From assembly GCA_013416395.1 (NCBI GenBank), contig JACCEP010000017.1, forward strand, positions 1 to 64,000: 64,000 nucleotides of DNA, in the 5' to 3' direction. The position numbers and the translations under genes were made by a program. Origin of the DNA: Alcaligenaceae bacterium. Its GTDB lineage: Bacteria; Pseudomonadota; Gammaproteobacteria; Burkholderiales; Burkholderiaceae_B. Below are positions 1-64,000 of the stretch, piece by piece. The notes under the pieces were generated by a model. The model was not told where the DNA came from. It saw only the letters and a list, made by a program, of their open reading frames with translations, and searched no databases. Positions within the stretch are counted from its first letter, which is position 1, and the number at the start of each line of letters is the position of its first letter.

Positions 1-65
1 TGATGTTCGGTGATTTGCTTTACCGCTTCGAGTTTGAATTCTTCCGTAAATCGGGCCGTGCTCAT
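1..65 (-). CDS. IS3-family transposase OrfA, N-terminus (runs off edge)
   Basis: Only the first 21 residues are inside the window: MSTARFTEEFKLEAVKQITE and one more. This is the usual opening of the OrfA helix-turn-helix protein of IS3-type elements, which binds the IS ends and is joined to OrfB by programmed frameshifting. The ATG is at 63-65 and the gene continues past position 1. Family membership rests on this short but characteristic N-terminus; the IS3 subgroup cannot be given. Confidence 0.75.
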   Translation of the reverse strand, partial: MSTARFTEEFKLEAVKQITEH

Positions 66-126
66 AATCATCTCCTCACTGAGTATTATGAGGCTAAAAA
101 CTGTCTAGCAAACCCTGGCCGATTCA
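1..126 (-). mobile_element. End of an IS3-family insertion sequence
   Basis: The window opens inside an insertion sequence whose orfA start reads leftwards off the edge. Positions 103-126, read on the minus strand, begin TGAATCGGCCAGGGTTTGCT and continue to a TAGACA box, which resembles the terminal inverted repeat of IS3-family elements. The other end lies outside the window, so the terminus cannot be confirmed by pairing. The IS end coincides with the stop codon of the neighbouring DUF2971 gene, so the insertion probably trimmed that gene. Confidence 0.7.
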
Positions 127-675
127 ACCATCAATGCTGTTCAGCATGGCCTTTACGCTTTTGAAGAGTGCTGGATGCAGCCACGGGCTGAGGGTTATTC
201 TTTTGATCGCCTGTAGGTTGATCTGTAGTTCAAAGGATGCTCGTTCCTCCTCCCTCGACTCCCAGAGCAAGCGCACCTCACTTTCTTGGGAGTATGGATA
301 GCGTTTGAGGAAAGGCAAGCGATGCCGATCAACAGGGGTACTGCGGATATCGTCGATCTTTACGTACTCCACTTCTTTTATCTGCAGGCCGGGAACTCCA
401 GAAATGGAGGATTGGAGAAGCTGCGCATCAAATGTGATTCGGACGCCAGAAGATGTTGGAGCAAAGATGCGCCAGTGATGATACGTCTCCGAGGCGCGTG
501 TAAAGCAGAGTGCAAGCACCGACTTAAGCTTGCATTTTTCCCGGTACAGAGTCACGAAGCTTGAGTCATTCTTGTCATCCCAGGTCATCGGGTTGAGGAG
601 AGTTAGCTGCTGATTTTTAAGTATGTGAATCAGTGACGGAAGGTCGGTATACCTAGAAAAATTAATTTGACCCAC
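124..675 (-). CDS. DUF2971 family protein, 3' end probably cut by an IS
   Basis: The 183-residue protein has the layout of DUF2971 proteins: an N-terminal segment around FSRYTDLPSLIHIL, then LTLLNPMTWDDKNDS near residues 25-39, a CFTRASETYHHWRIFA segment near 57-72, and a C-terminal region with EVRLLWE. The function of DUF2971 is not settled; relatives turn up in abortive-infection-like and mobile contexts. The start is GTG at 675, preceded by GGGGAGG at a good distance. The stop TGA (124-126) is the first triplet of the flanking IS terminus, so the natural C-terminus is probably missing. It sits alone among cargo genes. Confidence 0.6.
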   Translation of the reverse strand: MGQINFSRYTDLPSLIHILKNQQLTLLNPMTWDDKNDSSFVTLYREKCKLKSVLALCFTRASETYHHWRIFAPTSSGVRITFDAQLLQSSISGVPGLQIKEVEYVKIDDIRSTPVDRHRLPFLKRYPYSQESEVRLLWESREEERASFELQINLQAIKRITLSPWLHPALFKSVKAMLNSIDG

Positions 676-906
676 GTGATAGCCTCCCCACGAGATAAAA
701 AAATGGACGACATGCCACAGACTAAGGGCGACCGGATAAGCATATTAAATCTATTAATCTTCATTGAGCAGAAACTGCTATCCTGGACTTAGGGGAGCCT
801 AAAAAGTATTGGATAAACGAACCGTCCGCTTCTGGCCGAAAACCGCTTTCCCCAACTAGCAGAAAACGCCTCTGACCGACTATTTTCATGCTCCCATCTC
901 AGAGGA

Positions 907-1428
907 TCAAAAAAGCAGTGCTGTGTCTTCTGCTGTTCTTTTTACAGCAGCCATTACGCACTGGTGTTCGCTGTGAGCTATCAACAGACCGCTTGGGCGA
1001 TGAAAGTTCGCAATACGTTTTCCACTTTGCACATCATAAATTCTGATTGTGGAAAAACCATTGAGACTTCCCCAAGTTTTGTGGCTAGTTACTTTCCCCA
1101 TAATAAGAACACCATAACCCTTATCTCGGGCAATCTTCAAAGCGATCTCGTCTGGCGCCAAATTGCCACCGGAATGAATATCTGTGGACTCGTGCCTTAA
1201 CACGCTACCTTGAACAATCCGATTATCTAGTTTTGCTTCAAGAAAAGACACAAAATAGTCAGTGCTTTCTTCTACAAAATCTGGATTGCCTTCAAAGCGG
1301 GGAATGAAAATCACCGCGTTAGATTGAATGTTAGAGATCTGATCTTGTTTGATATTTACGATGGATGGATTCGCACACGCTTGTAGTAAAACTAAAAGGA
1401 ATACAAAAAATGCTTTGAAAATCGCCAT
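907..1428 (-). CDS. Putative outer-membrane lipoprotein, unknown function
   Basis: A 173-residue protein that I do not recognise. Residues 1-18 form a signal peptide ending in a lipobox LLQAC, so Cys18 would be lipidated and the protein anchored in the envelope. The remainder (FIPRFEGNPDF, DKGYGVLIMGKVTSH, IRIYDVQSGKRIANF) looks like a compact beta-rich periplasmic domain of the type seen in lipoproteins that form ring- or trough-like structures, but this is only an impression. The ATG at 1426-1428 has a clear AAGGAG upstream. It is a single-gene unit flanked by the recurrent TTCTGGCCG motif and by a MITE-like element. Confidence 0.5.
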   Translation of the reverse strand: MAIFKAFFVFLLVLLQACANPSIVNIKQDQISNIQSNAVIFIPRFEGNPDFVEESTDYFVSFLEAKLDNRIVQGSVLRHESTDIHSGGNLAPDEIALKIARDKGYGVLIMGKVTSHKTWGSLNGFSTIRIYDVQSGKRIANFHRPSGLLIAHSEHQCVMAAVKRTAEDTALLF

Positions 1429-1569
1429 ATCACTCCTTGAATGATTTTTTTAACTAACAGTTAAGAATTCTAGGCTACTTCCATGCGTCATACTGAGGTG
1501 TGGCCTCAAGCCATTAACCCAAAGGTTTCGGCACTAATCACCCTCTTTGCGTCAACGTCGGCTTTTGGC

Positions 1570-1730
1570 CTAGTGTGTTGAAAAACTCGAAATTTGCCGA
1601 GCAACCTGCAGCCAACAAAAAATCGACCCTTCAGATCGCTCCACACTCGACGATCTGACTCGCGGTAATGGGTGAGCGACCCTGGGAAGTAGGATTGAGT
1701 GAAGTTAAATCGAGTTTTTCAACACACTAG
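1570..1730. mobile_element. 161-bp MITE-like element with perfect terminal inverted repeats
   Basis: The ends 1570-1590 and 1710-1730 are perfect 21-bp inverted repeats, starting CTAGTGTGTTGAAAAACTCG on the left. The 119-bp interior has no coding potential. Outside the perfect repeat the similarity continues imperfectly (left GGCTTTTGGCC; right, reverse complement, CGCTTTCGGCC), so the element may have inserted in, or captured, the recurrent TTTGGCC-type palindrome of this region. Size and structure fit a non-autonomous derivative moved in trans by some transposase. Similarity of the tip to IS1182-like ends is only a guess. Confidence 0.65.
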
Positions 1731-1795
1731 GCCGAAAGCGGCCGTTATGAGCTCTATGAAACTTGATGAGACAGTGTATGTCAGATCAAGTCTGA
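1730..1795 (+). repeat. Composite intergenic repeat, copy 1 (ends in TCAGATCAAGTCTGA)
   Basis: GGCCGAAAGCGGCC at 1730-1743 is followed about 40 bp later by the palindrome TCAGATCAAGTCTGA at 1781-1795. The same pair of motifs with the same spacing recurs at 7568-7627. The two copies bracket the radC-to-nuclease cargo segment in the same orientation. Confidence 0.5.
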
Positions 1796-1802
1796 GTTAA
1801 TA

Positions 1803-1925
1803 CAATTTATATTTCTACACGTCGAGCTTCCATTCCCCCCGGACTGTGTTGATCTGCACTGTGTTCGAAACTCCATTGAAATTCAGAGACGCACCAAGGC
1901 GCGTCTGGTGGCGCTCGCCGCGCAG
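1803..1925 (+). repeat. Direct repeat A, left copy
   Basis: About 120 bp starting TTTATATTTCTACACGTCG are repeated at 40961-41083 on the same strand with roughly 85% identity by eye, including the stretch GGCGCGTCTGGTGGCGCT. Similarity starts sharply at the left boundary and ends at GCCGCGCA. The two copies enclose about 39 kb holding the plasmid block and the Zorya genes. No gene is evident inside this copy. Confidence 0.75.
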
Positions 1926-2233
1926 CCGGTAATCGCAGTCAGTTTCTTATGGCTTGGGTCCGTTGCCATGAGTTCGCCGTCTAAAGCGCCGACTGTATCA
2001 CTTCGCTTCGCACTTCAAGTGACTTTCGCGGCATAAACCGGTCGCGTGCGCTCCCTATTTATTCCACGTTCCCTTTCCGCTTGTCGCTGCATGATCCAGC
2101 ACGGCAGGGCGACGAACTCACAGCAACGGTGACAAACCGAGCCAAGCGTAGTACTGCGAAGACCGCAAAACCTACGTCAGGCTCGGAATCTTCAGCCCCG
2201 GTAGCAGTGGAGAAAATCTGAATAGGAGCGTAA
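1926..2233. other. Gene-poor stretch upstream of radC; possible gene remnant
   Basis: No intact gene is visible. On the plus strand an open frame runs to a TGA at about 2219 and ends in a low-complexity tail (KRSTAKTAKPTSGSESSAPV). This could be the C-terminus of a truncated plasmid-type protein. A Shine-Dalgarno-like AGGAG at about 2224 belongs to the following gene. Confidence 0.3.
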
Positions 2234-2770
2234 ATGATGCAAGACGACAATCCCACCCAATCCCTCGGCTATGACAACATGAATCAAGGCCGACCCCTGT
2301 ATGTACGCAGTAAGACGGGGCGCTACAAGATCGCGACGGATGCTCAGGTGTTGGCAGCCGCCCGAGCTGTCGCCGAAAACCTTATAGCTGGACGTGATTT
2401 GATGGATAAACCACAAACCGTTAAGGCTTATTTGCGGGCAAAGCTGGGTGGTTTAGGTCATGAGGTGTTCGCCGTGCTATTTCTCGACAATCGGCTCAAA
2501 GTCATTCGTTACATGGAAATGAGCCATGGCACGCTAACACAGACCAGTGTCTATCCCCGCGAAGTGGTCAAGGCGGCGCTTCGCTTGAATGCGGCTGCTG
2601 CGATCATCGCGCATAATCATCCTAGTGGAACGCCAGAAGCGAGTAGCGCAGATATAGCCATGACTGCCCATCTAAAACACGCGCTAGGGCTTGTCGATGT
2701 GCGCCTGCTTGATCATGTCATTGTTGCTCAAAGCAGCACAAACTCACTGGCAGAGAAGGGCCAGGTTTAA
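2234..2770 (+). CDS. radC: Short RadC-family JAMM/MPN protein of mobile elements
   Basis: A 178-residue protein with the RadC MPN domain. The metal-binding JAMM signature is intact: AHNHPSGTPEASSAD near residues 126-140 supplies the HxHx(7+)SxxD ligands. The upstream segment GHEVFAVLFLDNRLKVIRY is the usual RadC beta-hairpin, and LVDVRLLDHVIVA follows the motif. Chromosomal RadC is about 220 residues with an N-terminal helix-hairpin-helix; that part is absent, as in the short YeeS-like versions common on islands and plasmids. Despite its name, a repair role for RadC is not established. ATG at 2234 follows TAGGAGCG. Confidence 0.85.
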   Translation: MMQDDNPTQSLGYDNMNQGRPLYVRSKTGRYKIATDAQVLAAARAVAENLIAGRDLMDKPQTVKAYLRAKLGGLGHEVFAVLFLDNRLKVIRYMEMSHGTLTQTSVYPREVVKAALRLNAAAAIIAHNHPSGTPEASSADIAMTAHLKHALGLVDVRLLDHVIVAQSSTNSLAEKGQV

Positions 2771-3060
2771 TTGTTCTGTCTTGCAGGCAGCAGCTCAGTA
2801 ACGTTCCAGCGAACACACCTTGACACCTGCTGATGCCGACGTAATGATTAGTCGGGGTGTGACGGGCTGAGATCTCATGGACCAGCAATGTTTTGAAAAT
2901 ACTGTCGAACAGTATTCGCTAGACCGGACGGGTGAGAGGTTTTATTCTTGCTAAAATAGTCCATGGCGCGAAAGGGCGATCCAGCAGCATTAGGCGGACA
3001 GCTCTGCGTGACTCGCGGAACGGCATATTTTCTAGATCTGCTTGTCGACGATGCTGTGGG
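2771..3060. other. Intergenic region between radC and the LprI-like gene
   Basis: No gene is recognised. Short open frames on the plus strand lack start signals and family features. The stretch AATACTGTCGAACAGTATT (2897-2915) is a perfect inverted repeat of 7 bp arms with a short spacer and could be an operator or the stem of a terminator; no T-tract follows it. Confidence 0.3.
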
Positions 3061-4005
3061 CTACTGCTGCGAATACCCTTGAGATGGACTAGTGTCTCGC
3101 CTATATTGAATGACTATCCCAATATCCTCAGCATACATAAAGGCATTAACCACCCATTCTGTAACCAGCTTATCGCTGAGAGCCCACGACGGCTTTCCAG
3201 TCTCCATTATGATTTGCATTTGAATGTCTGCGCCGTATGCGTCATTACGGCAAGCTGGCGCCTTCAAGGGTAGCCCTTTGCTTACGTTTTCCAGTGCCCT
3301 AGATTCAGAAAAATGACAGGCTATTACTGCTGGTGGCATGTTTGCTGTTTGCGATAAAAGGCCGAGCCGCCCAACAACAATTGAGGAAATTAACATAAGC
3401 TGTTGCTGGTTGAATTTTCCTGACTCTTTTTTATCAGCAATAAGCCTGTTGATCTTGCCAGCAGCAACAAGAACAGCTAACTCCTTATTGGGAAGTGCCG
3501 CTATGGCTTTTTCCGCCTTGAGTGTATTGTCTAAAAAGTAGGCAGCGGACTTGGTTCTAAACTCTACCTCCTGCTCTCTAGTCAGCTTCTGACCTTCTAC
3601 ATGCAGAGAAGCTGGGTGCCTCAGCACGACTGCATTTTCGGTTTTCACGGGTGAGTCGATAAGAGCAGCGCCTTTATTGCTGGACGGCATGAGAGTAAGC
3701 TCATGTATTCTCTTTAGGTATGCGCTTCGCAGGCATTCCAAGTTCTCGCACTGATCCCGTTGTTTCAGCCAGGCTCGCTGGGCGTCGCGCAGTATAGATT
3801 TATTGCTCTGCGTTTCACGCGCCTTACGGTAGTGCTCAGCCAGGCGAACATCAAGTGCAGAGAGTTCTGGGACACCGCAGATAAGAATCTCAGCTTTGTT
3901 GGAGGCTTTCGAACAGTCAAAACTGGCTGCGTACGTCGCAGAATATTGCACGATAGAAACAGCGGTAAACGCAACGACAGCCAGTAGCGGTACAGGGATT
4001 TTCAT
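3061..4005 (-). CDS. Periplasmic protein with N-terminal LprI-like (DUF1311) domain
   Basis: A 314-residue exported protein. Residues 1-27 are a signal peptide (VAFTAVSIVQYSATYAAS). Residues about 28-105 match the LprI/DUF1311 lysozyme-inhibitor-like fold: SFDCSKA, EILICGVPELSALD, a long helix ending QRAWLKQRDQC, then CLRSAYLKRIHEL, with four conserved cysteines. The C-terminal 200 residues are unassigned; they include AELAVLVAAGKINRL-like helices and two further cysteines. LprI domains are known or proposed to bind lysozyme in the periplasm; a similar role here is inference. ATG at 4005 has a weak ribosome site. The gene is monocistronic and divergent from the membrane-protein gene at 4124. 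Confidence 0.65.
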   Translation of the reverse strand: MKIPVPLLAVVAFTAVSIVQYSATYAASFDCSKASNKAEILICGVPELSALDVRLAEHYRKARETQSNKSILRDAQRAWLKQRDQCENLECLRSAYLKRIHELTLMPSSNKGAALIDSPVKTENAVVLRHPASLHVEGQKLTREQEVEFRTKSAAYFLDNTLKAEKAIAALPNKELAVLVAAGKINRLIADKKESGKFNQQQLMLISSIVVGRLGLLSQTANMPPAVIACHFSESRALENVSKGLPLKAPACRNDAYGADIQMQIIMETGKPSWALSDKLVTEWVVNAFMYAEDIGIVIQYRRDTSPSQGYSQQ

Positions 4006-4123
4006 TCAAGATGACCAAGTTATGTCGAAAGGCAATCGCACCGATTTCGCACGTTCATCGTATTTGAGATGCCTAGTCAGCATTAGTTAACGTATCTTTC
4101 TATTCGCACAATAAAGGCTAGTT

Positions 4124-4792
4124 ATGGATAAGTTTAAGCGTTACTTAGGAGTGATGCTTTGCGTCATGCTTCTGGGGCTGTTTATTCCCGTCCCACAAAC
4201 ATATGACAGTGAGTACACAACAGGCGCTGAGCACCCCCAACGACTTACACCTATTGATAACACCATCATTACTAAGTTGTGGATATCGAATGATGCTGAC
4301 TGGATGTTGTGGCGATTTTCAACCAGCTATTTGAATATTTGTGACAAGGAAATGCTCGGTCTTCTAGATCGTAAGCCTCGCTGGCCTTGTTCTGATTTTG
4401 GCTTAATGGTTGCATTGGGCCATTACTCATTTTATTGGGAGAACATTGAAGCGCTGAACAGATTGGAGCCATCTTTAAATGAGAAGCAGCGCGCTGCATC
4501 AAATTTATCCAGGAATGCGAAAAACCTTACTTCTGATGAGCTCTGGAGTACAGCAGAGTTCCACGAATTGAACGAGGTGGCAGGAAAGGCGGTCGTCCAG
4601 TATCTCGACTCAATTAAAACCCATCTTTCGGTCAAGATTTATCTTATCAACTTCGCTCTTTTGATTTTTATTGCTCTTGGACTTCGCTACAGGCAGATAC
4701 TTGGCAATTTGATTTGGATGCCATTCTCGTCGCTTGGGCGTGTGTTCGTTAAAGGTGCCAAGAAAGCAAAGGACATTCATGACAAGATATGA
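4124..4792 (+). CDS. Hypothetical membrane protein with two transmembrane segments
   Basis: A 222-residue protein of unknown function. A hydrophobic segment at residues 7-25 (LGVMLCVMLLGLFIPVP) is a signal anchor or cleavable signal, and a second helix lies near residues 167-187 (IYLINFALLIFIALGL), followed by a basic tail with KGAKKAKD. The loop between them (about 140 residues) would be periplasmic and helix-rich, with two or three cysteines. The ATG at 4124 follows AAAGGC. It is divergent from the LprI-like gene, with about 118 bp between their starts, so the two may share a control region. No domain family was recognised. Confidence 0.5.
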   Translation: MDKFKRYLGVMLCVMLLGLFIPVPQTYDSEYTTGAEHPQRLTPIDNTIITKLWISNDADWMLWRFSTSYLNICDKEMLGLLDRKPRWPCSDFGLMVALGHYSFYWENIEALNRLEPSLNEKQRAASNLSRNAKNLTSDELWSTAEFHELNEVAGKAVVQYLDSIKTHLSVKIYLINFALLIFIALGLRYRQILGNLIWMPFSSLGRVFVKGAKKAKDIHDKI

Positions 4793-5106
4793 AAGAACGG
4801 CTACCTCGAGTTGCGCAACAAGATCGGTCGCTTTCTGTCTGTCGTCAGTTCAAGTCTGAACTAGGACGTCTGGACTACGCTTGGTGTCACAAGGGCGGCG
4901 TAATGAAGTCGCAAGAATTCCCCATTGAAATGGGGCCCCATTTGAGGACATCGCCAGTCTTTCAGTCTGGCAGAGCCTTCAAGCTCCCCAACCTAGTTGT
5001 GGCCCTTAAAGGCTCACACAGGACGCACATCAAGGATGTTCCCGAAAGCCGCATGAATACTAGCTTTTGGGAGAGTAAGCCCGGTGACAGTTTGTGGCAC
5101 GAATAG
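4789..5106 (+). CDS. Doubtful small ORF ending in a conserved repeated peptide
   Basis: The 105-codon frame starts 4 bp before the stop of the preceding gene (ATGA overlap). Its second half encodes SPVFQSGRAFKLPNLVVAL and, further on, ESRMNTSFWE and LWHE before the stop. The same peptide, with the same stop position, is encoded by the diverged copy at 43198-43372, and several of the differences are synonymous. That argues mildly for coding. The first 45 residues have no counterpart there. It could equally be a non-coding mobile-element end. No family recognised. Confidence 0.3.
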   Translation: MKERLPRVAQQDRSLSVCRQFKSELGRLDYAWCHKGGVMKSQEFPIEMGPHLRTSPVFQSGRAFKLPNLVVALKGSHRTHIKDVPESRMNTSFWESKPGDSLWHE

Positions 5107-5162
5107 TGCCACAGTTTTGCTGGCAGCCTCTCCACTGCTGCAAAGACTGTTCTACGGCTGTG
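4930..5162 (+). repeat. Direct repeat B, left copy
   Basis: About 175 bp (4930-5106), with weaker similarity continuing to about 5162 (GTTCTACGGCTGTGG), are repeated at 43198-43430 on the same strand. Shared runs include GACATCGCCAGTCTTTCAG and GGCTCACACAGGACGCACAT. Repeats A and B occur in the same order on both sides of the big insertion (A then B), at different spacing. A small hairpin GTGGCAC-GAATA-GTGCCAC sits at 5094-5112 in this copy. Confidence 0.7.
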
Positions 5163-5352
5163 GCAAATCATGTCGTAGACATCTGGACTAGTTTCAATCA
5201 GTTTCATACGGGGTACGACATAGGTACTGATTGTTTCTTACGGAATACGTTCGGTATGCAGGTGGTGTGCAAATCGATAACTTTAGAGATTCATGATGCG
5301 TACGTTATGGATGCATCTTGAGTCCTGATGGGGTGTGGCTAGCTCAGGCGCG

Positions 5353-5406
5353 AGCTAACAATTCATTCAAATCGCCAGTTGTTGGCGTTTTAACTCAAAA
5401 TTAGGT
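5353..5406 (+). repeat. attC-like integron recombination site
   Basis: The 54-bp site reads AGCTAAC (R''-like) followed by AATTCATTCAA, a central hairpin CGCCA-GTTGT-TGGCG, then TTAACTCAA (L'-like) and ATTAGGT (R'-like, expected GTTRRRY). CTAACAATTCATTCAA and TTAACTCAA are the same words found in the attC sites of aadA-type gene cassettes. The imperfect palindrome with a short unpaired centre is the expected architecture. The R' core has A instead of G at its first base. A cassette-style gene starts 10 bp downstream. No integrase gene is in the window. Confidence 0.7.
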
Positions 5407-5415
5407 TGCAAACGG

Positions 5416-5928
5416 ATGAATTTCATCAACGCAATTGCTGCAGAGGCTTTCCGGGCGATTACCGGTCGCCTCTTTACCGAAGCTCAGATCCGCCAAGTTG
5501 CGACTCATGCTGTGGGAAGATACTTGACCGATCTTCTGCCTGAGCCTGCAGATGATAGAGCGGCCCGTGAGCGAGCCGAAGAGGCGCGAAGCCATATTGA
5601 ACAGGCCAGTTCAATCATCTCGCAATTGCAATATGAACTCGGTTCGCAAACTAAGCAATTAGACAACGTTCTGGCAGAGATCGAAGAGAAGAAGCGGTTG
5701 GCTATGAAGTATGAAACGCTCGCAAAGACTGGACAGGAACAGTTCGCGGCATTTAAGTCCGAGATCGAAGGCGCTCTACGGCAAGAGCTAGCCAATCAGT
5801 CAGAGAAGGGTAAAACTGTACGTCGCCTCGCTTCTGGCTTTCTATGGCTCGTGACTTTAGTACTTGGTGCCGCACTGGGGGCCTATTTCAAGGAGTTACT
5901 CGCATGGCTTTACACATTTTTGGTCTAA
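5416..5928 (+). CDS. Cassette-like coiled-coil protein with C-terminal membrane anchor
   Basis: A 170-residue protein of unknown function. Residues about 50-135 are a strongly predicted coiled coil (EERAEEARSHIEQASS-type heptads through QSEKGKTVRRL), and residues 140-168 form a C-terminal hydrophobic segment (GFLWLVTLVLGAALGAYF, then LLAWLYTFLV). It is therefore probably a tail-anchored inner-membrane protein with a cytosolic coiled-coil stalk. The ATG lies 10 bp after an attC-like site, the normal position for the first ORF of a gene cassette. No second attC was found downstream. Confidence 0.5.
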   Translation: MNFINAIAAEAFRAITGRLFTEAQIRQVATHAVGRYLTDLLPEPADDRAARERAEEARSHIEQASSIISQLQYELGSQTKQLDNVLAEIEEKKRLAMKYETLAKTGQEQFAAFKSEIEGALRQELANQSEKGKTVRRLASGFLWLVTLVLGAALGAYFKELLAWLYTFLV

Positions 5929-6543
5929 GTATTCGTTACAGCCGACGGGCTCACGCCATTGCTGAATTCCAACGCTGAACGAGGGCTTCTGATTTTCACT
6001 GATGCCCGCTTCTGGCCGTAAACCATCATCCGCTAATCATGATGCTCTCCCCATGTGGGAGCGAGCCGAGAAGGGATGGGCTACTCGGCCTGAGATTGAT
6101 ATCCCGTACGCAAGTCTTGGCTGTACAGCCCACCGAGCGATCAACATGACCAAGGCTAATTCTCCTCCCGACTCCAATACGCGATCTGATAATTGAAGCG
6201 TGGTAGGTTTTGCTGTGCGAGGATGCGGAAATTCACCTTTATTTTTCCGGAGCTAGAGGCAATAGGCCAAGGCTAGGGGCCTGATCTGTCGACTGTAATG
6301 CATGATATGGTCTCCCGGACGTTTGAATGGGAAATATCCTGTGTCGTAAGGGCGACCAAGAACCGCACATCCGCTATTCGATAGATAGTCGGTCAAACTT
6401 TGCTATAGTGAATGTAAATAATATAGACGAAATAATTCTTGAAGTTACTCCGAGACGAATGAGGCCTAGCGCTAGCTGCACACCGGAGTGCACTAGCCTG
6501 TGTCTGTCGGCTCGTGGATAAGTCCAACCTGTAGCCATCTCAC
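5929..6543. other. Intergenic region, no convincing gene
   Basis: This 615-bp stretch holds only short frames without family features. CCCGCTTCTGGCCGTAAACC at 6004-6023 is one of the recurrent CTTCTGGCCG motifs of the left cargo region. The segment 6390-6450 is AT-rich (TATAGTGAATGTAAATAATA) and may carry the promoter for the gene at 6544. Confidence 0.4.
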
Positions 6544-7518
6544 ATGCAGATTCCGTACACAGCCACTAATTTCCCAACAGGATCGTCAACCCGCCTGATT
6601 GGCGACCAGACATTGACTTCAACGTGGACTGACATCGTTTGGTCCGCGATAACTGCAGGGAAACCTGGAGCCGCACACTTGTTGGCACACCGTTGGCATT
6701 CAATGGCAGACGTGGTCGTGCGCTCACACACGATATATGCCAATCTTCGCCAAGATGGGGCGGGAATTGGCCGCTCAACGCTCTACGACTCTCTTGATCC
6801 AACCGAAAAGGGAGCTACGTCTTATTTTCTGGGTATGGCGATGGCAAAGCTCTTCGCCGCAGAACTCTTTGGCACCCCTTGGCTATTCCATGTCTCGCAA
6901 GCAACCTCCGGCGGAGCAGGCATCGTCTTCAATCGAGGTTCTAAATCCCAGCCAGATCTAATTGGTCAGAGTTTGTCCGGCGATTGGATTGTCGTGGAAG
7001 CGAAGGGCCGAACTAATGGTTTGGACGGTAAGGCTCTGGAGAAAGCCAAGCGGCAGACAGAAATGATTCGAACAATCAACGGAAGTCTACCCACCCTCCG
7101 TGTCGCTCTTCAGGCTTACTTTGAAGATCGGTTACGAGTAAGGATTGACGATCCAACCGATGCCAAGCCGGAAGCTCTTGAGGTGGAGCTGGATCTAAAT
7201 GCCGCGTTGGCGAAGTATTACGCAGTGGCAACTGCTATCACTGCGAGGGATCCGACGATAGAGCGAGTGCGGGATCGAGAGTTTATGACACGTGTCGACA
7301 ATGACTCTGGCGTGACAATAGGACTGCAGTCCTCTGTCTGGGAGAGCGTGAAAGCTGGCAAGTTTCAGGATATTCGAGAGAACAGCGACCGTCTGGACGA
7401 GCGCATGACCGGCGCTGATGGGTCGGCGAACATCTATCCAGATGGTCTATTAGTAAGACTGGATGCTCGATGGTCGCCACAATTTATGAGTCGTGAGCCA
7501 GAGCTTAGAGATGGTTAG
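6544..7518 (+). CDS. Orphan protein with PD-(D/E)XK nuclease motif
   Basis: A 324-residue protein without a named family that I recognise. Near residues 138-155 it contains SQPDLIGQSLSGDWIVVEAK: PD, ten residues, then a hydrophobic strand with ExK, which is the active-site signature of PD-(D/E)XK nucleases. The N-terminal 130 residues are helical (TSYFLGMAMAKLFAAEL), and the C-terminal 150 residues carry no recognisable domain. Single-gene restriction-like or toxin effectors in defence-rich islands often look like this; a defence role is inference. The ATG at 6544 has only a weak ribosome site. It lies alone, between recurrent intergenic motifs and the end of the plasmid block. Confidence 0.5.
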   Translation: MQIPYTATNFPTGSSTRLIGDQTLTSTWTDIVWSAITAGKPGAAHLLAHRWHSMADVVVRSHTIYANLRQDGAGIGRSTLYDSLDPTEKGATSYFLGMAMAKLFAAELFGTPWLFHVSQATSGGAGIVFNRGSKSQPDLIGQSLSGDWIVVEAKGRTNGLDGKALEKAKRQTEMIRTINGSLPTLRVALQAYFEDRLRVRIDDPTDAKPEALEVELDLNAALAKYYAVATAITARDPTIERVRDREFMTRVDNDSGVTIGLQSSVWESVKAGKFQDIRENSDRLDERMTGADGSANIYPDGLLVRLDARWSPQFMSREPELRDG

Positions 7519-7563
7519 CGACCCGAGGTGGGTTCCCAGTAAGATCTTCCTATGACCGTTTCT

Positions 7564-7627
7564 GGCCGAAAGCCGCGGCTGCTAACTCAACTAAACCACC
7601 TCATAGTATCTATCAGATCAAATCTGA
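7564..7627 (+). repeat. Composite intergenic repeat, copy 2
   Basis: TCTGGCCGAAAGCCGC at 7561-7576 is followed by TCAGATCAAATCTGA at 7613-7627, mirroring the arrangement at 1730-1795 in the same orientation. It lies just downstream of the nuclease-like gene and just before the 3' end of the relaxase gene, so it marks the junction between the left cargo and the plasmid block. Confidence 0.5.
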
Positions 7628-7638
7628 CTCGGTCTAGC

Positions 7639-10563
7639 TTAGCTCCGCTCCATGTCAACATGCTGAAGCGTCGCCTCGAACCAGCTGGCTTCAAGCGTTG
7701 GTCCCTGCCGCCCAGGCGCTTGCAGGTCGTGTGCTAAACCCTTGTACGGAACCCTGGCAACTGAACTGGGCAGCCTGTGGGCGTCATCAGTAAAGACGAT
7801 CACGTCATGGCGCTCTCGCGAAATGCTCACGTAGTAGGTGTCCTGCGCTGTCGTCCTGGACGCGCTTTCCGCGTTGTAGAACACCCGGTCGCAGGTCAAT
7901 CCCTGGGCACTGTGCGCGGTCGTGGCGTAGGCATGGTCAAGATGCAGGGGTTGATCAGCCGGTAAGGTTACCGCTCGGCCATTGGCGGCGATGGTTATCT
8001 TCTCTTTGCTGACCTGCAGCACTTCGTAGCGCTCGCCATTGGCCAGATCAAGGTCAGCATTGTTGCGCGTCACGCGCACGACATCGCCGGGTGATATTTC
8101 AGCCTCATGCAGACGATAAACCGAAAGCGTGCTCATCATTTTTGGTATGACCTGGATGGCTTGGGCATTTTCACCGGAGTCGGTGTGCAGCGGTTCGACG
8201 GTAATTCGGTCGATCCGGTCGCTGCACTCGGTGACGCGATACAACTGGCCGCGTTTCATGCCGTTTTTATAGTCACGCTCTGGTTGAACGATATCGCCCA
8301 CCGTGTAGTACTTGGCGCAGCGGCGTTGCGCTCGCGTTGTGTCATGACGCGTGAGGAGTTTGACCGTACGGCCTTTGCCCTGCAGGCCACGATACTGATG
8401 CACCAGGGCATTGATGGCTTTTCGTGAGGCGTTGGTGCCCGTCACGATAAGCGTTTGGGCCTGATCGGTCCGCGACAATGCGACATACTCACGGGCAATG
8501 GCCTCATATCGCGCTGTGCCATCCCGGGTGCGCTTGCCTGTCTCAGACTCGGTAAACGTATCGGGTATTTCAACGACCTGGTCAATGAGCTCCAGGGATT
8601 CACGCGTTTTGCCGCTAGCGGCCAGTTCCACGGCGCGCTTGAGGCGTTCACTCTTCTGCCGCTGTATATCGCCCATGAGGGCAGTTTTCATACCATTCTC
8701 CTGCAACAAAGCAAAGGCGCGACCCGCTTCCACGGCTTTGGTCTGGGCGGTGTCGCCCAGCAGCACGATGCGTGCGCCGGTGGGTTTTAGTTGTGCGAGC
8801 AGGCGCTGCATTTCACGTACCGGGATAACGCCCGCCTCGTCGATGACGACAACCGTTTTCTCATTGATTTTGGCCTGCTGGCGGGCCGTGTCGGTTGCCT
8901 CCAGGCGTGAGGCCACGGTGTTTGCTTCAATCCCGTCACGACGCAGGTTCGCAACCTGCGTGCCATAGGGGGCAAGCGCGACCATGCGATAACCTTGCTC
9001 ACGCAACAATTCTTGTGTGCTCTGGAGCGCAAAGGACTTGCCCGTGCCTGCCAAACCCTGGATGCCCACGATCTGGTTTTGGCCTGCCAGCATGAGATTG
9101 ACGGCATCACGTTGGCCTGCCGTGAGCGTTGTGCCTGCCAATGCCTTTTGCAGAGCATGCGCCTCGATAATGGGTGCCATTGTTCCCCGGCCTTCGCACT
9201 CCATTGCAATGATCTGCTTTTCACGGTCTAGCGCTGTGCGGGTGGCATAAAGCCGTTCGGTTTTGCTGAGCCGCCCAACCTGGATCGCCTGATCGACCAT
9301 CGACCGGGCACTGGCCAGTGGCACGCCTTGTGCTTGCGCGAGTTCCTGTGCCCAGGCCCCGCGTGTGCGCGGTGCAATCTTCAGATCAGAATTGCTCTGG
9401 TAAGTGTCGGGGCGCACCACCAGCGCGTCCTCGCGAATGAGCCGTTGCAGCGCGGCTTCGATCTGTTCGGTAGAGACGACGCCTTGCGCGTGCAGCCCGG
9501 CGGTGGCGATGATTTCAGCATGTGGTATGACGGTTTCTCGTTCAGCCATGTGTTTGATGGCCCACAGGAGAGCGGCATCGGCAACACGCTGGCGGGCCTC
9601 GGCCTGTACGGGAGCCTTGTCCTTTGCCGTCAGACGCTGGGCACGCTCTTTCGCGGTGGCGAGCCCGTTTCCCAGGTCAAGGCCAACGTCTCGCGCTTGT
9701 TGTACCCAGTTCGCATGCAAATCCGCTCTGGATATCCCCGGTGCCTTGGCTTTGCGCGTCGCCAAGGTGGCGACCTGCCGCTGAGCATGACTGGCGGTTG
9801 CACGGTTTAGGCTTCGGTAGGAAAGCTGCTGCATGATCTGGGCCGTGCGCTTGCTAAAGTGCTCGATCTGATCGCGGCTGATATGCGCCAACTCGATGTG
9901 TTGCTTTTCAAAGCGGATTTCGTAGCCCAGGTCAGTCAGCTCACGGGCGAGCTCTGCCATGTAGACCGAATCCAGAAGCGGTCGCAGTTTTACGATCTGG
10001 TCGTTACTCAGCGTCACCCAGCTTCCATCGTCCAGTCTGGTCAGGTTCATGATGATGGCATGGGTATGCAATTGGGGGTCGGGAACCGCATCTGGGGTTT
10101 CACGCGCTGTTTCGTGCCGAAACTTGGCAATCGCCAGGTTCCCCGTGCGCTGCACATGCACCTTGCCCTTGATGGTCTTTCGGCCTTGGGCCAAGTGCGC
10201 TTCTGCGTAGGCCAACGCACGGGTGACTGCCTTGTCATGGGCAGCAATGATGCGCTCGTCGCCGCCGACCAACGCAGCCAGGGACACGCTTTTCGGGGCG
10301 GAGATCGTTAAGTCCAACGCCGAGCGGGCCTTGGCGTCTTTGCGAATACGTGCTGATGTCTTGACGCCTCGACCAAAATTGCCCTGCAGCATTGCTTGGA
10401 AGCGGCGGATATCGACTTGCCCAGAGGCCCCCAGCATTTGCGCGCCGCGTCCCTGCCAGAGCGCTGCGCTTCCATCACGGCTGTAGTAATCGTCGGCCTG
10501 ATCTTCGTAGTAGTGGGTGTTTTTCGCGGAATCACTGCGATACAGAATTTTCTTGGTGATCAT
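7639..10563 (-). CDS. trwC: MobF-family conjugative relaxase/helicase (TrwC/TraI-like)
   Basis: The 974-residue protein has the size and architecture of TrwC. The relaxase domain (about 1-300) has tyrosine pairs at 18-19 and 26-27, matching TrwC Tyr18 and Tyr26, and a histidine triad (His150; His166 and His168 in DPQLHTHAIIMN). The helicase half begins near residue 500 with Walker A GLAGTGKS, then VVIDEAG (motif II), and ends with motif VI-like HAYATTAHSAQGLTCDRVF. It nicks oriT, stays bound to the strand and unwinds it for transfer. ATG at 10563 has AAGGAGC upstream. It is the last gene of the minus-strand mobilisation cluster, 30 bp after the coupling protein. An 80-bp relic of the same gene type lies at 45849-45930. 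Confidence 0.95.
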   Translation of the reverse strand: MITKKILYRSDSAKNTHYYEDQADDYYSRDGSAALWQGRGAQMLGASGQVDIRRFQAMLQGNFGRGVKTSARIRKDAKARSALDLTISAPKSVSLAALVGGDERIIAAHDKAVTRALAYAEAHLAQGRKTIKGKVHVQRTGNLAIAKFRHETARETPDAVPDPQLHTHAIIMNLTRLDDGSWVTLSNDQIVKLRPLLDSVYMAELARELTDLGYEIRFEKQHIELAHISRDQIEHFSKRTAQIMQQLSYRSLNRATASHAQRQVATLATRKAKAPGISRADLHANWVQQARDVGLDLGNGLATAKERAQRLTAKDKAPVQAEARQRVADAALLWAIKHMAERETVIPHAEIIATAGLHAQGVVSTEQIEAALQRLIREDALVVRPDTYQSNSDLKIAPRTRGAWAQELAQAQGVPLASARSMVDQAIQVGRLSKTERLYATRTALDREKQIIAMECEGRGTMAPIIEAHALQKALAGTTLTAGQRDAVNLMLAGQNQIVGIQGLAGTGKSFALQSTQELLREQGYRMVALAPYGTQVANLRRDGIEANTVASRLEATDTARQQAKINEKTVVVIDEAGVIPVREMQRLLAQLKPTGARIVLLGDTAQTKAVEAGRAFALLQENGMKTALMGDIQRQKSERLKRAVELAASGKTRESLELIDQVVEIPDTFTESETGKRTRDGTARYEAIAREYVALSRTDQAQTLIVTGTNASRKAINALVHQYRGLQGKGRTVKLLTRHDTTRAQRRCAKYYTVGDIVQPERDYKNGMKRGQLYRVTECSDRIDRITVEPLHTDSGENAQAIQVIPKMMSTLSVYRLHEAEISPGDVVRVTRNNADLDLANGERYEVLQVSKEKITIAANGRAVTLPADQPLHLDHAYATTAHSAQGLTCDRVFYNAESASRTTAQDTYYVSISRERHDVIVFTDDAHRLPSSVARVPYKGLAHDLQAPGRQGPTLEASWFEATLQHVDMERS

Positions 10564-10593
10564 GGTTGCTCCTTTGGGGGCCAGGCGGGGTGC

Positions 10594-12174
10594 CTATGCC
10601 GCTTCTCGCCTGGGGCTGGGATCGATGCGCCGTAGCTGCCTTGATTCCATGAAGGGCTCTACGACCTGGGGAAAGTGGCGGTATTTCATCTGCACTTTGG
10701 CAATGGGGTAGTCGCCTGCGAAGGCGATGTAGCCCGCCATCTCGGGAAAGGCCTGGATTTCGCTGGGTGTCACCACGCGCTCGGTCTCGCGCCTGGATTG
10801 GTCTGATGTGTTGCGGGTGTCCACAGACCGGGAAACGCTGTACTCAAAGCGCTGCACCTCATGCTCACCCAGGCTTTTACTCATGTCCTCGGCGGTCTGG
10901 GGGTCCGTCTTGGAACCCCCGAGCACGGCCAGGTTACGAAAGCTCGCGCGGATGGTCTGCGCCATGGTGCGCCCGTAGATGTAGTCCAGCTGCGACGTGC
11001 TTTGCAGTCCGGCGACAATGCGTAGGCCATTCTTGCGACCCTTGGTAAGCCCTGCCTCCAGAGAGGGCAGGGCATCTAGGCTCGCCAGTTCGTCAATGAA
11101 CATCCACCAACGCCGGTCCCGATCCTCGGGCATGGACAGTACCGCCGTGATGAACACATCGGCCCAGGCCGACACAAGCGGCTTCATCGCCGGTGCCATG
11201 TCTTCACGCCAGTTTATGAACAGGCTCCCACCGTTGGGGTCGGTTAGCCAATCGCGGATGGAAAAACGTCCCGCCTTCATGCTGGTGTGTTCCGAGAGCT
11301 TGTTTGAGAGCACAAAGCGCGCAGAGGACAGCGCTTTGCTCGCCTCGGACGAGCCGACAAAAAGCGATTCGGCGAGTGTCCCAGCCAGAAATTGCTTCAA
11401 GGCCCCCGGATCTTCGATGGTGCACAGGCGAAACAGCTCCATGGTGCTGACGCCCTCAGGGTCTTGGCGGTAGAGCTTTTTGGCTGTTTCGCGTAGCAGC
11501 AGTCGACCAAAATCGTTCCACTCTTCAGCCGATTTGTCCTGGCTCATAGGCACCATGGAGTGGGCTAAGCGCTTCCAATCGTAGTCGGCACGGATTTCGT
11601 TGAAAAAACTCCAGCCCACGCTGCGCGTGTCGTACGGATTGAGTACGACATCGCCGGGCTTGTAGAACTTGCTCATCAGGTCGCCATTCGGGTCGATGAC
11701 GAACATGCGCTCGCCACGCTGGCGCACCGACTTTGCCATGGCGCGTAGCAGCACCGATTTGCCTGAACCGGTGGCTCCGCCAATCATCAGGTGCAGATTC
11801 TCCACCTTGATCGGCATGGGTACGGTGGCCACCTCGATCTGCGCGGTGGGTTCATGGCATAGCTTGCGAAGCTTTTGCACCGGCACGACGCGCGTGCCAC
11901 GGATAAAGCGCTTGTAGCCCGCCCCATCAAAGCCTTCGGTTTTATAGCGTCGGCCAATGTAGACGATGGCGGCCAAAGACAGCAGCAGGCTTAATGCCGG
12001 CCAAAGGTACAGCGGTGGATACACCAGGGTGGCCTGGATCATGTGTAGCCAGATGCGCCAGTCCCAGTGCCTGACCCAGATGCCGCTGGCGAGCGACGCC
12101 ACGCCAAGCCAGGTCAGCACGGGAAAAAGGACGATGAACAGGACGGCCAGACGCCGTTTGGTGATGGGAGACAT
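10594..12174 (-). CDS. virD4: Type IV coupling protein (TrwB/VirD4/TraD family)
   Basis: A 526-residue inner-membrane ATPase that links the relaxosome to the secretion channel. Two N-terminal transmembrane helices (about 9-30 and 50-73) precede the RecA-like domain with Walker A GGATGSGKSVLL near residue 135 and Walker B RRWWMFIDELASL near 360. An arginine-finger region and TrwB-type segments such as GLQSTSQLDYIYG and LGGSKTDPQTAEDMS follow. Its length matches TrwB (507). The ATG at 12174 follows GGAGAAGAAC. It follows the stbC-like gene by 15 bp and precedes the relaxase, the same order as in R388-like plasmids. A 375-bp relic of a second copy is at 43428-43802. Confidence 0.93.
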   Translation of the reverse strand: MSPITKRRLAVLFIVLFPVLTWLGVASLASGIWVRHWDWRIWLHMIQATLVYPPLYLWPALSLLLSLAAIVYIGRRYKTEGFDGAGYKRFIRGTRVVPVQKLRKLCHEPTAQIEVATVPMPIKVENLHLMIGGATGSGKSVLLRAMAKSVRQRGERMFVIDPNGDLMSKFYKPGDVVLNPYDTRSVGWSFFNEIRADYDWKRLAHSMVPMSQDKSAEEWNDFGRLLLRETAKKLYRQDPEGVSTMELFRLCTIEDPGALKQFLAGTLAESLFVGSSEASKALSSARFVLSNKLSEHTSMKAGRFSIRDWLTDPNGGSLFINWREDMAPAMKPLVSAWADVFITAVLSMPEDRDRRWWMFIDELASLDALPSLEAGLTKGRKNGLRIVAGLQSTSQLDYIYGRTMAQTIRASFRNLAVLGGSKTDPQTAEDMSKSLGEHEVQRFEYSVSRSVDTRNTSDQSRRETERVVTPSEIQAFPEMAGYIAFAGDYPIAKVQMKYRHFPQVVEPFMESRQLRRIDPSPRREAA

Positions 12175-12189
12175 GTTCTTCTCCGAGGG

Positions 12190-12621
12190 TCAGGTTAGGA
12201 GGTACACCAGCAGTGCGGCACCTGCGCCACTTGCCCCGCCTACAGCCAGGGCGATGAGCGCCATCTTGCGCGCCGAGACCAAGGCGAGCTGTGCATAACG
12301 CGCGGTACTGAGCGAGAGCTGATCCAGTTGCACGCGGGTGGTCTCCAGGGCGGCGCGTATCTGGTCGAGCGCCTGGTTGTTCAACGCAGCGCCTGTTTGC
12401 TGCATGGTGTCGCGCAGGGTTTGCTCCATGTGCGGTGGCAAGTCGTGTAGCTGCCCGGCCGTGGCTGCCAAGGCGTCCACGGCGGATGCCAGCGAGGCGG
12501 TGGTTTGACCGATGCGCTCGTTGATCTCCTCAATGCGCCCGATCAGGTACGCAACTTCGCCCAGCACCTCCTGGTACACCACATCGAGCTTGGTGCGGGC
12601 GAGCTTTTGATCCTCACCCAT
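12190..12621 (-). CDS. stbC: StbC-like small membrane protein of the stability operon
   Basis: A 143-residue protein starting MGEDQKLARTKLDVVYQEV. It is helical, with coiled-coil stretches (IEEINERIGQTTASLASAV) and a C-terminal transmembrane helix (ALIALAVGGASGAGAALLVY). In R388 the third gene of stbABC encodes a small protein of unknown role; the identification here rests on position after stbB and on size, not on a signature. The start ATG at 12619-12621 overlaps the stbB stop by 8 bp, arguing for translational coupling. The upstream in-frame extension is not used. Confidence 0.55.
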   Translation of the reverse strand: MGEDQKLARTKLDVVYQEVLGEVAYLIGRIEEINERIGQTTASLASAVDALAATAGQLHDLPPHMEQTLRDTMQQTGAALNNQALDQIRAALETTRVQLDQLSLSTARYAQLALVSARKMALIALAVGGASGAGAALLVYLLT

Positions 12622-13363
12622 GGCCCCGTTCCTGCTCGGTTGCGACAATGGGCGTGTCAGCAAAGAGCGCAGCAAAGGCACGATCGAGCTGGCGGTTCAC
12701 CGGTCGGGCCAGGGCGCGTAGCGCATGCATGTTGGACAGATGGGCGATTTGCTTGTGGTTGCTGCGGTCGGCCTCGCGCAGCATTTGCCGGTAGTCGGTC
12801 TGGTCGGCCAGTACCTGCGCGATGGTGGTGCGTTGATCGGCCAGCAGTTCAAACACCTCGTTTTCAAAAATGGCCGCCTGTGCATTGGCGATGCAGTCGC
12901 CCGATTTTCTGGTGTAGGTCAGGATGGCCAGGAATTCGTCTTCGACGCTGACGTCGACGCGGTTAAACAGCAGCCGGATGCGTTCAGGCGACACACCCAG
13001 ACCCGTCAATGCGCCCACGGTTTTGATGGTTTCACGCTGCGCTTTGCCCGATGGCACCACCGGCAGCACGAACTGATCGACCTCGATGTGCGACTCTTCG
13101 TAGTTCAGCATGTGGACCAGGAACTCTTCGATGTTGGAGGCGCCTACGTCGATGATGGCGTCGTCGAGCATCAGCAGCTCGCGAAAGAGTTGCCCGAATT
13201 GCTCGCCGCGCAACTGGTCCACGTCCAGGCCCAGATCGCCGGCCGTCTCGTTGGTTGACTCGATGGCGAAGATTGGCGCGTTGTGCATGCGCGGAGCAAG
13301 CAGATGGGAGGCCATGATGGTTTTACCCACCGAGCCGGAATAGTTCAAAACAGCAATTTTCAT
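12614..13363 (-). CDS. stbB: StbB-like ParA/MinD-type ATPase for plasmid stability
   Basis: The 249-residue protein begins MKIAVLNYSGSVGKTIMASH, a deviant Walker A (GSVGKT) at the very N-terminus as in R388 StbB. LMLDDAIIDVGAS near 93-105 supplies the Walker B/switch aspartates, and FVLPVVPSGKAQRETI follows. In R388, StbB is an ATPase needed for conjugation and counteracts StbA in positioning plasmid DNA. The ATG at 13361-13363 follows AACGAC weakly, but the N-terminal motif fixes the start; a longer in-frame extension to 13696 is spurious because it overlaps stbA. The gene is 29 bp after stbA and overlaps stbC. Confidence 0.85.
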   Translation of the reverse strand: MKIAVLNYSGSVGKTIMASHLLAPRMHNAPIFAIESTNETAGDLGLDVDQLRGEQFGQLFRELLMLDDAIIDVGASNIEEFLVHMLNYEESHIEVDQFVLPVVPSGKAQRETIKTVGALTGLGVSPERIRLLFNRVDVSVEDEFLAILTYTRKSGDCIANAQAAIFENEVFELLADQRTTIAQVLADQTDYRQMLREADRSNHKQIAHLSNMHALRALARPVNRQLDRAFAALFADTPIVATEQERGHG

Positions 13364-13392
13364 GAGGTCGTTTTCTTCGTTCAAAAAGGTGA

Positions 13393-13854
13393 TTAATCGG
13401 ATTCGTGGGCGCTGCGTTTGGCGGCGCGGCGCAGCGATAAGCCCTCTTCGCGTAGCGCGTCCAGGTCGATCGTTTGGTCCCGGATCTTGGCAAGGTCCTC
13501 GGGGGTGTTGATGCGGACAGGCCGTTCGGATGTCTGGTTCTGCGTCGATGGGGTCGTGGGGTGTTCCGTCGCAGGCCTTTTGCGTGTTGTGGGAGCTGGT
13601 GTCCCATCGCCTTCGTGCAATCCCGTCTGCGCCAGGACTGCGCGGGCGCGCCGCATCGCCACCTTGAACGTGTTGAGGTTGACGGTGACACCGCATGCGT
13701 TCAGATCCTCCACAATCGCCCGGTAAGGCGAGCCGCTTGCCAAGCGCGCCTCGATGATGGGCAGTACCGCTCGGATGTGTGCGGCTACGCTGGCTCGCGT
13801 GTCCACGTTTGCCAACACGGTGCGAAACTCATCGATGTACTGCTCGGGCGTCAT
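13393..13854 (-). CDS. stbA: StbA-like DNA-binding plasmid segregation protein
   Basis: A 153-residue basic protein. Residues 1-70 look like a helix-turn-helix DNA-binding domain (SPYRAIVEDLNACGVTVNLN then TFKVAMRRAR). The middle is low-complexity (TPAPTTRKRPATEHPTTPS), and the C-terminus is helical and basic. That bipartite build and the position first before stbB match StbA of R388, which binds 9-bp direct repeats spaced 2 bp apart upstream of its operon and distributes plasmid copies. An array with exactly 11-bp period lies at 14468-14500. The ATG at 13854 overlaps the preceding gene by ATGA. Confidence 0.75.
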   Translation of the reverse strand: MTPEQYIDEFRTVLANVDTRASVAAHIRAVLPIIEARLASGSPYRAIVEDLNACGVTVNLNTFKVAMRRARAVLAQTGLHEGDGTPAPTTRKRPATEHPTTPSTQNQTSERPVRINTPEDLAKIRDQTIDLDALREEGLSLRRAAKRSAHESD

Positions 13855-14078
13855 GCGGTCGCCTCCGAGAGCATGGCGGCCAGCCTGGGAACGGCTGCGG
13901 CCCAGTCAGGGCCGATGTAATCCAAGGCGCTGGCGATTGTGTGGCCCATTTGGGCTAGCCACTCGGGATGGTTCAAGACAAGCGCTGCCAGCAGGATTTC
14001 GCCTGGCGAGAGCGCGCTGAGATGGCCGTGTTCTGCCTCGCGCAGGCATTGCACGACGGCTTCGGTGTCTGGGTTCAT
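13851..14078 (-). CDS. Small conserved plasmid protein preceding stbA
   Basis: A 75-residue acidic helical protein (MNPDTEAVVQCLREAEHGHL at the start, ALDYIGPDWAAAVPRLAAML near the end). I do not recognise a family. The ATG at 14076-14078 has a strong CAGGAGAAC ribosome site, which decides the start over a longer upstream reading. It overlaps stbA by 4 bp (ATGA), so it is the promoter-proximal gene of the stability and mobilisation operon. Its position next to the oriT/stbDR region suggests a regulatory or relaxosome-associated role, but nothing in the sequence proves it. Confidence 0.6.
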   Translation of the reverse strand: MNPDTEAVVQCLREAEHGHLSALSPGEILLAALVLNHPEWLAQMGHTIASALDYIGPDWAAAVPRLAAMLSEATA

Positions 14079-14099
14079 GTCGTTCTCCTGTCGAGTAAG

Positions 14100-14430
14100 C
14101 ACGCACGAATGCACCGCACCCTGATCGATGCCGACCGGGCGCGCGGCGGTCGCCGTGCGAGGGGGGAGCCAGGGCCGCGTGTGCGGCCATGGGGGGCTTT
14201 GCCCACGGGCAAGGGTCGAGGCCGCAGCCCGCCTGCCAGGCAAGGCGGGCTGGACAGGGAACCCGGCAAGGGTTCCGCGGCCAGGGGCCTATCCATCCCC
14301 GCCCGAAGGGTGGGGACTGAAGTTTCAGTGCATGGTCAACGTCGTTCACATGCGGGTGTAAAAACTGACATCGTGCATGCGAGGAGAGTGAGATTGATCA
14401 ACCTGACGATTGTTACTGAATCGTAACTTT
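14100..14430. other. Probable oriT / operon leader region with strong hairpins
   Basis: This GC-rich gap lies between the stability/mobilisation operon and the replication origin, where R388-type plasmids keep oriT. It holds inverted repeats: AGCCCGCCT (14226-14234) with AGGCGGGCT (14243-14251), and GGAACCC (from about 14259) with GGGTTCC, separated by 4 bp, plus GCCGCGTGTGCGGC near 14171. No nic sequence could be matched by eye to a known MobF nic site, so the exact nick position is unassigned. Confidence 0.4.
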
Positions 14431-14450
14431 TTTGATTCTGCAGACAAAGT

Positions 14451-14459
14451 TATCCACAG
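14451..14459 (+). promoter_or_regulatory. DnaA box
   Basis: TTATCCACA is the perfect DnaA consensus; a second perfect copy stands at 14641-14649, between the fourth and fifth iterons. Paired DnaA boxes beside iterons are the normal build of an iteron-controlled plasmid origin. Confidence 0.75.
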
Positions 14460-14467
14460 CCCTATAT

Positions 14468-14500
14468 GGTAGAAATAAGGTAGAAGAAAGGTAGAGGCTG
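14468..14500 (+). repeat. Three 11-bp-period direct repeats (possible StbA sites)
   Basis: GGTAGA begins at 14468, 14479 and 14490, giving an exact 11-bp period: GGTAGAAATAA, GGTAGAAGAAA, GGTAGAGGCTG. The period equals one DNA turn and matches the 9+2 bp layout known for StbA sites of R388, although the repeat sequence itself is different. The array sits between DnaA box 1 and the iterons. Confidence 0.6.
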
Positions 14501-14548
14501 AAAGGATGGCTGGAAAGCCTTTATTCATGCGGGTTTTGAAATTGTAAC

Positions 14549-14697
14549 CGCGATGCTATTACGATAAAGCGCGATGCTATTACGATAAATCGCGATGCTA
14601 TTACGATGGGGCGCGATGCTATTACGATGCTTGGACCCAGTTATCCACAGGCTATTTTTGGTCAAAAAGTGATCAAAAAGCGCGATGCTATTACGAT
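14549..14697 (+). repeat. oriV: Replication origin: five iterons CGCGATGCTATTACGAT
   Basis: The 17-bp word CGCGATGCTATTACGAT occurs without mismatch at 14549, 14570, 14591 and 14612 (period 21 bp, two helical turns) and again at 14681. Between the fourth and fifth copies lie a DnaA box (14641) and an AT-rich segment (GGCTATTTTTGGTCAAAAAG), a likely melting region. The gene for the TrfA-like initiator ends 25 bp to the right. Iterons bind the Rep protein and set copy number, so this is the vegetative origin of the integrated plasmid. Whether it still fires in the chromosome is unknown. Confidence 0.93.
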
Positions 14698-14721
14698 GGT
14701 CAGCCGATTTTTTGTACCCGA

Positions 14722-15636
14722 TTATTGGGGCTCACTGACCCGAAACCAGACCGCTTGTTGTACCCCGCGTGTACTCGTTTCGATACGTGGAGAGCCGATC
14801 AATCCGAGCTCGGCCAGCTCGCCCAATGCACGCTCCAAGGCGGGTCGAAAATCGCGTAAGCGACCGGCATAGTGGGCGCGTTCCTTGAGGATTTGCAGGC
14901 TGTAGCGCTGCTCTGGGTCTTTGGATGTGCCAATAAGGCGCTGCAAGCTCTTGGAGAGCTCATAACGCATGCTCAGGCGCTTGCTCCAGTCAATGAGGGT
15001 GAATTCGCGGTTGCTAAAAATCTGGGCCCAACGCGGGTCAACATACAGCCGATAGCTCTGGTTCTTATCGTCGTAATCAAAGCCGCCCAGCATAGGCAGA
15101 ACCCGACTGGCAGGGTGGTGACCGTAGCTGTATTTGAGCGTGCCATTGGCTCGCGTGGCTTCAATGGAGAGTGTGAACCGGGCCAGATCCTTCATGCCGT
15201 CATGCAACCACTGATAGCTGGCACCGCTGGTGTTGCGCCCCAGGCTGCGCAGGAAATCGGCGCGGTTGATGACGGGCTGCTCGCCCGAGGCGCACGTCAT
15301 TTGCAAGTACATGGCCTGCATCCAGATATCGGCGTGATCCTCTGCCAGCTGCTTGCCAGAACCCTTGATAAGTACCCGATCACTGCGCAGAAATACCGCG
15401 TCGTCATGCGTTACGCGATGGCCTCTGCGAACGGGTGCAAAGATGCTGCTGCGGGCAATGTAGTTGGGCATGGCGCGCATATTCTCACCAATGCCGGGCA
15501 GGTATACGCGTTTGAATTTAGGCCGCGCCAGAAACAGCGTATCGTCGTTTTGGGCAGCTCTTTGTTGTGCTGACTCAGACAGCCTGGCCAGGGTATTGAC
15601 CAGTGCGATGCGGGGTGTTTGGGCTTGTGAAATCAT
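14722..15636 (-). CDS. trfA: TrfA-like plasmid replication initiator
   Basis: A 304-residue protein with the winged-helix build of TrfA. Its N-terminal part contains YLPGIGENMRAMPNYIARSS and IFAPVRRGHRV, equivalent to the RAMPN-ARSALF segment of IncP TrfA; PVINRADFLRSLGRNTSG is the first winged-helix; and MRYELSKSLQRLIGTSKDPE leads into the second. It binds the iterons directly downstream of its own stop codon and opens the origin. The ATG at 15634-15636 is preferred; TTG and ATG starts up to 22 codons upstream are possible but poorly conserved in character. The gene is on the same strand as the VirB cluster. Confidence 0.88.
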   Translation of the reverse strand: MISQAQTPRIALVNTLARLSESAQQRAAQNDDTLFLARPKFKRVYLPGIGENMRAMPNYIARSSIFAPVRRGHRVTHDDAVFLRSDRVLIKGSGKQLAEDHADIWMQAMYLQMTCASGEQPVINRADFLRSLGRNTSGASYQWLHDGMKDLARFTLSIEATRANGTLKYSYGHHPASRVLPMLGGFDYDDKNQSYRLYVDPRWAQIFSNREFTLIDWSKRLSMRYELSKSLQRLIGTSKDPEQRYSLQILKERAHYAGRLRDFRPALERALGELAELGLIGSPRIETSTRGVQQAVWFRVSEPQ

Positions 15637-15778
15637 GGTGGGTATCGTCCGTGCATAGCAATACGAAGCCATGCACGCATTGGTCGCATCGCCCCGTATC
15701 AATTTCAGAATCAGGCACGCCGGGCGCTAAGCGCATGGGGCGGGTACAGGGTGAAAGGAATGCGAGGCGCGGTGCGTA

Positions 15779-16045
15779 TCAGCCTAAGACGTGCTCGCGG
15801 CTGGCCGCTTTCAGATTGCGCCGAGGTTTTAGGCCCGGTAAACCGTGCTGCTCGAAAAACTCGCGCCGAGCGCGCAACCATTGCCTATAGCAATGGCCCA
15901 TGCGGAACTGCCAGGGGTAGCTCGCATCGATGGCAGCAGCAATCTGTTCGGGAGTTTGGCGCTCGGCGCGACACTCGTCATAGACTTTGTTTATGATTCT
16001 GTAGGCGATGACAGCAAAGCCCACGCCTTCAAAGGGTTCAGCCAT
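15779..16045 (-). CDS. Small conserved plasmid protein between virB11 and trfA
   Basis: An 88-residue basic protein (MAEPFEGVGFAVIAYRIINK at the start, then CRAERQTPEQIAAAIDASYP, and an arginine-rich end). It contains no membrane segment. The start follows an AAGGAGACCC ribosome site. It lies 48 bp after virB11 and before trfA, so it is probably co-transcribed with the transfer genes. The family is not recognised; proteins of this type in the same position may regulate or modulate replication, but there is no direct evidence. Confidence 0.6.
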   Translation of the reverse strand: MAEPFEGVGFAVIAYRIINKVYDECRAERQTPEQIAAAIDASYPWQFRMGHCYRQWLRARREFFEQHGLPGLKPRRNLKAASREHVLG

Positions 16046-16093
16046 TGGGTCTCCTTGTTAGGTTTGGATTGGGCACAAAGGCGGCGGGCGTGG

Positions 16094-17116
16094 TCACCCT
16101 GTCGGCAGCCGACTGCGCGGCTGGTAGTGGATTTCACGCAACGTGAACCGCTCAACGTGCAGCACAATATCGATGGTGTTGTGAAGAAACGCGCGGATGG
16201 CTTCCAGGTCGAGCTGGCCGCCAGTCGGCGACTGCTTGATGAGCAGCGCCAGCCGATCATAGGTATCCAACGCGCTGTTGGCATGCGTTGTGGTGATTGA
16301 TCCTGGGTGGCCGGTGTTTAGCGCCGTCAGGTATTCCCACGCTTCGCCGCCACGCAGCTCCGCCAGAAAAATCCGATCGGGCGAGAGCCGCATGCAGGCG
16401 GCCACGCATTGCGTGGGGTCAACGCGTCCTTGCGCGATGCCGTACATCATGGGTACGAGGTTGCGATGATTGGGTAAGTGCAGTTCATGCACATCCTCAA
16501 TGGTGATCAAGCGCTCATGAAGCGGCACCCGTTCGATGAGCGAGCGGGCAAACGTTGTTTTGCCAGAGCCGGTGGCCCCACCAATGACGATGTTGCGTCG
16601 GGCCTGCACGGCCTCATGCAGAAATTGAGAGATTTCCCCGGCTTCTTTGAGTCCCAGCAGCTTGCGGTCGGTCGGCGTCAAGCCGTCTGCATCAAGGAGC
16701 GCCGTGCTGTCTTGAGCCATCTCAAACGCACTTTCTGCGTCCAGCTCTTCCAGTGTTTTGACGGTACTGGCGTGCTTGCGGATGTTGATGGCCAGCGTCC
16801 CGTCCAGGCAGGCGGGTGGTTGCACGATCTGGCCTCGTTCACCGCCTGGCAAAATCACTGACATGATGGGGGCTAAGCCCTGGCCGTTATACACAGCCAG
16901 GGCATTGGCTAACGCCTGTAAGTGTTCGAGCGTCAATGTCTCGCACGTATGCGGGTGCCATGCCCCACGCTCGCGGGTGAACAGGCTTCCCGGGCGCACG
17001 ATAGCGATTTCGCTTACCTGTGGGTTGGCCAGGTGCGCGGCCAGTGGCCGCAGAAACGTTCTGACCGATATCCCCCTATCGAAGGGAATAGCGTTCTGGG
17101 GTGGGTTGCAGGTCAT
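16094..17116 (-). CDS. virB11: VirB11-type secretion ATPase
   Basis: A 340-residue cytoplasmic hexameric ATPase of the VirB11/TrwD family. The N-terminal domain (SVRTFLRPLAAHLANPQVSE) is followed by Walker A GGATGSGKTTFARSL near residue 184, an Asp box ITIEDVHELHLP, Walker B-like PDRIFLAELRGGEAWEY, and the His box TGHPGSITTTHANSA. All family motifs are intact. It switches the machine between pilus building and DNA transfer by contacting VirB4. The ATG at 17114-17116 lies inside the end of virB10 (41-bp overlap), which suggests translational coupling; longer upstream readings would lie wholly in virB10. Confidence 0.95.
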   Translation of the reverse strand: MTCNPPQNAIPFDRGISVRTFLRPLAAHLANPQVSEIAIVRPGSLFTRERGAWHPHTCETLTLEHLQALANALAVYNGQGLAPIMSVILPGGERGQIVQPPACLDGTLAINIRKHASTVKTLEELDAESAFEMAQDSTALLDADGLTPTDRKLLGLKEAGEISQFLHEAVQARRNIVIGGATGSGKTTFARSLIERVPLHERLITIEDVHELHLPNHRNLVPMMYGIAQGRVDPTQCVAACMRLSPDRIFLAELRGGEAWEYLTALNTGHPGSITTTHANSALDTYDRLALLIKQSPTGGQLDLEAIRAFLHNTIDIVLHVERFTLREIHYQPRSRLPTG

Positions 17117-18215
17117 AGACTTTACTGAAATCCAGATCACGGGCGACCATGATGCCGACACGCTCGCCCTGGTTTTTGTAAAGGGTGGGAGGAATATCCA
17201 GAGAATGCTCAAGGATTTTGGCGATCACCTCCTGGCTGCCTTCGCGGGTGTTATCAAACCGGATGTTGTTGTCCCCCCGGTTGCCCTGGTTGGAGGCCCA
17301 GTTGCCCAGGTCTCCAACGAGACTAAGCAAAATGGCATTGCCAAAGCGATCCCAGAAGTGGTGATCGAGCGCACCATCGACTCCCGGTTCGCCCAAGGGG
17401 CCGGTGCCGGGCGAGCCGATGTTTAGAATCACGCCGGTGGGTGTCTCTAGTCGGTTCCAGGTGACAAAGGCGCGCGGTTGGCCCTGGACAATGCCGCCGC
17501 TCTGGTACCCCGTGAACTTGGTGCCCGCGTCAATGAGGACAACCTTGCCATTAGCACTCATCACATCGTGGGTGGCAAAGCAGGTGAGCATGCCAGCCTG
17601 GGCGGTCACAAGGCGGGTTTGCATCACGCAATCGATCATCGTGCCCTGGGTAATGAGCATGTTCCGGTTGCCCAAATGGCCCGCTGTCGAAGGTGCTAGC
17701 TCCAGCGGGCGCAATTTGTCGGCCAGTGGACCGGCATCGCCGCCTGTGTCGGATTGCTGAGTGGGTGCCTGGTCCGCACCACTTTGGGCTGCCGAGTCGC
17801 TGCGCAGTCGGCTGCCTAAACGTCGGGCAGCGACTTCGTCAAGAAAAGGGGAGGCCGAGAGTGGAGCACTCCCCCCAACGATGACAGGCATTTGTGCGGG
17901 CGCTTCTTGAACGGGGGTAGGTGCTATCGCCTGCTCTGGTATAGGTTCAATCTTGGGCAGACGCAGCGCGTTGTAGATGCCGCTGGTGGTTGCTTCGGGG
18001 TTGCCCGCCACCTCTTCAGAAGAAGAGGGCCCCCACGCGAACCAGAGCATCAGCGCGACAATCACCACGGCAAAGAGCATGACAAGCCACAGAAAGGCAC
18101 GCGCGCCGCGTGGCAAGGGGCGGCGGGTGTCGCCTAGGTCGGCAGGACCCCGGTCATCCAGGCCCAGCGTCCTATCCAGTTCGGGGCGTGGGTCGTTCAT
18201 TGTTTCAGTCGTCAT
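17076..18215 (-). CDS. virB10: VirB10-type channel protein
   Basis: A 379-residue protein with one N-terminal membrane helix (residues about 40-62, FLWLVMLFAVVIVALMLWFA), a proline-rich linker (PIPEQAIAPTPVQEAPAQMP) and the C-terminal TrbI/VirB10 domain (ITQGTMIDCVMQTRLV, then TGVILNIGSPGTGPLGEPGV). VirB10 spans both membranes and forms the outer-membrane pore with VirB7 and VirB9. The ATG at 18215 overlaps the virB9 stop by 4 bp. Its 3' end overlaps virB11. The length is typical of MPF-T VirB10 (about 380-400). Confidence 0.94.
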   Translation of the reverse strand: MTTETMNDPRPELDRTLGLDDRGPADLGDTRRPLPRGARAFLWLVMLFAVVIVALMLWFAWGPSSSEEVAGNPEATTSGIYNALRLPKIEPIPEQAIAPTPVQEAPAQMPVIVGGSAPLSASPFLDEVAARRLGSRLRSDSAAQSGADQAPTQQSDTGGDAGPLADKLRPLELAPSTAGHLGNRNMLITQGTMIDCVMQTRLVTAQAGMLTCFATHDVMSANGKVVLIDAGTKFTGYQSGGIVQGQPRAFVTWNRLETPTGVILNIGSPGTGPLGEPGVDGALDHHFWDRFGNAILLSLVGDLGNWASNQGNRGDNNIRFDNTREGSQEVIAKILEHSLDIPPTLYKNQGERVGIMVARDLDFSKVYDLQPTPERYSLR

Positions 18216-19096
18216 TTCTTGCCCTCCTGGGTAACCGCTTGTGCGGCGGGTACTGTCTCTGGCGGTCGCGGCGGCATCGGCAAGCTCTGGGGTTCAGCCC
18301 CTTGCACCACACGCTGTATTTGGGGCGAGGCGGTGCCGGTGTGGGGTTTTGTTGGGGTCTTACCGAAGGCTTCGTTGTGGATGGCCACGACCTGATGGCC
18401 TAGACGAAGATGCCAGCGGCTGGCTGTGCGGTGCAGCACCATCGTGCGGTGGTCGGCCATATGCCCGTTGGTGATGACTTCCTGGCCATCGGGTGTGACG
18501 CGGTAGACGGCGGGGATTTCAGCGTTTGAGGCGAATTGCAGCCAGGTCTGATGCCCGTCATCCCAGGCATGAACGGGAGCAATCGCCAGATCCCCGCTTT
18601 TTGTATAGGCCTGCCAGTTAACGGGTGTGCCGACCTTAGCGAAGGCCGTTTGCACCAGTGCCTCGCGAGCAGCTTGTCGAGTCTGTAGCAGCAGGCTGTC
18701 CGGATAGCGGATGACGAGCTTATACAAAGCCCGAGCGGTGCGATCCCGGTGGTAGCTCACGCGAAAGGTGTAATTGCGTTTGTTGGTGATGACAATCAGG
18801 TTGCTATCGGCATCGTTGGCAATGGGTTTAAAAAACAGGTTATTGGCGTGATGCGTGAAGTCGTACGCCTGACTGTCGCCAAAGACATGAAATTTGTACT
18901 CTTCACCGTCTTCGAGCACGATCAGGGAGGCGACGCCAATGACGGCATCTAACTGGATGACGTTGGCGGGGTCATAGTCGACATAGCGCACACGATGGTC
19001 GGCGCGTGAGTTTTTGGGGACATCTAACGCCATAGCCGGGGCTGCGAGCGCGCAAGCCATAGCCACCGCCAATGCCCCTTGGGTAAATGGGTTCAT
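18212..19096 (-). CDS. virB9: VirB9-type outer-membrane core component
   Basis: A 294-residue protein with a signal peptide (residues 1-23, ending APAMA) and the VirB9/TrbG/CagX domain: RVRYVDYDPANVIQLDAVIG near 33-52, then FKPIANDADSNLIVITNKRN and a C-terminal segment NTWLQFA-type with ATIPAVYRV-like strands (seen as FASNAEIPAVYRVTPDGQ). It binds VirB7 and the C-terminal part of VirB10 in the core complex. The ATG at 19096 follows AAGGAACACACC. It overlaps virB10 by ATGA. Confidence 0.94.
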   Translation of the reverse strand: MNPFTQGALAVAMACALAAPAMALDVPKNSRADHRVRYVDYDPANVIQLDAVIGVASLIVLEDGEEYKFHVFGDSQAYDFTHHANNLFFKPIANDADSNLIVITNKRNYTFRVSYHRDRTARALYKLVIRYPDSLLLQTRQAAREALVQTAFAKVGTPVNWQAYTKSGDLAIAPVHAWDDGHQTWLQFASNAEIPAVYRVTPDGQEVITNGHMADHRTMVLHRTASRWHLRLGHQVVAIHNEAFGKTPTKPHTGTASPQIQRVVQGAEPQSLPMPPRPPETVPAAQAVTQEGKK

Positions 19097-19126
19097 GGTG
19101 TGTTCCTTCGTTGCGATAGGCAGTGT

Positions 19127-19813
19127 TTAGCGGGCCAGATCGGCGGCCAGGTCGTAGCGCGTTACCTGAAAGCCCAGCGGGTTGCGCCGGGCGACTTCTT
19201 CGGTAATCGGCACATTTGCGTAGGTGTAGGCCATGGTGGCGATGAGGTGCCGCTCACGTTCTGTCCGACCATTGGTGGCGTCACGCTCGGTCGTTGAAAA
19301 GCGCACGATGGCTGACTGGTTCTGGCCCAGGGTGATGGAATGCACCGACACATCGATATTGCCCAGTTGCCCCAGCCGCGTCGTGGGGGCCTGCTGGCCT
19401 TCGAACCGTTTGCCATAAACCGCCTGTATCGGTGGAGAGGAAAGCAGCGCGCAGGTATCAAACTGCTCTTGAATCGTCTGCCAGTTGTACCCTTCGCAAC
19501 TGAGGACATAGCGATTTAAAAAATACTTGTCGATGCGCTCGCCGTAACTCTCCAGCGGTTCGCCCAACTTGCTGGCATGTTCAATGGTTCCGGTGGCGTC
19601 GTTCACGCGCACCACGTACATTTCTGGTGGTTGTTTCAGGGGTGTGAGGCCTGCTACCGCCCCGAGCGCACCCAACGCCAGCACGCCAAAGGCGATGGTG
19701 ACACGCCATGCACGGCGGCGGCTTGTTGCCAGCTCGCCTATATAGTCGCGCTCCAGGCCACGGGCCTTTTCCAGCTCAGCGGCCACGTCCACGCTTTTAA
19801 TACGGGTACTCAT
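19127..19813 (-). CDS. virB8: VirB8-type inner-membrane assembly factor
   Basis: A 228-residue bitopic protein: a short cytosolic N-terminus, one transmembrane helix (residues about 36-58, VTIAFGVLALGALGAVAGL) and a periplasmic NTF2-like domain (YVVRVNDATGTIEHAS; EQFDTCALLS; SITLGQNQSAIVRFSTTERD). VirB8 nucleates the inner-membrane complex and contacts VirB9 and VirB10. The ATG at 19813 lies 3 bp after the virB7 stop, so the two are tightly coupled. All expected regions are present. Confidence 0.93.
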   Translation of the reverse strand: MSTRIKSVDVAAELEKARGLERDYIGELATSRRRAWRVTIAFGVLALGALGAVAGLTPLKQPPEMYVVRVNDATGTIEHASKLGEPLESYGERIDKYFLNRYVLSCEGYNWQTIQEQFDTCALLSSPPIQAVYGKRFEGQQAPTTRLGQLGNIDVSVHSITLGQNQSAIVRFSTTERDATNGRTERERHLIATMAYTYANVPITEEVARRNPLGFQVTRYDLAADLAR

Positions 19814-19816
19814 GGG

Positions 19817-19951
19817 TCAGGTTCCTTGAAGTGGGGCGGTTGCATTGACCGGTACGCGCGGCGTATCGGCCGGAATAGGGGGCTCAGGCGGATTGAATGC
19901 GCAGCCGCTCAGCAGCGCTGCCACCCACAGGATGGGGAGAAGGGTTCTCAT
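19817..19951 (-). CDS. virB7: VirB7-type small lipoprotein
   Basis: A 44-residue lipoprotein starting MRTLLPILWVAALLSGCAFN. The signal peptide ends in the lipobox LLSGC, and the mature part is proline-rich (PPEPPIPADTPRVPV), as in TrwH and VirB7. It anchors the VirB9-VirB10 ring to the outer membrane. The position between virB6 and virB8 is diagnostic for this small, poorly conserved protein. A longer in-frame start is possible, but the ATG at 19949-19951 directly precedes the signal peptide. Confidence 0.85.
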   Translation of the reverse strand: MRTLLPILWVAALLSGCAFNPPEPPIPADTPRVPVNATAPLQGT

Positions 19952-20024
19952 AGAAAAAAGGCTCCTGGCCCACCGGGCGCAGGTGCACCGGGCGGGCAAT
20001 GTGACGTTTCAGAAAGAGAGAGGT

Positions 20025-20978
20025 TTACCGCCTGCGCAAAAGGCTTTTTATCGTGCTGTATGAGCGCAAACTACCCATGGCACCGCGTGTTGCCATACCG
20101 ACGCCGAACTGGGCCCCAAAGCCGCCTGAAAGGCTTTGAGCCAGGCCTGGGATCATGATCATGACGAAGACACTGGCCAGACCGACAAGGGCTTGTCCTG
20201 CGATCAGACCGAAAAGGCGGTCGTCCCCTTGGGCAACCAGCTCGCCCATCATCTGGACATATGAGACATTCAATTGCAGCAAGATGGCGAAGATGAGTCC
20301 GGCCAGAAGCGCTAAAAACACGAAGTTCAATGCTTGCGACACCCAACTGTCAAAGAGTCGTTCAGTACGCTCAAAGGCCAAGGCAGAGATGAAGATGGGG
20401 CCGGTTGCTACGATCAACGCCATCCCGACCTTTACGACCACCATCAGGACCGCCATCACAAAGCTCACCAGCATTGCGTTGATTTCTACGCCAGCGGCCA
20501 TGAGTGCAACGATCAGCTGCTTGCTATCGGGGATAAAACTTGAAAAGCTGCTGTTCCGCTCTTCGATATTTTCCGCCACGGAGCTAGCATCCGCTCTGAG
20601 CTTATCGATCTCCTTGGCGACCGTAGTATCACCAGCGACGATAGCGGTCATATCATCGGGCAGGGAAATCATGGTGTCAGCAATGGTGGTCTGATAGAAG
20701 CCACCGGCCGTGGCTACACCTGCAATGAGTGCAACACGACATGCTTTCCAGACGAACTCGGTGACCGTCATGCTGCCATGGCCGCGCGCCAGCGCCATGG
20801 CATAGAACAAGAACTGTAAGGTCAATGCCACCACAATGACGGGTGCGAGCGCTCTGGCAAGCTGTTCGATGGGTGTGGATACGGCGGAACTGAGGATCGT
20901 GTCCACTTGCTTCATCAGCCATTCGCCGACCCGCTCGACACTCTCGGGTCTGGTGATTTTATTGGCGTCGAATGCCAT
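20025..20978 (-). CDS. virB6: VirB6-type polytopic inner-membrane protein
   Basis: A 317-residue polytopic membrane protein of the TrbL/VirB6 family. Hydrophobic segments are visible near residues 42-62 (LAPVIVVALTLQFLFYAMAL), 85-100, 155-200 (ALMAAGVEINAMLVSFVMAV and the next helix), 225-250 and 270-290. The loop NSSFSSFIPDSKQL lies in the periplasm in this family. VirB6 contributes to the inner-membrane path of DNA. The ATG at 20978 follows GGCGAGGTCAC. It is 12 bp upstream of the virB5 stop on the transcribed strand and fits TrwI in length. Confidence 0.9.
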   Translation of the reverse strand: MAFDANKITRPESVERVGEWLMKQVDTILSSAVSTPIEQLARALAPVIVVALTLQFLFYAMALARGHGSMTVTEFVWKACRVALIAGVATAGGFYQTTIADTMISLPDDMTAIVAGDTTVAKEIDKLRADASSVAENIEERNSSFSSFIPDSKQLIVALMAAGVEINAMLVSFVMAVLMVVVKVGMALIVATGPIFISALAFERTERLFDSWVSQALNFVFLALLAGLIFAILLQLNVSYVQMMGELVAQGDDRLFGLIAGQALVGLASVFVMIMIPGLAQSLSGGFGAQFGVGMATRGAMGSLRSYSTIKSLLRRR

Positions 20979-20989
20979 AGTGACCTCGC

Positions 20990-21676
20990 CTATTGTTTGC
21001 TGGCACTGCTGCGGCCACTGAACCAGCCTTTGTAGACGCGCTCCGAACGTGCAGCAAGAAGCTCGCGTTCCGCTGCAAACTGCTGCTCGGCAAGTCCGAT
21101 GCGAGTTTGATCTGCCTGGATGTTGGCTTGCTCAATGGCAATGCGTGCCTGAAGCTCGGCAATCTCTTTGGGGTTCGTGGTTTCATTGATCTTGGCCTGC
21201 AGGCCGTCAATGATCTCCAGCCGCTTGGTCATCGCGTTATAGGCTTGCTCGGTCAGTGCTTTCTTGGTCGCGGCAATACGTAGAGACTTTTCCCCCAACG
21301 CTCGCCCATCACGCTGAAAATCAACAGGATCGTCAATACCCGCGATGATTGAGTCAACAGCGCCTGATAGGGCAACGTTCTGGCCCTGCAGTCGGTCGAT
21401 CAGTGCACTGGCATCAGCAGGAAGGGAGGCGCGGATAGCGTCTTGAACGCCTGGATTGTTCAGGACATAACCAAAGCCCGAGGATTGCGTGAGCGCCTGC
21501 AACTGAGCGCGCGTTTGTTCGAGCTGGGATTTTGCCGTTTCCAGCTGATCCAAGAGGGCGTTGAGCTGTTTAACGGAGTTGATGTCAAGGGTTGGAATGC
21601 CACCGCTCGCATAAACAGCGGATGCAGGTGTGGCAACGGCCAGCGCAATCGCGGCCATGATGGCAGTGCGTTTCAT
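20990..21676 (-). CDS. virB5: VirB5-type minor pilin / pilus tip protein
   Basis: A 228-residue secreted protein: a signal peptide (residues 1-23, ATPASA) followed by long helices (QLNALLDQLETAKSQLEQTR; LQARIAIEQANIQADQTRIG), the three-helix-bundle build of VirB5/TraC/TrwJ. It sits at the pilus tip and takes part in recipient contact. The C-terminal WFSGRSSASKQ is typical of the family's polar end. The ATG at 21676 follows GGAGTTCCCC. The usual upstream neighbour virB4 is separated here by two lipoprotein genes, an insertion relative to the classical virB order. Confidence 0.9.
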   Translation of the reverse strand: MKRTAIMAAIALAVATPASAVYASGGIPTLDINSVKQLNALLDQLETAKSQLEQTRAQLQALTQSSGFGYVLNNPGVQDAIRASLPADASALIDRLQGQNVALSGAVDSIIAGIDDPVDFQRDGRALGEKSLRIAATKKALTEQAYNAMTKRLEIIDGLQAKINETTNPKEIAELQARIAIEQANIQADQTRIGLAEQQFAAERELLAARSERVYKGWFSGRSSASKQ

Positions 21677-22100
21677 GGGGAACTCCAGAAAATGAGTAAA
21701 TAATGGCTATGGTGCGGCGTCGCTCCTAGGAGGCGAGGCGAGCGAATCGGTTGGGAGAGCAGCTGAGGATCGAAGTGCGAGTTTATTGATGTATGGCGTT
21801 TGGCAGCAGCTTAATCAGTCACACTTCTGGTAGTACCAGTCGGATGGTTTTCTATCCAATGAGCAAGGGGCGAGCTGCGTAGGTACACTTTTTCTGTCGC
21901 AGTAATCCACCAGGACTCGAGCCGAGATCGAGCTTGCACTGTGACAGGCGACGTGCAAGGTAAGGCTATATAAAGAGATGCTTCTGCAACGCAGCGGACA
22001 AGCCGCCACCCAGCTCACTCACTGTCGCTGACAGTGAGGAGAGGAACTTGACAATTCTATGATCTTTGTGTGAGAGCTGGCAGTGAGAGCTATTCGGTTC
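21677..22100. other. Intergenic region upstream of virB5
   Basis: A 424-bp gap that interrupts the otherwise tight VirB cluster. GCTGACAGTGAGGAGAGG and TGTGAGAGCTGGCAGTGAGAGC (about 22025-22090) form short direct GAG/CAGTGAGA repeats. A minus-strand frame 21815-22018 would encode a short cysteine-containing peptide ending DRKPSDWYYQKCD, but it lacks a good ribosome site; it could be a degenerate small secreted protein. Confidence 0.35.
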
Positions 22101-23045
22101 TTATCGTTCGAGACCGTATTTCTTTAAAACCCGACCGGATTTTGCATCATATAGCCACAGTTGCTTAGCATAGATACCGATTCGATAGATCTTGGTAAAG
22201 GACTCGTATGGCTTCAGATAGGTAGCTTCTGTGTAATCTTCTCCCGCAACGAACGGCACTGGCTCGGATATTTGAGAAATCAACGCGATATTGATTGTCT
22301 TGTCCTTCAGGGCTCGGGCCTCGGATGCGTCCTGACGAAGGAAAATATCAAAACTGTCTGAAGTGTCGGATATGCGGTACGCCCAAGTTGTAATGGCAGA
22401 GGGACTCTTAACGGCTGCCTCCATCATTTCGCGAGAGTCTGATCGGACTGTTGTTCCGGCGCCGTAGGAATTGCTAGCCGAATATTTTTTTGAACTAAGG
22501 GTCAAGCGGTCAGCCATTTCACAATAGATTTGATCAAAAGTTGGGAACCCCTTGCAGATTGAGTGGACCGAGTAACCCCCCTTTTCCGCGTTATAAAGAG
22601 GTGTTGCCCTCAACTTGAGAGCGTATAAGGCTTCAGGATTGAATCCCATTACACTGCCGGCAGCGGCTCTTCTCGCCAAAAATTCGTCTTTTGTCTCAAA
22701 CTCGTCCTTCTCGAAGTTTCTTAATGAGCGAGGGACTAATTTTTTAAATGCTTTGAAATCATAGATGGCATCAAGCGGTAGTTGAGTGGCTGACGGAGAA
22801 ACCGAGATTGGATGCTTATCTTTGTTCGTTTTGATCGGCGGGTTCTGATGTTCCGAGACTTGGAAACCTATCGTGGGAGGGCTTGGGCCCCTCATGATAT
22901 TGCCACGAAGTCTTGCGAGTTCTGCGGCTGCGCTTTGTTGCTGTGGCTGGCGTGAATAACTGTACGGATAGCTACCAAGTAAATCTGCACATCCTGCTAG
23001 GATTACGATCGCCAATATTGATGTGAACCTCAGAATTCTGAACAC
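22101..23045 (-). CDS. Large putative lipoprotein inserted between virB4 and virB5
   Basis: A 314-residue protein not recognised as any Vir component. The start is read as GTG at 23043-23045, six bases after AGGAG, giving MFRILRFTSILAIVILAGC: a lipoprotein signal peptide with lipobox LAGC. The mature part is hydrophilic with a central QLPLDAIYDFKAFKKLVPRS segment and a C-terminus reading EDYTEATYLKPYESFTKIYR and KSGRVLKKYGLER. It may be an envelope protein carried as cargo in the transfer operon, or a second surface/entry-exclusion factor. Base composition is lower in GC than the flanking vir genes, which suggests separate acquisition. Confidence 0.55.
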   Translation of the reverse strand: MFRILRFTSILAIVILAGCADLLGSYPYSYSRQPQQQSAAAELARLRGNIMRGPSPPTIGFQVSEHQNPPIKTNKDKHPISVSPSATQLPLDAIYDFKAFKKLVPRSLRNFEKDEFETKDEFLARRAAAGSVMGFNPEALYALKLRATPLYNAEKGGYSVHSICKGFPTFDQIYCEMADRLTLSSKKYSASNSYGAGTTVRSDSREMMEAAVKSPSAITTWAYRISDTSDSFDIFLRQDASEARALKDKTINIALISQISEPVPFVAGEDYTEATYLKPYESFTKIYRIGIYAKQLWLYDAKSGRVLKKYGLER

Positions 23046-23217
23046 ATCCAACTCCTGTTAAAAAATAATTAATTATTGTAATTCATTGTAATTTTTCGGG
23101 TTGGGTAGCCGATTAATGAAGCCTATGGCGAGCATCGCGGAAAACTGGCACATGAAGTAACGCTACCACTTCACCAGACGGACACTGTTAGAGCAAGCCG
23201 CTTTCATTTCATGGAAT

Positions 23218-23607
23218 TTACTGCTTCGTTCTTGATAAGACGTCTGCATATGATTTGGCAGTTGTCCGTTTGTACTCTTCATCACCTTTCAATATGTGGT
23301 CGGTGTCTTTCAGATACGTATAGGTCCAGATAACGCTGGCGGTGCGGTTTACTTTCAATTCGCCATCCTGCAGCTTTCCTGCAAAGCGAAGTGACACATA
23401 CTTTCCAGACTGTAAGCCACCACGCCAATAGGACTCCTCGACCAGAAAAGTGTCCCCGTCGCGCGTTATCTGGAAGATGATGTGAGGGAAATTTTTATCA
23501 ATTAATTCCCAGTAGCCTACGTATTGGTCGCCTGCATCGTTTTTGCATCCCCCCAATGTCATGGCGGTTACGGCAGTGGCCGCGATCAGAAAGTGTCGTC
23601 GTTTCAT
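23218..23607 (-). CDS. Small lipoprotein in the virB cluster, candidate entry-exclusion protein
   Basis: A 129-residue lipoprotein: signal peptide MKRRHFLIAATAVTAMTLGG followed by Cys21, then a beta-rich domain (YVGYWELIDKNFPHIIFQIT; YVSLRFAGKLQDGELKVNRT). The ATG at 23607 has GAGAGGAAATC upstream. In R388 and pKM101 a small lipoprotein gene (eex) also lies within the vir cluster near virB5 and blocks uptake of the same plasmid; position and size fit, but there is no sequence signature, so the role is inferred. It is 78 bp downstream of the virB4 stop. Confidence 0.55.
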   Translation of the reverse strand: MKRRHFLIAATAVTAMTLGGCKNDAGDQYVGYWELIDKNFPHIIFQITRDGDTFLVEESYWRGGLQSGKYVSLRFAGKLQDGELKVNRTASVIWTYTYLKDTDHILKGDEEYKRTTAKSYADVLSRTKQ

Positions 23608-23685
23608 GATTGATTTCCTCTCTTCGAACGGCAGCTAGCGCTGCGCTGGTGATAATAAAACAAACAAAAGTGGGATTCCAAGGGG

Positions 23686-26103
23686 TTACTGGCGTGCCTG
23701 TCTGGCGTGTTCCAGATACGTGGGCAGCCAGGTTTTCGGGTCCTCACCGCCTTGTGCGATAGCCGCCTGGGCAAGCTCGGCCATATCGCTGCTACCCGAG
23801 AAGACCAGCAGTGCATCCTCACATTCGCTCAGATCAAGTTCGGCAACGGTGACATTGGCACCTTGTTTGATGACAAACCGCCGACTCGCCTCGCCCAGAT
23901 CCTTGACCAGCTTGAACTCGCTTTCGGTCAGGCCAAAATGATTGACATACGTCTCTCGTTTGGCCTTGGGGTTGGGCAGAAAGATCAGGGTGGCCGATTG
24001 CTGGATGAGCGAGGAGCCGATTGGGTTGGCCGCGATCGCCTCTGGCTCTTGGGTAGAAAGAGCCATGACTCCGTTTTTCTTGCGAATGGTGCGCGCTGCA
24101 TCTTGCATGTCGGCCTGGAAATGCGCATCCTGAAGGGGGTGCTGGCACTCGTCGATCAAATTAATGATGCGTCGTCCGTCATGCAGTCCCTGGACGCGAT
24201 GCTGCAGATACATCGTTGCAGCCGCCCGTACCTTGGCGTCATCGAGCAGTTCGGTCAGATCAAACCCGAAGATGGGGTTGTGTCCGGGGGGAGCAGCCAG
24301 GTTCAGCTGGTCGCTGGAGTTGTCGAACACCCAGCCGTACTCGCCACCGCGACACCACGCTGTCAGGCGGGCGTGCACGGAAGAGGGGCCGGTTTCCGTA
24401 TACGGATTGGGCAGCAGGGTGTTCAGCGTTGATAAGCTTCTGTTGTGCAGTTCGTGCAGCGCCACCATCTGGTCAATGGCCTTGGTGATCTGCTCGGCCT
24501 GGGCGGTGGTGACGGATTCGCCTCGCAGCTCTGCCAGAAACGTGACCAAGCGCCGCATGAAGGCCACGTTGCGCTTGGTCGGCTCCATCTGAAAGGGATT
24601 CCAGCCGGTGGGTGCGCCCAGCTTGAGTGTGAAATACTGGCCCCGCAGCGCCAGTACCAACACATGCATGCCCTCGTCTTTGTCATAGATGACCGCTGTC
24701 GCGCCAAACTTCTGCGCTTGGGTGAGCAGCATGCCTTGAAGAACCGTCTTGCCGGTGCCGGTTTGACCAATGATGAGCGTATTACCGGGGCGGCGCTTGC
24801 CTTCTTCGTCGACCTCTTCCAGGGAAGAGTGATAATTGAAGAAGTACGGTGAACCGGTATGCGTCTTGAACATCGTGACAGCCGGTCCCCAAGGATTACC
24901 CGTCGGTTTGCCCGTCAGCTGATTGTGAAAGCTCGACAAATCCAGTAGGTTGTAGCTGGTGATCGGCACCGGGCGGGTACGCCAGTGCCAGTTGCCGGGC
25001 AACTGAGCCCAGAAGGCTGCCTCAAGTCCGCGCTCCAGCGGTTTGGTGATGATGGCGCGCTCGGCCAATAGGGCGATGGAATTGGCCATTGAACGGCGCA
25101 GCGTCTCCGGGTCGTTGCCCCAGATGAGAAGCGTGGCGTGATGGTCTCCCAGGCCCAGGCTGCCCGCCGTCAATGATTCGATGACATTGGAGAGTTGCCT
25201 CAGCTGGCCCGGCGCATCGTCGTTCGAGTCGATGAGCAGTTTTCGGTGGCGCTTGGTTATTCCCTTGGCGGCGGCCCCTGTAAAACTGCCCCATGATTGC
25301 GTCAGGATGAATTCATAAGACGAAGACATCAGTGGGTCCAGGTGCCCAGGGCGCATTTCTTCGGGGTAGTCGCGTACCTCAATCATGCCAAAGCGGCGTG
25401 TGTTATTGACAGATCGAAGCTCGCCGAGTGCGCCGTAGCGCGAGAAAATGGGGCGCGCGCTAGGCAGGGTCTCGTAGAGATAGTCACGGGTGACGGGCAC
25501 CTGTTGCCATTGCCCCGAAAGCAGATAGGCAAAGAACTCGGCGGGTTCACTAAAGGCAAAGCCTTCCCGGTCAACAATACTTAGCACCTGGGCATCGTAG
25601 CGATGAAAGCCTGCCATGAGGGCCCGTAGGGCAGCATTTACGTCTTCGATGGACTCCGCTTGCCAGGCGGCCAATCGCTGCGGGTCTGCTTTTTCCAATG
25701 ACGCCACCGTACCGAGCAGGGCGTCGGAGACCGGGTGGATCAGGACGGTCAGGTACAGCTCATTGATCATCAGCCCATGTGAATCAAAGGTCGCACGGTA
25801 GTTATCATCGAACTGTTTGGCAAAGGGCTGGGGAAACTGGCTTTCGGGGTACTCGCTGACGTGTCGCCTGATCACGTGCGAGTACAGGCCTAGCTTGCCA
25901 AAGGGCAGTCCCCGCAGCACGTTGTGTAGCGCTTCAACCCATTCATGTTGGTCAGCCAGGCTGGCTGCGTCGGCGGAGCGTCCTCCTACCTTTATGACTG
26001 CCAGATACTCATGGTTGTCGCTGGCGATGATCTTGTCGGTGACGTGGTGCAGGTACGGCACGTAGTGCGATACCGGGCGTTCATTTAAAGCCAGGATACT
26101 CAT
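23686..26103 (-). CDS. virB4: VirB4-type secretion ATPase
   Basis: An 805-residue ATPase of the VirB4/TrwK/CagE family, the largest and most conserved T4SS component. The N-terminal domain contains ALHNVLRGLPFGKLGLYSHV. The nucleotide-binding domain has Walker A IIGQTGTGKTVLQGM near residue 448 and Walker B-like NLIDECQHPLQD near 655, then GVMALSTQEPEAIAANPIG. It powers pilus assembly and substrate transfer. The ATG at 26101-26103 overlaps the virB3 stop by 4 bp; a start nine codons upstream is less likely. Length and motif set are complete. Confidence 0.95.
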   Translation of the reverse strand: MSILALNERPVSHYVPYLHHVTDKIIASDNHEYLAVIKVGGRSADAASLADQHEWVEALHNVLRGLPFGKLGLYSHVIRRHVSEYPESQFPQPFAKQFDDNYRATFDSHGLMINELYLTVLIHPVSDALLGTVASLEKADPQRLAAWQAESIEDVNAALRALMAGFHRYDAQVLSIVDREGFAFSEPAEFFAYLLSGQWQQVPVTRDYLYETLPSARPIFSRYGALGELRSVNNTRRFGMIEVRDYPEEMRPGHLDPLMSSSYEFILTQSWGSFTGAAAKGITKRHRKLLIDSNDDAPGQLRQLSNVIESLTAGSLGLGDHHATLLIWGNDPETLRRSMANSIALLAERAIITKPLERGLEAAFWAQLPGNWHWRTRPVPITSYNLLDLSSFHNQLTGKPTGNPWGPAVTMFKTHTGSPYFFNYHSSLEEVDEEGKRRPGNTLIIGQTGTGKTVLQGMLLTQAQKFGATAVIYDKDEGMHVLVLALRGQYFTLKLGAPTGWNPFQMEPTKRNVAFMRRLVTFLAELRGESVTTAQAEQITKAIDQMVALHELHNRSLSTLNTLLPNPYTETGPSSVHARLTAWCRGGEYGWVFDNSSDQLNLAAPPGHNPIFGFDLTELLDDAKVRAAATMYLQHRVQGLHDGRRIINLIDECQHPLQDAHFQADMQDAARTIRKKNGVMALSTQEPEAIAANPIGSSLIQQSATLIFLPNPKAKRETYVNHFGLTESEFKLVKDLGEASRRFVIKQGANVTVAELDLSECEDALLVFSGSSDMAELAQAAIAQGGEDPKTWLPTYLEHARQARQ

Positions 26104-26453
26104 GCGTGTGACTCCGGCAATTTGCGCCAAGGGCGGCGCGAAGAGTAAGAGATGGGTGCGTAGCTGGATCCGTTCCAGAATCGCTTGTTGCGATTGCGAA
26201 GCCGGGTTCTGATTTCCAGCGCCCAGATATCAAAGGCCTTGTCGTCGCTGCGCGTGATAAGCGCTATCGTCGGAAGCAGCACGAAGAGCGCCGCCCACCA
26301 GATAAGGCCAAAGATCATGGCAGTGAATGCCACGCCTCCCAAAGTGCCCAGAAAGAGCATGGTGGGTACACCCATAAAGGTGGCCTTGCGGCCCAGTCCT
26401 TTGAAAACGGGATGGTGATAGGGCGTGGTGTGCCGTTCGTGCTGCCCGTCCAT
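26100..26453 (-). CDS. virB3: VirB3-type inner-membrane protein
   Basis: A 117-residue protein with the VirB3 layout: a cytosolic start (MDGQHERHTTPYHHPVFKGL), then a hydrophobic hairpin (PTMLFLGTLGGVAFTAMIFG and LIWWAALFVLLPTIALI) and a charged C-terminus including KAFDIWALEIRTRLRNRN. VirB3 works together with VirB4 in the inner membrane. It starts at 26453, 2 bp after the virB2 stop, and overlaps virB4, so virB2-virB3-virB4 are translationally linked. Confidence 0.9.
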   Translation of the reverse strand: MDGQHERHTTPYHHPVFKGLGRKATFMGVPTMLFLGTLGGVAFTAMIFGLIWWAALFVLLPTIALITRSDDKAFDIWALEIRTRLRNRNKRFWNGSSYAPISYSSRRPWRKLPESHA

Positions 26454-26455
26454 GG

Positions 26456-26770
26456 CTATTTCCAGAGCAGAGCAACGACTTCGGCAACGGAGCCAGCACC
26501 TACGACGGCGATCAGCCAGCGCACGGCATCATCTTTGCGCATGATTTCTGCGGCGTAGAGCGCGAATATGACTAGGCCAATAATCACGCAGACGATGGGA
26601 AGAATGATGTACAGGTTATCGCGCAGCAGTTCCATGGCAGTACGCGCTTTGACGAGACCGCCCGTTTGGGCCAAGGCCATGGCCGGGGTTAACGAGGCCA
26701 CCATTGCTGCAGTCCATGCTTGGCGCACAGGGCCATGCGACAAGCGTGAGAACCGTATTTTGATTGACAT
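26456..26770 (-). CDS. virB2: VirB2-type major pilin
   Basis: A 104-residue prepilin. It has a long signal sequence (residues 1-34, TPAMALAQ cleavage region) followed by two hydrophobic helices (NLYIILPIVCVIIGLVIFAL and VRWLIAVVGAGSVAEVVALL) separated by a short basic loop (AEIMRKDDA), the VirB2/TrbC pilin topology. It polymerises into the conjugative pilus. The ATG at 26770 follows AAAGGAGCTAATC, a strong ribosome site in keeping with an abundant subunit. Confidence 0.9.
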   Translation of the reverse strand: MSIKIRFSRLSHGPVRQAWTAAMVASLTPAMALAQTGGLVKARTAMELLRDNLYIILPIVCVIIGLVIFALYAAEIMRKDDAVRWLIAVVGAGSVAEVVALLWK

Positions 26771-26840
26771 GATTAGCTCCTTTACCCGAAGCCCTGGGGA
26801 AGGGTGTCGGGTGAGTGGTTATGAATGGAAAAGAAAAGGG

Positions 26841-27488
26841 TTAACGGTTGCTGGGAGGTTGTAACGAGTCAGCGTCGTTGTCGGACTTGGTCGGTTTGCG
26901 ACTGAAACCGTCGGCAGTGCTGTTTGTCTGAAAACCGTCAGCCGAGCCCTTCTCGGCTTTGGGCGGAGGTTTCTCTGTTTCGCGAGGTGGGGTGGGCTCG
27001 CTGGCAAGGGCCGCCTGCAGGGCTGGCACCTTGATGCCCGCTTGTGCAAGCACCTTGCTCACGTACCCGTTGCGAAAACCCCGTTCAAAATTGCCGGTGT
27101 TGTAGCAGGACAGTGCCACGCGCAGCGCTCGTTGCTCGTTGCGATGGCGTCGCTGGGCGCGCGCATAGCATTCGGTAAGCACGGTTTGTGCTGCTTTCAG
27201 GTTGGTGCAGGGATCAAACACGGTTTCTGCGTTCAAACCCAGCCAGCCCCAATTGCGTACGTTGATTTGGCCAAGGCCTGCATCAAAGTCGGTGCCCGAT
27301 TTTAGTAGCGCGTGCGCAATTGAGGTCGCGTGCTCGGCGCTATTGGCATAACGTGCGCCGCCTCCTGGTCCGTTGATACCGATTGCGTAGGCTTTTGCCC
27401 TGGATTCGTGTTGGACCACGGCCAGTAATGTGGTTGGATGGATGTTTGGTGCGCAGGCCGATGCCAGAACAGCGAGTTCTGCGATCAT
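26841..27488 (-). CDS. virB1: VirB1-type lytic transglycosylase
   Basis: A 215-residue protein with an SLT domain: VVQHESRAKAYAIGING near residues 24-40 carries the catalytic Glu, and DAGLGQINVRNWGWLG near 75-90 the second motif, then LSCYNTGNFERGFRNGY. It cuts peptidoglycan locally so the channel can cross. The C-terminal 60 residues are a proline/lysine-rich disordered tail (PTPPRETEKPPPKAEKGSAD). The N-terminal signal peptide is weak (MIAELAVLASACAPN). The start at 27488 is followed upstream by AGGCG. It precedes virB2 by about 70 bp. Confidence 0.92.
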   Translation of the reverse strand: MIAELAVLASACAPNIHPTTLLAVVQHESRAKAYAIGINGPGGGARYANSAEHATSIAHALLKSGTDFDAGLGQINVRNWGWLGLNAETVFDPCTNLKAAQTVLTECYARAQRRHRNEQRALRVALSCYNTGNFERGFRNGYVSKVLAQAGIKVPALQAALASEPTPPRETEKPPPKAEKGSADGFQTNSTADGFSRKPTKSDNDADSLQPPSNR

Positions 27489-27500
27489 GATTCGCCTCTT

Positions 27501-28175
27501 CTAGTTAGAGGAGAGAACGCGCCCCTGCTGGCGGCCTGACTCGCCGGTAATGGGATGCTGCCAGGAATAACGCCAGCGTTTGCCCCATACACCTCTGTGT
27601 TCCGCCTCCCATTTTGCTTGTGCTGCCGGATATTCACTGGCCTTGACCCAGCGCCCACCGCGTAGTGGATCGCCTACGTACTTAATCGTCAGGTCATAGG
27701 TCCAGGCGTGGTCGTTGTAGGCGACGCAGTAGGCCGGAAGCTTGTTTTGCGTTACGGTTTTTATGGGCGTGACATCCTTTGGGTAGTATTCAACGAGAGA
27801 GTACGGATAGCGGTAGGAAGTTGCCGCATACGTGGTATTTAGGTATTCGGCATCGCATTTACCAGCACCTCGCGTGATGGCGTCGAGCCGTGGCCCCATC
27901 CCTGCCGCCGTTTCGGCTGGGCACATTCCAAGAAAGGCACGACGCGCATTAACCGTAGCGCTCCAGTCCAGCGCGCCCTTGTGATATTTGCGTATATCAA
28001 AGTATCGGTTCAGGGAGGCAGAGCACTGGCCAGGGCGCACGCCACTTGATAAGCACAAAATGGCTTCGCAGGCTAAACGCGCCGTGCCGGTCAATGTTTC
28101 AGAAGACTGAGCGTGAGAGGGTACGGACGCGCAGGTCAACGCCAGCGCGCCCACGAGGGTGGGGAGCTGTTTCAT
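27501..28175 (-). CDS. trbM: TrbM/KikA-family conjugal transfer protein
   Basis: A 224-residue exported protein: signal peptide (residues 1-22, ASVPSHAQ) then the TrbM/KikA signature LTGTARLACEAILCLSSGVR and PGQCSASLNRYFDIRK, with conserved cysteines near residues 35, 40 and 50, and CPAETAAGMGPRLDAI further on. TrbM-like proteins accompany IncP and IncN transfer systems and are periplasmic; their biochemical role is not established. It lies 12 bp upstream of virB1 in the same operon. A 300-bp relic of a second copy, about 93% identical by eye, is at 43803-44103. Confidence 0.85.
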   Translation of the reverse strand: MKQLPTLVGALALTCASVPSHAQSSETLTGTARLACEAILCLSSGVRPGQCSASLNRYFDIRKYHKGALDWSATVNARRAFLGMCPAETAAGMGPRLDAITRGAGKCDAEYLNTTYAATSYRYPYSLVEYYPKDVTPIKTVTQNKLPAYCVAYNDHAWTYDLTIKYVGDPLRGGRWVKASEYPAAQAKWEAEHRGVWGKRWRYSWQHPITGESGRQQGRVLSSN

Positions 28176-28460
28176 GGGTATTCCATAAGGTTCAGAAGTC
28201 GGGCCGAGGTGACTGGCCGATTAGTTAAGCGTGCTGCGCAGAGGTTGGCAGCGGCGGCGTAAGAGTCAGGCTGCTCTCAGACTGACTAATACAGGTGCGA
28301 AGACTTGGGTCGTCGGAACCTGGGTGGGGTTATGTTGCAAGTGGCTGATCTGTACAAGAACGGGGAGCGCCGGCCTGATAAGCCATTTCATGGTCTCCTA
28401 AGTATTATCCGTACAAGCGTGCAAGGTCATGACGGTTTAGTGTCATTGCGTGCATAGACG

Positions 28461-29009
28461 TTACGCCGTAACGGGATATTCAGCGTCACGTATGAGCTTT
28501 TCTATCATGGCGCGTTTAGTGAGGCCATGCTTTGCAGCAAGGCGATCTAACCCAGCCTTAGCCTGGAGGCTGACAACCATGTTCAACCGTTCGCCTTTAC
28601 CGTCCACATCTTTTAACTGGCGTTGGCGGCATTCCGCCTGACTCACGCTCTGCTTTCCACCAGCCGCGTTGTCGCCCACAGGCGCTACATAAGTTGCCAC
28701 AAGCTGCGCAAACCCCGCTCGGGCATCATCGTGCGCCCTGCAAGTCGCTGGCGACCCATCGGTGATCATGAAGTAGTATGCCTTTTCGCAGTGCTGCATG
28801 GCGTCTATTAGGGCTTCTCCTTTACTGGTTGTCATCGCCTGCATGAGCCATTCGTAATAGTGACGAGTGCGCGGGTCAAATGTTTTGATCGCAGCGCCAG
28901 TTGCCAAAGATTCGCTCATGCCACCTTGGAGTGGCGGGTTCAGTACGTTCTCGTGGTTTGTCATTGAATTGTCCCTAGGGTTATTCACAGGTTCTGGGGA
29001 TAAGTTCAT
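28461..29009 (-). CDS. Plasmid protein with C-terminal ribbon-helix-helix-like domain
   Basis: A 182-residue soluble protein. The last 40 residues (GERLNMVVSLQAKAGLDRLA and the following HGLTKRAMIEKLIRDAE) form a strand-helix-helix pattern like CopG/Arc DNA-binding domains. The first 140 residues are helical and unassigned (TRHYYEWLMQAMTTSKGEAL). The ATG at 29007-29009 follows GAGGTAACG; an internal ATG at 28964 is a weaker alternative. It is the first large gene upstream of trbM-virB1, so it may regulate the transfer operon (KorB-like position), which is inference. GTTATTCACAGGTTCTGGGG lies within its start region. Confidence 0.55.
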   Translation of the reverse strand: MNLSPEPVNNPRDNSMTNHENVLNPPLQGGMSESLATGAAIKTFDPRTRHYYEWLMQAMTTSKGEALIDAMQHCEKAYYFMITDGSPATCRAHDDARAGFAQLVATYVAPVGDNAAGGKQSVSQAECRQRQLKDVDGKGERLNMVVSLQAKAGLDRLAAKHGLTKRAMIEKLIRDAEYPVTA

Positions 29010-29116
29010 TCGTTACCTCGCACTGCAATAAATGCAACACCCAAGACACATGTCACGATGGGACGCTGAAGGCCCTTGCATTTGGTCTTTGGTGCTTCGG
29101 ATGGGATAGACATCTA

Positions 29117-29404
29117 CTAGTCCTCCATGGGTAGTGGAGAAACGCCCTGGGACACGAGTTGTTCGTGGACCAGGGCAAGGCGCTGAGCATCAACGGTTTG
29201 CCTAAGGATTTGCAACGCCTCCATGGCAGCCCGCTCCGTGTTGCGAATTGCAGCCCGGTCTGCTTGGTAGTGCTCAACATTGAAAAGAATTCGCCGCAAA
29301 TATTCGGATAGCGAAAGCCCTGCCAGCGCGGCAGCCTCTGTCAGCTTTTGATAATGACTAGGCGTGATGCGTAGCCGGATCAACTCTGAGAGTGGTTCGG
29401 TCAT
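29117..29404 (-). CDS. Ribbon-helix-helix mobilisation-type protein
   Basis: A 95-residue protein starting MTEPLSELIRLRITPSHYQK. Strand LIRLRITP, helix HYQKLTEAAALAG and helix LSLSEYLRRILFN form a ribbon-helix-helix as in TrwA and MobC-type relaxosome accessory proteins; the second half is helical. Such proteins bind oriT and stimulate the relaxase or repress the transfer genes. Its location far from the relaxase, at the head of the virB side, would also suit a transcription regulator. The ATG at 29402-29404 has only a weak ribosome site. Confidence 0.6.
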   Translation of the reverse strand: MTEPLSELIRLRITPSHYQKLTEAAALAGLSLSEYLRRILFNVEHYQADRAAIRNTERAAMEALQILRQTVDAQRLALVHEQLVSQGVSPLPMED

Positions 29405-29432
29405 GGGTAGTAGTCCGTTGGGAAAAGAAAAT

Positions 29433-29446
29433 ATTCCTGTCGGGCG
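29433..29446 (+). repeat. Short direct repeat matching the tRNA-Arg 3' end
   Basis: ATTCCTGTCGGGCG is identical to positions 30602-30615 inside the tRNA-like fragment, and the following bases differ by single changes (TGTC against CGCC). The two copies flank the xre-higA-higB module (about 1.17 kb). Confidence 0.55.
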
Positions 29447-29489
29447 TGTCGAAATGCAGCAACGATTAAAAAAGGAGGAAGTAGCTGTC

Positions 29490-29825
29490 TTAGCTCAACG
29501 CCTGTAGCGCCGCTTCTGGCGCACGGTCCAGAACCGTGAGCAGTGTTTTGGCAGCACCGGTCGGATAACGCTTTCCTTGCTCCCAGCTGCGAATGGTCTT
29601 TAGCGAAACGTTGATGCGCTCAGCAAACTGAGATTGACTGAGGCTCAGGCGTTTGCGGACACGACGCGCAAACTTGGCGGCATCCTGCAGGGCCTCCAGT
29701 TCGTCAATCGCCTGATGTTCGGTGATCTGCTCCTCTGTTGTTGCATCAACCCGCGCAAGATCAACCCGTCCTTCTGGCAATGAGACCGGATCTGTCGGAT
29801 CAATTTGAACTCGTATTGTTTTCAT
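29490..29825 (-). CDS. XRE-family regulator next to higBA
   Basis: A 111-residue protein. The C-terminal 60 residues are a helix-turn-helix of the XRE/NadS type (RLSLSQSQFAERINVSLKTI, then RSWEQGKRYPTGAAKTLL), preceded by a linker with QAIDELEALQDAAKFARRVR. The N-terminal strand MKTIRVQIDPTDPVSLPEGR is set apart. Proteins of this build are usually antitoxins of RelE-like toxins, but the neighbouring toxin already has HigA, and no toxin partner of its own is adjacent. It lies about 107 bp beyond higA. A diverged relic with the same N-terminus is at 45948-46118. Confidence 0.7.
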   Translation of the reverse strand: MKTIRVQIDPTDPVSLPEGRVDLARVDATTEEQITEHQAIDELEALQDAAKFARRVRKRLSLSQSQFAERINVSLKTIRSWEQGKRYPTGAAKTLLTVLDRAPEAALQALS

Positions 29826-29932
29826 AGCCGTGGCCTCACATTGACTGGCCTTCCGGATTGAGAAATATCTGCGTCGTATAGGCGCAGCTGACGCCGCGCC
29901 GCTGCAGGAGCTAGCCTTTCGGTGACACAGCT

Positions 29933-30235
29933 TTAAGCATGCTCCAACGGCTGTATCTCTTTGAGAATGCGCTGGACGACCTGCTTATCGACTGATTTAA
30001 GATCATAGGCCTGCTGCAGGTTCAGCCAAGAGTTTGCGTCACCGCCGAAGAAGGCCGCTAGACGTAGTGCTGTGTCCGGCGTGATACCGCGACGTTCCCG
30101 TACGATTTCGTTCATGCGGGTTGCTGGTACGTGTAGATGGGCGGACAACGCATTGACGCTCATGCTAAGGGGGGCCAGGTATTCCTCGCGCAGGATCTCG
30201 CCTGGATGAATGGGGCGCATGCCATTTTTGATCAT
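29933..30235 (-). CDS. higA: HigA-type antitoxin
   Basis: A 100-residue XRE-fold antitoxin: MRPIHPGEILREEYLAPLSM, then the helix-turn-helix (NALSAHLHVPATRMNEIVRE, RRGITPDTALRLAAFFGG) and DANSWLNLQQAYDLKSV, the canonical HigA/VapI signature. It neutralises HigB and represses the operon. The ATG at 30233-30235 is 13 bp after the higB stop; an ATG five codons further in is an alternative. The order toxin-then-antitoxin is normal for hig loci. A partial second copy is at 46228-46438. Confidence 0.92.
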   Translation of the reverse strand: MIKNGMRPIHPGEILREEYLAPLSMSVNALSAHLHVPATRMNEIVRERRGITPDTALRLAAFFGGDANSWLNLQQAYDLKSVDKQVVQRILKEIQPLEHA

Positions 30236-30248
30236 GATGGACTCCGTT

Positions 30249-30527
30249 TCAATGGTAGTCGACGATCTCGACTTGCTCGGGACCTTCAGGGGTCCATACA
30301 AAACATATACGCCATTGCGCGTTAATGCGGATGCTGTGTTGCCCGGCTCGGTTGCCCTTTAGGGCTTCCAGTCGGTTTCCAGGTGGCGAGCGTAAAAAAC
30401 TTAGCGTATTGGCACTATCCAGCATTTGCAGTTTGCGTTCGGCGACCGCCTGAAGACTGGCAAAGCGAGCAACACGCTTGCCTTCGTAAAGAGCTTGAGT
30501 GTCGAGACATCGGAAGCTTTTTATCAT
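30249..30527 (-). CDS. higB: HigB-type mRNA interferase toxin
   Basis: A 92-residue RelE-fold toxin: MIKSFRCLDTQALYEGKRVA, then LQAVAERKLQMLDSANTLSF, LRSPPGNRLEALKGNRAGQH, and SIRINAQWRICFVWTPEGPE with the conserved terminal VEIVDYH. All hallmark HigB segments are present and the active-site basic residues in the last third look intact. It cleaves ribosome-bound mRNA when HigA is lost. The ATG at 30525-30527 lies just downstream of TATAGAATATAC and the operator at 30553-30571. A longer start in the promoter region is not credible. Confidence 0.93.
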   Translation of the reverse strand: MIKSFRCLDTQALYEGKRVARFASLQAVAERKLQMLDSANTLSFLRSPPGNRLEALKGNRAGQHSIRINAQWRICFVWTPEGPEQVEIVDYH

Positions 30528-30552
30528 GATGTATATTCTATATTTCTTGACG

Positions 30553-30571
30553 TTTAACGTCAAACGTTAAA
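30553..30571 (-). promoter_or_regulatory. higBA operator (perfect inverted repeat) and promoter
   Basis: TTTAACGT-CAA-ACGTTAAA is a perfect 8-bp inverted repeat with a 3-bp spacer, 26 bp upstream of the higB start. On the minus strand a TATAGA -10-like box follows at about 30535-30542. The position is where HigA dimers repress in known hig operons; HigA binding here is inferred. Confidence 0.75.
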
Positions 30572-30592
30572 TGTGTGCATTAAATCTTTCAT

Positions 30593-30620
30593 ACAGTTTC
30601 GATTCCTGTCGGGCGCGCCA
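30593..30620 (+). other. 3' end of a tRNA-Arg (T-arm to CCA): attachment-site scar
   Basis: ACAGTTTCGATTCCTGTCGG followed by GCGCGCCA is the T-arm, acceptor strand and CCA end of a tRNA-Arg of the CCG type (known 3' end: CAGGTTCGAATCCTGTCGGG, then CGCGCCA). The 5' part of the tRNA is absent; higB promoter DNA abuts instead. A terminator follows at once, as after real tRNA genes. It is therefore the chromosomal half of an att site for an element that entered at the tRNA 3' end. The intact tRNA is not in this window. Confidence 0.7.
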
Positions 30621-30632
30621 GTTATTGTAAGA

Positions 30633-30657
30633 AAGCAGCCTTTGGGCTGCTTTTTTT
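30633..30657 (+). terminator. Rho-independent terminator after the tRNA scar
   Basis: AAGCAGCC-TTTG-GGCTGCTT followed by a T-run (30651-30657), 12 bp after the CCA end. Confidence 0.85.
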
Positions 30658-30746
30658 GTGGGTGTTGAGAGTGGGGTCGAGCGGCCCGTGCAGCACTTTT
30701 GCTGTGTGCACATCATTAGCCAAGTCTTGCCTTGCACCAAGAAAAA

Positions 30747-30772
30747 AAGGCCCTGCATAAGCAGGGCCTTTA
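30747..30772. terminator. Bidirectional terminator hairpin
   Basis: AAGGCCCTGC-ATAA-GCAGGGCCTT with an A-run on the left and TTTA on the right; it could stop transcription from either side. Confidence 0.75.
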
Positions 30773-30910
30773 ATAAATGGGGGCGTGAGCCAATTGGAAT
30801 CAGTATGTAAAATGCAACTTCCGCTTGGGTCGTACCCCGCGTAGACGGTGAGCCGTTAGACCTTTGGCTGAGATACCATAGTAGCCCCTATGCTTAAATA
30901 CATCAGTCCA

Positions 30911-31090
30911 CTAGATCAAATAGCAGCGTCCAGTCACCCAGCGATGCAATACATTCGGATTCATGCCGTGATCCACAGCAAGCGAGGTCAATGACGTGTG
31001 ACCTTCAAGGTGCTGGGCAACCAGCTCAGCTTTAAACTGCTTGCTATAGGTCCGCCGGGGCTGTTTGGATTTAAGAGAGTCGTTAGCCAT
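30911..31090 (-). pseudogene. IS66-family TnpA-like transposase fragment
   Basis: A 59-codon frame starting MANDSLKSKQPRRTYSKQFK and continuing LVAQHLEGHTSLTSLAVDHG, then MNPNVLHRWV. This is the helix-turn-helix OrfA/TnpA of IS66 elements, normally about 100 residues or more; it stops at TAG after WVTGRCYLI, so the C-terminal half is lost. The ATG at 31088-31090 is followed upstream by an inverted repeat ATAAGCATCC (31093-31102) / GGATGCTTAT (31116-31125). Confidence 0.75.
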
Positions 31091-31173
31091 AAATAAGCAT
31101 CCACGATAAATAGGCGGATGCTTATATTCTCTTATCAGGAGGGTGCGCTCAAGGTGTCTTCACCGGAACATTA

Positions 31174-31362
31174 CGCAAGAATTACCTGTTTCTGGATTCA
31201 GATGCCGGCGGCGAACGCGCTGCCACCATGTACAGCTTGTTGGGGACCGCCAAGTTGAACGGTGTGAACCCTGATGCATACTTGCGCCACGTCTTGATCG
31301 TGATCGCCGATCATCCGGTGAATCGGGTTGACGAACTGCTGCCCTGGAACGTCACGCTTTAA
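31174..31362 (+). pseudogene. IS66-family transposase C-terminal remnant
   Basis: The last 62 codons of an IS66 TnpC transposase: RKNYLFLDSDAGGERAATMY, SLLGTAKLNGVNPDAYLRHV, and HPVNRVDELLPWNV before the TAA. It is open and well conserved but lacks all upstream catalytic DDE sequence. It points in the opposite direction to the TnpA fragment 80 bp away, so the two are pieces of different copies or of a rearranged one. Confidence 0.85.
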
Positions 31363-31379
31363 TCGTCGGTCACCGACCG

Positions 31380-31610
31380 TTATTTTGGCCGGTCCGTCAA
31401 GACGGCCTTGAGCGGGTGCTTACCATAGTAGGCAAAGTAGCCTCGCACCACGGTGCGCAACCATTTTCCAACAACGGGCACCGGTTGGTGCCTGCGGCGC
31501 ATCAATTCCGTCCGTATGGCGTCAAGGGTGGCACGCATGCGCTTTTTCATCGTCAGGCGGATCACTTGAAACTTTCCGCCTTTATGTCCCACGCCCGCGT
31601 CAAGCACATC
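31380..31610 (-). pseudogene. Group II intron reverse transcriptase/maturase C-terminal remnant
   Basis: The minus strand encodes GGKFQVIRLTMKKRMRATLD, AIRTELMRRRHQPVPVVGKW and LRTVVRGYFAYYGKHPLKAV, the maturase (domain X) region of bacterial group II intron proteins, ending in an early stop. The reverse transcriptase core is absent. It lies next to a domain V/VI sequence that points the other way. Confidence 0.75.
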
Positions 31611-31651
31611 CTTATCCTGAACGGCGCTTTTATGCGTTACACCCGAGGTAG

Positions 31652-31724
31652 GAGCCGTATGCGGTAATTCTGCACGTACGGATCTGTGCGGGGGGCATCG
31701 GGAAACCGGTGTCCCTACCGCGAC
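31652..31724 (+). ncRNA. Group II intron 3' end: domains V and VI (remnant)
   Basis: GAGCCGTATGCGGTAATTCT leads into GCACGTACGGATC (domain V: 31652-31684), then GGGGGGCATCGGGAAACCGG and TGTCCCTACCGCGAC (domain VI). The order, the GNNA-type tip and the ending CTACCGCGAC match bacterial group II introns. The domain V stem has one G-A mismatch near its base. The rest of the intron is missing upstream on this strand, so it cannot splice. Confidence 0.7.
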
Positions 31725-31787
31725 CATTTGATCGTCTCATTCTTCTGACGGCTAGACAGTGGCTGCAGAAATTCTCTTGATCTACGC

Positions 31788-34700
31788 CTATTGAAAGTTG
31801 GGATATAGTATCCGCTCAACATCGCGCATAGTAACGGGTGTATCTTCCAGCATAGCTGTCAGTTGCAGCTGCTCTATCAGCTCAACGTTATTGATCCTGG
31901 CATTCATTTTCGCCTGTTCATTAAAGGACTGGTTTGTTATGCAGACTAGATCAAACTTTACGCTTGGGTATTGCTTGGAATAAAAGGCACGTCCGCCAAC
32001 CACTTCCTTTATTGCCTCCCAATTCAGTTTACGCCCCTCTGCTCCCGATGATTTCGCCTGCACGAGCAGGCCTGATCCGCTCGAACGAGGAAGTGCGACA
32101 ACGTCGATTCCGTTATCCCTGGAGCATGGAGTGAGTCGAGCATCGTACCCTCGCTTTGCGTATAAGGCTGTAATGAGGGCTTCAAAGTGAGCCCATTCCA
32201 TGGTTCGTACAGCCTCGAGCGTAACAAGTTCGTCTTCAAAGGATGTTCCGGGGGGGGAAGTGTCCTCTATGTTGAATTCACCTGGAGAGAGCTCACCAGC
32301 GCCATTTAACATGTCGTCAGCCAGTATCCGTTTAGAGGACAGCAACTGGTCCAGCCTGACATCGAACGTAGTGAAGTCATCAGCACAGACTACAGGATAG
32401 TAGACATAGACATCCTTCTTCTGCCCGATACGATACGCACGGTCGGTGGCTTGGTCCTCCTTAGCTGGATTCCACGTACGTGTGTAGTGCACTACATGAT
32501 TTGCCGCCTGAATATTTACGCCAAAGCCAACCGCAATAGGTGAAAGAATGATGACGGCGAAGCCGGGCTTCTGTTGAAAAGCTCTGAGCCTTTTTTGTCT
32601 GCTTTGAGAATGCGAGGTCGAAGTTGTTGTGTCCCCGTTAATGATGTCTGGCTTAAACTCAAAAACCTCATCTATGTAGTACTGCAGCAGTCGCTGAATG
32701 TTACGAAACTCGCAGAATACAATGACTTTTTCGCCCTTTTTCTGAATTTTCGCTAATTCAGCCAAGAGCCAGTGGAGCTTGGGTGCACGGCGTCTGTACT
32801 CTGCCAATGGTTCTGGCTGGAAGATGGTTAATCCATGACGGCGCGGGTCAGTGCAAATGAGACGAAGGTAATGAAGAAGACCCAAGTGATTCTTGAATGG
32901 AACAGTCGCCCCGGGGTTATTTCGTTGTTTGAATAGTTCTATTGCCTCGCTATAGAGTTTCCTCTGTGTCATAGAAAGTGGGAGCGTCCGGCAGGCCTCC
33001 ACAACGATTTTCTTCGGCAAGTCCTTAGCAACTTCACTTTTAGTACGTCGGAGAATCTGAGGTTCAATAAGCCGGCGAAGCTCTTCGGTTTTCGCCTTTT
33101 CTTCATCTGTGCGAGCTTCAATGGGCCTGCGGTACTGTCGTCCGAACTCATTGAGGGCTCCCAGGAGCCCAGGTTGAACAAAGTCGAACAGACACCAAAG
33201 GTCTGCGAGCGTATTCTCGACGGGAGTGCCGGTGCAAGCAATCTTAAAGTCAACATTTTGCTTCTTCGCGGCACGAGTCACCATTGCGGCGGGGTTTTTG
33301 ATTTTCTGTGCTTCATCACAAATCATCATCGACCACTTTTGTGACGCGAACGAGAACTCAAGATCACGCAAGGTCTCATAGGTCGTTAATACAATGCGCG
33401 AACTACCAAGCCAACCGGGTTTAAGAAACTTGGTTAACCCATCCTCGTTGCGTAGCCTTTCATCGATGTTTTCCCGAGACACCCGAATGCGCGTGAGCCC
33501 CTCTCCGTATGCCGTTAGAAGGGGTAGAGACCCAGGCACAAAAAACTTATCTACTTCCTCTTTCCAATTCTCAAGTAACGAAACCGGGGCAACAACCAGC
33601 ATGGGAGCAATCTCGGAATCTTTTTCGATGGCCCATGCCATTAGGGTAAGAAGCTGAAGTGTTTTTCCCAACCCCATGTCGTCAGCAAGAACGGCACCTC
33701 GACAGTTGTAGTTCAAATGCGCTTCGAAAAGAGTCTGTAGCCAAGCAACTCCTTCTTGTTGATGCGGCAGTAGCGCGATTTCTGGGCGCAGTGAAGAAGG
33801 TAGTTGAAGCGTGTGCCCAGAGGTTGACAGCGCATTTCGCCGCTCCTCAATGTAATCAACGCCCTGAATATTCGAGTGTATAACTGGGCTCTTGCGTTTT
33901 ACTGGAGAGATTGGCTCCGCAGCTGGTAAGTTTCTAGGGTTCAGGGTTCCGTTTTGTGCATCATCTAAGACGTTTCTGAATGTCTCGACAACACGCCTGG
34001 CCTCCGCTACAGGCATCCTGGTAGGGGTGCCCGTCACGCTTATGTCTGGCCTGCCTGCCGCCTCTGCCTCCGACAATTCCTGTTCAATGTTTCTCAGCGC
34101 TTCTGGGCTGATCGGCATCGATACTATTTGAGACTCGCCTTCAGGTATCCAGGAAATGATATTAATTAGGTTCTCGGGGAACCAGCCATCTCCTTCGACT
34201 TTCTTCGCTATGTATGGCGAGTAGTATGGCTTTTCAAAGCCGATTTCCTGTATACGGGATGCATAATGCGTTAGGTCATAAACATGGTCGTAGGAGATAA
34301 GAACCTGCGGCTGGTGTCGCTTGGCCTGAGCCTCTTCGAGATCCCTCAAGTGTATTTGTACGTCACCTTGAAGCTCTAAATCGAAACCTCGCCATGCCAA
34401 TAACTGAAAGTGTCGATCCAGCGCCCGCTTCAGGGCTGTGATAAAGCTCGCCAGTTCCGAGTCATCAAGCCAGACTGTCTCTGACGAGGCGAGACCCTCC
34501 ATTGATGCGGTCTCTATCAGTAAGCCTACTTTCTGTGGATACCCAAGTTCATCCCGTTCAATTTGAGGTAAAAATCGTTCATAGCCTAACCCTGCCGCAG
34601 AGCGTGCAGTTTCGAACTGCTCCTCATCGATGACTTCATTTGCATCGGGACCGAGCACTGCATAGGGGTTCAGAGCAAATGCTTGTGCACGAACTCCAGC

Positions 34701-35528
34701 AACTCGCCGGCTCGGAAGTCGCTTCATCTCCTTCAGTACAGTGCTGACTTTTGGCGATATGACAATCTGGACTACGCCATCCTCTGTTGGAATGTCGTAG
34801 CGGTCTTGAACGCTGCTTTGGCGATCAAACCTCTCAAGCCAATCTGCGGGGGCCCCCGCAAAAGTTGGTTGTAGTTCAACGACGGTATCGCTCCCAACTT
34901 GCGATTTACGAAATCCAATCTCAAGTTTTTCTGGGGTCAGCACTACCGTCTTATGCAGGAATGAATCCAGATTTGCGGAAGCGGCCACAGCTAATCGACG
35001 AATTCTCCCCCAAGCCAAGCGATGGGCTTGACCATTGCGCTCTGATGTGTCGCGCAGAGCAAAGACTTTAACCTCCCGGAAAAGCGCCCAATTGGCAGGT
35101 GCCAAAAGTACCCGTACTCCTTCGCACGTAAGCACAGCGCCCTGGATAAACGCATCATTTGTGGGCGAGGTTTCGATCCGCCAGTCACTAATCGCAATGC
35201 TAAAGTTGGAGTCCTCAAGTGAACCCCTGCTCGACAGCGAGCAGCTGACCTGGCGGATGGGTGGAAGCTCAAGCATGATACGAGTTTCATCATGCTCCTG
35301 CTGGCCCTTTAGGCTGTAAACCGCGTCCCACGGAAGGAGAACCCCACCATCTATTGGCAGGGTATAACCTTCTTCCTCCAGTTGCTCAAGCCAGCCACCG
35401 ATCAACACCGACGTTAGAGGCCGCGCGTCGGGCTCTGGCTCAGTGACAATGCGAACCCCATCAAAAGTTTCATGGGCGTACCATATCTTGCCAGGACGAT
35501 TTTTTTCGGCTTTAAAGAATCGAAACAT
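31788..35528 (-). CDS. zorD: ZorD: Snf2-type helicase with C-terminal Mrr-like nuclease
   Basis: A 1246-residue protein. After a large N-terminal region, the Snf2 core starts near residue 620: motif I LADDMGLGKTLQLL, motif II MICDEAQKIKN, motif III CTGTPVENTLADLW, and motif VI QATDRAYRIGQKKD. The last 170 residues form an Mrr-type PD-(D/E)XK nuclease: FEALITALYAKRGYDARLTP, then DNGIDVVA and LLVQAKSS as catalytic strands. In Zorya type I, ZorD is the nucleolytic effector that degrades invading phage DNA after ZorAB senses envelope disturbance. The start ATG at 35526-35528 overlaps the zorC stop (TGATG); an upstream in-frame start would extend into zorC. Confidence 0.93.
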   Translation of the reverse strand: MFRFFKAEKNRPGKIWYAHETFDGVRIVTEPEPDARPLTSVLIGGWLEQLEEEGYTLPIDGGVLLPWDAVYSLKGQQEHDETRIMLELPPIRQVSCSLSSRGSLEDSNFSIAISDWRIETSPTNDAFIQGAVLTCEGVRVLLAPANWALFREVKVFALRDTSERNGQAHRLAWGRIRRLAVAASANLDSFLHKTVVLTPEKLEIGFRKSQVGSDTVVELQPTFAGAPADWLERFDRQSSVQDRYDIPTEDGVVQIVISPKVSTVLKEMKRLPSRRVAGVRAQAFALNPYAVLGPDANEVIDEEQFETARSAAGLGYERFLPQIERDELGYPQKVGLLIETASMEGLASSETVWLDDSELASFITALKRALDRHFQLLAWRGFDLELQGDVQIHLRDLEEAQAKRHQPQVLISYDHVYDLTHYASRIQEIGFEKPYYSPYIAKKVEGDGWFPENLINIISWIPEGESQIVSMPISPEALRNIEQELSEAEAAGRPDISVTGTPTRMPVAEARRVVETFRNVLDDAQNGTLNPRNLPAAEPISPVKRKSPVIHSNIQGVDYIEERRNALSTSGHTLQLPSSLRPEIALLPHQQEGVAWLQTLFEAHLNYNCRGAVLADDMGLGKTLQLLTLMAWAIEKDSEIAPMLVVAPVSLLENWKEEVDKFFVPGSLPLLTAYGEGLTRIRVSRENIDERLRNEDGLTKFLKPGWLGSSRIVLTTYETLRDLEFSFASQKWSMMICDEAQKIKNPAAMVTRAAKKQNVDFKIACTGTPVENTLADLWCLFDFVQPGLLGALNEFGRQYRRPIEARTDEEKAKTEELRRLIEPQILRRTKSEVAKDLPKKIVVEACRTLPLSMTQRKLYSEAIELFKQRNNPGATVPFKNHLGLLHYLRLICTDPRRHGLTIFQPEPLAEYRRRAPKLHWLLAELAKIQKKGEKVIVFCEFRNIQRLLQYYIDEVFEFKPDIINGDTTTSTSHSQSRQKRLRAFQQKPGFAVIILSPIAVGFGVNIQAANHVVHYTRTWNPAKEDQATDRAYRIGQKKDVYVYYPVVCADDFTTFDVRLDQLLSSKRILADDMLNGAGELSPGEFNIEDTSPPGTSFEDELVTLEAVRTMEWAHFEALITALYAKRGYDARLTPCSRDNGIDVVALPRSSGSGLLVQAKSSGAEGRKLNWEAIKEVVGGRAFYSKQYPSVKFDLVCITNQSFNEQAKMNARINNVELIEQLQLTAMLEDTPVTMRDVERILYPNFQ

Positions 35529-37384
35529 CACCCCTCCGATTTCCACCATCCTCGTTTACTGTTTCTATACGTAAACCCCCAGGCACGGAGCACGGGACCA
35601 ATATCTTTATTAGATTCATGCAGATAAACCCACAGGTTCCCATTCTTGTACGTCAAGTCTTTGGTTGAGAGTTCAAATCTCCGGGCAAATTCCTGCAATC
35701 CGGTAAATGAGTACTTCACCTTCAGCCACGCCCTAGGGCCTGCACTTTCGTCAGGATATACATCAAGCTGTGCAGATAAGCTTGCAGCATCTTCTGCAGA
35801 CGTATCGGACAATGCTCTTGCTCTGCTTAAAGTATTGGTGTTCGGAACTGACGACAGACCCTGCGCCTCATGTGTTCCCACCTGTTCACGTCCGTAAGGT
35901 GTCGCGAGCCTCTGTTCTTGTTGCTCGTCAACTCGCGAGTCTCCTCTGCGCGGTATAAGCACTTCTCGTTCAACGGCTGAATTTGGATGAACCCCATATC
36001 CGCTGGCTAGAGTTTGCTCGAACCTATCCTCCCAGCGCGAGAAGCCATGGTTACCGTCCTGGTGCGTGAGCCATAATTTTCGGTGAGAGCGTTTAAGTGA
36101 GTTGTTGGCATCGACGCGCATTACCATGGGTTCTCCATATCTGAAAGGCAGAGAAACGCTAGCGTCGTAGCCATAGCAAGCGTTGCTATAGCCACTGAAC
36201 TCGACGATTACGAGTGGTCCCATACGCATAATGAAGGCATTATTCGACCTGGCCGTGTCATGGAGTGGCGTGACCAATCCGGTCATTTTTTTACGTAACG
36301 CGACGAAATCTGGTGAGTTAGCGCTACTGGCGTCAGAGCCTAATGCGAAGTGAATCTCATCAATAGCGTGAACATACCGTTTCCAAAAATTTAATCGGCG
36401 TGTATCTCCTGATTTATCTTCTGCTAGCAGCGTGAAAAACGCTTCGATGAATGCGAGCTTCAGCCATTCAGTGACCATTTCTCGGGCATCGGCCGACACT
36501 CGTCCCCACCGCATCGAATTTGATGGCAACCAGGGGTTTCCCCACCAGTTCACAGCGGCATCGCGCAAAGGCGGCGCCAGAGGACGTGAGCTGAGCAGCG
36601 CGAATCTGTTCAAGACAATAGCTAGACCGTCGTCCTGTATGCGCTCGTTGTCATGTAGTAGATTCAGCACTTGATACAAGAGTTCGAGAAATTCAGGGTC
36701 GCGCTTCTGAACGGCTGCTTGAACCTGCCCAAGATAAAGCTTATGCATGAACCAAGAGGTATCGGAAATGCACAAGACTTCGCGCAACTCATTGACTTCT
36801 GTCCTGTCTCCAGCTAACAGATTGGGACCGTAGTGCGCTCCGGGGTTCTCTCCGAAAATTGTGGTGTGCTGCTGCAAGGACTCAGCCCAAAGCGGGTTTC
36901 TAGCACCATCCACGACGTTGCCTGCACGTGTACGCAGATACTGCCGCAGATGCTCCCAATTTTCCTGGCCAGTCTTTCTCGCATTCCTATCTTCGGGGTC
37001 ATAAGCGAAATACCCAGAAAGCAGTCCCTGATAACAACGTCGATACTGTTTGGGCGCTGACAGGTACTGGTCTACGCCACGAAGGAGTACGGGAAATCTT
37101 TCTTTGTCTTCAATAATACGCAAACGCTCAGACCCGATCGGCATTGCCACGCCGTATGAGACCAGCCGAGCTTCTTTCAGGGAGTCTAGACGCTTGCTGG
37201 TCCAGAAATAACGTACTGCTTCCTCCTGCAGCGCCCTAGGCACGTAAGCGTTTACTCCTCTGCTTAGGCGCTCTTCGAGTTTGGCGATGTGCTCATCAAT
37301 GTTCTGCTCTGAGCGCCAGGGCCGTGTGAGTACTGAGTCAAGGTTGGCCTGCAATGACGCTTGCAGCTGCTCCAGTGCTTTCAT
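35528..37384 (-). CDS. zorC: ZorC: Zorya DNA-binding EH_Signature protein
   Basis: A 618-residue cytosolic protein. The central part (about 300-450) contains EDKSGDTRRLNFWKRYVHAI and DEIHFALGSDA, which resembles the EH_Signature domain; its conserved Glu and His are needed for Zorya activity in E. coli. The C-terminal 80 residues (LQEFARRFELSTKDLTYKNG, then NLWVYL) form a small separate domain. ZorC is thought to bind DNA near the motor complex and help commit ZorD. The ATG at 37382-37384 overlaps the zorB stop (TAATG), so zorB-zorC-zorD are translationally coupled. Confidence 0.93.
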   Translation of the reverse strand: MKALEQLQASLQANLDSVLTRPWRSEQNIDEHIAKLEERLSRGVNAYVPRALQEEAVRYFWTSKRLDSLKEARLVSYGVAMPIGSERLRIIEDKERFPVLLRGVDQYLSAPKQYRRCYQGLLSGYFAYDPEDRNARKTGQENWEHLRQYLRTRAGNVVDGARNPLWAESLQQHTTIFGENPGAHYGPNLLAGDRTEVNELREVLCISDTSWFMHKLYLGQVQAAVQKRDPEFLELLYQVLNLLHDNERIQDDGLAIVLNRFALLSSRPLAPPLRDAAVNWWGNPWLPSNSMRWGRVSADAREMVTEWLKLAFIEAFFTLLAEDKSGDTRRLNFWKRYVHAIDEIHFALGSDASSANSPDFVALRKKMTGLVTPLHDTARSNNAFIMRMGPLVIVEFSGYSNACYGYDASVSLPFRYGEPMVMRVDANNSLKRSHRKLWLTHQDGNHGFSRWEDRFEQTLASGYGVHPNSAVEREVLIPRRGDSRVDEQQEQRLATPYGREQVGTHEAQGLSSVPNTNTLSRARALSDTSAEDAASLSAQLDVYPDESAGPRAWLKVKYSFTGLQEFARRFELSTKDLTYKNGNLWVYLHESNKDIGPVLRAWGFTYRNSKRGWWKSEG

Positions 37385-38112
37385 TATCGCCCCAACGCAC
37401 AGGTACCAAAGTTTCCGGGTTCCAGAACTTCGGTAGGCTTACGCATTTCGTTAACGCCAAGAAACTGGAGCCGCATCTCGACCCTGCGACTCTTTTCGTC
37501 AGTGTCCTTTGCGGCATTAAATGAGTAGCCACCCACTACAAATAGTCCTCGGACTTGCTTTAACTCATCTAGGGTCATTGGCGTTTCGCTAGGCGTGGGT
37601 GTAGCGAATAGGGCACAAAGCACCCGCTGACTACGTTGAAGACTTAAATCCAAGTTGGCCAGATAAGTGCCGGTGCGGTCGGTAAACCCATCAACTACAA
37701 TTTCTTTCAGAACCCGGCGGCCAAGGTCATCATCGGTTATTTTGAGAATGGCGGGCACAAAATCACGAAGCAGTTTCTCTTGTTCAATCGTCAATGTGGA
37801 CCGAGCAAATGGAAATTGAGCTCGTGAGCCGAAGTCAATGACACTGCGGCTTCGATCAATGGAAATACCTGCAAAGCGTTCTTCTCCCGCGACTTGCTCA
37901 AAGCGGGCAAACATCTTTTCGATGTCCTCTCGATGTGCCTGCTCTACCTGCTCCCGCTCGGTAACGGTTTTCGTGACCGCGAGAAGTGCAACAGACATGA
38001 CTACCAAAAACAGAATCATGAGAGCCGTCATTAGGTCAGCATACGAAATCCAAAAAGGCTTCTCGGCCTCATCGCGAGACCGTCGTGCGGAAGATGAACG
38101 CATTCCAAGCAT
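37384..38112 (-). CDS. zorB: ZorB: peptidoglycan-binding motor stator subunit
   Basis: A 242-residue protein with one transmembrane helix near residues 24-46 (YADLMTALMILFLVVMSVAL), containing the ion-binding Asp (Asp26 by count) of MotB/ZorB stators, and a C-terminal OmpA-like peptidoglycan-binding domain (IVDGFTDRTGTYLANLDLSL, QRSQRVLCALF). Two ZorB subunits sit in a ring of five ZorA. The start gives MLGMRSSSARRSRDEAEKPF, a basic cytosolic tail. It begins 3 bp after the zorA stop. Confidence 0.95.
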   Translation of the reverse strand: MLGMRSSSARRSRDEAEKPFWISYADLMTALMILFLVVMSVALLAVTKTVTEREQVEQAHREDIEKMFARFEQVAGEERFAGISIDRSRSVIDFGSRAQFPFARSTLTIEQEKLLRDFVPAILKITDDDLGRRVLKEIVVDGFTDRTGTYLANLDLSLQRSQRVLCALFATPTPSETPMTLDELKQVRGLFVVGGYSFNAAKDTDEKSRRVEMRLQFLGVNEMRKPTEVLEPGNFGTCALGR

Positions 38113-38115
38113 GAC

Positions 38116-40113
38116 CTACCTCCGCACGCCTGCAGCCCCGGTAAGGCTGACATCCAACTCCTCGATGGAAGAACTCAATAATCCAACAGCTGTGCTCAGT
38201 TTGTTGTGGAAATCAGTGTTCGAACGCTCCAGGGTCTTGATTAGTCCGTCCTGGAATGATCCTTGCGCTCGCGCCAAGACTTCAGAGATATCCTCAAGGT
38301 ACTGTTCTGTATCTTGCTGGGCGACAGCCAATGCTGAGGCTGCAGTCTCGATGCCCTTCATGAAATCCACAGTTAGCGATGCCTCGTGTTTTGCGCTTTC
38401 CACTACCGCCCGAACTTCCGTAAGCAACTGCGTGGTCGCATCGCGATTAGATTTGTAGTCTGCCAATACGGCCTGTAATGCAGATGAAGACACCGTCAAG
38501 GATCCGCTGACTTCGGTCATCTTGTCCGCAACAGTCGCTGCTTGATTCAGTGCTCCAGTCACCTTTTCCCCGGCATTGGAAAATGCTGTTGCCCCCAACT
38601 CTAGCGTCCGCGCGCCGGCGTTCATCTTATCCATCGAGGAGTTTGTCATTCGCTCCAAGGAGGCTACACTTTGCTGCATCTGCTGCGTTGCTGCCGCCAT
38701 CTCTGAGACTACTTGGGCGACTGAGCCACCTAATGATGTAATCATTTCCCCAGTACGGTCAGAAATGTGTTGCTCCCGTTGATGCTGCTTCTCCATCGAA
38801 AGCGCGGACTGCGTCTGAAGTGCCGTGACCATCTCGGTAACTTGTGTGCCTATCATTGATACAGCTTCGCTTAGCTTAGTATTAGTCTCATTATGTGAGT
38901 TTTCTACGGTCTGTTTCATGGACTCAACAAGCGACTGCGTCTGCTGAGTAATTTCTGCCTGGCGATGCTCCATCTGTTCAACAGCATTGGCCATTTTCTC
39001 GGCCATGGTGTCTCCTGATTTCTGGCTGCTTTCCTCTAGTCGACCGACCAATTGATTTAATGATGTGACGGCATCCTGCATCGCTTGAGCACTTTTGTTG
39101 TTCAGGTCTTGGATACCTGCTATTTGCCCGCCAAAAAGCTCATTGAGTTGCTGACTGAAGCTAGTCATGGCATCTTTCATAAGGTCAGCAGCAACATTGC
39201 TCTGATCGCCGCTAGCCTTCGCTACGAGGGCACCAATCTCTTTTAAGGGTTCCTGCAGACTCGCCTCGATGCCGCTAGCGATCTGTCGTCCCAGTTCTTG
39301 TGAGTTCCGGGTCTGGGCTTCAATTTGGCGGTCAGTCAGCTCCTGGAGAAGGACCCTAAGGTCACCCACTAGCGAATCTTTTAGAATTCTTGTCTGACTG
39401 GCCGATTCTTCTGAAGCAGTCACCAGGCGTGAAAGATACTCCTCTCCAGCACCAGCCGAGAAGAGGCTGTCGAGATACTGTGCAATGCGCTCCGTACACC
39501 GATAAAGTGTTGCCAGAAGCAGTTTCTCAAAGAACGTAACGAGCATCGCTACGGTAATGGCCAGAGCAGAGACGAGGAAAGCCTCGAAAACACCGTTGAG
39601 TAAAAACTCGAGGCTCTGTCGAACGCCTGCGGGGTCCTCTGACACTTTGAATGATTGAAGGCCAGAAATAACGCCAAGGAAGGTTCCAATAATCCCTACA
39701 CCGGTGAAAATACCGGGGAAGTGCTTGAAAAATTCTGTTCGTAACCTCGTGTCTACAACATAGCGTTCATTGAAAAACAGTTCAGCTAGCGCTGTGGAGC
39801 GTACTGCGACCGTGATGATCTGGCCATCACGCTCCTCCTTCTGTTCGTGGAGTGTGGCTCGAAACTCATTCCAAAGACTTCTCAGTTTTGGGTCCGAGTC
39901 AAAAATTTTCTGCAAATCACTGCTGTTATTCGATTTTCCTCTGGACAGGCGTTTTAGGACTCTCCCCAAACGAACGCGCAAAAACACCCCTGGCACGAAG
40001 AAAAAGAAGAAAGACACCAAAAACAGCAGGAGCAAGACGCTCCCAGTAGCCATAAGTGTGGGTGGCGCTTGAAGGAGTAGCCCCCAATACTTAAGCAGTT
40101 GCTCCGCCAACAT
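38116..40113 (-). CDS. zorA: ZorA: MotA-like proton-channel subunit with long cytosolic tail
   Basis: A 665-residue protein. Three membrane helices are seen near residues 20-46 (GSVLLLLFLVSFFFFFVPGV), 130-150 (FPGIFTGVGIIGTFLGVISG) and 175-200 (AFLVSALAITVAMLVTFFEK), the MotA/TolQ/ExbB fold. The remaining 450 residues are an almost uninterrupted helical coil with repeating QxxxM/ALxxx patterns (ATQQMQQSVASLERMTNSSM), the intracellular tail that transmits the signal in Zorya. The length is near that of E. coli ZorA (about 700). ATG at 40113 follows GGAGAACGCC. It is the first gene of the four-gene operon. Confidence 0.95.
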   Translation of the reverse strand: MLAEQLLKYWGLLLQAPPTLMATGSVLLLLFLVSFFFFFVPGVFLRVRLGRVLKRLSRGKSNNSSDLQKIFDSDPKLRSLWNEFRATLHEQKEERDGQIITVAVRSTALAELFFNERYVVDTRLRTEFFKHFPGIFTGVGIIGTFLGVISGLQSFKVSEDPAGVRQSLEFLLNGVFEAFLVSALAITVAMLVTFFEKLLLATLYRCTERIAQYLDSLFSAGAGEEYLSRLVTASEESASQTRILKDSLVGDLRVLLQELTDRQIEAQTRNSQELGRQIASGIEASLQEPLKEIGALVAKASGDQSNVAADLMKDAMTSFSQQLNELFGGQIAGIQDLNNKSAQAMQDAVTSLNQLVGRLEESSQKSGDTMAEKMANAVEQMEHRQAEITQQTQSLVESMKQTVENSHNETNTKLSEAVSMIGTQVTEMVTALQTQSALSMEKQHQREQHISDRTGEMITSLGGSVAQVVSEMAAATQQMQQSVASLERMTNSSMDKMNAGARTLELGATAFSNAGEKVTGALNQAATVADKMTEVSGSLTVSSSALQAVLADYKSNRDATTQLLTEVRAVVESAKHEASLTVDFMKGIETAASALAVAQQDTEQYLEDISEVLARAQGSFQDGLIKTLERSNTDFHNKLSTAVGLLSSSIEELDVSLTGAAGVRR

Positions 40114-40384
40114 CAGGCGTTCTCCAATATATATGAATCGTTATCATCTAACCGTCTGCGATGCCTTATCGGAGAAGCCAGCAATCAACCTATTTGCGGA
40201 AAAGTTACCTATTTTTGGATGGGGCTTGGCAACGCAATAAATGATGCGCTTTTTTCGGTAACTTAATCTCTATTTTGTGTAAGCGCGTTTCCGGTGCGCT
40301 AAGGCGTACGTAATTGTAACCTTGGGTGACCATGCCGTACATTGACAAGACTAGCACACCGGATCCTGACCGTGCGAACTGCGG
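40114..40384. other. zorA upstream region
   Basis: AT-richer than its surroundings and lacking genes. It must contain the zor promoter (minus strand); GTAACTTAATCTCTATTTTG near 40257-40276 is a possible core. The word GTGCGCTAAGGCGTACG at 40294-40310 resembles the inner part of Tn3-family inverted repeats (GCACGCTAAGGC), next to a serine recombinase remnant, so it may mark a transposon boundary. This is tentative. Confidence 0.35.
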
Positions 40385-40684
40385 GTGTCACAGTGCATAG
40401 GGTTTACAGGCACGGGCAAATTGCAATTTCATGTCTTTGCGGCATTGGCCGAATTTGAGCGCGCCCTAATCCGTGAGCGTACACGGGCGGGATTGGCTGC
40501 TGCGCGTGCACGCGGTAGGCGAGGCGGCCGTCCTCCTAAGCTTAATGACAAACAGGTGCGCACGATCAAAGCACTATTACGCGACCCTTCCACGTGTGTG
40601 GCGGAGGTTGTCAGGGATTATGGCGTTTCACGCACGACTATTTATAAGCACTGTGGCGTCATTCAGCCACGCCGGGCTGGCTGA
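40385..40684 (+). pseudogene. Serine recombinase (resolvase/invertase), C-terminal part only
   Basis: The frame encodes the end of a Tn3-resolvase/Hin-type enzyme: TGKLQFHVFAALAEFERALI, RERTRAGLAAARARGRRGGR, then the helix-turn-helix LRDPSTCVAEVVRDYGVSRT and TIYKH. The catalytic N-terminal domain (Ser within YxRVS) is missing; the sequence before FTGTGK does not match, so the gene was cut by recombination. It lies about 280 bp from direct repeat A (right copy). Confidence 0.85.
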
Positions 40685-40714
40685 TAGCTGCAGATTAGCG
40701 CGGCTGAGAGATTG

Positions 40715-41017
40715 ATGAGCGAACAAGCGCAAGCGACGAGTTATGGCGTCAAGTTGGCCACAACGGACGCACTGGTAGAGCTAGCCAACGAAGGACGCGC
40801 GCTAGCCAAGGATGAACTTAGGGCACGACTGCCCCATGAATTGCACCGGCTGCTGGGGCTATACCTGGCAGCCTACGGTCAGGATCGCAGTGTTGCGCTT
40901 AGTACCCTTCTTTCGGATATAGAGCAGCTACAAAGAAATATTGAGCAGGCAATCTGTGTTTATATTTCTACACGTCGTAGCTCCTATTCCTCCCTGGTCG
41001 GTGTTGATCTGCACTGA
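40715..41017 (+). CDS. Small ORF truncated by repeat A
   Basis: A 100-codon frame starting MSEQAQATSYGVKLATTDAL, helical (ELRARLPHELHRLLGLYLAA) until about residue 82. The last 18 codons are read from repeat A, so the natural C-terminus was replaced. The family is not recognised. It follows the resolvase remnant by 30 bp on the same strand and may have been its transposon neighbour. Confidence 0.35.
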   Translation: MSEQAQATSYGVKLATTDALVELANEGRALAKDELRARLPHELHRLLGLYLAAYGQDRSVALSTLLSDIEQLQRNIEQAICVYISTRRSSYSSLVGVDLH

Positions 41018-41083
41018 GTTCGAAACCCCATTCAAATTCAGAGATGCGCCAAGGCGCGTCTGGTGGCGCTTGCCGCGCAACGG
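40961..41083 (+). repeat. Direct repeat A, right copy
   Basis: Second copy of the element at 1803-1925, same strand, beginning TTTATATTTCTACACGTCGT. On its right it abuts the Sel1 pseudogene, on its left the truncated ORF; both neighbours are interrupted exactly at its edges. Confidence 0.75.
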
Positions 41084-41310
41084 CATTGCCCTGTGCTGCA
41101 GCCTTTTCAAACCATTGCCTTGCTGTTGCGTAATTCTGCCGTACACCTAAGCCGTATTCATATAGTGCTCCAAGGCTGTATTGGGCATCAGCATTGTTAT
41201 GTGCAGCTGAGTCTTCATATCTCTGCTTTGCTACTGCTTAGTCCTGACGCACACCTTGGCCGTTGTAATACATAACCCCAACCTGATCGCCCTGTGCTGC
41301 ATCATAAGTT
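40978..41310 (-). pseudogene. Sel1-repeat protein pseudogene
   Basis: The minus strand encodes two Sel1-like repeats: GVMYYNGQGVRQD (then an in-frame TAA stop at about 41250), AVAKQRYEDSAAHNNADAQY, SLGALYEYGLGVRQNYATAR, QWFEKAAAQGNA. The reading then continues into repeat A and ends at 40978. Typical Sel1 proteins carry more repeats and a signal peptide; both ends are lost here. Sel1 proteins mediate protein-protein contacts. Confidence 0.7.
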
Positions 41311-41596
41311 GGCGTATCTTCTGGCTTACCATGGTTCATCGCTCTGCGCCCAGCGCGCCACCCAAGGGGCCTTTACCGATAGCGAAAGACGTGTTCTGGT
41401 TAAGATGTCCCGGAGATGGCATAACCCATTATCGTGCGACTCTTGCCTGACAGATTACCTTGTTTGCCTAGCCAGAATTGGTGGTTATCTGGCGCGTGCG
41501 CACGATCCTCCGCCAGATAATTTGGTGATATGGAGAGGAATGCGTCGGCTTGGTGATCTGGTACTTGGTGCAAAGCTTGGGAAAAGTTGTTGGTAA
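41294..41596 (+). pseudogene. IS4-family transposase C-terminal remnant
   Basis: The frame encodes CAQRATQGAFTDSERRVLVK, SLCDSCLTDYL-like text, then CLARIGGYLARAHDPPPDNL and VIWRGMRRLGDLVLGAKL, the C-terminus of IS4/IS50-type transposases (LARLGGxLxRxxDPPPG...WRGxxRLxDLV). The catalytic DDE core is missing. Confidence 0.7.
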
Positions 41597-41928
41597 TAGC
41601 AAGGTTTGCCGGAACATTACACAATTCGGTGGTGATTTGGGGTGTTGATAATTCTTTCTCGTCCCTGGAACGCTTGAAATTTTCTTCTGAAGAACTTGGT
41701 CGTCTCAACCTGTGAAGCATCCTTGTGGTGTAAATTGCGCTCCAGTTTTTACATCCGTTTGCAATTAACCTCTAACAACTCTGGCTGTCGACTGGCATTC
41801 TGCTTAGCTCGCTCGTTTCCTTGCTCGGGTACCATCTCAGGCGCTTTTTATTGGACCAATGTTATTTTGGGTAAATATTTTCAGTTATTTGCAAATCTTT
41901 CATTTCGGTTTTCGAGGTTTTGCAGCAA
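41597..41928. other. Intergenic region after the IS4 remnant
   Basis: A 332-bp stretch without a recognisable gene, noticeably AT-rich towards its right end. It may include the outer end of the IS4 element, but no inverted-repeat partner was found. Confidence 0.4.
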
Positions 41929-42729
41929 TTAAAATAATTTAAGCTCTTGATTATATTCGGGACGTAGCCCCTCTTGAATATATTTTTCGATTTCATAAGA
42001 TAAATGGGAATCTACCATTTCTGGCCCAAGAGTTTCATTAACTTGGAGAAATTTCCACGCAATTGTATTTAACGTACCTGCTGGCAGCTGTTCATTGCGT
42101 TGTCGCGCCGCTTCTCCGAACTCAGATAGAACCTTTCGATATATCGAAATTATCTCCTTATCTGTCGTGCTTTCCGTTGGTGCTACACCTTCTTGTTGGC
42201 TGGCAAGGCTTCGATATCCAGATACGATGAGCTTTTCACTCAATACTTTGGCACGATCTAGGGGTGTCTCTTCTTCCCGCATATGTGGCGCAAGGTTTTT
42301 CTCAAATCGTTCAAAAAATCGCTTTAATTCGCGTTGCGGATTAACACCCTGTAGGCTAATAAACATGTAGAGGCCAGCGTCTCTGGCGGAGATGGTGTGG
42401 ACAATGTTTTGTCCTCCAAATTCAATCACCTCTGGCAAAGCAATTTCCAACCATCCGTTCACCACTCGAATGGGATCCTCCTTTTTCATTGCTCGATCGA
42501 GTTCTTTTTTTTCCTCTTGGCTTATAACTCGCATCTTTCCCGCAAGGTGAATTGTTTGTACTAATAGACCCCTGGAAAGGGTGTGACGTCCTATATCACT
42601 TTCTGATTCATATTTTGTCAGCCAGGTGGAGAAGGGTATTAAGGTGGCTTTGTTTGATTTGTTTAAATTAACCTTGATAATTAAATAGATTATCAATATG
42701 GTAACGATAACGCCAAGTAAAAACTCCAT
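41929..42729 (-). CDS. Membrane-anchored hypothetical protein
   Basis: A 266-residue protein with a single N-terminal transmembrane helix (residues 3-21, FLLGVIVTILIIYLIIKV) and a long, charged, mainly helical cytosolic part (LSRGLLVQTIHLAGKMRVIS; EVIEFGGQNIVHTISARDAG). No family recognised. GC is clearly lower than in the chromosome to the right, consistent with acquired DNA. The ATG at 42729 has AAGAGGTTACAC upstream. It stands alone, flanked by transposase relics. Confidence 0.5.
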   Translation of the reverse strand: MEFLLGVIVTILIIYLIIKVNLNKSNKATLIPFSTWLTKYESESDIGRHTLSRGLLVQTIHLAGKMRVISQEEKKELDRAMKKEDPIRVVNGWLEIALPEVIEFGGQNIVHTISARDAGLYMFISLQGVNPQRELKRFFERFEKNLAPHMREEETPLDRAKVLSEKLIVSGYRSLASQQEGVAPTESTTDKEIISIYRKVLSEFGEAARQRNEQLPAGTLNTIAWKFLQVNETLGPEMVDSHLSYEIEKYIQEGLRPEYNQELKLF

Positions 42730-42869
42730 GTGTAACCTCTTTATGAGAGAATTAAAAAAGCAGTTCTTTTGACCTGCTCCAGAGATGTAGTCACAATCCG
42801 ATGCGGAGTTTATGGCTAAGTTAGTGTTGCGATCTGCGAATGCGCAAGGTGTCGAGTCTCATTGTAATC

Positions 42870-43170
42870 TTGATGCCATGCTTAAATAAGTACATGCGCC
42901 TCGTGCAAACTCGTGAACCAATTATCGTTTAAGTATTCGTCACGGAATGTCCCATTGAATCGCTCAATGTTGGTGATCTATGTAGGCTGCCAATTGAGTT
43001 AAGGCAAGTGTCACGCTGTCGTGATGGCGCTTCGTTCCCATCGCCAAACCAGTAAATTCAGGGTCATGATCAAGCCGCCGTCGACAAGGTAAGGGTCGGC
43101 TAAAGCCATTGCAGTCCAACATGCGTGCTACATGTTGGCTCGACAACCACGTATCAATCTCAATCGTCAT
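42870..43170 (-). pseudogene. IS3-family OrfB transposase relic, frameshifted
   Basis: The minus strand gives DHDPEFTGLAM near 43060 and, after a stop/frameshift, IERFNGTFRDEYLNDNWFTS then LHEAHVLI near 42900-42960, the DDE-E region typical of IS3/IS2-type OrfB. Several stops and a missing middle part make it inactive. Confidence 0.7.
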
Positions 43171-43197
43171 TACTTTCGACCCCTCCCCATTTTCTGT

Positions 43198-43430
43198 GGG
43201 GCCCCTACTAGGGACATCGCCAGTCTTTCAGCCTAGCAGAGCCTTCAAGCTTCCCAACCTAGTTGTGGCCCTTAAAGGCTCACACAGGACGCACATTCAG
43301 AATGTTCTCGAAAGCCGCATGAATACTAGCTTTAGGGAGGTTGCACTCAACGACAACTTGTGGCATGAGTAGGGCCGTGTTTTTATGGAATGCCGCATCA
43401 ATCATGCAAGGATTGTCCTACGGCTGTCCA
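43198..43430 (+). repeat. Direct repeat B, right copy
   Basis: Second copy of 4930-5162, same strand. It ends where the coupling-protein relic starts (about 43428). Confidence 0.7.
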
Positions 43431-43802
43431 CTGATCGAGAGACGCTGTACTCAAAGCTGCACCTCATGCTCGCCCAGGCTTTTACTCATGTCCTTGGCGG
43501 TTTGCGGGTCCGTCTTGGAGCCCCCGAGCACGGCAAGGTTACGAAAGCTCGTGCGGATGGTCTGGGCCATGGTGCGCCCGTAGATGTATTCGAGCTGCGA
43601 CGTGCTTTGCAGTCCCGCAACAATGCGCAGGCCATTTTTGCGGCCCTTGGTTAGCCCTGCCTCCAGGGAGGGCAGAGCATCTAAGCTCGCCAGCTCGTCA
43701 ATCAACATCCACCAACGCCGGTCCCGGTCTTCGGGCATGGACGGCACCGCCGTGATGAACACATCGGCCCAGGCCGACACAAGCGGCTTCATCGCGCGGG
43801 GC
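43428..43802 (-). pseudogene. Relic of a second coupling-protein gene (internal fragment)
   Basis: 375 bp match 10819-11195 of the intact coupling-protein gene at over 90% identity by eye, encoding AMKPLVSAWADVFITAV, RRWWMLIDELASLDALPSLE and GLQSTSQLEYIYGRTMAQTI. Both ends are cut; on the transcribed strand its upstream end is fused to the TrbM relic. Confidence 0.9.
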
Positions 43803-44103
43803 ATGTCTTGGGTAGTATTCAACGAGGGAGTACGGATAGCGGTAGGAGGTTGCCGCATACGTGGTATTTAGGTATTCGGCATCGCATTTACTTGCACCTC
43901 GGGCGATGGCATCTAGGCGTGATCCCATTCCTACCGCCGTTTCGGCTGGGCACATTCCGAGAAAGGCACGACGCGCATTAACCGTAGCGCTCCAGTCCAG
44001 CGCTCCTTTATAGTACTTGCGTATATCAAAGTATCGGTTCAGGGAGGCGGAGCACTGACCAGGGCGCACGCCACTGGATAAGCACAAAATGGCTTCGCAG
44101 GCT
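43803..44103 (-). pseudogene. Relic of a second trbM gene, fused to the coupling-protein relic
   Basis: About 300 bp match 27784-28073 of the intact trbM at roughly 93% identity, encoding CLSSGVRPGQCSASLNRYFD and CDAEYLNTTYAATSYRYPYS. At 43803 the reading jumps from trbM (…SLVEYYP) into the coupling-protein sequence. In the intact plasmid these genes are about 16 kb apart in the same order and strand, so a simple internal deletion made this junction. Confidence 0.9.
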
Positions 44104-44484
44104 ACCGGATCAAATGGGCATGATTTCCAGCTCTTTCTACTTGTGACATAGTCGATGGCGCTTTTGCCCGGAAGTAGTTGTGGTATGAGATGTGGCCGGA
44201 GCTGCGGGGGGAGTGTACTGAGGGGGCTGGCGAGGCGTGTTGAACCGAGCGCGAAGACAGATTACTATTCACCCAAGTCAAGACTACGTACAAGCGAGTG
44301 CAAAAAACGTAGTGCCGCCCGAAATCGGGTCCCACTTGGAGTGGGAGTTCTACTCAAGTAGCTAGAGAGCCTCGCATGCAGCGGCTGCCATTGGCAGCCG
44401 TTTGTTTTTGTGGTCTGGTTTTAAGGTCGAATGCCGCCCCTCGTAAGCAGCCTTAAGAAGCACATTGAAATTGACCTTCTTTGC
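44104..44484. other. Intergenic region with a strong terminator
   Basis: No intact gene. Positions 44382-44400 form CGGCTGCCA-T-TGGCAGCCG followed by TTTGTTTTTG, a rho-independent terminator for plus-strand transcription, although no plus-strand gene precedes it; it may be a remnant of a lost RNA or protein gene. Confidence 0.5.
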
Positions 44485-44988
44485 TTATTTTTGCCGTTTG
44501 GTCAAGCCGTTGGCCAGGCAATAGGCAGATTGGACCCGAAGGATCAGGCGCCTTCGACGGTTTTGATCTTTTTTCGCATCAAAGAAAGCAGCATAGTTCA
44601 ACTCTGAGCTATCCTCGTTTTTTACTTCGACAGTCATAAAATTCCGACTGCTTTCATTGGCTACAACGATACGCCGCTGATCGAGAGTTAATAGTATGGA
44701 CTTCAATAAGCGGCAGGAAAGTTCATACCTGACTTTGTCTAGAACTCGTTCTTCACGGCCATCATGATAGATTTCTTCTGCGGGAATCTCTGATCGCTGA
44801 CGTGTGTCCCAACGGAAACTATGGGTAAAACAATGGCTAGAAAAAATGACGAGTACATTGACCTCAAAACCCACATCTCTTTTAAAAGTAAACGCGTCCA
44901 GATGGGAGAGATCCCACTCCGCGTCTTCGCAACTAGCATTTCCACCGTTGCCATCTCCCTTGAGCATCGCGTCTAGTTTTTTTCTCAA
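44485..44988 (-). CDS. Hypothetical protein among plasmid relics
   Basis: A 167-residue soluble protein with no recognised family (HLDAFTFKRDVGFEVNVLVI, FSSHCFTHSFRWDTRQR, YELSCRLLKSILLTLDQRRI). The reading starts with TTG at 44988; ATG at 44965-44967 is an alternative seven codons in. The C-terminus is strongly basic (KKDQNRRRRLILRVQ). Low GC and isolation among relics suggest mobile origin. The pattern of short strands with a conserved SSHCFTH segment could be a small enzyme or toxin, but I cannot support that. Confidence 0.4.
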   Translation of the reverse strand: MRKKLDAMLKGDGNGGNASCEDAEWDLSHLDAFTFKRDVGFEVNVLVIFSSHCFTHSFRWDTRQRSEIPAEEIYHDGREERVLDKVRYELSCRLLKSILLTLDQRRIVVANESSRNFMTVEVKNEDSSELNYAAFFDAKKDQNRRRRLILRVQSAYCLANGLTKRQK

Positions 44989-45152
44989 TTCCGCTTGAGA
45001 TCAAAAAACGGCAGTACCTCAACTCCGGGCGGTTACACAGAATTGTTTACACCCCCATAACCGAACCTCAAAAGTACATGTAATTGTCATCTCGCCAGGC
45101 TGCACCGTGTCAGTCACAGCATTCTGGATTTACAAAAAAAAGGAATATTTCA

Positions 45153-45800
45153 ATGGATATCGCTTTCGCCACAAAATTCCTGGGCGCGTTGTTCGCCATC
45201 ATGAATCCTTTTATCAATCTTCCTATTTTTCTGTCTATGACGGCCGACAAAACTGTCGCCGAGCAGCGTAGTCTGGCGATGAAAATACTGATCTATACCA
45301 CAGTCATGTGTGTCGTCATTTCGCTGGCGGGCAGCTACATTATTGGTTTCTTCGGCGTCACTATCAATTCCTTTCGCGTAGCCGGCGGCCTTGTGCTTCT
45401 AGGGATTGCATTCTCCATGCTTAATGGCCATCCAATCACGTCTCATGAGCGAGGCGAGCATGAGAAGCGTGCGGATGGTGTTGCAAATGGCGAGGATGAT
45501 GACGGTTTTGCGTTCTATCCGATGACCTTTCCGATGATAGTCGGCCCGGGAACCATCGCTACTTTGATTATTTATGCGGCGCAAGCACGTGAACAGGCTC
45601 AATATATATCGTTCGGCATCGTACTTTTGGCGGTGCTGGTCGCGCTGTTTGTCGTTCTGTTCTTTTCCTCGTCAATTGGCAGGCTTCTCTCGGTCAAGAT
45701 GAGGGTCGTCATGACTCGACTCATGGGAATGATCCTGGCGGCCATAGCAATCGAGATGGTATTTGGCGGTGCCAAAGCAATGTTACCGGGCCTCGGGTGA
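45153..45800 (+). CDS. marC: MarC-family integral membrane protein
   Basis: A 215-residue protein with six predicted transmembrane helices and MarC family features: FLGALFAIMNPFINLPIFLS at the N-terminus, then SFRVAGGLVLLGIAFSMLNG and FYPMTFPMIVGPGTIATLII. Despite the name, MarC proteins have no proven role in antibiotic resistance; they are probably small-molecule transporters. The ATG at 45153 follows AAAAGGAATATTTCA and is preferred over an upstream in-frame start. It is intact and chromosome-like, although it lies between two plasmid relics. Confidence 0.9.
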   Translation: MDIAFATKFLGALFAIMNPFINLPIFLSMTADKTVAEQRSLAMKILIYTTVMCVVISLAGSYIIGFFGVTINSFRVAGGLVLLGIAFSMLNGHPITSHERGEHEKRADGVANGEDDDGFAFYPMTFPMIVGPGTIATLIIYAAQAREQAQYISFGIVLLAVLVALFVVLFFSSSIGRLLSVKMRVVMTRLMGMILAAIAIEMVFGGAKAMLPGLG

Positions 45801-45848
45801 GGCTTGTCGGTGGGGCGCTTAGTGCGCGGGTAAATCTCCAGTAATTAC

Positions 45849-45913
45849 CCATCACGATAAGCGTTTGGGCCTGATCGGCCCGCGACAATGCCACATACTG
45901 TCGGGCAATGCCA
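45849..45913 (-). pseudogene. Relic of a second MobF relaxase gene
   Basis: CACGATAAGCGTTTGGGCCT and about 45 further bases match 8442-8500 of the relaxase gene, encoding YVALSRADQAQTLIV on the minus strand. Nothing else of the relaxase is left here. Confidence 0.85.
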
Positions 45914-45947
45914 GTGCCTCGCGGCAATAGTCTCGAGCAGATATTGG

Positions 45948-46118
45948 CTATTTGAAAAGATCGTCCAATCCATCTCGTTGCTGAACTTGGGGCTGCGTTT
46001 TATTCACTTCGATAACTTCTTGATCTGGCGTAGACGATGTGTCGAGCCTCGGCCACTTGTCGGGTGCATGTTTAAGGTCGGGCTCCGCCAGGTCAATTTT
46101 CACTCGTACTGTTTTCAT
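45948..46118 (-). pseudogene. Diverged/truncated copy of the XRE regulator N-terminus
   Basis: A 56-codon frame MKTVRVKIDLAEPDLKHAPD ending DGLDDLFK. It parallels the start of the XRE regulator at 29825 (MKTIRVQIDPTDP), and the DNA upstream (CTCACGTTGACTGGCCTTCC against CTCACATTGACTGGCCTTCC) is also shared, but the helix-turn-helix is absent. Confidence 0.65.
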
Positions 46119-46227
46119 AGTAGAAGACCTCACGTTGACTGGCCTTCCAGGCCAAAAGGGCATTCAAATCTCATGGGGCAAGATATAGCGCCTCTGTTGC
46201 AGGAATTAGCGTTTCATTGACGGATGT

Positions 46228-46438
46228 TTAAACATGCTCCAACGGCTGTATCTCTTTGAGAATGCGCTGGACGACCTGCTTATCGACTGATTTCAGATCA
46301 TAGCCCTGCTGCAGGTTCAGCCATGAATTTGCGTCACCGCCAAAGAACGCCGCTAGCCGCAGTGCCGTGTCCGGTGTAATGCCACGACGCTCTCGTACGA
46401 TTTCGTTCATACGAGTCGCCGGCACGTGTAGATACTTG
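46228..46438 (-). pseudogene. Relic of a second higA (C-terminal two thirds)
   Basis: Encodes PATRMNEIVRERRGITPDTA, LRLAAFFGGDANSWLNLQQG and KSVDKQVVQRILKEIQPLEH, over 90% identical at DNA level to 29937-30130. The first 35 codons are missing. Confidence 0.9.
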
Positions 46439-46444
46439 GACGAG

Positions 46445-46500
46445 ACATTGTCTGCAGGCCTGCAACGCGAGCAATGCGCTTGCCCTCATGAAGCTTTGGA
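46445..46500 (-). pseudogene. Relic of a second higB (N-terminal scrap)
   Basis: The minus strand reads LHEGKRIARVAGLQ, the counterpart of LYEGKRVARFASLQ in the intact HigB. It abuts the higA relic directly, so about 0.3 kb containing the end of higB and the start of higA was deleted. Confidence 0.7.
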
Positions 46501-46716
46501 CATCCTCACGTTGTACCAATACCTGCTTGAATCCCGGATTGACATCAGACAAGTAAGACTATGTAATGAAGCTAGTTTCCATGGGTCATTGCTTTTGATA
46601 CCCAGGCCCGCACGAGACTGTTTCATAAGTACCCCATCCGGGTGCCAGACTCCAATGCGTGCGAGCTTTTCGCGTTTGCCTGCCATCCAGTCAGTCAACA
46701 GAAAGGAGACAACTAC

Positions 46717-48066
46717 ATGTCTGATCGAATCCCTTCCGCACAATCACGCCGTCATTTTCTGCAGTCCGTCGGGGCCGCTGGCGGCGTCGCAGTGCTCGGC
46801 GGCGTGCTTCCGCTGCACCGTGCACTGGCTGCGGGCGCCCCGCCGGCCATCATCTTGGGGCAGATTGCACCCATGACAGGCTCTGCTGCCGAATTTGGCC
46901 CGTACTATCGCGACGCCGTCCAGCTCGCCGTGGACCAGATCAATATGGCGGCCAAAGAAGTGTTTGGCGGTCCCATTATCGCCAAGCACCTGACGGCCGA
47001 TAGTGCCACCTTGCCCACCGTGGGCGTTCAAGCTGCCCGCCAGATGATCGACACCCAGAAGACACCCGTCATCATCAATGGTTGGTCCAGCGGGGTGACA
47101 GTGGCTGTTGCAACGTCTGCCACCATTCCTGCCGGCGTTCTGCAAATCGGCAACGGCACCACGTCGCCGCTGGTAACGGTATTGCCGGCTGACGCCAAAG
47201 CCGACCTGCTGTTTCGCACCAGTGCTTCGGACGCAATGCAGGGTGTCGTGGCGGCCCAGTTCGTCAATGGCGAATTCGACCCGAACTACAAGTTCAAGCG
47301 TGTTTCCACCATTTACATCAACAACCCTTACGGGCAGGGTCTGTCCAACGCGTTTACCAATGCCTTCAAGAAGCGCGGCGGCACGGTTCTGGCCGAAGTG
47401 CCCCACCCCGAAGAAGTGCAGCCTACCTACAAATCCATGCTGTCCCAGGCCTTGAAGGACAAGCCTGACCTGCTCCTCATCGTTAGCTATCCGGCGCACA
47501 CCATTGCCATCTGCAAAGAATCCCGCGATAGCTTCAATTTCACCAATTGGCAATTTACCGACGGCAACGCCAGCATCGACATCATCAAGGAGGTCGGTGA
47601 GAAGGACATGGACGGACGCTACGGTACCGCGCCTGGCGAAGACACGAGCACCCAGTCGTACAAGGACTTCTCCAAGAACTTCTTGTCGACATACAAATAT
47701 GATCATTTCCCGCCGTTCACCACCTGCTCTTATGATGCAGGCATGGTTGCGGGGCTGGCCATGGCCGCTGTGGTCGCTGCGGGCGCAACCGACGCGTCGA
47801 AAATCACGGGCACGGTACTGCGCGACCAGCTGCGCAAGGTCGCCAACCCTCCGGGCGAAATGATCGATGGTGGTGACCAGGCTCGAGTCACCGAGATGCT
47901 GAAGGCCCTGAAAGCCGGAAAGGAAATTAACTACAACGGGGCAGCTGGCCCCTGCGATTTTGACAAGAACGGCGATGTCATCACGCCGGTCAATATCTGG
48001 AAGTACTCGGGTGACAAAATCGAGACCGTGAAGATGATCCCTGCCAAGGACATCCCGGAAGCATAA
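46717..48066 (+). CDS. livK: Branched-chain amino-acid-type ABC transporter, substrate-binding protein
   Basis: A 449-residue periplasmic binding protein of the LivJ/LivK (type I, Peripla_BP_6) fold. The N-terminus has a Tat-like signal (SRRHFLQSVGAAGG) and cleavage near ALAAGAP. The mature protein shows AIILGQIAPMTGSAAEFGPY, then KTPVIINGWSSGVTVAVATS and LLIVSYPAHTIAICKESRDS. The ligand may be a branched-chain amino acid or another carboxylate; the longer-than-usual length argues against a standard LivK. ATG at 46717 follows AAAGGAGAC. It is convergent with the permease/ATPase genes to its right. Confidence 0.9.
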   Translation: MSDRIPSAQSRRHFLQSVGAAGGVAVLGGVLPLHRALAAGAPPAIILGQIAPMTGSAAEFGPYYRDAVQLAVDQINMAAKEVFGGPIIAKHLTADSATLPTVGVQAARQMIDTQKTPVIINGWSSGVTVAVATSATIPAGVLQIGNGTTSPLVTVLPADAKADLLFRTSASDAMQGVVAAQFVNGEFDPNYKFKRVSTIYINNPYGQGLSNAFTNAFKKRGGTVLAEVPHPEEVQPTYKSMLSQALKDKPDLLLIVSYPAHTIAICKESRDSFNFTNWQFTDGNASIDIIKEVGEKDMDGRYGTAPGEDTSTQSYKDFSKNFLSTYKYDHFPPFTTCSYDAGMVAGLAMAAVVAAGATDASKITGTVLRDQLRKVANPPGEMIDGGDQARVTEMLKALKAGKEINYNGAAGPCDFDKNGDVITPVNIWKYSGDKIETVKMIPAKDIPEA

Positions 48067-48084
48067 TCGTTGTTTTCTGCATTG

Positions 48085-48111
48085 AAAAAGGCCATGCAAA
48101 TGGCCTTTTTT
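48085..48111. terminator. Rho-independent terminator after livK
   Basis: AAAAAGGCCAT-GCAA-ATGGCCTTTTTT: a symmetric hairpin with A- and T-runs, able to stop transcription from livK on the plus strand. Confidence 0.9.
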
Positions 48112-48289
48112 CATACACCTCAAGTTCCAGCCTACACCTGCGCTTTAGTTTGTATACGTTTCGGCTCGTGTCTGTGCTTTGATCCCCCTCCACGTTCCAG
48201 CCTGCGCCTGCACTTCAGTCTACATATATACGTTCCGGCCCGTGTCTGTATGAACGGCCAGGCCCGGGGGGGCGTGGCCGTACACAGGT

Positions 48290-49495
48290 TTAATCTTCGG
48301 GCACGTCTTTCAAGAAGCGGGACACGCGCTTTTTCTCGGGCAGGATGCCCTGTGGGCGATACAGCACGATGATGGCAAGCAGCAGCCCCACAAAAGCCCA
48401 GCGCAAAAAGGACATGCGCGAAGCCACATCGGGCGCGACGCCCTGCAGGGCGGTCTGCAGGTAATCAGTGACAAAACCCGTGCCGCTCCAGACGGCCCAG
48501 ATAACGAAGGCCCCCAAGATGGCGCCTTTGTTGTTGCCACTTCCGCCCAGCATGAGCATCACCCAGACCAGAAAGGTCGCAAACAGCGGCTTGAAGTGGC
48601 TGTAGTCTATGGTGACCATGTAGGGCGCATACAGGGCTCCGGCCACGCCCATGACGACGGTACCGAGCACAAAGGACTGCACGCGCAGCGATTTAACATG
48701 CTTGCCATTCATGGCAGCGGAGTCTTCTTCGTCACGTACCGCGCGCAAAGCCCGCCCCCACGGCGAGCGCACCATGGACTCAAGAACCATGTACACCACG
48801 GCCAGGCTGACGGTCACGATGACAAGATACAAATAGCTGTAGTCGCCGGGCTGCATAATCGAGAGCACACGGTTCAGCCCGTCGGGCAACCAACTGCAGC
48901 CGCCGCTGTCAAACACGCAAGACAGGGGCTGGGGGATGCCGGACAGCGGTTGTGGCCCGTTGGCCAGCCAGCGTTCATTCTGAAAGATGAGTCGAATGAT
49001 CTCTGCGATCCCCAGCGTAGCAATGGCCAGGAAGTCAGCACGCAGATGCAGGATGGGCTGCGCGATCAGGTAGCCCAACAGGCCCGCCAAGATGCCTGCG
49101 GCCACGACGCCCACCAAAAAGGGCGCATTCAGGCCGAACCACTGCTGGGCATACGCCGCCATCACGCCTGAGGGTGGAGAGGTGACGAAAAGCGCCATCG
49201 TGAAGGCGCCCATGGCAAAGAAGCCGGCGATCCCGAAGTTCAGGTGCCCGTTGTACCCCCATTGGGCATTCAGGCCCAGCGACAGGATGGAGTAGATGGT
49301 CGCCATGATGGAGAAAGACACCAGGTAATCCATGGCGCCTGGCGCCCAGGCCGCAATGCCGAAGGCCAGCACGCAGCCCAGGGCGACCGCTGCCGGTAAA
49401 CGCGCAAACCAGCGCCAGCGGGAAAACAGCAGACATCCCAATAGAGTGGCTGGAACCAGCAGGAAACAGGCCTTGAGCACATGCAATGAGTCCAT
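48290..49495 (-). CDS. livM: Branched-chain amino-acid-type ABC transporter permease LivM
   Basis: A 401-residue permease with about ten transmembrane segments. The LivM signature is visible: ILSLGLNAQWGYNGHLNFGI, LGIAEIIRLIFQNERWLANG, and LESMVRSPWGRALRAVRDEE with the EAA-type loop that contacts the ATPase, then KSLRVQSFVLGTVVMGVAGA. It forms the translocation channel with LivH. The ATG at 49493-49495 lies 12 bp after the livH stop. It is the last gene of the livG-livF-livH-livM set. Confidence 0.92.
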   Translation of the reverse strand: MDSLHVLKACFLLVPATLLGCLLFSRWRWFARLPAAVALGCVLAFGIAAWAPGAMDYLVSFSIMATIYSILSLGLNAQWGYNGHLNFGIAGFFAMGAFTMALFVTSPPSGVMAAYAQQWFGLNAPFLVGVVAAGILAGLLGYLIAQPILHLRADFLAIATLGIAEIIRLIFQNERWLANGPQPLSGIPQPLSCVFDSGGCSWLPDGLNRVLSIMQPGDYSYLYLVIVTVSLAVVYMVLESMVRSPWGRALRAVRDEEDSAAMNGKHVKSLRVQSFVLGTVVMGVAGALYAPYMVTIDYSHFKPLFATFLVWVMLMLGGSGNNKGAILGAFVIWAVWSGTGFVTDYLQTALQGVAPDVASRMSFLRWAFVGLLLAIIVLYRPQGILPEKKRVSRFLKDVPED

Positions 49496-49507
49496 GGCGC
49501 ATAGCTC

Positions 49508-50581
49508 CTAGTGTTGAGCGAACAGACCCTGGGGCCGCATCAGCAGCACCAGGACCATCAGGATGAAAGCGACCGCTGGACCATAAGCCGGATTCATGAA
49601 GGCTGAAGTCAGTTGCATGGCCACGCCGATGATGATGGACCCCACCAACGCGCCCCATGCACTGCCGATCCCACCCATGATGACCGCCGCAAAGATGGGC
49701 AGCAGCAATACGAAGCCCATGTCTGGGCGCATCTGTGACGCCAGGCCATACATGACGCCGCCAATGGCGGCCAAGCCTGCACCGATGGACCACGTCCAGG
49801 CGATCACCTGCTCGGTATTGATGCCACGCACCTGAGCCAGATCGGGATTGTCTGCGGTGGCCCGCATGGCCTTGCCCATACGTGTGCGGGTCAGCATCCA
49901 ATACAGCATCACCACCAGGATAATGGCCAGTGCAAAGACAAAGAGCTGGTCAGCCTGCAGGCGCAAGCCAAAAGGCAGGTATAGCGCCGGATTGGCACGG
50001 CCGGAATAATAGAAATGGTAGTCTGACCCCCAAATCAGATAAACGATGCCCCGCAGCAAAAATTCCATGCCCAGCGACGCCATGGCCAGCAGGACGAGCG
50101 GCGACTGGTGCTTGCGTAGCGGCCGGTACAGCACGCGATCGATCACGACGGCCACGATGGCCGTGACAACGGCAGCCAGCAGCAAGCCGATGACCAATTC
50201 CCAGCCGAAGGAAAACAGCCAGATTGGATTGGACTTCGGCAGAACCAGAATCACCCCGTAGGTAACGTAAGCCCCCAGAGTGAGGAATTCGCCATGAGCG
50301 AAATTTGGGAATTTCAGCACCCCGTAACACAGGGTCAGCCCGATGCCGCCCAGGGCGATGATACCGCCCAGCATCACGCCCCATGCCGTCAGGGACAGCA
50401 TTTCTTCGGTGCTGGTGCCGGAATACCAACCGCCGATCCACATGGCGATCAGAATTAGCAGCAGCACGGTGCCTACAAAACGGCTGCTGCGCGCGCCACC
50501 GGAATCCCGCGCATCGACGGTAGGGGTATCGGCTTCGTCCTGAGTAGCCACGTCTGCCGTAGATTGCGCTGAATCGACCAT
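49508..50581 (-). CDS. livH: Branched-chain amino-acid-type ABC transporter permease LivH
   Basis: A 357-residue permease: a polar N-terminal extension of about 40 residues (DVATQDEADTPTVDARDSGG) precedes eight or so membrane helices. LivH motifs are present: LTLCYGVLKFPNFAHGEFLT, VIDRVLYRPLRKHQSPLVLL, and MGKAMRATADNPDLAQVRGI, the cytosolic coupling loop. The start ATG at 50579-50581 is 4 bp after the livF stop; a longer upstream reading is not credible because it enters livF. The extension is unusual compared with the typical length of about 300. Confidence 0.92.
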   Translation of the reverse strand: MVDSAQSTADVATQDEADTPTVDARDSGGARSSRFVGTVLLLILIAMWIGGWYSGTSTEEMLSLTAWGVMLGGIIALGGIGLTLCYGVLKFPNFAHGEFLTLGAYVTYGVILVLPKSNPIWLFSFGWELVIGLLLAAVVTAIVAVVIDRVLYRPLRKHQSPLVLLAMASLGMEFLLRGIVYLIWGSDYHFYYSGRANPALYLPFGLRLQADQLFVFALAIILVVMLYWMLTRTRMGKAMRATADNPDLAQVRGINTEQVIAWTWSIGAGLAAIGGVMYGLASQMRPDMGFVLLLPIFAAVIMGGIGSAWGALVGSIIIGVAMQLTSAFMNPAYGPAVAFILMVLVLLMRPQGLFAQH

Positions 50582-50585
50582 TAAA

Positions 50586-51293
50586 TCATCCCCCAAGATA
50601 AAGACGCCCGACATTGGGGTCGTCGAGCAGAGAGCCGCCCGTGCCTTCCTGGCGATTTTCGCCATTGGCCAGTACATAACCACGATGGGCCATGCTCAGG
50701 GATTGCCGGGCATTTTGCTCGACCATTAGCACACCAATGCCACTTTCATTGATTCTTGCGATGCGTTCGAAGATTTCGTCCACCAGCTTGGGCGACAGGG
50801 CCGCCGTGGGCTCGTCGAGCAGCAGCAGCTTGGGGTTCATCATCAGGGCGCTGCCCATGGCAACCATTTGTCGTTCACCGCCGGACATCTTGCCGGCCAC
50901 CTGACGGCGGCGCTCGCGCAGCTTCGGGAACATTGCATAGACGCGGCCCTTGCTTTCTGTCAGGTCGGCCGAACCCAGCGGAAACGCCCCCATTTCCAGG
51001 TTTTCTTCTACGGTGAGTGCGGTGAAGACGTTGGCTACCTGCGGCACGTAGCACATGCCCAGCCGCACGATGCGGTGTGGCGCTACGTGCGTGATGTCGT
51101 GCCCATCGAAGGAGATGGACCCCTGACGCGGATGCAGCAGGCCGAAGATCGTTTTCATCAGGGTGGATTTGCCGGCCCCGTTAGGCCCGATTATGGACAC
51201 GACTTCGTGGGAGTCCACGACGATGGATACGCTGCGCAAAATTTCGGTGTCACCGTACCCTGCGGTGATCGAGTCAACCTGCAGCAGCGGCAT
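50586..51293 (-). CDS. livF: ABC transporter ATPase LivF
   Basis: A 235-residue ATPase with all motifs: Walker A GPNGAGKSTLMKTI near residue 37, signature KMSGGERQMVAMGSALMMNP, and Walker B LLLLDEPTAALSP. HPRQGSISFDGHDITHVAPH is the LivF-type segment. It pairs with LivG to drive transport. The ATG at 51293 lies inside the last 20 bp of livG. Confidence 0.95.
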   Translation of the reverse strand: MPLLQVDSITAGYGDTEILRSVSIVVDSHEVVSIIGPNGAGKSTLMKTIFGLLHPRQGSISFDGHDITHVAPHRIVRLGMCYVPQVANVFTALTVEENLEMGAFPLGSADLTESKGRVYAMFPKLRERRRQVAGKMSGGERQMVAMGSALMMNPKLLLLDEPTAALSPKLVDEIFERIARINESGIGVLMVEQNARQSLSMAHRGYVLANGENRQEGTGGSLLDDPNVGRLYLGG

Positions 51294-52104
51294 ATTGCCC
51301 CCCCAGATAGGCTTCGAGCACGGCCGTGTTGCTGCGCACCGACTCTGGATCGCCTTCGGCGAGCTTGCGGCCTTCGCTCATGACGATGACGGGATTGCAC
51401 AAGCTCATGACCATGTTCATATCGTGCTCGATGAGCAGGAACGTGATGCCTCGTTCGCGGGACAAGTACTGGATGTTCTGGATAATGGCCTGCAGCAGGG
51501 TGCGGTTGACGCCCGCAGCCGGTTCATCCAGCAGGATGATCCGTGGGTCGGCCATCAGCGTGCGGCCCATTTCCAGGAGCTTCTTTTGGCCGCCGGATAG
51601 GTTGGCGGCGTATTCATTCTGCACATGGGTAAGCTGCAGATACTCCAGAACTTCGCGAGCCTTTTCCAGATTGTGCGATTCTTCGACCCGGATTTTTCTG
51701 CCGTGAAACAGAGCGTTCCACCAGCGTTCACCCGATTGCCCCGTCGGCACCAGCAGCAGATTTTCCAGCACGCTGAGCGAGCCGTGTTCGCGCGGTATCT
51801 GGAAAGTGCGGCACAGGCCCCGGGCGAAGATCTGATCGGGCCGCAAATGGCCGATGTCTTCGCCATCGAGCAGGATTCGCCCCGAATCGGGTGGAATGAA
51901 GCCGGTAATAAGGTTGAATACGGTGGTCTTGCCTGCGCCATTGGGGCCGATCAGACCGGTGATGGTGCCCTGTTCGACACGAAAGGAGCAATGATCGACG
52001 GCACGCAGGCCACCAAATCTTTTCGCAAGATCGCGAACCTCGAGCAGGCAGGGGCCCTGGCCAGTGGACCCAGCCGGCGGAGAAGATGCTGCCGTGTCTG
52101 TCAC
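51274..52104 (-). CDS. livG: ABC transporter ATPase LivG
   Basis: A 276-residue ATPase. The start is read as GTG at 52102-52104, five bases after GGAGG; an open frame continues upstream but shows no family similarity. The core starts LLEVRDLAKRFGGLRAVDHC. Walker A GPNGAGKTTVFNLI, signature LSGGQKKLLEMGRTLMADPR and Walker B IILLDEPAAGVN are intact, as is the LivG hallmark GLCRTFQIPREHGSLSVLEN. The 3' end overlaps livF by 20 bp. It is the first gene of the operon. Confidence 0.93.
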   Translation of the reverse strand: MTDTAASSPPAGSTGQGPCLLEVRDLAKRFGGLRAVDHCSFRVEQGTITGLIGPNGAGKTTVFNLITGFIPPDSGRILLDGEDIGHLRPDQIFARGLCRTFQIPREHGSLSVLENLLLVPTGQSGERWWNALFHGRKIRVEESHNLEKAREVLEYLQLTHVQNEYAANLSGGQKKLLEMGRTLMADPRIILLDEPAAGVNRTLLQAIIQNIQYLSRERGITFLLIEHDMNMVMSLCNPVIVMSEGRKLAEGDPESVRSNTAVLEAYLGGQYAAAAG

Positions 52105-52423
52105 CCATGCCTCCTGCAGACCGTGCGTTTCAAAATGTGAAATCAGGTTATCACAGCACTGGTGCGAGCCGTATGCGGACAATTCCCTAGTAAGCTCGTT
52201 GGATGACGCATGCGCGCCACTTAGGTTCGTCCGCCCGCATTCGAAGAGCGGGCATCGGGTGCTGATGAAGCGTGAAGCTGCTTCGGCCATCCCATTTTTC
52301 TGTCACTGAAAAGCCGTGACGGCGCAGACGCAGTGGAAAGGTAAAATCGATCACGATCTCGCCGTGGCCTAATTCGCACGTGCATACGGCATGTCTCGCA
52401 GCTCAACACCAAGGACGGCTTCA

Positions 52424-53131
52424 ATGACAAGCACTGATATGAAGTTGGACGAATTTTCAGGTATTGCCCGCTTGTTTTTCGAACACAGGCAATTGGCATC
52501 AAAAATAATTCCATTTGCAATAGACGCAGAATCCAGCGATGGCGCACATGACTTAGCGCATATTGCGCGTGTTTGGGCGAATGCAAGAAGAATAGCCGCG
52601 GTTGAAGGAGGCGATCTTGAAGTCATTGTTGCTGCGGTTATTTTGCATGATTGCGTCGCGGTTGAAAAAAACTCACCGTTACGCAAGAAGGCTTCGTTTC
52701 TTGCAGCAGAGCGTGCAACAGAGATATTGCAGAGTATTGGCTGGAGCGAGGATCGTTGTTCATTAGTGGCTCATGCCATACACGCGCATAGTTTTTCAGC
52801 TGACCTCAAGCCCCAGACTTTGGAGGCGTGCATTGTGCAGGATGCAGACAGGCTTGATGCCATTGGGCTTATCGGGGTGGCGCGCTGTTTTTATACTGCA
52901 GGCCGCATGGGCACTGAACTCTATAATATTTCTGATCCAAAAGGTGATAGCAGAGAGCATCAAGACAGTAGTTTCGCTCTGGATCACTTTCCAGCCAAGC
53001 TATTAAAACTCAGCGCAAACTTTCGCACAAAACAAGGGGCAAAGATAGCCCGGCAGCGCCATCAGTTGTTAACTGATTTCTACACTGGTTTTCTTGATGA
53101 ACTGGCTGGCAATGGATCTGTAGCTAGCTGA
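52424..53131 (+). CDS. HD-domain phosphohydrolase
   Basis: A 235-residue metal-dependent hydrolase of the HD superfamily. Ligands are visible: His in GAHDLAHIARVW near residue 44, the HD pair in AAVILHDCVAVE near 78-79, and Asp in ACIVQDADRLDAIGLIGVAR near 140. It resembles YedJ/YpgQ-like nucleotide phosphohydrolases; the substrate is unknown. The ATG at 52424 has AAGGACGG upstream; an ATG at 52391 is an alternative. It is divergent from livG with about 320 bp between them, a stretch in which no other gene is seen. Confidence 0.85.
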   Translation: MTSTDMKLDEFSGIARLFFEHRQLASKIIPFAIDAESSDGAHDLAHIARVWANARRIAAVEGGDLEVIVAAVILHDCVAVEKNSPLRKKASFLAAERATEILQSIGWSEDRCSLVAHAIHAHSFSADLKPQTLEACIVQDADRLDAIGLIGVARCFYTAGRMGTELYNISDPKGDSREHQDSSFALDHFPAKLLKLSANFRTKQGAKIARQRHQLLTDFYTGFLDELAGNGSVAS

Positions 53132-53557
53132 GGTGTTTTTTATGCCCCGCCCCTGCAAACAATGCACACACACCGGGCGTTGCGCTGACTTGGGCGCGCT
53201 GGGGTGTTAGCGCTAAAAAATGAAGATGGCTTACTGCGAAGAGCAGGGGCATAATATTTATGTTGAATTAATTGGGGGACACCACTCACCAGCTTCTGTT
53301 GCGTGACTATTCAGGTACTTATTCGTGCAGCAACACGATGTGCTCGCGGGGTCTTGCGCCTTCCTCTCTCACGGCACTCGAATAAATCATTATGTCGTGC
53401 ATAGGGCAGAGGCAAATGGCGATCTGATTGGGCTACGAAAGAACCCATCGAGCGACAACGCCTCACACTAGGAAAGCCGAGTTTTTACCGATAAAGGCGT
53501 TCAGGGCAACCTGAGGAGCCACCTCTGCTAAACCGCTTTTTTTGCAGGGAGGACCGG
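53132..53557. other. Intergenic region before the ClC gene
   Basis: No gene recognised in 426 bp. GGCGTTGCGCTGACTTGGGC and the surrounding GC-rich segment give way to an AT-rich stretch (ATAATATTTATGTTGAATTA, about 53250-53270) that could hold the clc promoter. CAGGGAGG at about 53545 is the ribosome site of the next gene. Confidence 0.4.
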
Positions 53558-55399
53558 GTGTATAAGCGTTTCGACGCAATGCGGGCCAACTTGTTCCGTG
53601 AGACGCGGGCCGAGATCGCCACTGCAGCGCTGGCGGTGGCGATGGGAGTTATCGCCGGTCTCGGTGCGGTGGGCTTTCGCAAGATGATTGCTATATTCCA
53701 CAACCTGTTTTTCTACGGTCGCTTCGACACGGTCTACGACAACCTGCAGCACAGTCTTCCCAGCACCTGGGGCGTCTTTATCATCCTGGCACCGGTGGTG
53801 GGGGCGCTGATCGTAACCTTTTTAGTCAATCATTTCGCGCCAGAAGCCAAGGGTCATGGCATACCCGAAGTCATCGATGCGGTGTATTTCAAACGCGGCG
53901 TGATCCGTGCGCCGGTGGTGCTGATCAAGGCATTGGCTTCGTCGATCTCGATCGGTTCCGGCGGCTCCGTAGGGCGTGAGGGGCCGATTGTGCAGATCGG
54001 TGCGGCATTCGGCTCGCAGCTTGCGCTGTGGATGAAGATTCCGGAATGGCAGCGCTTGGTGCTGATCGCCTGCGGCGGTGGCGCAGGCATTGCCGCAACC
54101 TTCAACTCCCCACTTGGCGGAGTGTTGTTTGCCGCCGAACTGCTGTTGGTGGAAATCAGCGCACGTACTTTAATCCCGGTAATGATTGCGAGCGGTACTG
54201 CCAGCCTGATTGGTCTGGCGTTTTTCGGCGATAGCGCGTCTTTCGTGATGCCGCCGTTGATGCTGTCGCATCCAGCAGCCATACCGGGGCTGGAACTGCT
54301 CAGCTACATTCTGATGGGGTTGCTGACCGGTATCGCGGGCATGCTCTATATCCGCTCCATCTACTGGTTTGAGGACTTGTTCAAGCACATACCTGGCAAG
54401 GGTTACCTGCGGCATGCGCTGGGTATGTTGCTGATTGGCGTGCTGATGTACTTGATGCTGCGCTATACGGGCCACTACTACACCGAAGGTGTTGGTTACG
54501 CCACGGTGCAGGACGCCCTTGATGGCACGTTGACCATGGGCTGGCTGGCCCTGCTTCTGGCGGTGCTGAAGGTGCTGGCGACATCGCTAACCCTGGGCTC
54601 AGGGGCATCGGGTGGTGTGTTTTCTCCGTCGCTGTATATTGGCGCCATGCTGGGTGCAGCATTCGCGGCCGGCGTCCACGCGCTGGTTCCCGGCGCCAGT
54701 ATTACCATAGGCACGGCGGCAGTGATCGGCATGGCCTGCATGGTCGGTGCCACCACGGGTGCGGCGGTGACCGCAGTGGTGATGACCTTCGAGATGACGC
54801 GCGACTATCACGTGATCATTCCGCTGATCATTAGCGTTTCAATGGCCTATGCAATGCGTCGGCTGTTGCTGGCGGACACGGTGTACACCATGAAGCTGAC
54901 GCGACGTGGGCAGCACATTACCACTGCGATCCAGAGTCAGTTGTACCTGACGCGGCTGGCAATGGAGTTTATCAATGCACCATTCTTGTGTCTGGACGCA
55001 GACGCGATCCTCGGCGATGCCTTGAAACGCTGGCGTCGGCTGCGCAAGACGCCGCGCGTCGTGCTGCTCGATGGTGAGACGCTGGTGGGGATAGTGCCCG
55101 CACACACTCTGCGTGCCGCCGTTGACCGTGGTGCTGCCCGTTCCACCTCACTGCGGGAACTGGCCGACCTCAAGCCTGTTGTGGTGGAATCGACCATCCA
55201 GGTATTCGACCTGGTGTCGCTATTGCGGCGGCAACGCGCCCACAACGCCTTAATGACACGTGACGGGACAGTGGCGGGGCCAGACAGCGTGCTGGGGGTG
55301 GTGACATGGGAGGATTTGGTTGAAAATGTCAATTTGGCGGGTAGCCTCGACTTAGGCAATGAGGTGCCGAAGCCTCCTGATCAGTCCACACCACCATAG
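53558..55399 (+). CDS. ClC-family chloride channel/antiporter with CBS domains
   Basis: A 613-residue membrane protein. ClC selectivity-filter motifs are present: SIGSGGSVGREGPIVQIGAA near residue 135 (with the gating Glu in GREGP), NSPLGGVLFAAELLL, and LGSGASGGVFSPSLYIGAML near 345. About 450 residues of membrane domain are followed by a C-terminal pair of CBS-like domains (residues about 465-590), which often regulate ClC proteins by nucleotide binding. It may be a Cl-/H+ antiporter or a fluoride exporter-type relative; the usual GSGIP is replaced by GSGGS. The start is GTG at 53558 after CAGGGAGGACCGG. Confidence 0.92.
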   Translation: MYKRFDAMRANLFRETRAEIATAALAVAMGVIAGLGAVGFRKMIAIFHNLFFYGRFDTVYDNLQHSLPSTWGVFIILAPVVGALIVTFLVNHFAPEAKGHGIPEVIDAVYFKRGVIRAPVVLIKALASSISIGSGGSVGREGPIVQIGAAFGSQLALWMKIPEWQRLVLIACGGGAGIAATFNSPLGGVLFAAELLLVEISARTLIPVMIASGTASLIGLAFFGDSASFVMPPLMLSHPAAIPGLELLSYILMGLLTGIAGMLYIRSIYWFEDLFKHIPGKGYLRHALGMLLIGVLMYLMLRYTGHYYTEGVGYATVQDALDGTLTMGWLALLLAVLKVLATSLTLGSGASGGVFSPSLYIGAMLGAAFAAGVHALVPGASITIGTAAVIGMACMVGATTGAAVTAVVMTFEMTRDYHVIIPLIISVSMAYAMRRLLLADTVYTMKLTRRGQHITTAIQSQLYLTRLAMEFINAPFLCLDADAILGDALKRWRRLRKTPRVVLLDGETLVGIVPAHTLRAAVDRGAARSTSLRELADLKPVVVESTIQVFDLVSLLRRQRAHNALMTRDGTVAGPDSVLGVVTWEDLVENVNLAGSLDLGNEVPKPPDQSTPP

Positions 55400-55499
55400 T
55401 CGGCTCCGGGGTGGAAGGGGGCGGTAGGGTGTTTACACATCTCCTTGATTACATGCACAATAAAACAAGGATTCCAGGCTAACGAATAAGGAGCCAGAC

Positions 55500-55810
55500 A
55501 TGCAAAGCATGACCCTGGAGCAGCTCCGCGCTGCGAATAACGCTGGCGGTGTGTCAGGCATTACATTGAAGGGGCAGGGCGGGTCGTTTCTCGTTCAGAT
55601 TGACCCAGCGAATACGACCCGGCCGATAAGAAGCTAGACTCAGGCAACCGACGCAGGGCCAACGCCATGCGCGGAGCACAAAAAGCGGCCGCCTATAACC
55701 AGTGGCTGGTTAACGAGATTCAAGCATCCATTGATGACTCTCGGCCGAGCATTTCGCACCATGACGTAATGGCCGAGATGGATGCGGATATTGCCGGCAT
55801 GGCCGTCCGG
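55500..55810 (+). pseudogene. Broken plasmid-stability gene: ParC-like start, PaaA2-like antitoxin end
   Basis: ATG at 55500 (after AAGGAGCCAGAC) opens MQSMTLEQLRAANNAGGVSG then TLKGQGGSFLVQI, the N-terminus of a ParC/stability-type plasmid protein, and stops at 55637. In another frame, from about 55650, the DNA encodes QKAAAYNQWLVNEIQASIDD and SRPSISHHDVMAEMDADIAG, the PaaA2-like antitoxin segment that normally lies at or near the end of such proteins. The middle is deleted and the frame is shifted, and no ParE toxin gene follows. The end is fused to a copied regulator piece at 55822. Confidence 0.65.
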
Positions 55811-55821
55811 GGCCGTAATGA

Positions 55822-55885
55822 TCAAATTGCCGCTACAGGCGGTGATGGCCTGTTGAATTAGCAAGCGCTCGCCGTGTTCCACGTT
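55822..55885 (-). repeat. Copied fragment of the sigma-54 regulator gene
   Basis: Positions 55822-55873 are identical over 52 bp to 63497-63548 inside the regulator gene at the right end of the window; a further ten or so bases match imperfectly. On the minus strand both encode GERLLIQQAITACSGNL from the Fis-type C-terminus. The orientation is the same, so these are direct repeats about 7.7 kb apart. Confidence 0.9.
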
Positions 55886-55986
55886 GATGGCTTTACTCTG
55901 GAACCAAGCTTGCGCTCCTAAGTGGGCAAGCATTGTGCCGATGAAAGCAGGCCACGGTGCCTGCGCTTCAACTCACCCCTCACGTA

Positions 55987-56769
55987 TCAAGACCCCTTAA
56001 ACTTTGGCTCCCGTTTCTCAAGAAAAGCCTGGAGCGCTTCTTTGGCATCGTCGGTCTTGGAGATGGCGGCTGTCATGTCTTGCTCATAGCGATAGCCGTC
56101 GCGCAGGCTCATTTCCTCGATTGCATTCAGTGTCTGCTTGGCCAGGGAGACGGACACCGGGCTTTTGGATGCGATTTCCTGTGCGAGCGACACGGCCGTT
56201 TCTACCAGCGTCTCTGGTGCCACGCTGGCTTCAACCACGCCGAGACGATAGAGTTCGTCACCATCCATGCGCAAGCCTGTCATCATCATGCGACGTACAC
56301 GCGAGTGTGGAAAGAGTCGCATGGCGTGCCGGCCGCCACCCAGCAGGCCTACGTTAATTTCCGGCAGGCCCACGGCGCAATTTTTGGCGGCAATGATAAT
56401 GTCGCACGACGCCATGATGGCAAGCCCAGCGCCCAGCGCGGCACCATTGATTGCGCCGACGACAGGCTTGGTGCATTCGCGGATTGCATGAAAGCATTCC
56501 CGGGTGCGGCGCGAATGTTGGGGCAGATCGCCCGGCCCCTTGATCGTGTCTTTGCGAGACTTCAAGTCGGCACCGGCGCAGAAGGCCTTGCCCTCGCCCG
56601 TGAGCACAACGGCGCGCACGCTTGGGTCTTCCGAGATGCGATCGAGCTCGAACGTCAGTTCATTCATCATCACGGTGCTCAGCGCATTAACGGGCGGATT
56701 AGCCAGTTGAATAATCGCGACATGGTCTTGCATCTCGACTTTAATCGAGGTGTATGTTGGCTGCTGCAT
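55987..56769 (-). CDS. Enoyl-CoA hydratase/isomerase family protein
   Basis: A 260-residue crotonase-fold enzyme. The CoA-binding and oxyanion-hole segments are clear: AVVLTGEGKAFCAGADLKSR near residues 54-73, and GAINGAALGAGLAIMASCDI near 103-122, followed by GLPEINVGLLGGGRHAMRLF with the usual catalytic Glu. It probably hydrates an enoyl-CoA made by the acyl-CoA dehydrogenase encoded nearby. The ATG at 56769 follows AGGAGAAGAG. It lies 61 bp after the CoA-transferase gene on the same strand and is likely co-transcribed with it. Confidence 0.92.
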   Translation of the reverse strand: MQQPTYTSIKVEMQDHVAIIQLANPPVNALSTVMMNELTFELDRISEDPSVRAVVLTGEGKAFCAGADLKSRKDTIKGPGDLPQHSRRTRECFHAIRECTKPVVGAINGAALGAGLAIMASCDIIIAAKNCAVGLPEINVGLLGGGRHAMRLFPHSRVRRMMMTGLRMDGDELYRLGVVEASVAPETLVETAVSLAQEIASKSPVSVSLAKQTLNAIEEMSLRDGYRYEQDMTAAISKTDDAKEALQAFLEKREPKFKGS

Positions 56770-56830
56770 CTCTTCTCCTTTGTTTATGTTTTGTCAGGTC
56801 TAGGGCGATCATCTTGCCCCCATTTACCAA

Positions 56831-58051
56831 TCAAACTACACCGCGCTCTCGCAGCGATTCGACTTGTTCATTGGTGAATCCTAGCGTTCCGAGAATCTCT
56901 TCCGTATGCTGACCCAATATGGGAGGCGCAATGTCCTCTTTCACCGGGGAGTTTGCAAATCGCAGCGGGCTCATCACTTGCGGCACCTCGCCCGCTGTCG
57001 GATGGGGCAAGTATTTCAGCATCGCGCGGTGTTTCACTTGCGGCTCTTCGAACACTTCTGGCACCGTGTTGATGGGCCCGGCAGGAATCCCTGCACTCAA
57101 CAGCCTGTCCAGCCACTCGCCGCGACTGGCGGACATGAATACCTCATCGAGAATCGGGTCCAGCAGTTTCTGGTTCGTTACGCGCTGGCCGTTGCTGACA
57201 AATCGCTCGTCATCTTTCAGTTCGGGATGCCCGATGACATCACATAATGTTCTGAACTGCCCATCATTGCCCACCACAACAATCATCTGGCCATCTGCGC
57301 AGTCAAAGATGCGCTGCGGCTGAATGTTGGGATGTGCGGTTCCAGTGCGACGTGGCGTCTTGCCAGAGAGCAAGAAATTCATCGCCTGATTGGCCAGCAG
57401 GCTGGTCTGAACATCTAGCATGGCCAAGTCTATGTATTCGCCGCGTCCCGTTTCCGTGCGGCCGAGCAGGGCGGATACCACGGCGAGCGCTCCGTATACA
57501 CCCGTTACCAGGTCGACAATGGGTACGCCAACTTTTTGTGGCCCCCCCCCGGGAAGCTCGTCGCGTTCGCCCGTAACGCTCATTAGACCGCCCATCGCTT
57601 GAATTAGGAAGTCATAGGCAGGTTGCTTGGCGCGCGGGCCATCCTGGCCGAATCCGGTCACAGAACAAAACACCAGTTTCGGGTTAATGGCGGACAACTC
57701 CTTGTAACCAATGCCCAGCCGGTCCAGCGTGCCTACCTTGTAGTTCTCGATTACAACATCGACGTCTTTTGCCAGCATCTTAATGATGTTCTGGCCTTCT
57801 GCCGTCTGCAAATCAAGGGTAATAGATCGCTTGCCGCGATTGGCAACCACGAAATACCCACCGTCTTCCGTTGTGCTGCCATCTTGTGCTTGCAGGAAGG
57901 GAGGGCCCCATGCACGGGTATCGTCACCTATGCCTGGTCGCTCCACTTTGATGACTTCCGCACCAAGGTCGGCCAGCAGCTGGGTGCACCATGGGCCGGC
58001 CAGCACGCGGCTTAGATCCAGGACTCGAATGTGCGACAACAGGGTTTGCAT
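56831..58051 (-). CDS. Class III (CaiB/BaiF-type) CoA-transferase
   Basis: A 406-residue enzyme starting MQTLLSHIRVLDLSRVLAGP, with WCTQLLADLGAEVIKVERPG next, the canonical opening of the family. FGQDGPRAKQPAYDFLIQAM near residue 150 contains the nucleophilic Asp, and NIQPQRIFDCADGQMIVVVG follows. It transfers CoA between acyl-CoA and a free carboxylic acid. The start at 58049-58051 follows CTGGAGAAG; an open frame far upstream is not used. It is divergent from the acyl-CoA dehydrogenase gene, with 242 bp between them, so the two units probably share a regulatory region. Confidence 0.93.
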   Translation of the reverse strand: MQTLLSHIRVLDLSRVLAGPWCTQLLADLGAEVIKVERPGIGDDTRAWGPPFLQAQDGSTTEDGGYFVVANRGKRSITLDLQTAEGQNIIKMLAKDVDVVIENYKVGTLDRLGIGYKELSAINPKLVFCSVTGFGQDGPRAKQPAYDFLIQAMGGLMSVTGERDELPGGGPQKVGVPIVDLVTGVYGALAVVSALLGRTETGRGEYIDLAMLDVQTSLLANQAMNFLLSGKTPRRTGTAHPNIQPQRIFDCADGQMIVVVGNDGQFRTLCDVIGHPELKDDERFVSNGQRVTNQKLLDPILDEVFMSASRGEWLDRLLSAGIPAGPINTVPEVFEEPQVKHRAMLKYLPHPTAGEVPQVMSPLRFANSPVKEDIAPPILGQHTEEILGTLGFTNEQVESLRERGVV

Positions 58052-58293
58052 AACTTCTCCAGATATTGCGACGCCTTCACGTCGATGTAATGAGTCAAAG
58101 TCTAAGCCGCTGTCATCCTCTCTTGTAGCAGGCCAGCCATAAAGCAGATATATCAATACGGATAACCCTGACGAAGTCTGCGCCGCGCACCTTGCGCAAA
58201 ATGGCAACTCTGGATTGTGCGAGAGGTTGTATATATGCTTCGACGATCTACCTACACTGTTCACATACATAGACATGAATGGGCTGGGGAAAT

Positions 58294-60639
58294 ATGACAA
58301 ACACGGACCTGCATGAGGCTGATGAACTGAACGAGGCAATTCGGGCGAGTGCGCGTGACTTACTGCGGGCGGTTTCGCCACTTTCTCGTTTGCGTGCATT
58401 GCGAGAAACCGACCCCGGTTACGAGCAGGCTGTATGGAAGAAACTTGCCGAGGCCGGCTGGACCGGCCTGATGATTCCGGAAGAAGACGGCGGTTTGGGG
58501 CTGGGCTTGGGCGCGGCCTGCGCGGTGGCATCCGCGCTTGGTCGCCATCCTCTTCCAGAGCCTTTTGTTGCCGGATGCATTCAATCGCTGACGCTTCTTT
58601 CGCGTTTGCCTGCATGCAGTTTGAAACAGACACTTCTGCAGCGCGCAGTCTCGGGTGAACTTGTCATAGGTGTTGCGTGGCAGCATGAGTCAGGCCAACA
58701 GGAACCCGGCCAGCAGCAAGCGGTTCGGCAAGAGCAGACGGGATTGTCTGATGAAGCTACAGTGAACAAAAACGGCAGTCCGGCGCTGAACACAGTAAAG
58801 CACTGGGCCTATCCTGCGCGAGCCGATGGGTGGCTGGTGATGGATGACGCCCAGAGCGCTATCGTGTGGGTCCCCAGCACTGTGGATGGCCTTCAAGAAA
58901 CGGTACACCCGCGGGTCGATGGGACGATGGCGTCAACGCTCACGTTCAAGGGCGTCCAGATCTGTGCGGACCAGATCCTGGTGCAGGGAGAGGCTGCCCG
59001 CGAAGCGCTGAACTATGCCAATAATATTACCCGTGTCGTACAGGCTGCGGAGTTGCTGGGTATTGCCCAGGAAACCTTCGATCAAACGCTGGAGTATTTG
59101 AAAACCCGAGTCCAGTTTGGCAAGCCCATCGGTGCCAATCAGGCCTTGCAGCATCGTATGGTGGATGCTTATCTGCAGGTGCGGATGGCAGAGGCGGTGA
59201 TGGCAGAGTTTTTGGCAGATCCCCAGCTTGATGATGATCTGGCCACGGCGCACTGCGCCCGGGTAAAAGCGCGTTGCGCGCATGCGGCATTGCTCATGAC
59301 GCGCAGTGCAGTACAGTTTCATGGTGCCATTGGCTACACGGATGAGCTGGACATTGGCCTCTATCTGAAACGCGCCCTGCACCTTACAAGCTGGCTGGGC
59401 GGTGAACGTGAAAGCCGTCAACTGGCGATGCCGCTCACAGTGCGCGAGCCAGCGTCGTCGAACGAAGGGCGTCAGGACGAGATACCGGTGGGGATCGATT
59501 GGAACGAACGGTCAGAAGATGAGTTCCGATCCGTCGTCAGGCGTTTTATCCATGCGAACTATCCGTCGGCGCTCAGGAATCCTCCCAAACGGCTGCATTG
59601 GGAGGAGATTCAAGGCTGGTATATGACGTTGTCCCGGCAAGGTTGGTTGGCACCCGCCTGGCCGCGTGAGCATGGGGGTATGGGTCTGGCGCCTGCCAAG
59701 TTGATTGCTTTCATCGAAGAGATGGAAGCCTACGGTGTGGCGCGCACGCCAGACCAGGGGATCATCAACATCGGCCCAGTGCTGATTCGCCACGGCACCG
59801 ACGAGCAGCGCAAAAAGTATCTTCCCAAAATTCTCAGCGGCGAGCATATCTGGTGCCAGGGCTATTCTGAGCCCAATGCCGGCTCGGACCTGGCATCGCT
59901 CAGGACTGAAGCGGTCCAGGAGGGTGACGAATTTGTAGTCAATGGCCAGAAAATCTGGACGACGCTTGCTCAGGATGCCACCCACATTTTTATGTTGGTG
60001 CGCACCGACAAAACCGTTAAAAAGCAGGCGGGCATCAGCTTTCTGTTGGCGGACATGAAAACGCCGGGCATCACGGTGCGGCCTATCCGCAATATTGGTG
60101 GGGAAGAAGAATTCTGCGAGGTGTTCTTCGATAACGTTCGCGTTCCGAAAGAGAATCTGGTCGGCAAGCTGGACGAGGGCTGGACAATCGCCAAGGCCTT
60201 GCTTGATTTTGAGCGTCTCTTTGTAGGCAGCCCAAGCCAGTGCTGGCTCGCGCTGAACCAGCTGCAGCGCATCGGGCAAAAAAGAAAGTTGTTCGAAGAC
60301 GCGGCTTTCCAGGATCAGTACATCGTTTCGTTCCTGGATGTGCTTGACCTGCAGTCCCTGTACGGTGAGTTTGCAGACGTCGTAAAACGTGGCGACGCAC
60401 TGCCGCCCAGCGTGTCATTGCTCAAGATATGGGCGACGCAAACATATTCGCGGATCTGCATGGAGTCCGTTGAAGCTGCAGCGGAGTGGGGCGGTGACGA
60501 CGTGAGCCTGCAATTGGGTGAAATGGATGTGCATCCGGCGCGGCGCTTGTATAACTCGGCCATCACTACGATCTACGGCGGCACCAACGAAATTCAGAGA
60601 AACATCCTGGCCAAGCTCGTTCTTGAGCTTCCCACATGA
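58294..60639 (+). CDS. Double-domain acyl-CoA dehydrogenase
   Basis: A 781-residue protein made of two acyl-CoA dehydrogenase units in tandem. The first (about 10-375) has KKLAEAGWTGLMIPEEDGGL and MTRSAVQFHGAIGYTDELDI. The second (about 400-781) has WLAPAWPREHGGMGLAPAKL, GYSEPNAGSDLASLRTEAVQ, VNGQKIWTTLAQDATHIFML and IYGGTNEIQRNILAKLVLEL. The frame is continuous across the junction, so the fusion looks real. It oxidises an acyl-CoA with FAD. The start at ATG 58294 follows TGGGGAAAT; a start 15 bp upstream is also possible. It precedes a Bug receptor by 62 bp on the same strand. Confidence 0.9.
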   Translation: MTNTDLHEADELNEAIRASARDLLRAVSPLSRLRALRETDPGYEQAVWKKLAEAGWTGLMIPEEDGGLGLGLGAACAVASALGRHPLPEPFVAGCIQSLTLLSRLPACSLKQTLLQRAVSGELVIGVAWQHESGQQEPGQQQAVRQEQTGLSDEATVNKNGSPALNTVKHWAYPARADGWLVMDDAQSAIVWVPSTVDGLQETVHPRVDGTMASTLTFKGVQICADQILVQGEAAREALNYANNITRVVQAAELLGIAQETFDQTLEYLKTRVQFGKPIGANQALQHRMVDAYLQVRMAEAVMAEFLADPQLDDDLATAHCARVKARCAHAALLMTRSAVQFHGAIGYTDELDIGLYLKRALHLTSWLGGERESRQLAMPLTVREPASSNEGRQDEIPVGIDWNERSEDEFRSVVRRFIHANYPSALRNPPKRLHWEEIQGWYMTLSRQGWLAPAWPREHGGMGLAPAKLIAFIEEMEAYGVARTPDQGIINIGPVLIRHGTDEQRKKYLPKILSGEHIWCQGYSEPNAGSDLASLRTEAVQEGDEFVVNGQKIWTTLAQDATHIFMLVRTDKTVKKQAGISFLLADMKTPGITVRPIRNIGGEEEFCEVFFDNVRVPKENLVGKLDEGWTIAKALLDFERLFVGSPSQCWLALNQLQRIGQKRKLFEDAAFQDQYIVSFLDVLDLQSLYGEFADVVKRGDALPPSVSLLKIWATQTYSRICMESVEAAAEWGGDDVSLQLGEMDVHPARRLYNSAITTIYGGTNEIQRNILAKLVLELPT

Positions 60640-60701
60640 AAAGCAATCTATTCAGCCCAGCAACAACAAACGAAAGTAACAAGCCTTAAAGGAGAGACAA
60701 A

Positions 60702-61679
60702 ATGCTCAGAAATAAAGTGTCCTTGCTCACATCTGCAATCGTCATCGCCACAATGGCGTCTTCCGCAGTTGCCCAATCCGATTATCCCAACAGGGCTATT
60801 ACGCTGATCGTGCCCTTTGCACCCGGCGGTGGCGCGGACCTGACGGCACGCCTGGTGGCCGCACCGCTAGGCGAGGAACTGGGGCAAACCATTATTGTGG
60901 AAAACAAGCCAGGCGGAGGTGCGACAGTTGGAGCGCGCATGGTGGCTGATGCAAAGCCAGACGGCTATACCTTGCTTTACACTACGCCCGGCCCTCAACT
61001 TACCAATCCGTTTCTGATGGATAGCGTGCCTTATGACTACGTCAAGGGTCTCACGCCCATCTCCACCATTGCAGTGGTTCCAAGCGTATTGGTTGTCAAC
61101 AAGTCTGTGAAAGCCAATAGCGTTCCGGAGCTTATCGAATTGGCCAAGAAGAACCCACACAGCATCCGCTTTGCCAGTGCCGGTATTGGCGCGTCAAGCC
61201 ACTTGTCGGGTGAGCTGCTCAAGGTCATGGCCGGGGTGCAAATCGACCATGTTCCGTATCGAGGCACAGGCCCAGCGATTCAGGATGTTGTTGGCCAACG
61301 CGTGGAAATGGCCATCGACAGCCTGACGGTCTATGCGCCTTATATCCAAAATGGCGATGTTAAAGCGCTAGGTGTCACAACTCCGGAGCCGCTGGATAGC
61401 TTGCCGGGTGTGCCGCCTATTGCAGAGTTTCTGCCGGGCTTTGATTCTTCGCCGGTTAACTACCTGAGCGCGCCGGGCGGAACGCCTGAACCCATTGTTC
61501 AACGCCTGAACGAGGCATTGAACAAGGTTCTGGAGAAGCCCGAGTTGCAAGCGCACATGCGCAAGGTAGGCCTGTTGCCTGGGGGAAACACTGTCGCTGA
61601 AATGCAGAAGCTGGTTGCAAGTGAGCAGGCTAAGTGGAAGGACGTTATCGAGAAATCGGGCGCCAAGTCCGGCTCATAA
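60702..61679 (+). CDS. Bug-family (TctC) periplasmic solute receptor
   Basis: A 325-residue exported protein. The signal peptide (residues 1-24, ASSAVAQS) is followed by the Bug signature: YPNRAITLIVPFAPGGGADL, then QTIIVENKPGGGATVGARMV, AKPDGYTLLYTTPGP, and VDHVPYRGTGPAIQDVVG-like text (IDHVPYRGTGPAIQDVVGQR). Bug proteins bind carboxylates for tripartite tricarboxylate transporters or in signalling, and are expanded in Alcaligenaceae. ATG at 60702 follows AAAGGAGAG. No TctA/TctB genes are adjacent, as is usual. It probably captures the acid activated by the CoA-transferase. Confidence 0.93.
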   Translation: MLRNKVSLLTSAIVIATMASSAVAQSDYPNRAITLIVPFAPGGGADLTARLVAAPLGEELGQTIIVENKPGGGATVGARMVADAKPDGYTLLYTTPGPQLTNPFLMDSVPYDYVKGLTPISTIAVVPSVLVVNKSVKANSVPELIELAKKNPHSIRFASAGIGASSHLSGELLKVMAGVQIDHVPYRGTGPAIQDVVGQRVEMAIDSLTVYAPYIQNGDVKALGVTTPEPLDSLPGVPPIAEFLPGFDSSPVNYLSAPGGTPEPIVQRLNEALNKVLEKPELQAHMRKVGLLPGGNTVAEMQKLVASEQAKWKDVIEKSGAKSGS

Positions 61680-61681
61680 AA

Positions 61682-62620
61682 TCACTCGGCATATTGCTTT
61701 AATACCTTTGATTTAGACACGATCTCCCGCAGCACCTTCGCCACTGTGCGCGTGGCATAAGAGGGGGGATGGGCGTTTGTCTGTACAAGCTTGATCTGGC
61801 GAACAATCACCGGGTCCACAATGTGTGAGGCCTGGAGTTCGCCACGATCTATTGCATCCGTGACAGCAAGTTCAGGAAGCACCGTGTACGCGCCACGCAG
61901 GGCAGTAATCGTTGTTTGCAGCTGAGTCGAGTCCGCTTCAACCACGATATTCAGCTTGATATTCTGTTTGCGTGCCAGTTTGTCCAGCGTGGTGCGAACC
62001 CCGCTGGGTGCACTGGGCAAAACCAGCGGCAGGCCGTCCAGCAGCTTAAAGGCAACACTGGCATTTTTGGTGAGACGATCTCCGGCTGGCCCGATCAAAC
62101 ACGAATCGGCTGAAAATATCGGATCGCCCTCCGGTGCTGTGCTCGCACCGTATCGGTAGGGCAGGCCTAGGTCCAGCGTTCCGGCCGCCAGCCAAGTATC
62201 AATTTGGCCCGCAGATCCCTCAAAGAACTGCAGGCGTATGCCGGGATAACGTGCCCGTAGCTCGAAGAATAACGGTACGCCAACATGCCGATAAAGAGAC
62301 GGCAACGCGCCAATACGGACATCCCCAAAAGGCAGGCCGCCCGTTTCGTTCAGGCTGTGCGTAAGCGCTTGGGCCTCACTGAGCAGCCGCTCTACCAAAG
62401 GTAAGGTCTTGGTGCCCAGCTCCGTCAGTACCATACCTCTGCCTGTGCGGTCGAACAGCCGGCCCTTACATTCGGCTTCCAGCCGGGCGATCTGCCGGCT
62501 GATGGCTGGTTGCGGCGCGCCCAGTTTGATGGATGCAGCCTTAAGGCTACCGTGTTTTGCGACCGCCACAAAAATATTCAGGCGGTTCAGGTCCCAAAGG
62601 GAAGAAGGTATTTCTGACAT
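61682..62620 (-). CDS. LysR-type transcriptional regulator
   Basis: A 312-residue regulator. The N-terminal winged helix-turn-helix (DLNRLNIFVAVAKHGSLKAA, SIKLGAPQPAISRQIARLEA) spans about residues 8-66, and the effector-binding domain (FGDVRIGALPSLYRHVGVPL, GLPLVLPSAPSGVRTTLDKL) follows. It probably senses the aromatic or short-chain acid handled by the cluster. The stop is 2 bp from the end of the convergent Bug gene, so the two transcripts may interfere. The ATG at 62618-62620 is divergent from the Bug pseudogene. Confidence 0.93.
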   Translation of the reverse strand: MSEIPSSLWDLNRLNIFVAVAKHGSLKAASIKLGAPQPAISRQIARLEAECKGRLFDRTGRGMVLTELGTKTLPLVERLLSEAQALTHSLNETGGLPFGDVRIGALPSLYRHVGVPLFFELRARYPGIRLQFFEGSAGQIDTWLAAGTLDLGLPYRYGASTAPEGDPIFSADSCLIGPAGDRLTKNASVAFKLLDGLPLVLPSAPSGVRTTLDKLARKQNIKLNIVVEADSTQLQTTITALRGAYTVLPELAVTDAIDRGELQASHIVDPVIVRQIKLVQTNAHPPSYATRTVAKVLREIVSKSKVLKQYAE

Positions 62621-62732
62621 GACGCGAATAGCAATCCTGCGTTATCTGTTTCGTTGTGGATTGCCTCGATAGGCATTCTTATACTGAATTTAAACCAAAC
62701 ATCACCCGTATGCACCTGAAACGGGAAATTCC

Positions 62733-63260
62733 ATGCCTGTCGTGGTGGAGAACCGGCGGGGAGCGGGTTCATCGATCGGAGCGGCGTATGTGGCCCGATC
62801 CAAGCCAGATGGCCACACCTTGCTGCTTGGTAGCGTGGGTATGGTCACCAACCCAGTCATGCTCAAGAGTATGACTTATCAAAGCAAAGACTTGAAGGCG
62901 CTGGCGCTGCTGGCGGTTGCGCCGAATGTGCTCTATGTGCATCCTTCGCTGCCTGTCACGACGACGGAACGCATCGACGAGGCGCCGGAACTTCCTACCG
63001 TCGCTGAGTCGGGTGTCGAGGGGGTGATCTCCGGCAGCTGGTTTGGGATCTTTGTACCGACCGATACACCTGAAGCGGTGCAGCAACAGATTCTGGCGTC
63101 CATCAAGCGCGTTGCCGACCAAGAATCCATTAACAAGAAAGTCATCACCCTTGGTCTCATCCCGCAGTTCGAGGATCAGGCCAGCTTCAAGCGTTTTGTC
63201 GAGAACGAAGCCACGAAGTGGGGAGATGTCATCCGGGCGCAGAATATCAGTCTGGATTAA
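62733..63260 (+). pseudogene. Decayed second Bug receptor gene
   Basis: The 175-codon frame starts inside a Bug protein (VVVENRRGAGSSIGAAYVAR, KPDGHTLLLGSVGMVTNPVM) without signal peptide or the first 50 residues. After PVTTTERIDE it jumps to APELPTVAESGVEGVISGSW, missing about 110 residues of the middle domain, then runs normally to DVIRAQNISLD. The internal deletion is in frame, so a short protein could be made, but it would lack the signal peptide and most of the ligand site. Confidence 0.8.
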
Positions 63261-63270
63261 TCGTGTTTGC

Positions 63271-63292
63271 CTGCCCGGTAAATACCGGGCAG
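63271..63292. terminator. Inverted repeat after the Bug pseudogene
   Basis: CTGCCCGGTA-AA-TACCGGGCAG is a perfect 10-bp hairpin 10 bp after the stop. No T-run follows, so it may be a weak terminator. Confidence 0.55.
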
Positions 63293-63410
63293 TGGCGACG
63301 CCGACAACACATCACTACCCGTCGCGTTTGTGCTTGGGCATCATGTCATGCAGCAGTAATACCAACTGATACTTAGCAGCCGCCCCACGCCGCTGCTGCG
63401 GCTGAAACCA

Positions 63411-64000
63411 TCACAACACCCGTCGCGACAAACCATAACGCCCCATTTTGAAGTAAAGCGTGCTCTTGGCGATATTCAGTTTTTTTGCCGCCAGGGTCAA
63501 ATTGCCGCTACAGGCGGTGATGGCCTGTTGAATTAGCAAGCGCTCGCCTTGTTCCATGCTGATGACATTGTTGCAAAGCGCGGGCTCGCAGCCCTTATGG
63601 CTAGCTCGCACTATTTCTGGCGGCAACATGTCGCGCATGAGGGTGCAGCCGCTACTCAAGAGCCTGGCGCTTTCAAGCACATTGCGAAGTTCTCGCACAT
63701 TGCCTGGCCAGGAATAGGCCTGCAAGGCTTGCATGGCCGCGTCGTCGATGCCGGCGGATGGCAGCGCGTGTTCGCGGCAGAACTGATGCCAGAAATGGTG
63801 GGCAAGCAATGAGATGTCGCCATCCCGGTTGCGCAGCGGGGGTATGTGCAGCGTGAATACCGCAATGCGATAGAAGAGATCCAGGCGGAAGCGTCCGGCT
63901 TGGGCTTCTTGGCGCAGATCGCGATTTGTGGCGGCAACAAGGCGAAATGTCACGTTGCGGGGCACCGTTTCGCCGACACGATATAGTTCTTTTTGCTCCA
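63411..64000 (-). CDS. Sigma-54-dependent regulator, C-terminal part (runs off edge)
   Basis: About 196 codons of an enhancer-binding protein are inside the window; the gene begins beyond position 64000. Visible parts of the AAA+ domain are VPRNVTFRLVAATNRDLRQE, AGRFRLDLFYRIAVFTLHIP, PLRNRDGDISLLAHHFWHQF and YSWPGNVRELRNVLESARLL. The C-terminal Fis-type helix-turn-helix is GERLLIQQAITACSGNLTLA, AKKLNIAKSTLYFKMGRYGL. It activates sigma-54 promoters, possibly of a carboxylate or aromatic pathway outside the window. A 52-bp piece of its DNA-binding region is copied at 55822. Confidence 0.93.
   Translation of the reverse strand, partial: EQKELYRVGETVPRNVTFRLVAATNRDLRQEAQAGRFRLDLFYRIAVFTLHIPPLRNRDGDISLLAHHFWHQFCREHALPSAGIDDAAMQALQAYSWPGNVRELRNVLESARLLSSGCTLMRDMLPPEIVRASHKGCEPALCNNVISMEQGERLLIQQAITACSGNLTLAAKKLNIAKSTLYFKMGRYGLSRRVL

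Follow-up and report, generated by a model that had tools for sequence, protein, structure and literature searches.

The conjugative element and its cargo slot

The analysed stretch of 64,000 nucleotides (hereafter the window) is contig C8 sequence from a 5.08-Mb genome in 45 contigs, with completeness given as 99.99. A MobF (TrwC-type) relaxase gene of a conjugative element lies on the minus strand (7639-10563), and its product is ~47% identical to its best plasmid matches. Between the end of this gene and a flank at 4911-5343 (plus strand) lies a variable cargo slot (5344-7631). The slot contains two genes on the plus strand. The product of the first (5416-5928) is, as judged from its ORF, structure prediction and selection, a coiled-coil protein of 170 aa whose C-terminus forms a hydrophobic helix. 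The second is a 324-aa gene (6544-7518), in which PD-(D/E)xK-like residues were noted by eye only. A comparison of the DNA of this region with plasmids gave no match.

A sister element is present at the end of contig C4 of the same genome, and shares 92.4% identity with the window over positions 7632-21727 (14.1 kb), together with further blocks. The identity ends seven bases past the relaxase stop codon and resumes at window 5343-4911, where the BLAST alignment shows 80% identity; this shared flank ends nine bases before the first attC-like site described below. The slots themselves are non-homologous, with 2,288 bp in the window versus 1,271 bp in C4, and no BLAST match between them. The C4 slot contains a 173-aa gene with weak HEPN_AbiU2 similarity (19 bits, cut-off 26.8), an attC site of 46.8 bits and a 179-aa gene. 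The cassettes of the window and C4 elements point in opposite directions relative to the relaxase gene.

Several other repeats were observed in the window. A third copy of part of the slot flank (43197-43427 versus 4931-5161, 81% identity) is joined to a fragment at 43421-43809, itself a duplicate of 10814-11204 within the coupling-protein gene, and further duplicated pieces are found at 43808-44104 and 46093-46433. Positions 31650-31724 match a group II intron domain (Rfam RF00029, 40.8 bits, cut-off 40). A 125-bp perfect inverted repeat joins window positions 2-126 with the other end of contig C8, and probably reflects an assembly break at a repeat.

Single-sequence AlphaFold2 prediction of the 170-aa protein gave a helical structure (mean pLDDT 73.5) with a long helix spanning residues 47-169, and the C-terminal hydrophobic stretch has a 19-residue mean of 1.98 from residue 138. 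The tail-anchored coiled-coil product proposed in a preliminary description of this locus is reasonable in view of this predicted long helix and hydrophobic stretch. No convincing family match was obtained in Pfam or PADLOC. The matches that did appear have the look of coiled-coil background and were set aside, the best defence-family match having an E value of 0.00072 (15.5 bits).

attC-like sites on both sides of the gene

The first site (5353-5406, plus strand) spans 54 bp, with a left box AGCTAAC at 5353-5359 and a right box ATTAGGT at 5400-5406. The preliminary description had reported a 54-bp attC-like site with words of the aadA type, a central hairpin and a small gene about 10 bp downstream, and each of these was located in the sequence: CTAACAATTCATTCAA at 5355-5370, TTAACTCAA at 5390-5398, the hairpin CGCCA-GTTGT-TGGCG at 5373-5387, and nine bases between the right box and the ATG at 5416. 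Site 1 carries the identical 15-nt left arm TAACAATTCATTCAA and the right arm TTAACTCA of attC sites of the aadA or Xanthomonadales type. It differs from them in the length of its inter-arm centre (19 nt, versus 24 nt in 260 of the 268 database matches listed), in a right core that reads ATT where the canonical core is GTT, and in the weakness of its complete fold; the left core AAC is intact. Site 1 is very likely the descendant of an attC site, and its membership in the Xanthomonadales type is our inference. The Xanthomonadales typing reportedly goes back to an earlier separate study. According to a figure legend in PMC9892861, some of the attC sites in class 1 integron fragments are of this type. 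Directly 5' of site 1, the stretch 5340-5352 resembles by eye the right arm of another attC site (GCTCAGGCG), and might be the trace of a lost cassette.

The second site (5923-5980, plus strand), which the preliminary description had missed, has a left box GTCTAAG at 5923-5929 and a right box GCTGAAC at 5974-5980. Both of its cores are lost (left AAG for the canonical AAC, right GCT for the canonical GTT), and the stop codon of the 170-aa gene (5926-5928) falls inside its left box. The boxes of a functional attC follow RYYYAAC on the left and GTTRRRY on the right, from which both AGCTAAC/ATTAGGT of site 1 and GTCTAAG/GCTGAAC of site 2 depart; both sites are read as decayed, not intact.

Under integron rules, the sequence and the two sites place the boundaries of the putative cassette unit at 5401-5974 (plus strand). 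The 574 bp between the two former crossover points correspond to one gene and its own attC, preceded by a 15-nt leader. This is the anatomy of a cassette, with a single gene, a short leader, a stop codon within its own attC, and the same orientation throughout. A single cassette inserted at a secondary site has an attC only 3' of its gene. Since attC remnants lie on both sides of the 170-aa gene, at least two cassettes would have been involved. No third attC was supported by our covariance models R1 and R2 between 5980 and 7600, none was found 3' of the 324-aa gene, and no ORF of an upstream cassette was recognized before site 1.

To score the sites by their arms, a profile was built from 81 attC sites, comprising R1 matches of at least 30 bits in integron loci and the 23 sites of R1. 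All lie near integron integrases, none comes from the window, and they were chosen without the arm pattern of the preliminary description. Position 5353 scored 22.4 and position 5923 scored 21.9, and the next place in the window on either strand scored 16.0. In control loci, none of 231,332 positions reached 21.8 (best 20.2), where the 27 loci were taken as attC-free and six of them (L003-L007 and L313) had been scanned with R2. Only 1 of 60 dinucleotide-shuffled windows reached 21.8. In an initial null, 40 of 584,842 positions scored at least as high as 5923; it contained loci around integron integrases and was therefore discarded. Both outliers lie where a cassette would have them, at either edge of one gene and on the strand expected. 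A cruder identity count gave 29 for 5923, and 27 out of 39 for 5353, which tied with two other places in the window; six shuffles had maxima of 26-27, so that 5353 is at noise level by this measure.

Covariance models were derived from stretches beside integron integrases, of which 17 were taken from the family and 20 from the order sample. R1 was built from 23 attC sites, one of them beside a partial integrase below the cut-off (L056, 253.5 bits). It returned 100 matches at E ≤ 1 in 15 integron loci, with a maximum of 71.5 bits and a single strand per locus. The best R1 match in the whole window (both strands, filters off) was site 2 at 5923-5980 on the plus strand (15.1 bits, E 0.097). Site 1 was absent from the 15 window matches up to E 10, and came third in a 3.5-kb search (5353-5406, 6.8 bits). 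The second model, R2, draws on 150 of 239 R1 matches, located in 26 of the 119 loci picked by the arm pattern of the preliminary description. Its top match in the window was 5353-5406 (21.1 bits, E 0.0039), followed by 5923-5993 (12.5 bits, E 0.88). R2 favours 5353 because its loci were picked by that very arm; we see no such bias toward 5923. Intact lone attC sites scored 57-88 bits with R2, versus 21.1 and 12.5 bits for the two window sites, and neither window site was listed in the genome-wide runs of R1 and R2 (R2 at E up to 0.001). Each site is marginal alone in the covariance models. The covariance check suggested in the preliminary description thus had a divided outcome for 5353, which is low in the unbiased R1 but high in the arm profile and first in the biased R2.

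Folding of the bottom strand of site 1 with DNA parameters gave -6.2 kcal/mol (z -1.82), with 9 of 200 shuffles as good and only the centre paired. Site 2 folded no better than shuffles (-7.2 kcal/mol, z -0.62, 51 of 200 as good), and an intact aadA-type control folded fully (-18.8 kcal/mol, z -4.69, 0 of 200). With RNA parameters and longer flanks, in a run without a control, the outer boxes of site 1 paired. BLAST of the site against plasmid and own DNA returned nothing useful.

The pattern TAACAATTCATTCAA N8-38 TTAAYTCA was found in at least 119 stretches of the genome contigs. A second reading of 119 listed loci gave 268 matches to the arm pattern in 116 of them; 235 have a GTTRR right box, and the remaining 33 are attC-like by eye. 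Many of the loci among the matches listed belong to Luteimonas, Pseudoxanthomonas, Xanthomonas and Lysobacter, with up to 13 matches per 8 kb. In viral contigs the pattern gave 40 matches, distributed over 38 of 38 loci, 28 of them with the box. In seven loci (L136, L145, L149, L191, L209, L218 and L241), the attC is broken at the same point after TTAATTCAG and continues with CAACTGTCTT. This shared break may point to an element or a truncation that targets attC, for which IS elements of the IS1111-attC type are presumably candidates.

Relatives of the gene and attC sites across the family

Among 268 genomes of the family, including its own, the 170-aa gene has a sole close relative, in genome G056 (74% identity, E 8.7e-73). 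This relative (contig C16, 3764-4285) lies in the opposite orientation and adjoins phage endolysin and spanin genes, so its site is probably the edge of a prophage. R2 found no attC at the relative, its best match in the stretch (9.8 bits) lying elsewhere. G096, G132 and G204 gave weak matches (E 2.2e-4 to 0.0057), which had the same look of coiled-coil background and were not retained. The relative adjoins a 415-aa gene (L007, 4409-5656) with a weak match to the phage family phrog_30399 (E 0.0012); this gene is a possible partner.

No relatives were found in 398 other genomes of the order sample, nor in plasmids, phages, genome contigs and viral contigs, the contig scans being limited to the pattern. 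The same gene as a cassette in integrons elsewhere, which the preliminary description had suggested looking for, was accordingly not encountered, the one close relative lying beside phage lysis genes without an attC. The missing cassette relatives are weak evidence. Comparison of the two genes gave dN 0.18 with saturated dS (pS 0.75) and a bootstrap pN/pS of 0.15-0.27. This sequence comparison indicates that the 170-aa gene is under purifying selection and encodes a real protein.

The genome carrying the window yielded no integron integrase above the cut-off, the best TIGR02249 match being 76.6 bits versus a cut-off of 265; the earlier remark that none lies nearby thus extends to the whole genome. 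Matches above the cut-off occur in 16 of 268 family genomes and 144 of 399 genomes of the order sample. R1 gave no match at E 10 in the window's own genome, with 150 of 2874 candidates scored. This is no evidence of absence, because R2 later found two attC sites there at E up to 0.001, one in C4 (46.8 bits) and one in C44 (42.7 bits). Both are near contig ends (~1.3 kb and ~0.2 kb, respectively), where the view stops.

With R2, lone attC sites also appeared in two of the four genus mates: G075 has one (88 bits) and G074 has two, of 60 and 57 bits. G073 and G076 gave no match at E up to 0.001. Across the family, 35 of 200 genomes searched with R2 were attC-positive. By comparison of the lists, 27 of the 35 have no integrase above the cut-off, and 8 are among the 16 that do. 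In this family it is therefore ordinary for a genome to carry attC sites although no integrase was found in it.

We considered whether cassettes might be selected for loss of the crossover core, using 56 family sites and counting deviations from the consensus; some rows contain indel shifts, which inflate the counts. Among the 15 sites from genomes with an integrase above the cut-off, deviations were seen at 3 of 90 core positions and at 64 of 420 conserved positions outside the core; among the 41 sites from the remaining genomes, the figures were 41 of 246 and 288 of 1148, respectively. Such core locking was rejected, since cores vary more where no integrase was found, yet not beyond other conserved positions. 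The difference between 3/90 and 41/246 is as expected if nothing keeps the cores, and relaxed constraint is favoured.

One lone aadA-type attC in genus mate G074 (contig C55; L116, 198-1560) directly follows a Pycsar-type pair, a PycTM/2TM effector (155.6 bits) and a PycC cyclase (307.8 bits), recognized by Pfam and PADLOC models. The sequence suggests that the pair is a defence cassette of two genes lying outside any integron, and no integrase above the cut-off was found in G074. Putative membrane and coiled-coil genes, recognized by eye, are each associated with one aadA-type attC in G074 (contig C13; L119, 1499-2328) and in contig C44 of the window's own genome (L312, 2526-3647); Pfam at E 0.01 gave no match for them.

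Origin and meaning of the probable decayed cassette

We consider it highly probable that the 170-aa gene is a former integron cassette (5401-5974), that the attC in front of it belonged to a neighbour, and that both sites, carried on a conjugative element, have since decayed. The case for a cassette rests on the sister element, the arm profile, and the pairing and placement of the two sites. Two cassettes or a short array of them, bearing attC sites of the aadA or Xanthomonadales type, would have landed in the slot between the relaxase gene and the shared flank. An integron integrase may have brought them there in trans, or they may derive from an ancestral integron since lost, and insertion at a secondary site or homologous exchange with an integron-bearing plasmid are also candidate routes. 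Once the integrase was gone, the sites would have decayed under relaxed constraint. The cassette is probably immobile now and would travel with the element, its gene being kept as a protein.

The preliminary description had instead proposed one stray cassette at a secondary site. Its cassette anatomy, a very likely attC descent of the site and the failure to find an integrase in the genome hold, and a single (attG-like) insertion by an integrase in trans would suit a genome without an integrase above the cut-off, in which, as in its genus, cassettes with a single attC exist. Insertion at a plasmid secondary site is also documented for aadB in RSF1010, through a reference in PMC10127599. The remnants on both sides of the gene nevertheless speak against it, as one insertion leaves a downstream attC only, and we regard this reading as unlikely. 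Still less likely is chance, by which site 1 would be a hairpin like that of an intrinsic terminator with lucky arms, and the gene would have come by another route, for example phage. The hairpin is indeed followed by TTTT in the manner of a terminator (two such in 4800-7600, shuffle mean 2.5), the relative adjoins phage lysis genes without attC, and 5353 is weak in R1 and at noise level in the identity count. However, no control position among 231,332 scores as high as either site, and neither does the best place in 59 of the 60 shuffled windows; the sites stand in the expected places and on the expected strand, and the sister element carries an attC in the same slot.

It is also conceivable that the sites are divergent yet working, and the cassette movable by an integrase in trans. 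Site 1 retains an intact left core, its outer boxes pair with RNA parameters, and the available text of PMC10127599 describes the middle base of the triplet as rather free. GTT is nevertheless missing from both right boxes and AAC from site 2, and folding with DNA parameters is poor, which leaves this idea scarcely credible. The suggestion that the site is a source of new cargo genes accordingly gives way to the look of a fossil, with non-canonical cores in both sites.

Among known systems, the locus resembles a CALIN (the IntegronFinder term), defined by at least two close attC sites and no integron integrase. The window has two attC-derived sites on the same strand, 516 bases apart, in a genome without an integrase above the cut-off. 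It is unlike a typical CALIN in that its sites are decayed and each marginal in covariance models, and the likeness is judged by our own models R1 and R2. Clusters of attC sites without an integrase are well known from the available parts of PMC9024848 and PMC12444791, the latter including one on a conjugative plasmid. The locus shares with aadB in RSF1010, a single cassette at a plasmid secondary site, the position of a cassette outside an integron on a mobile element, but differs in having attC on both sides, decayed sites and an unfamiliar gene. It is thus a decayed member of the known CALIN kind, largely ordinary, and its sister locus is informative. Anti-phage genes also occur as cargo of integron cassettes, as mentioned in the available text of PMC12444791 and seen in the lone Pycsar cassette of genus mate G074. 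The locus resembles these in attC type, genus and membrane or coiled-coil cargo, but the 170-aa gene lacks a convincing defence-family match; an anti-phage role of this cargo is a guess.

Both of the two compared elements carry attC-bearing, non-homologous slot cargo in opposite orientation, which suggests independent insertions. A more tentative proposal, which we think rather doubtful, is that the relaxase-side slot is a recurrent landing place for cassettes, in which single-stranded conjugative DNA would fold, host integrases would insert cassettes in trans beside the transfer region, and decay would fix them in integrase-free recipients. If true, the element family would be an integrase-free carrier of cassettes, with some of the cargo perhaps anti-phage. 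The sister element offers a natural comparison, one cargo slot with two fillings. Standard attC finders may well miss such decayed sites, and the integron-derived share of plasmid cargo could therefore be underestimated. The locus shows how a cassette may outlive its integron, on a conjugative carrier, with dying sites, as ordinary cargo.
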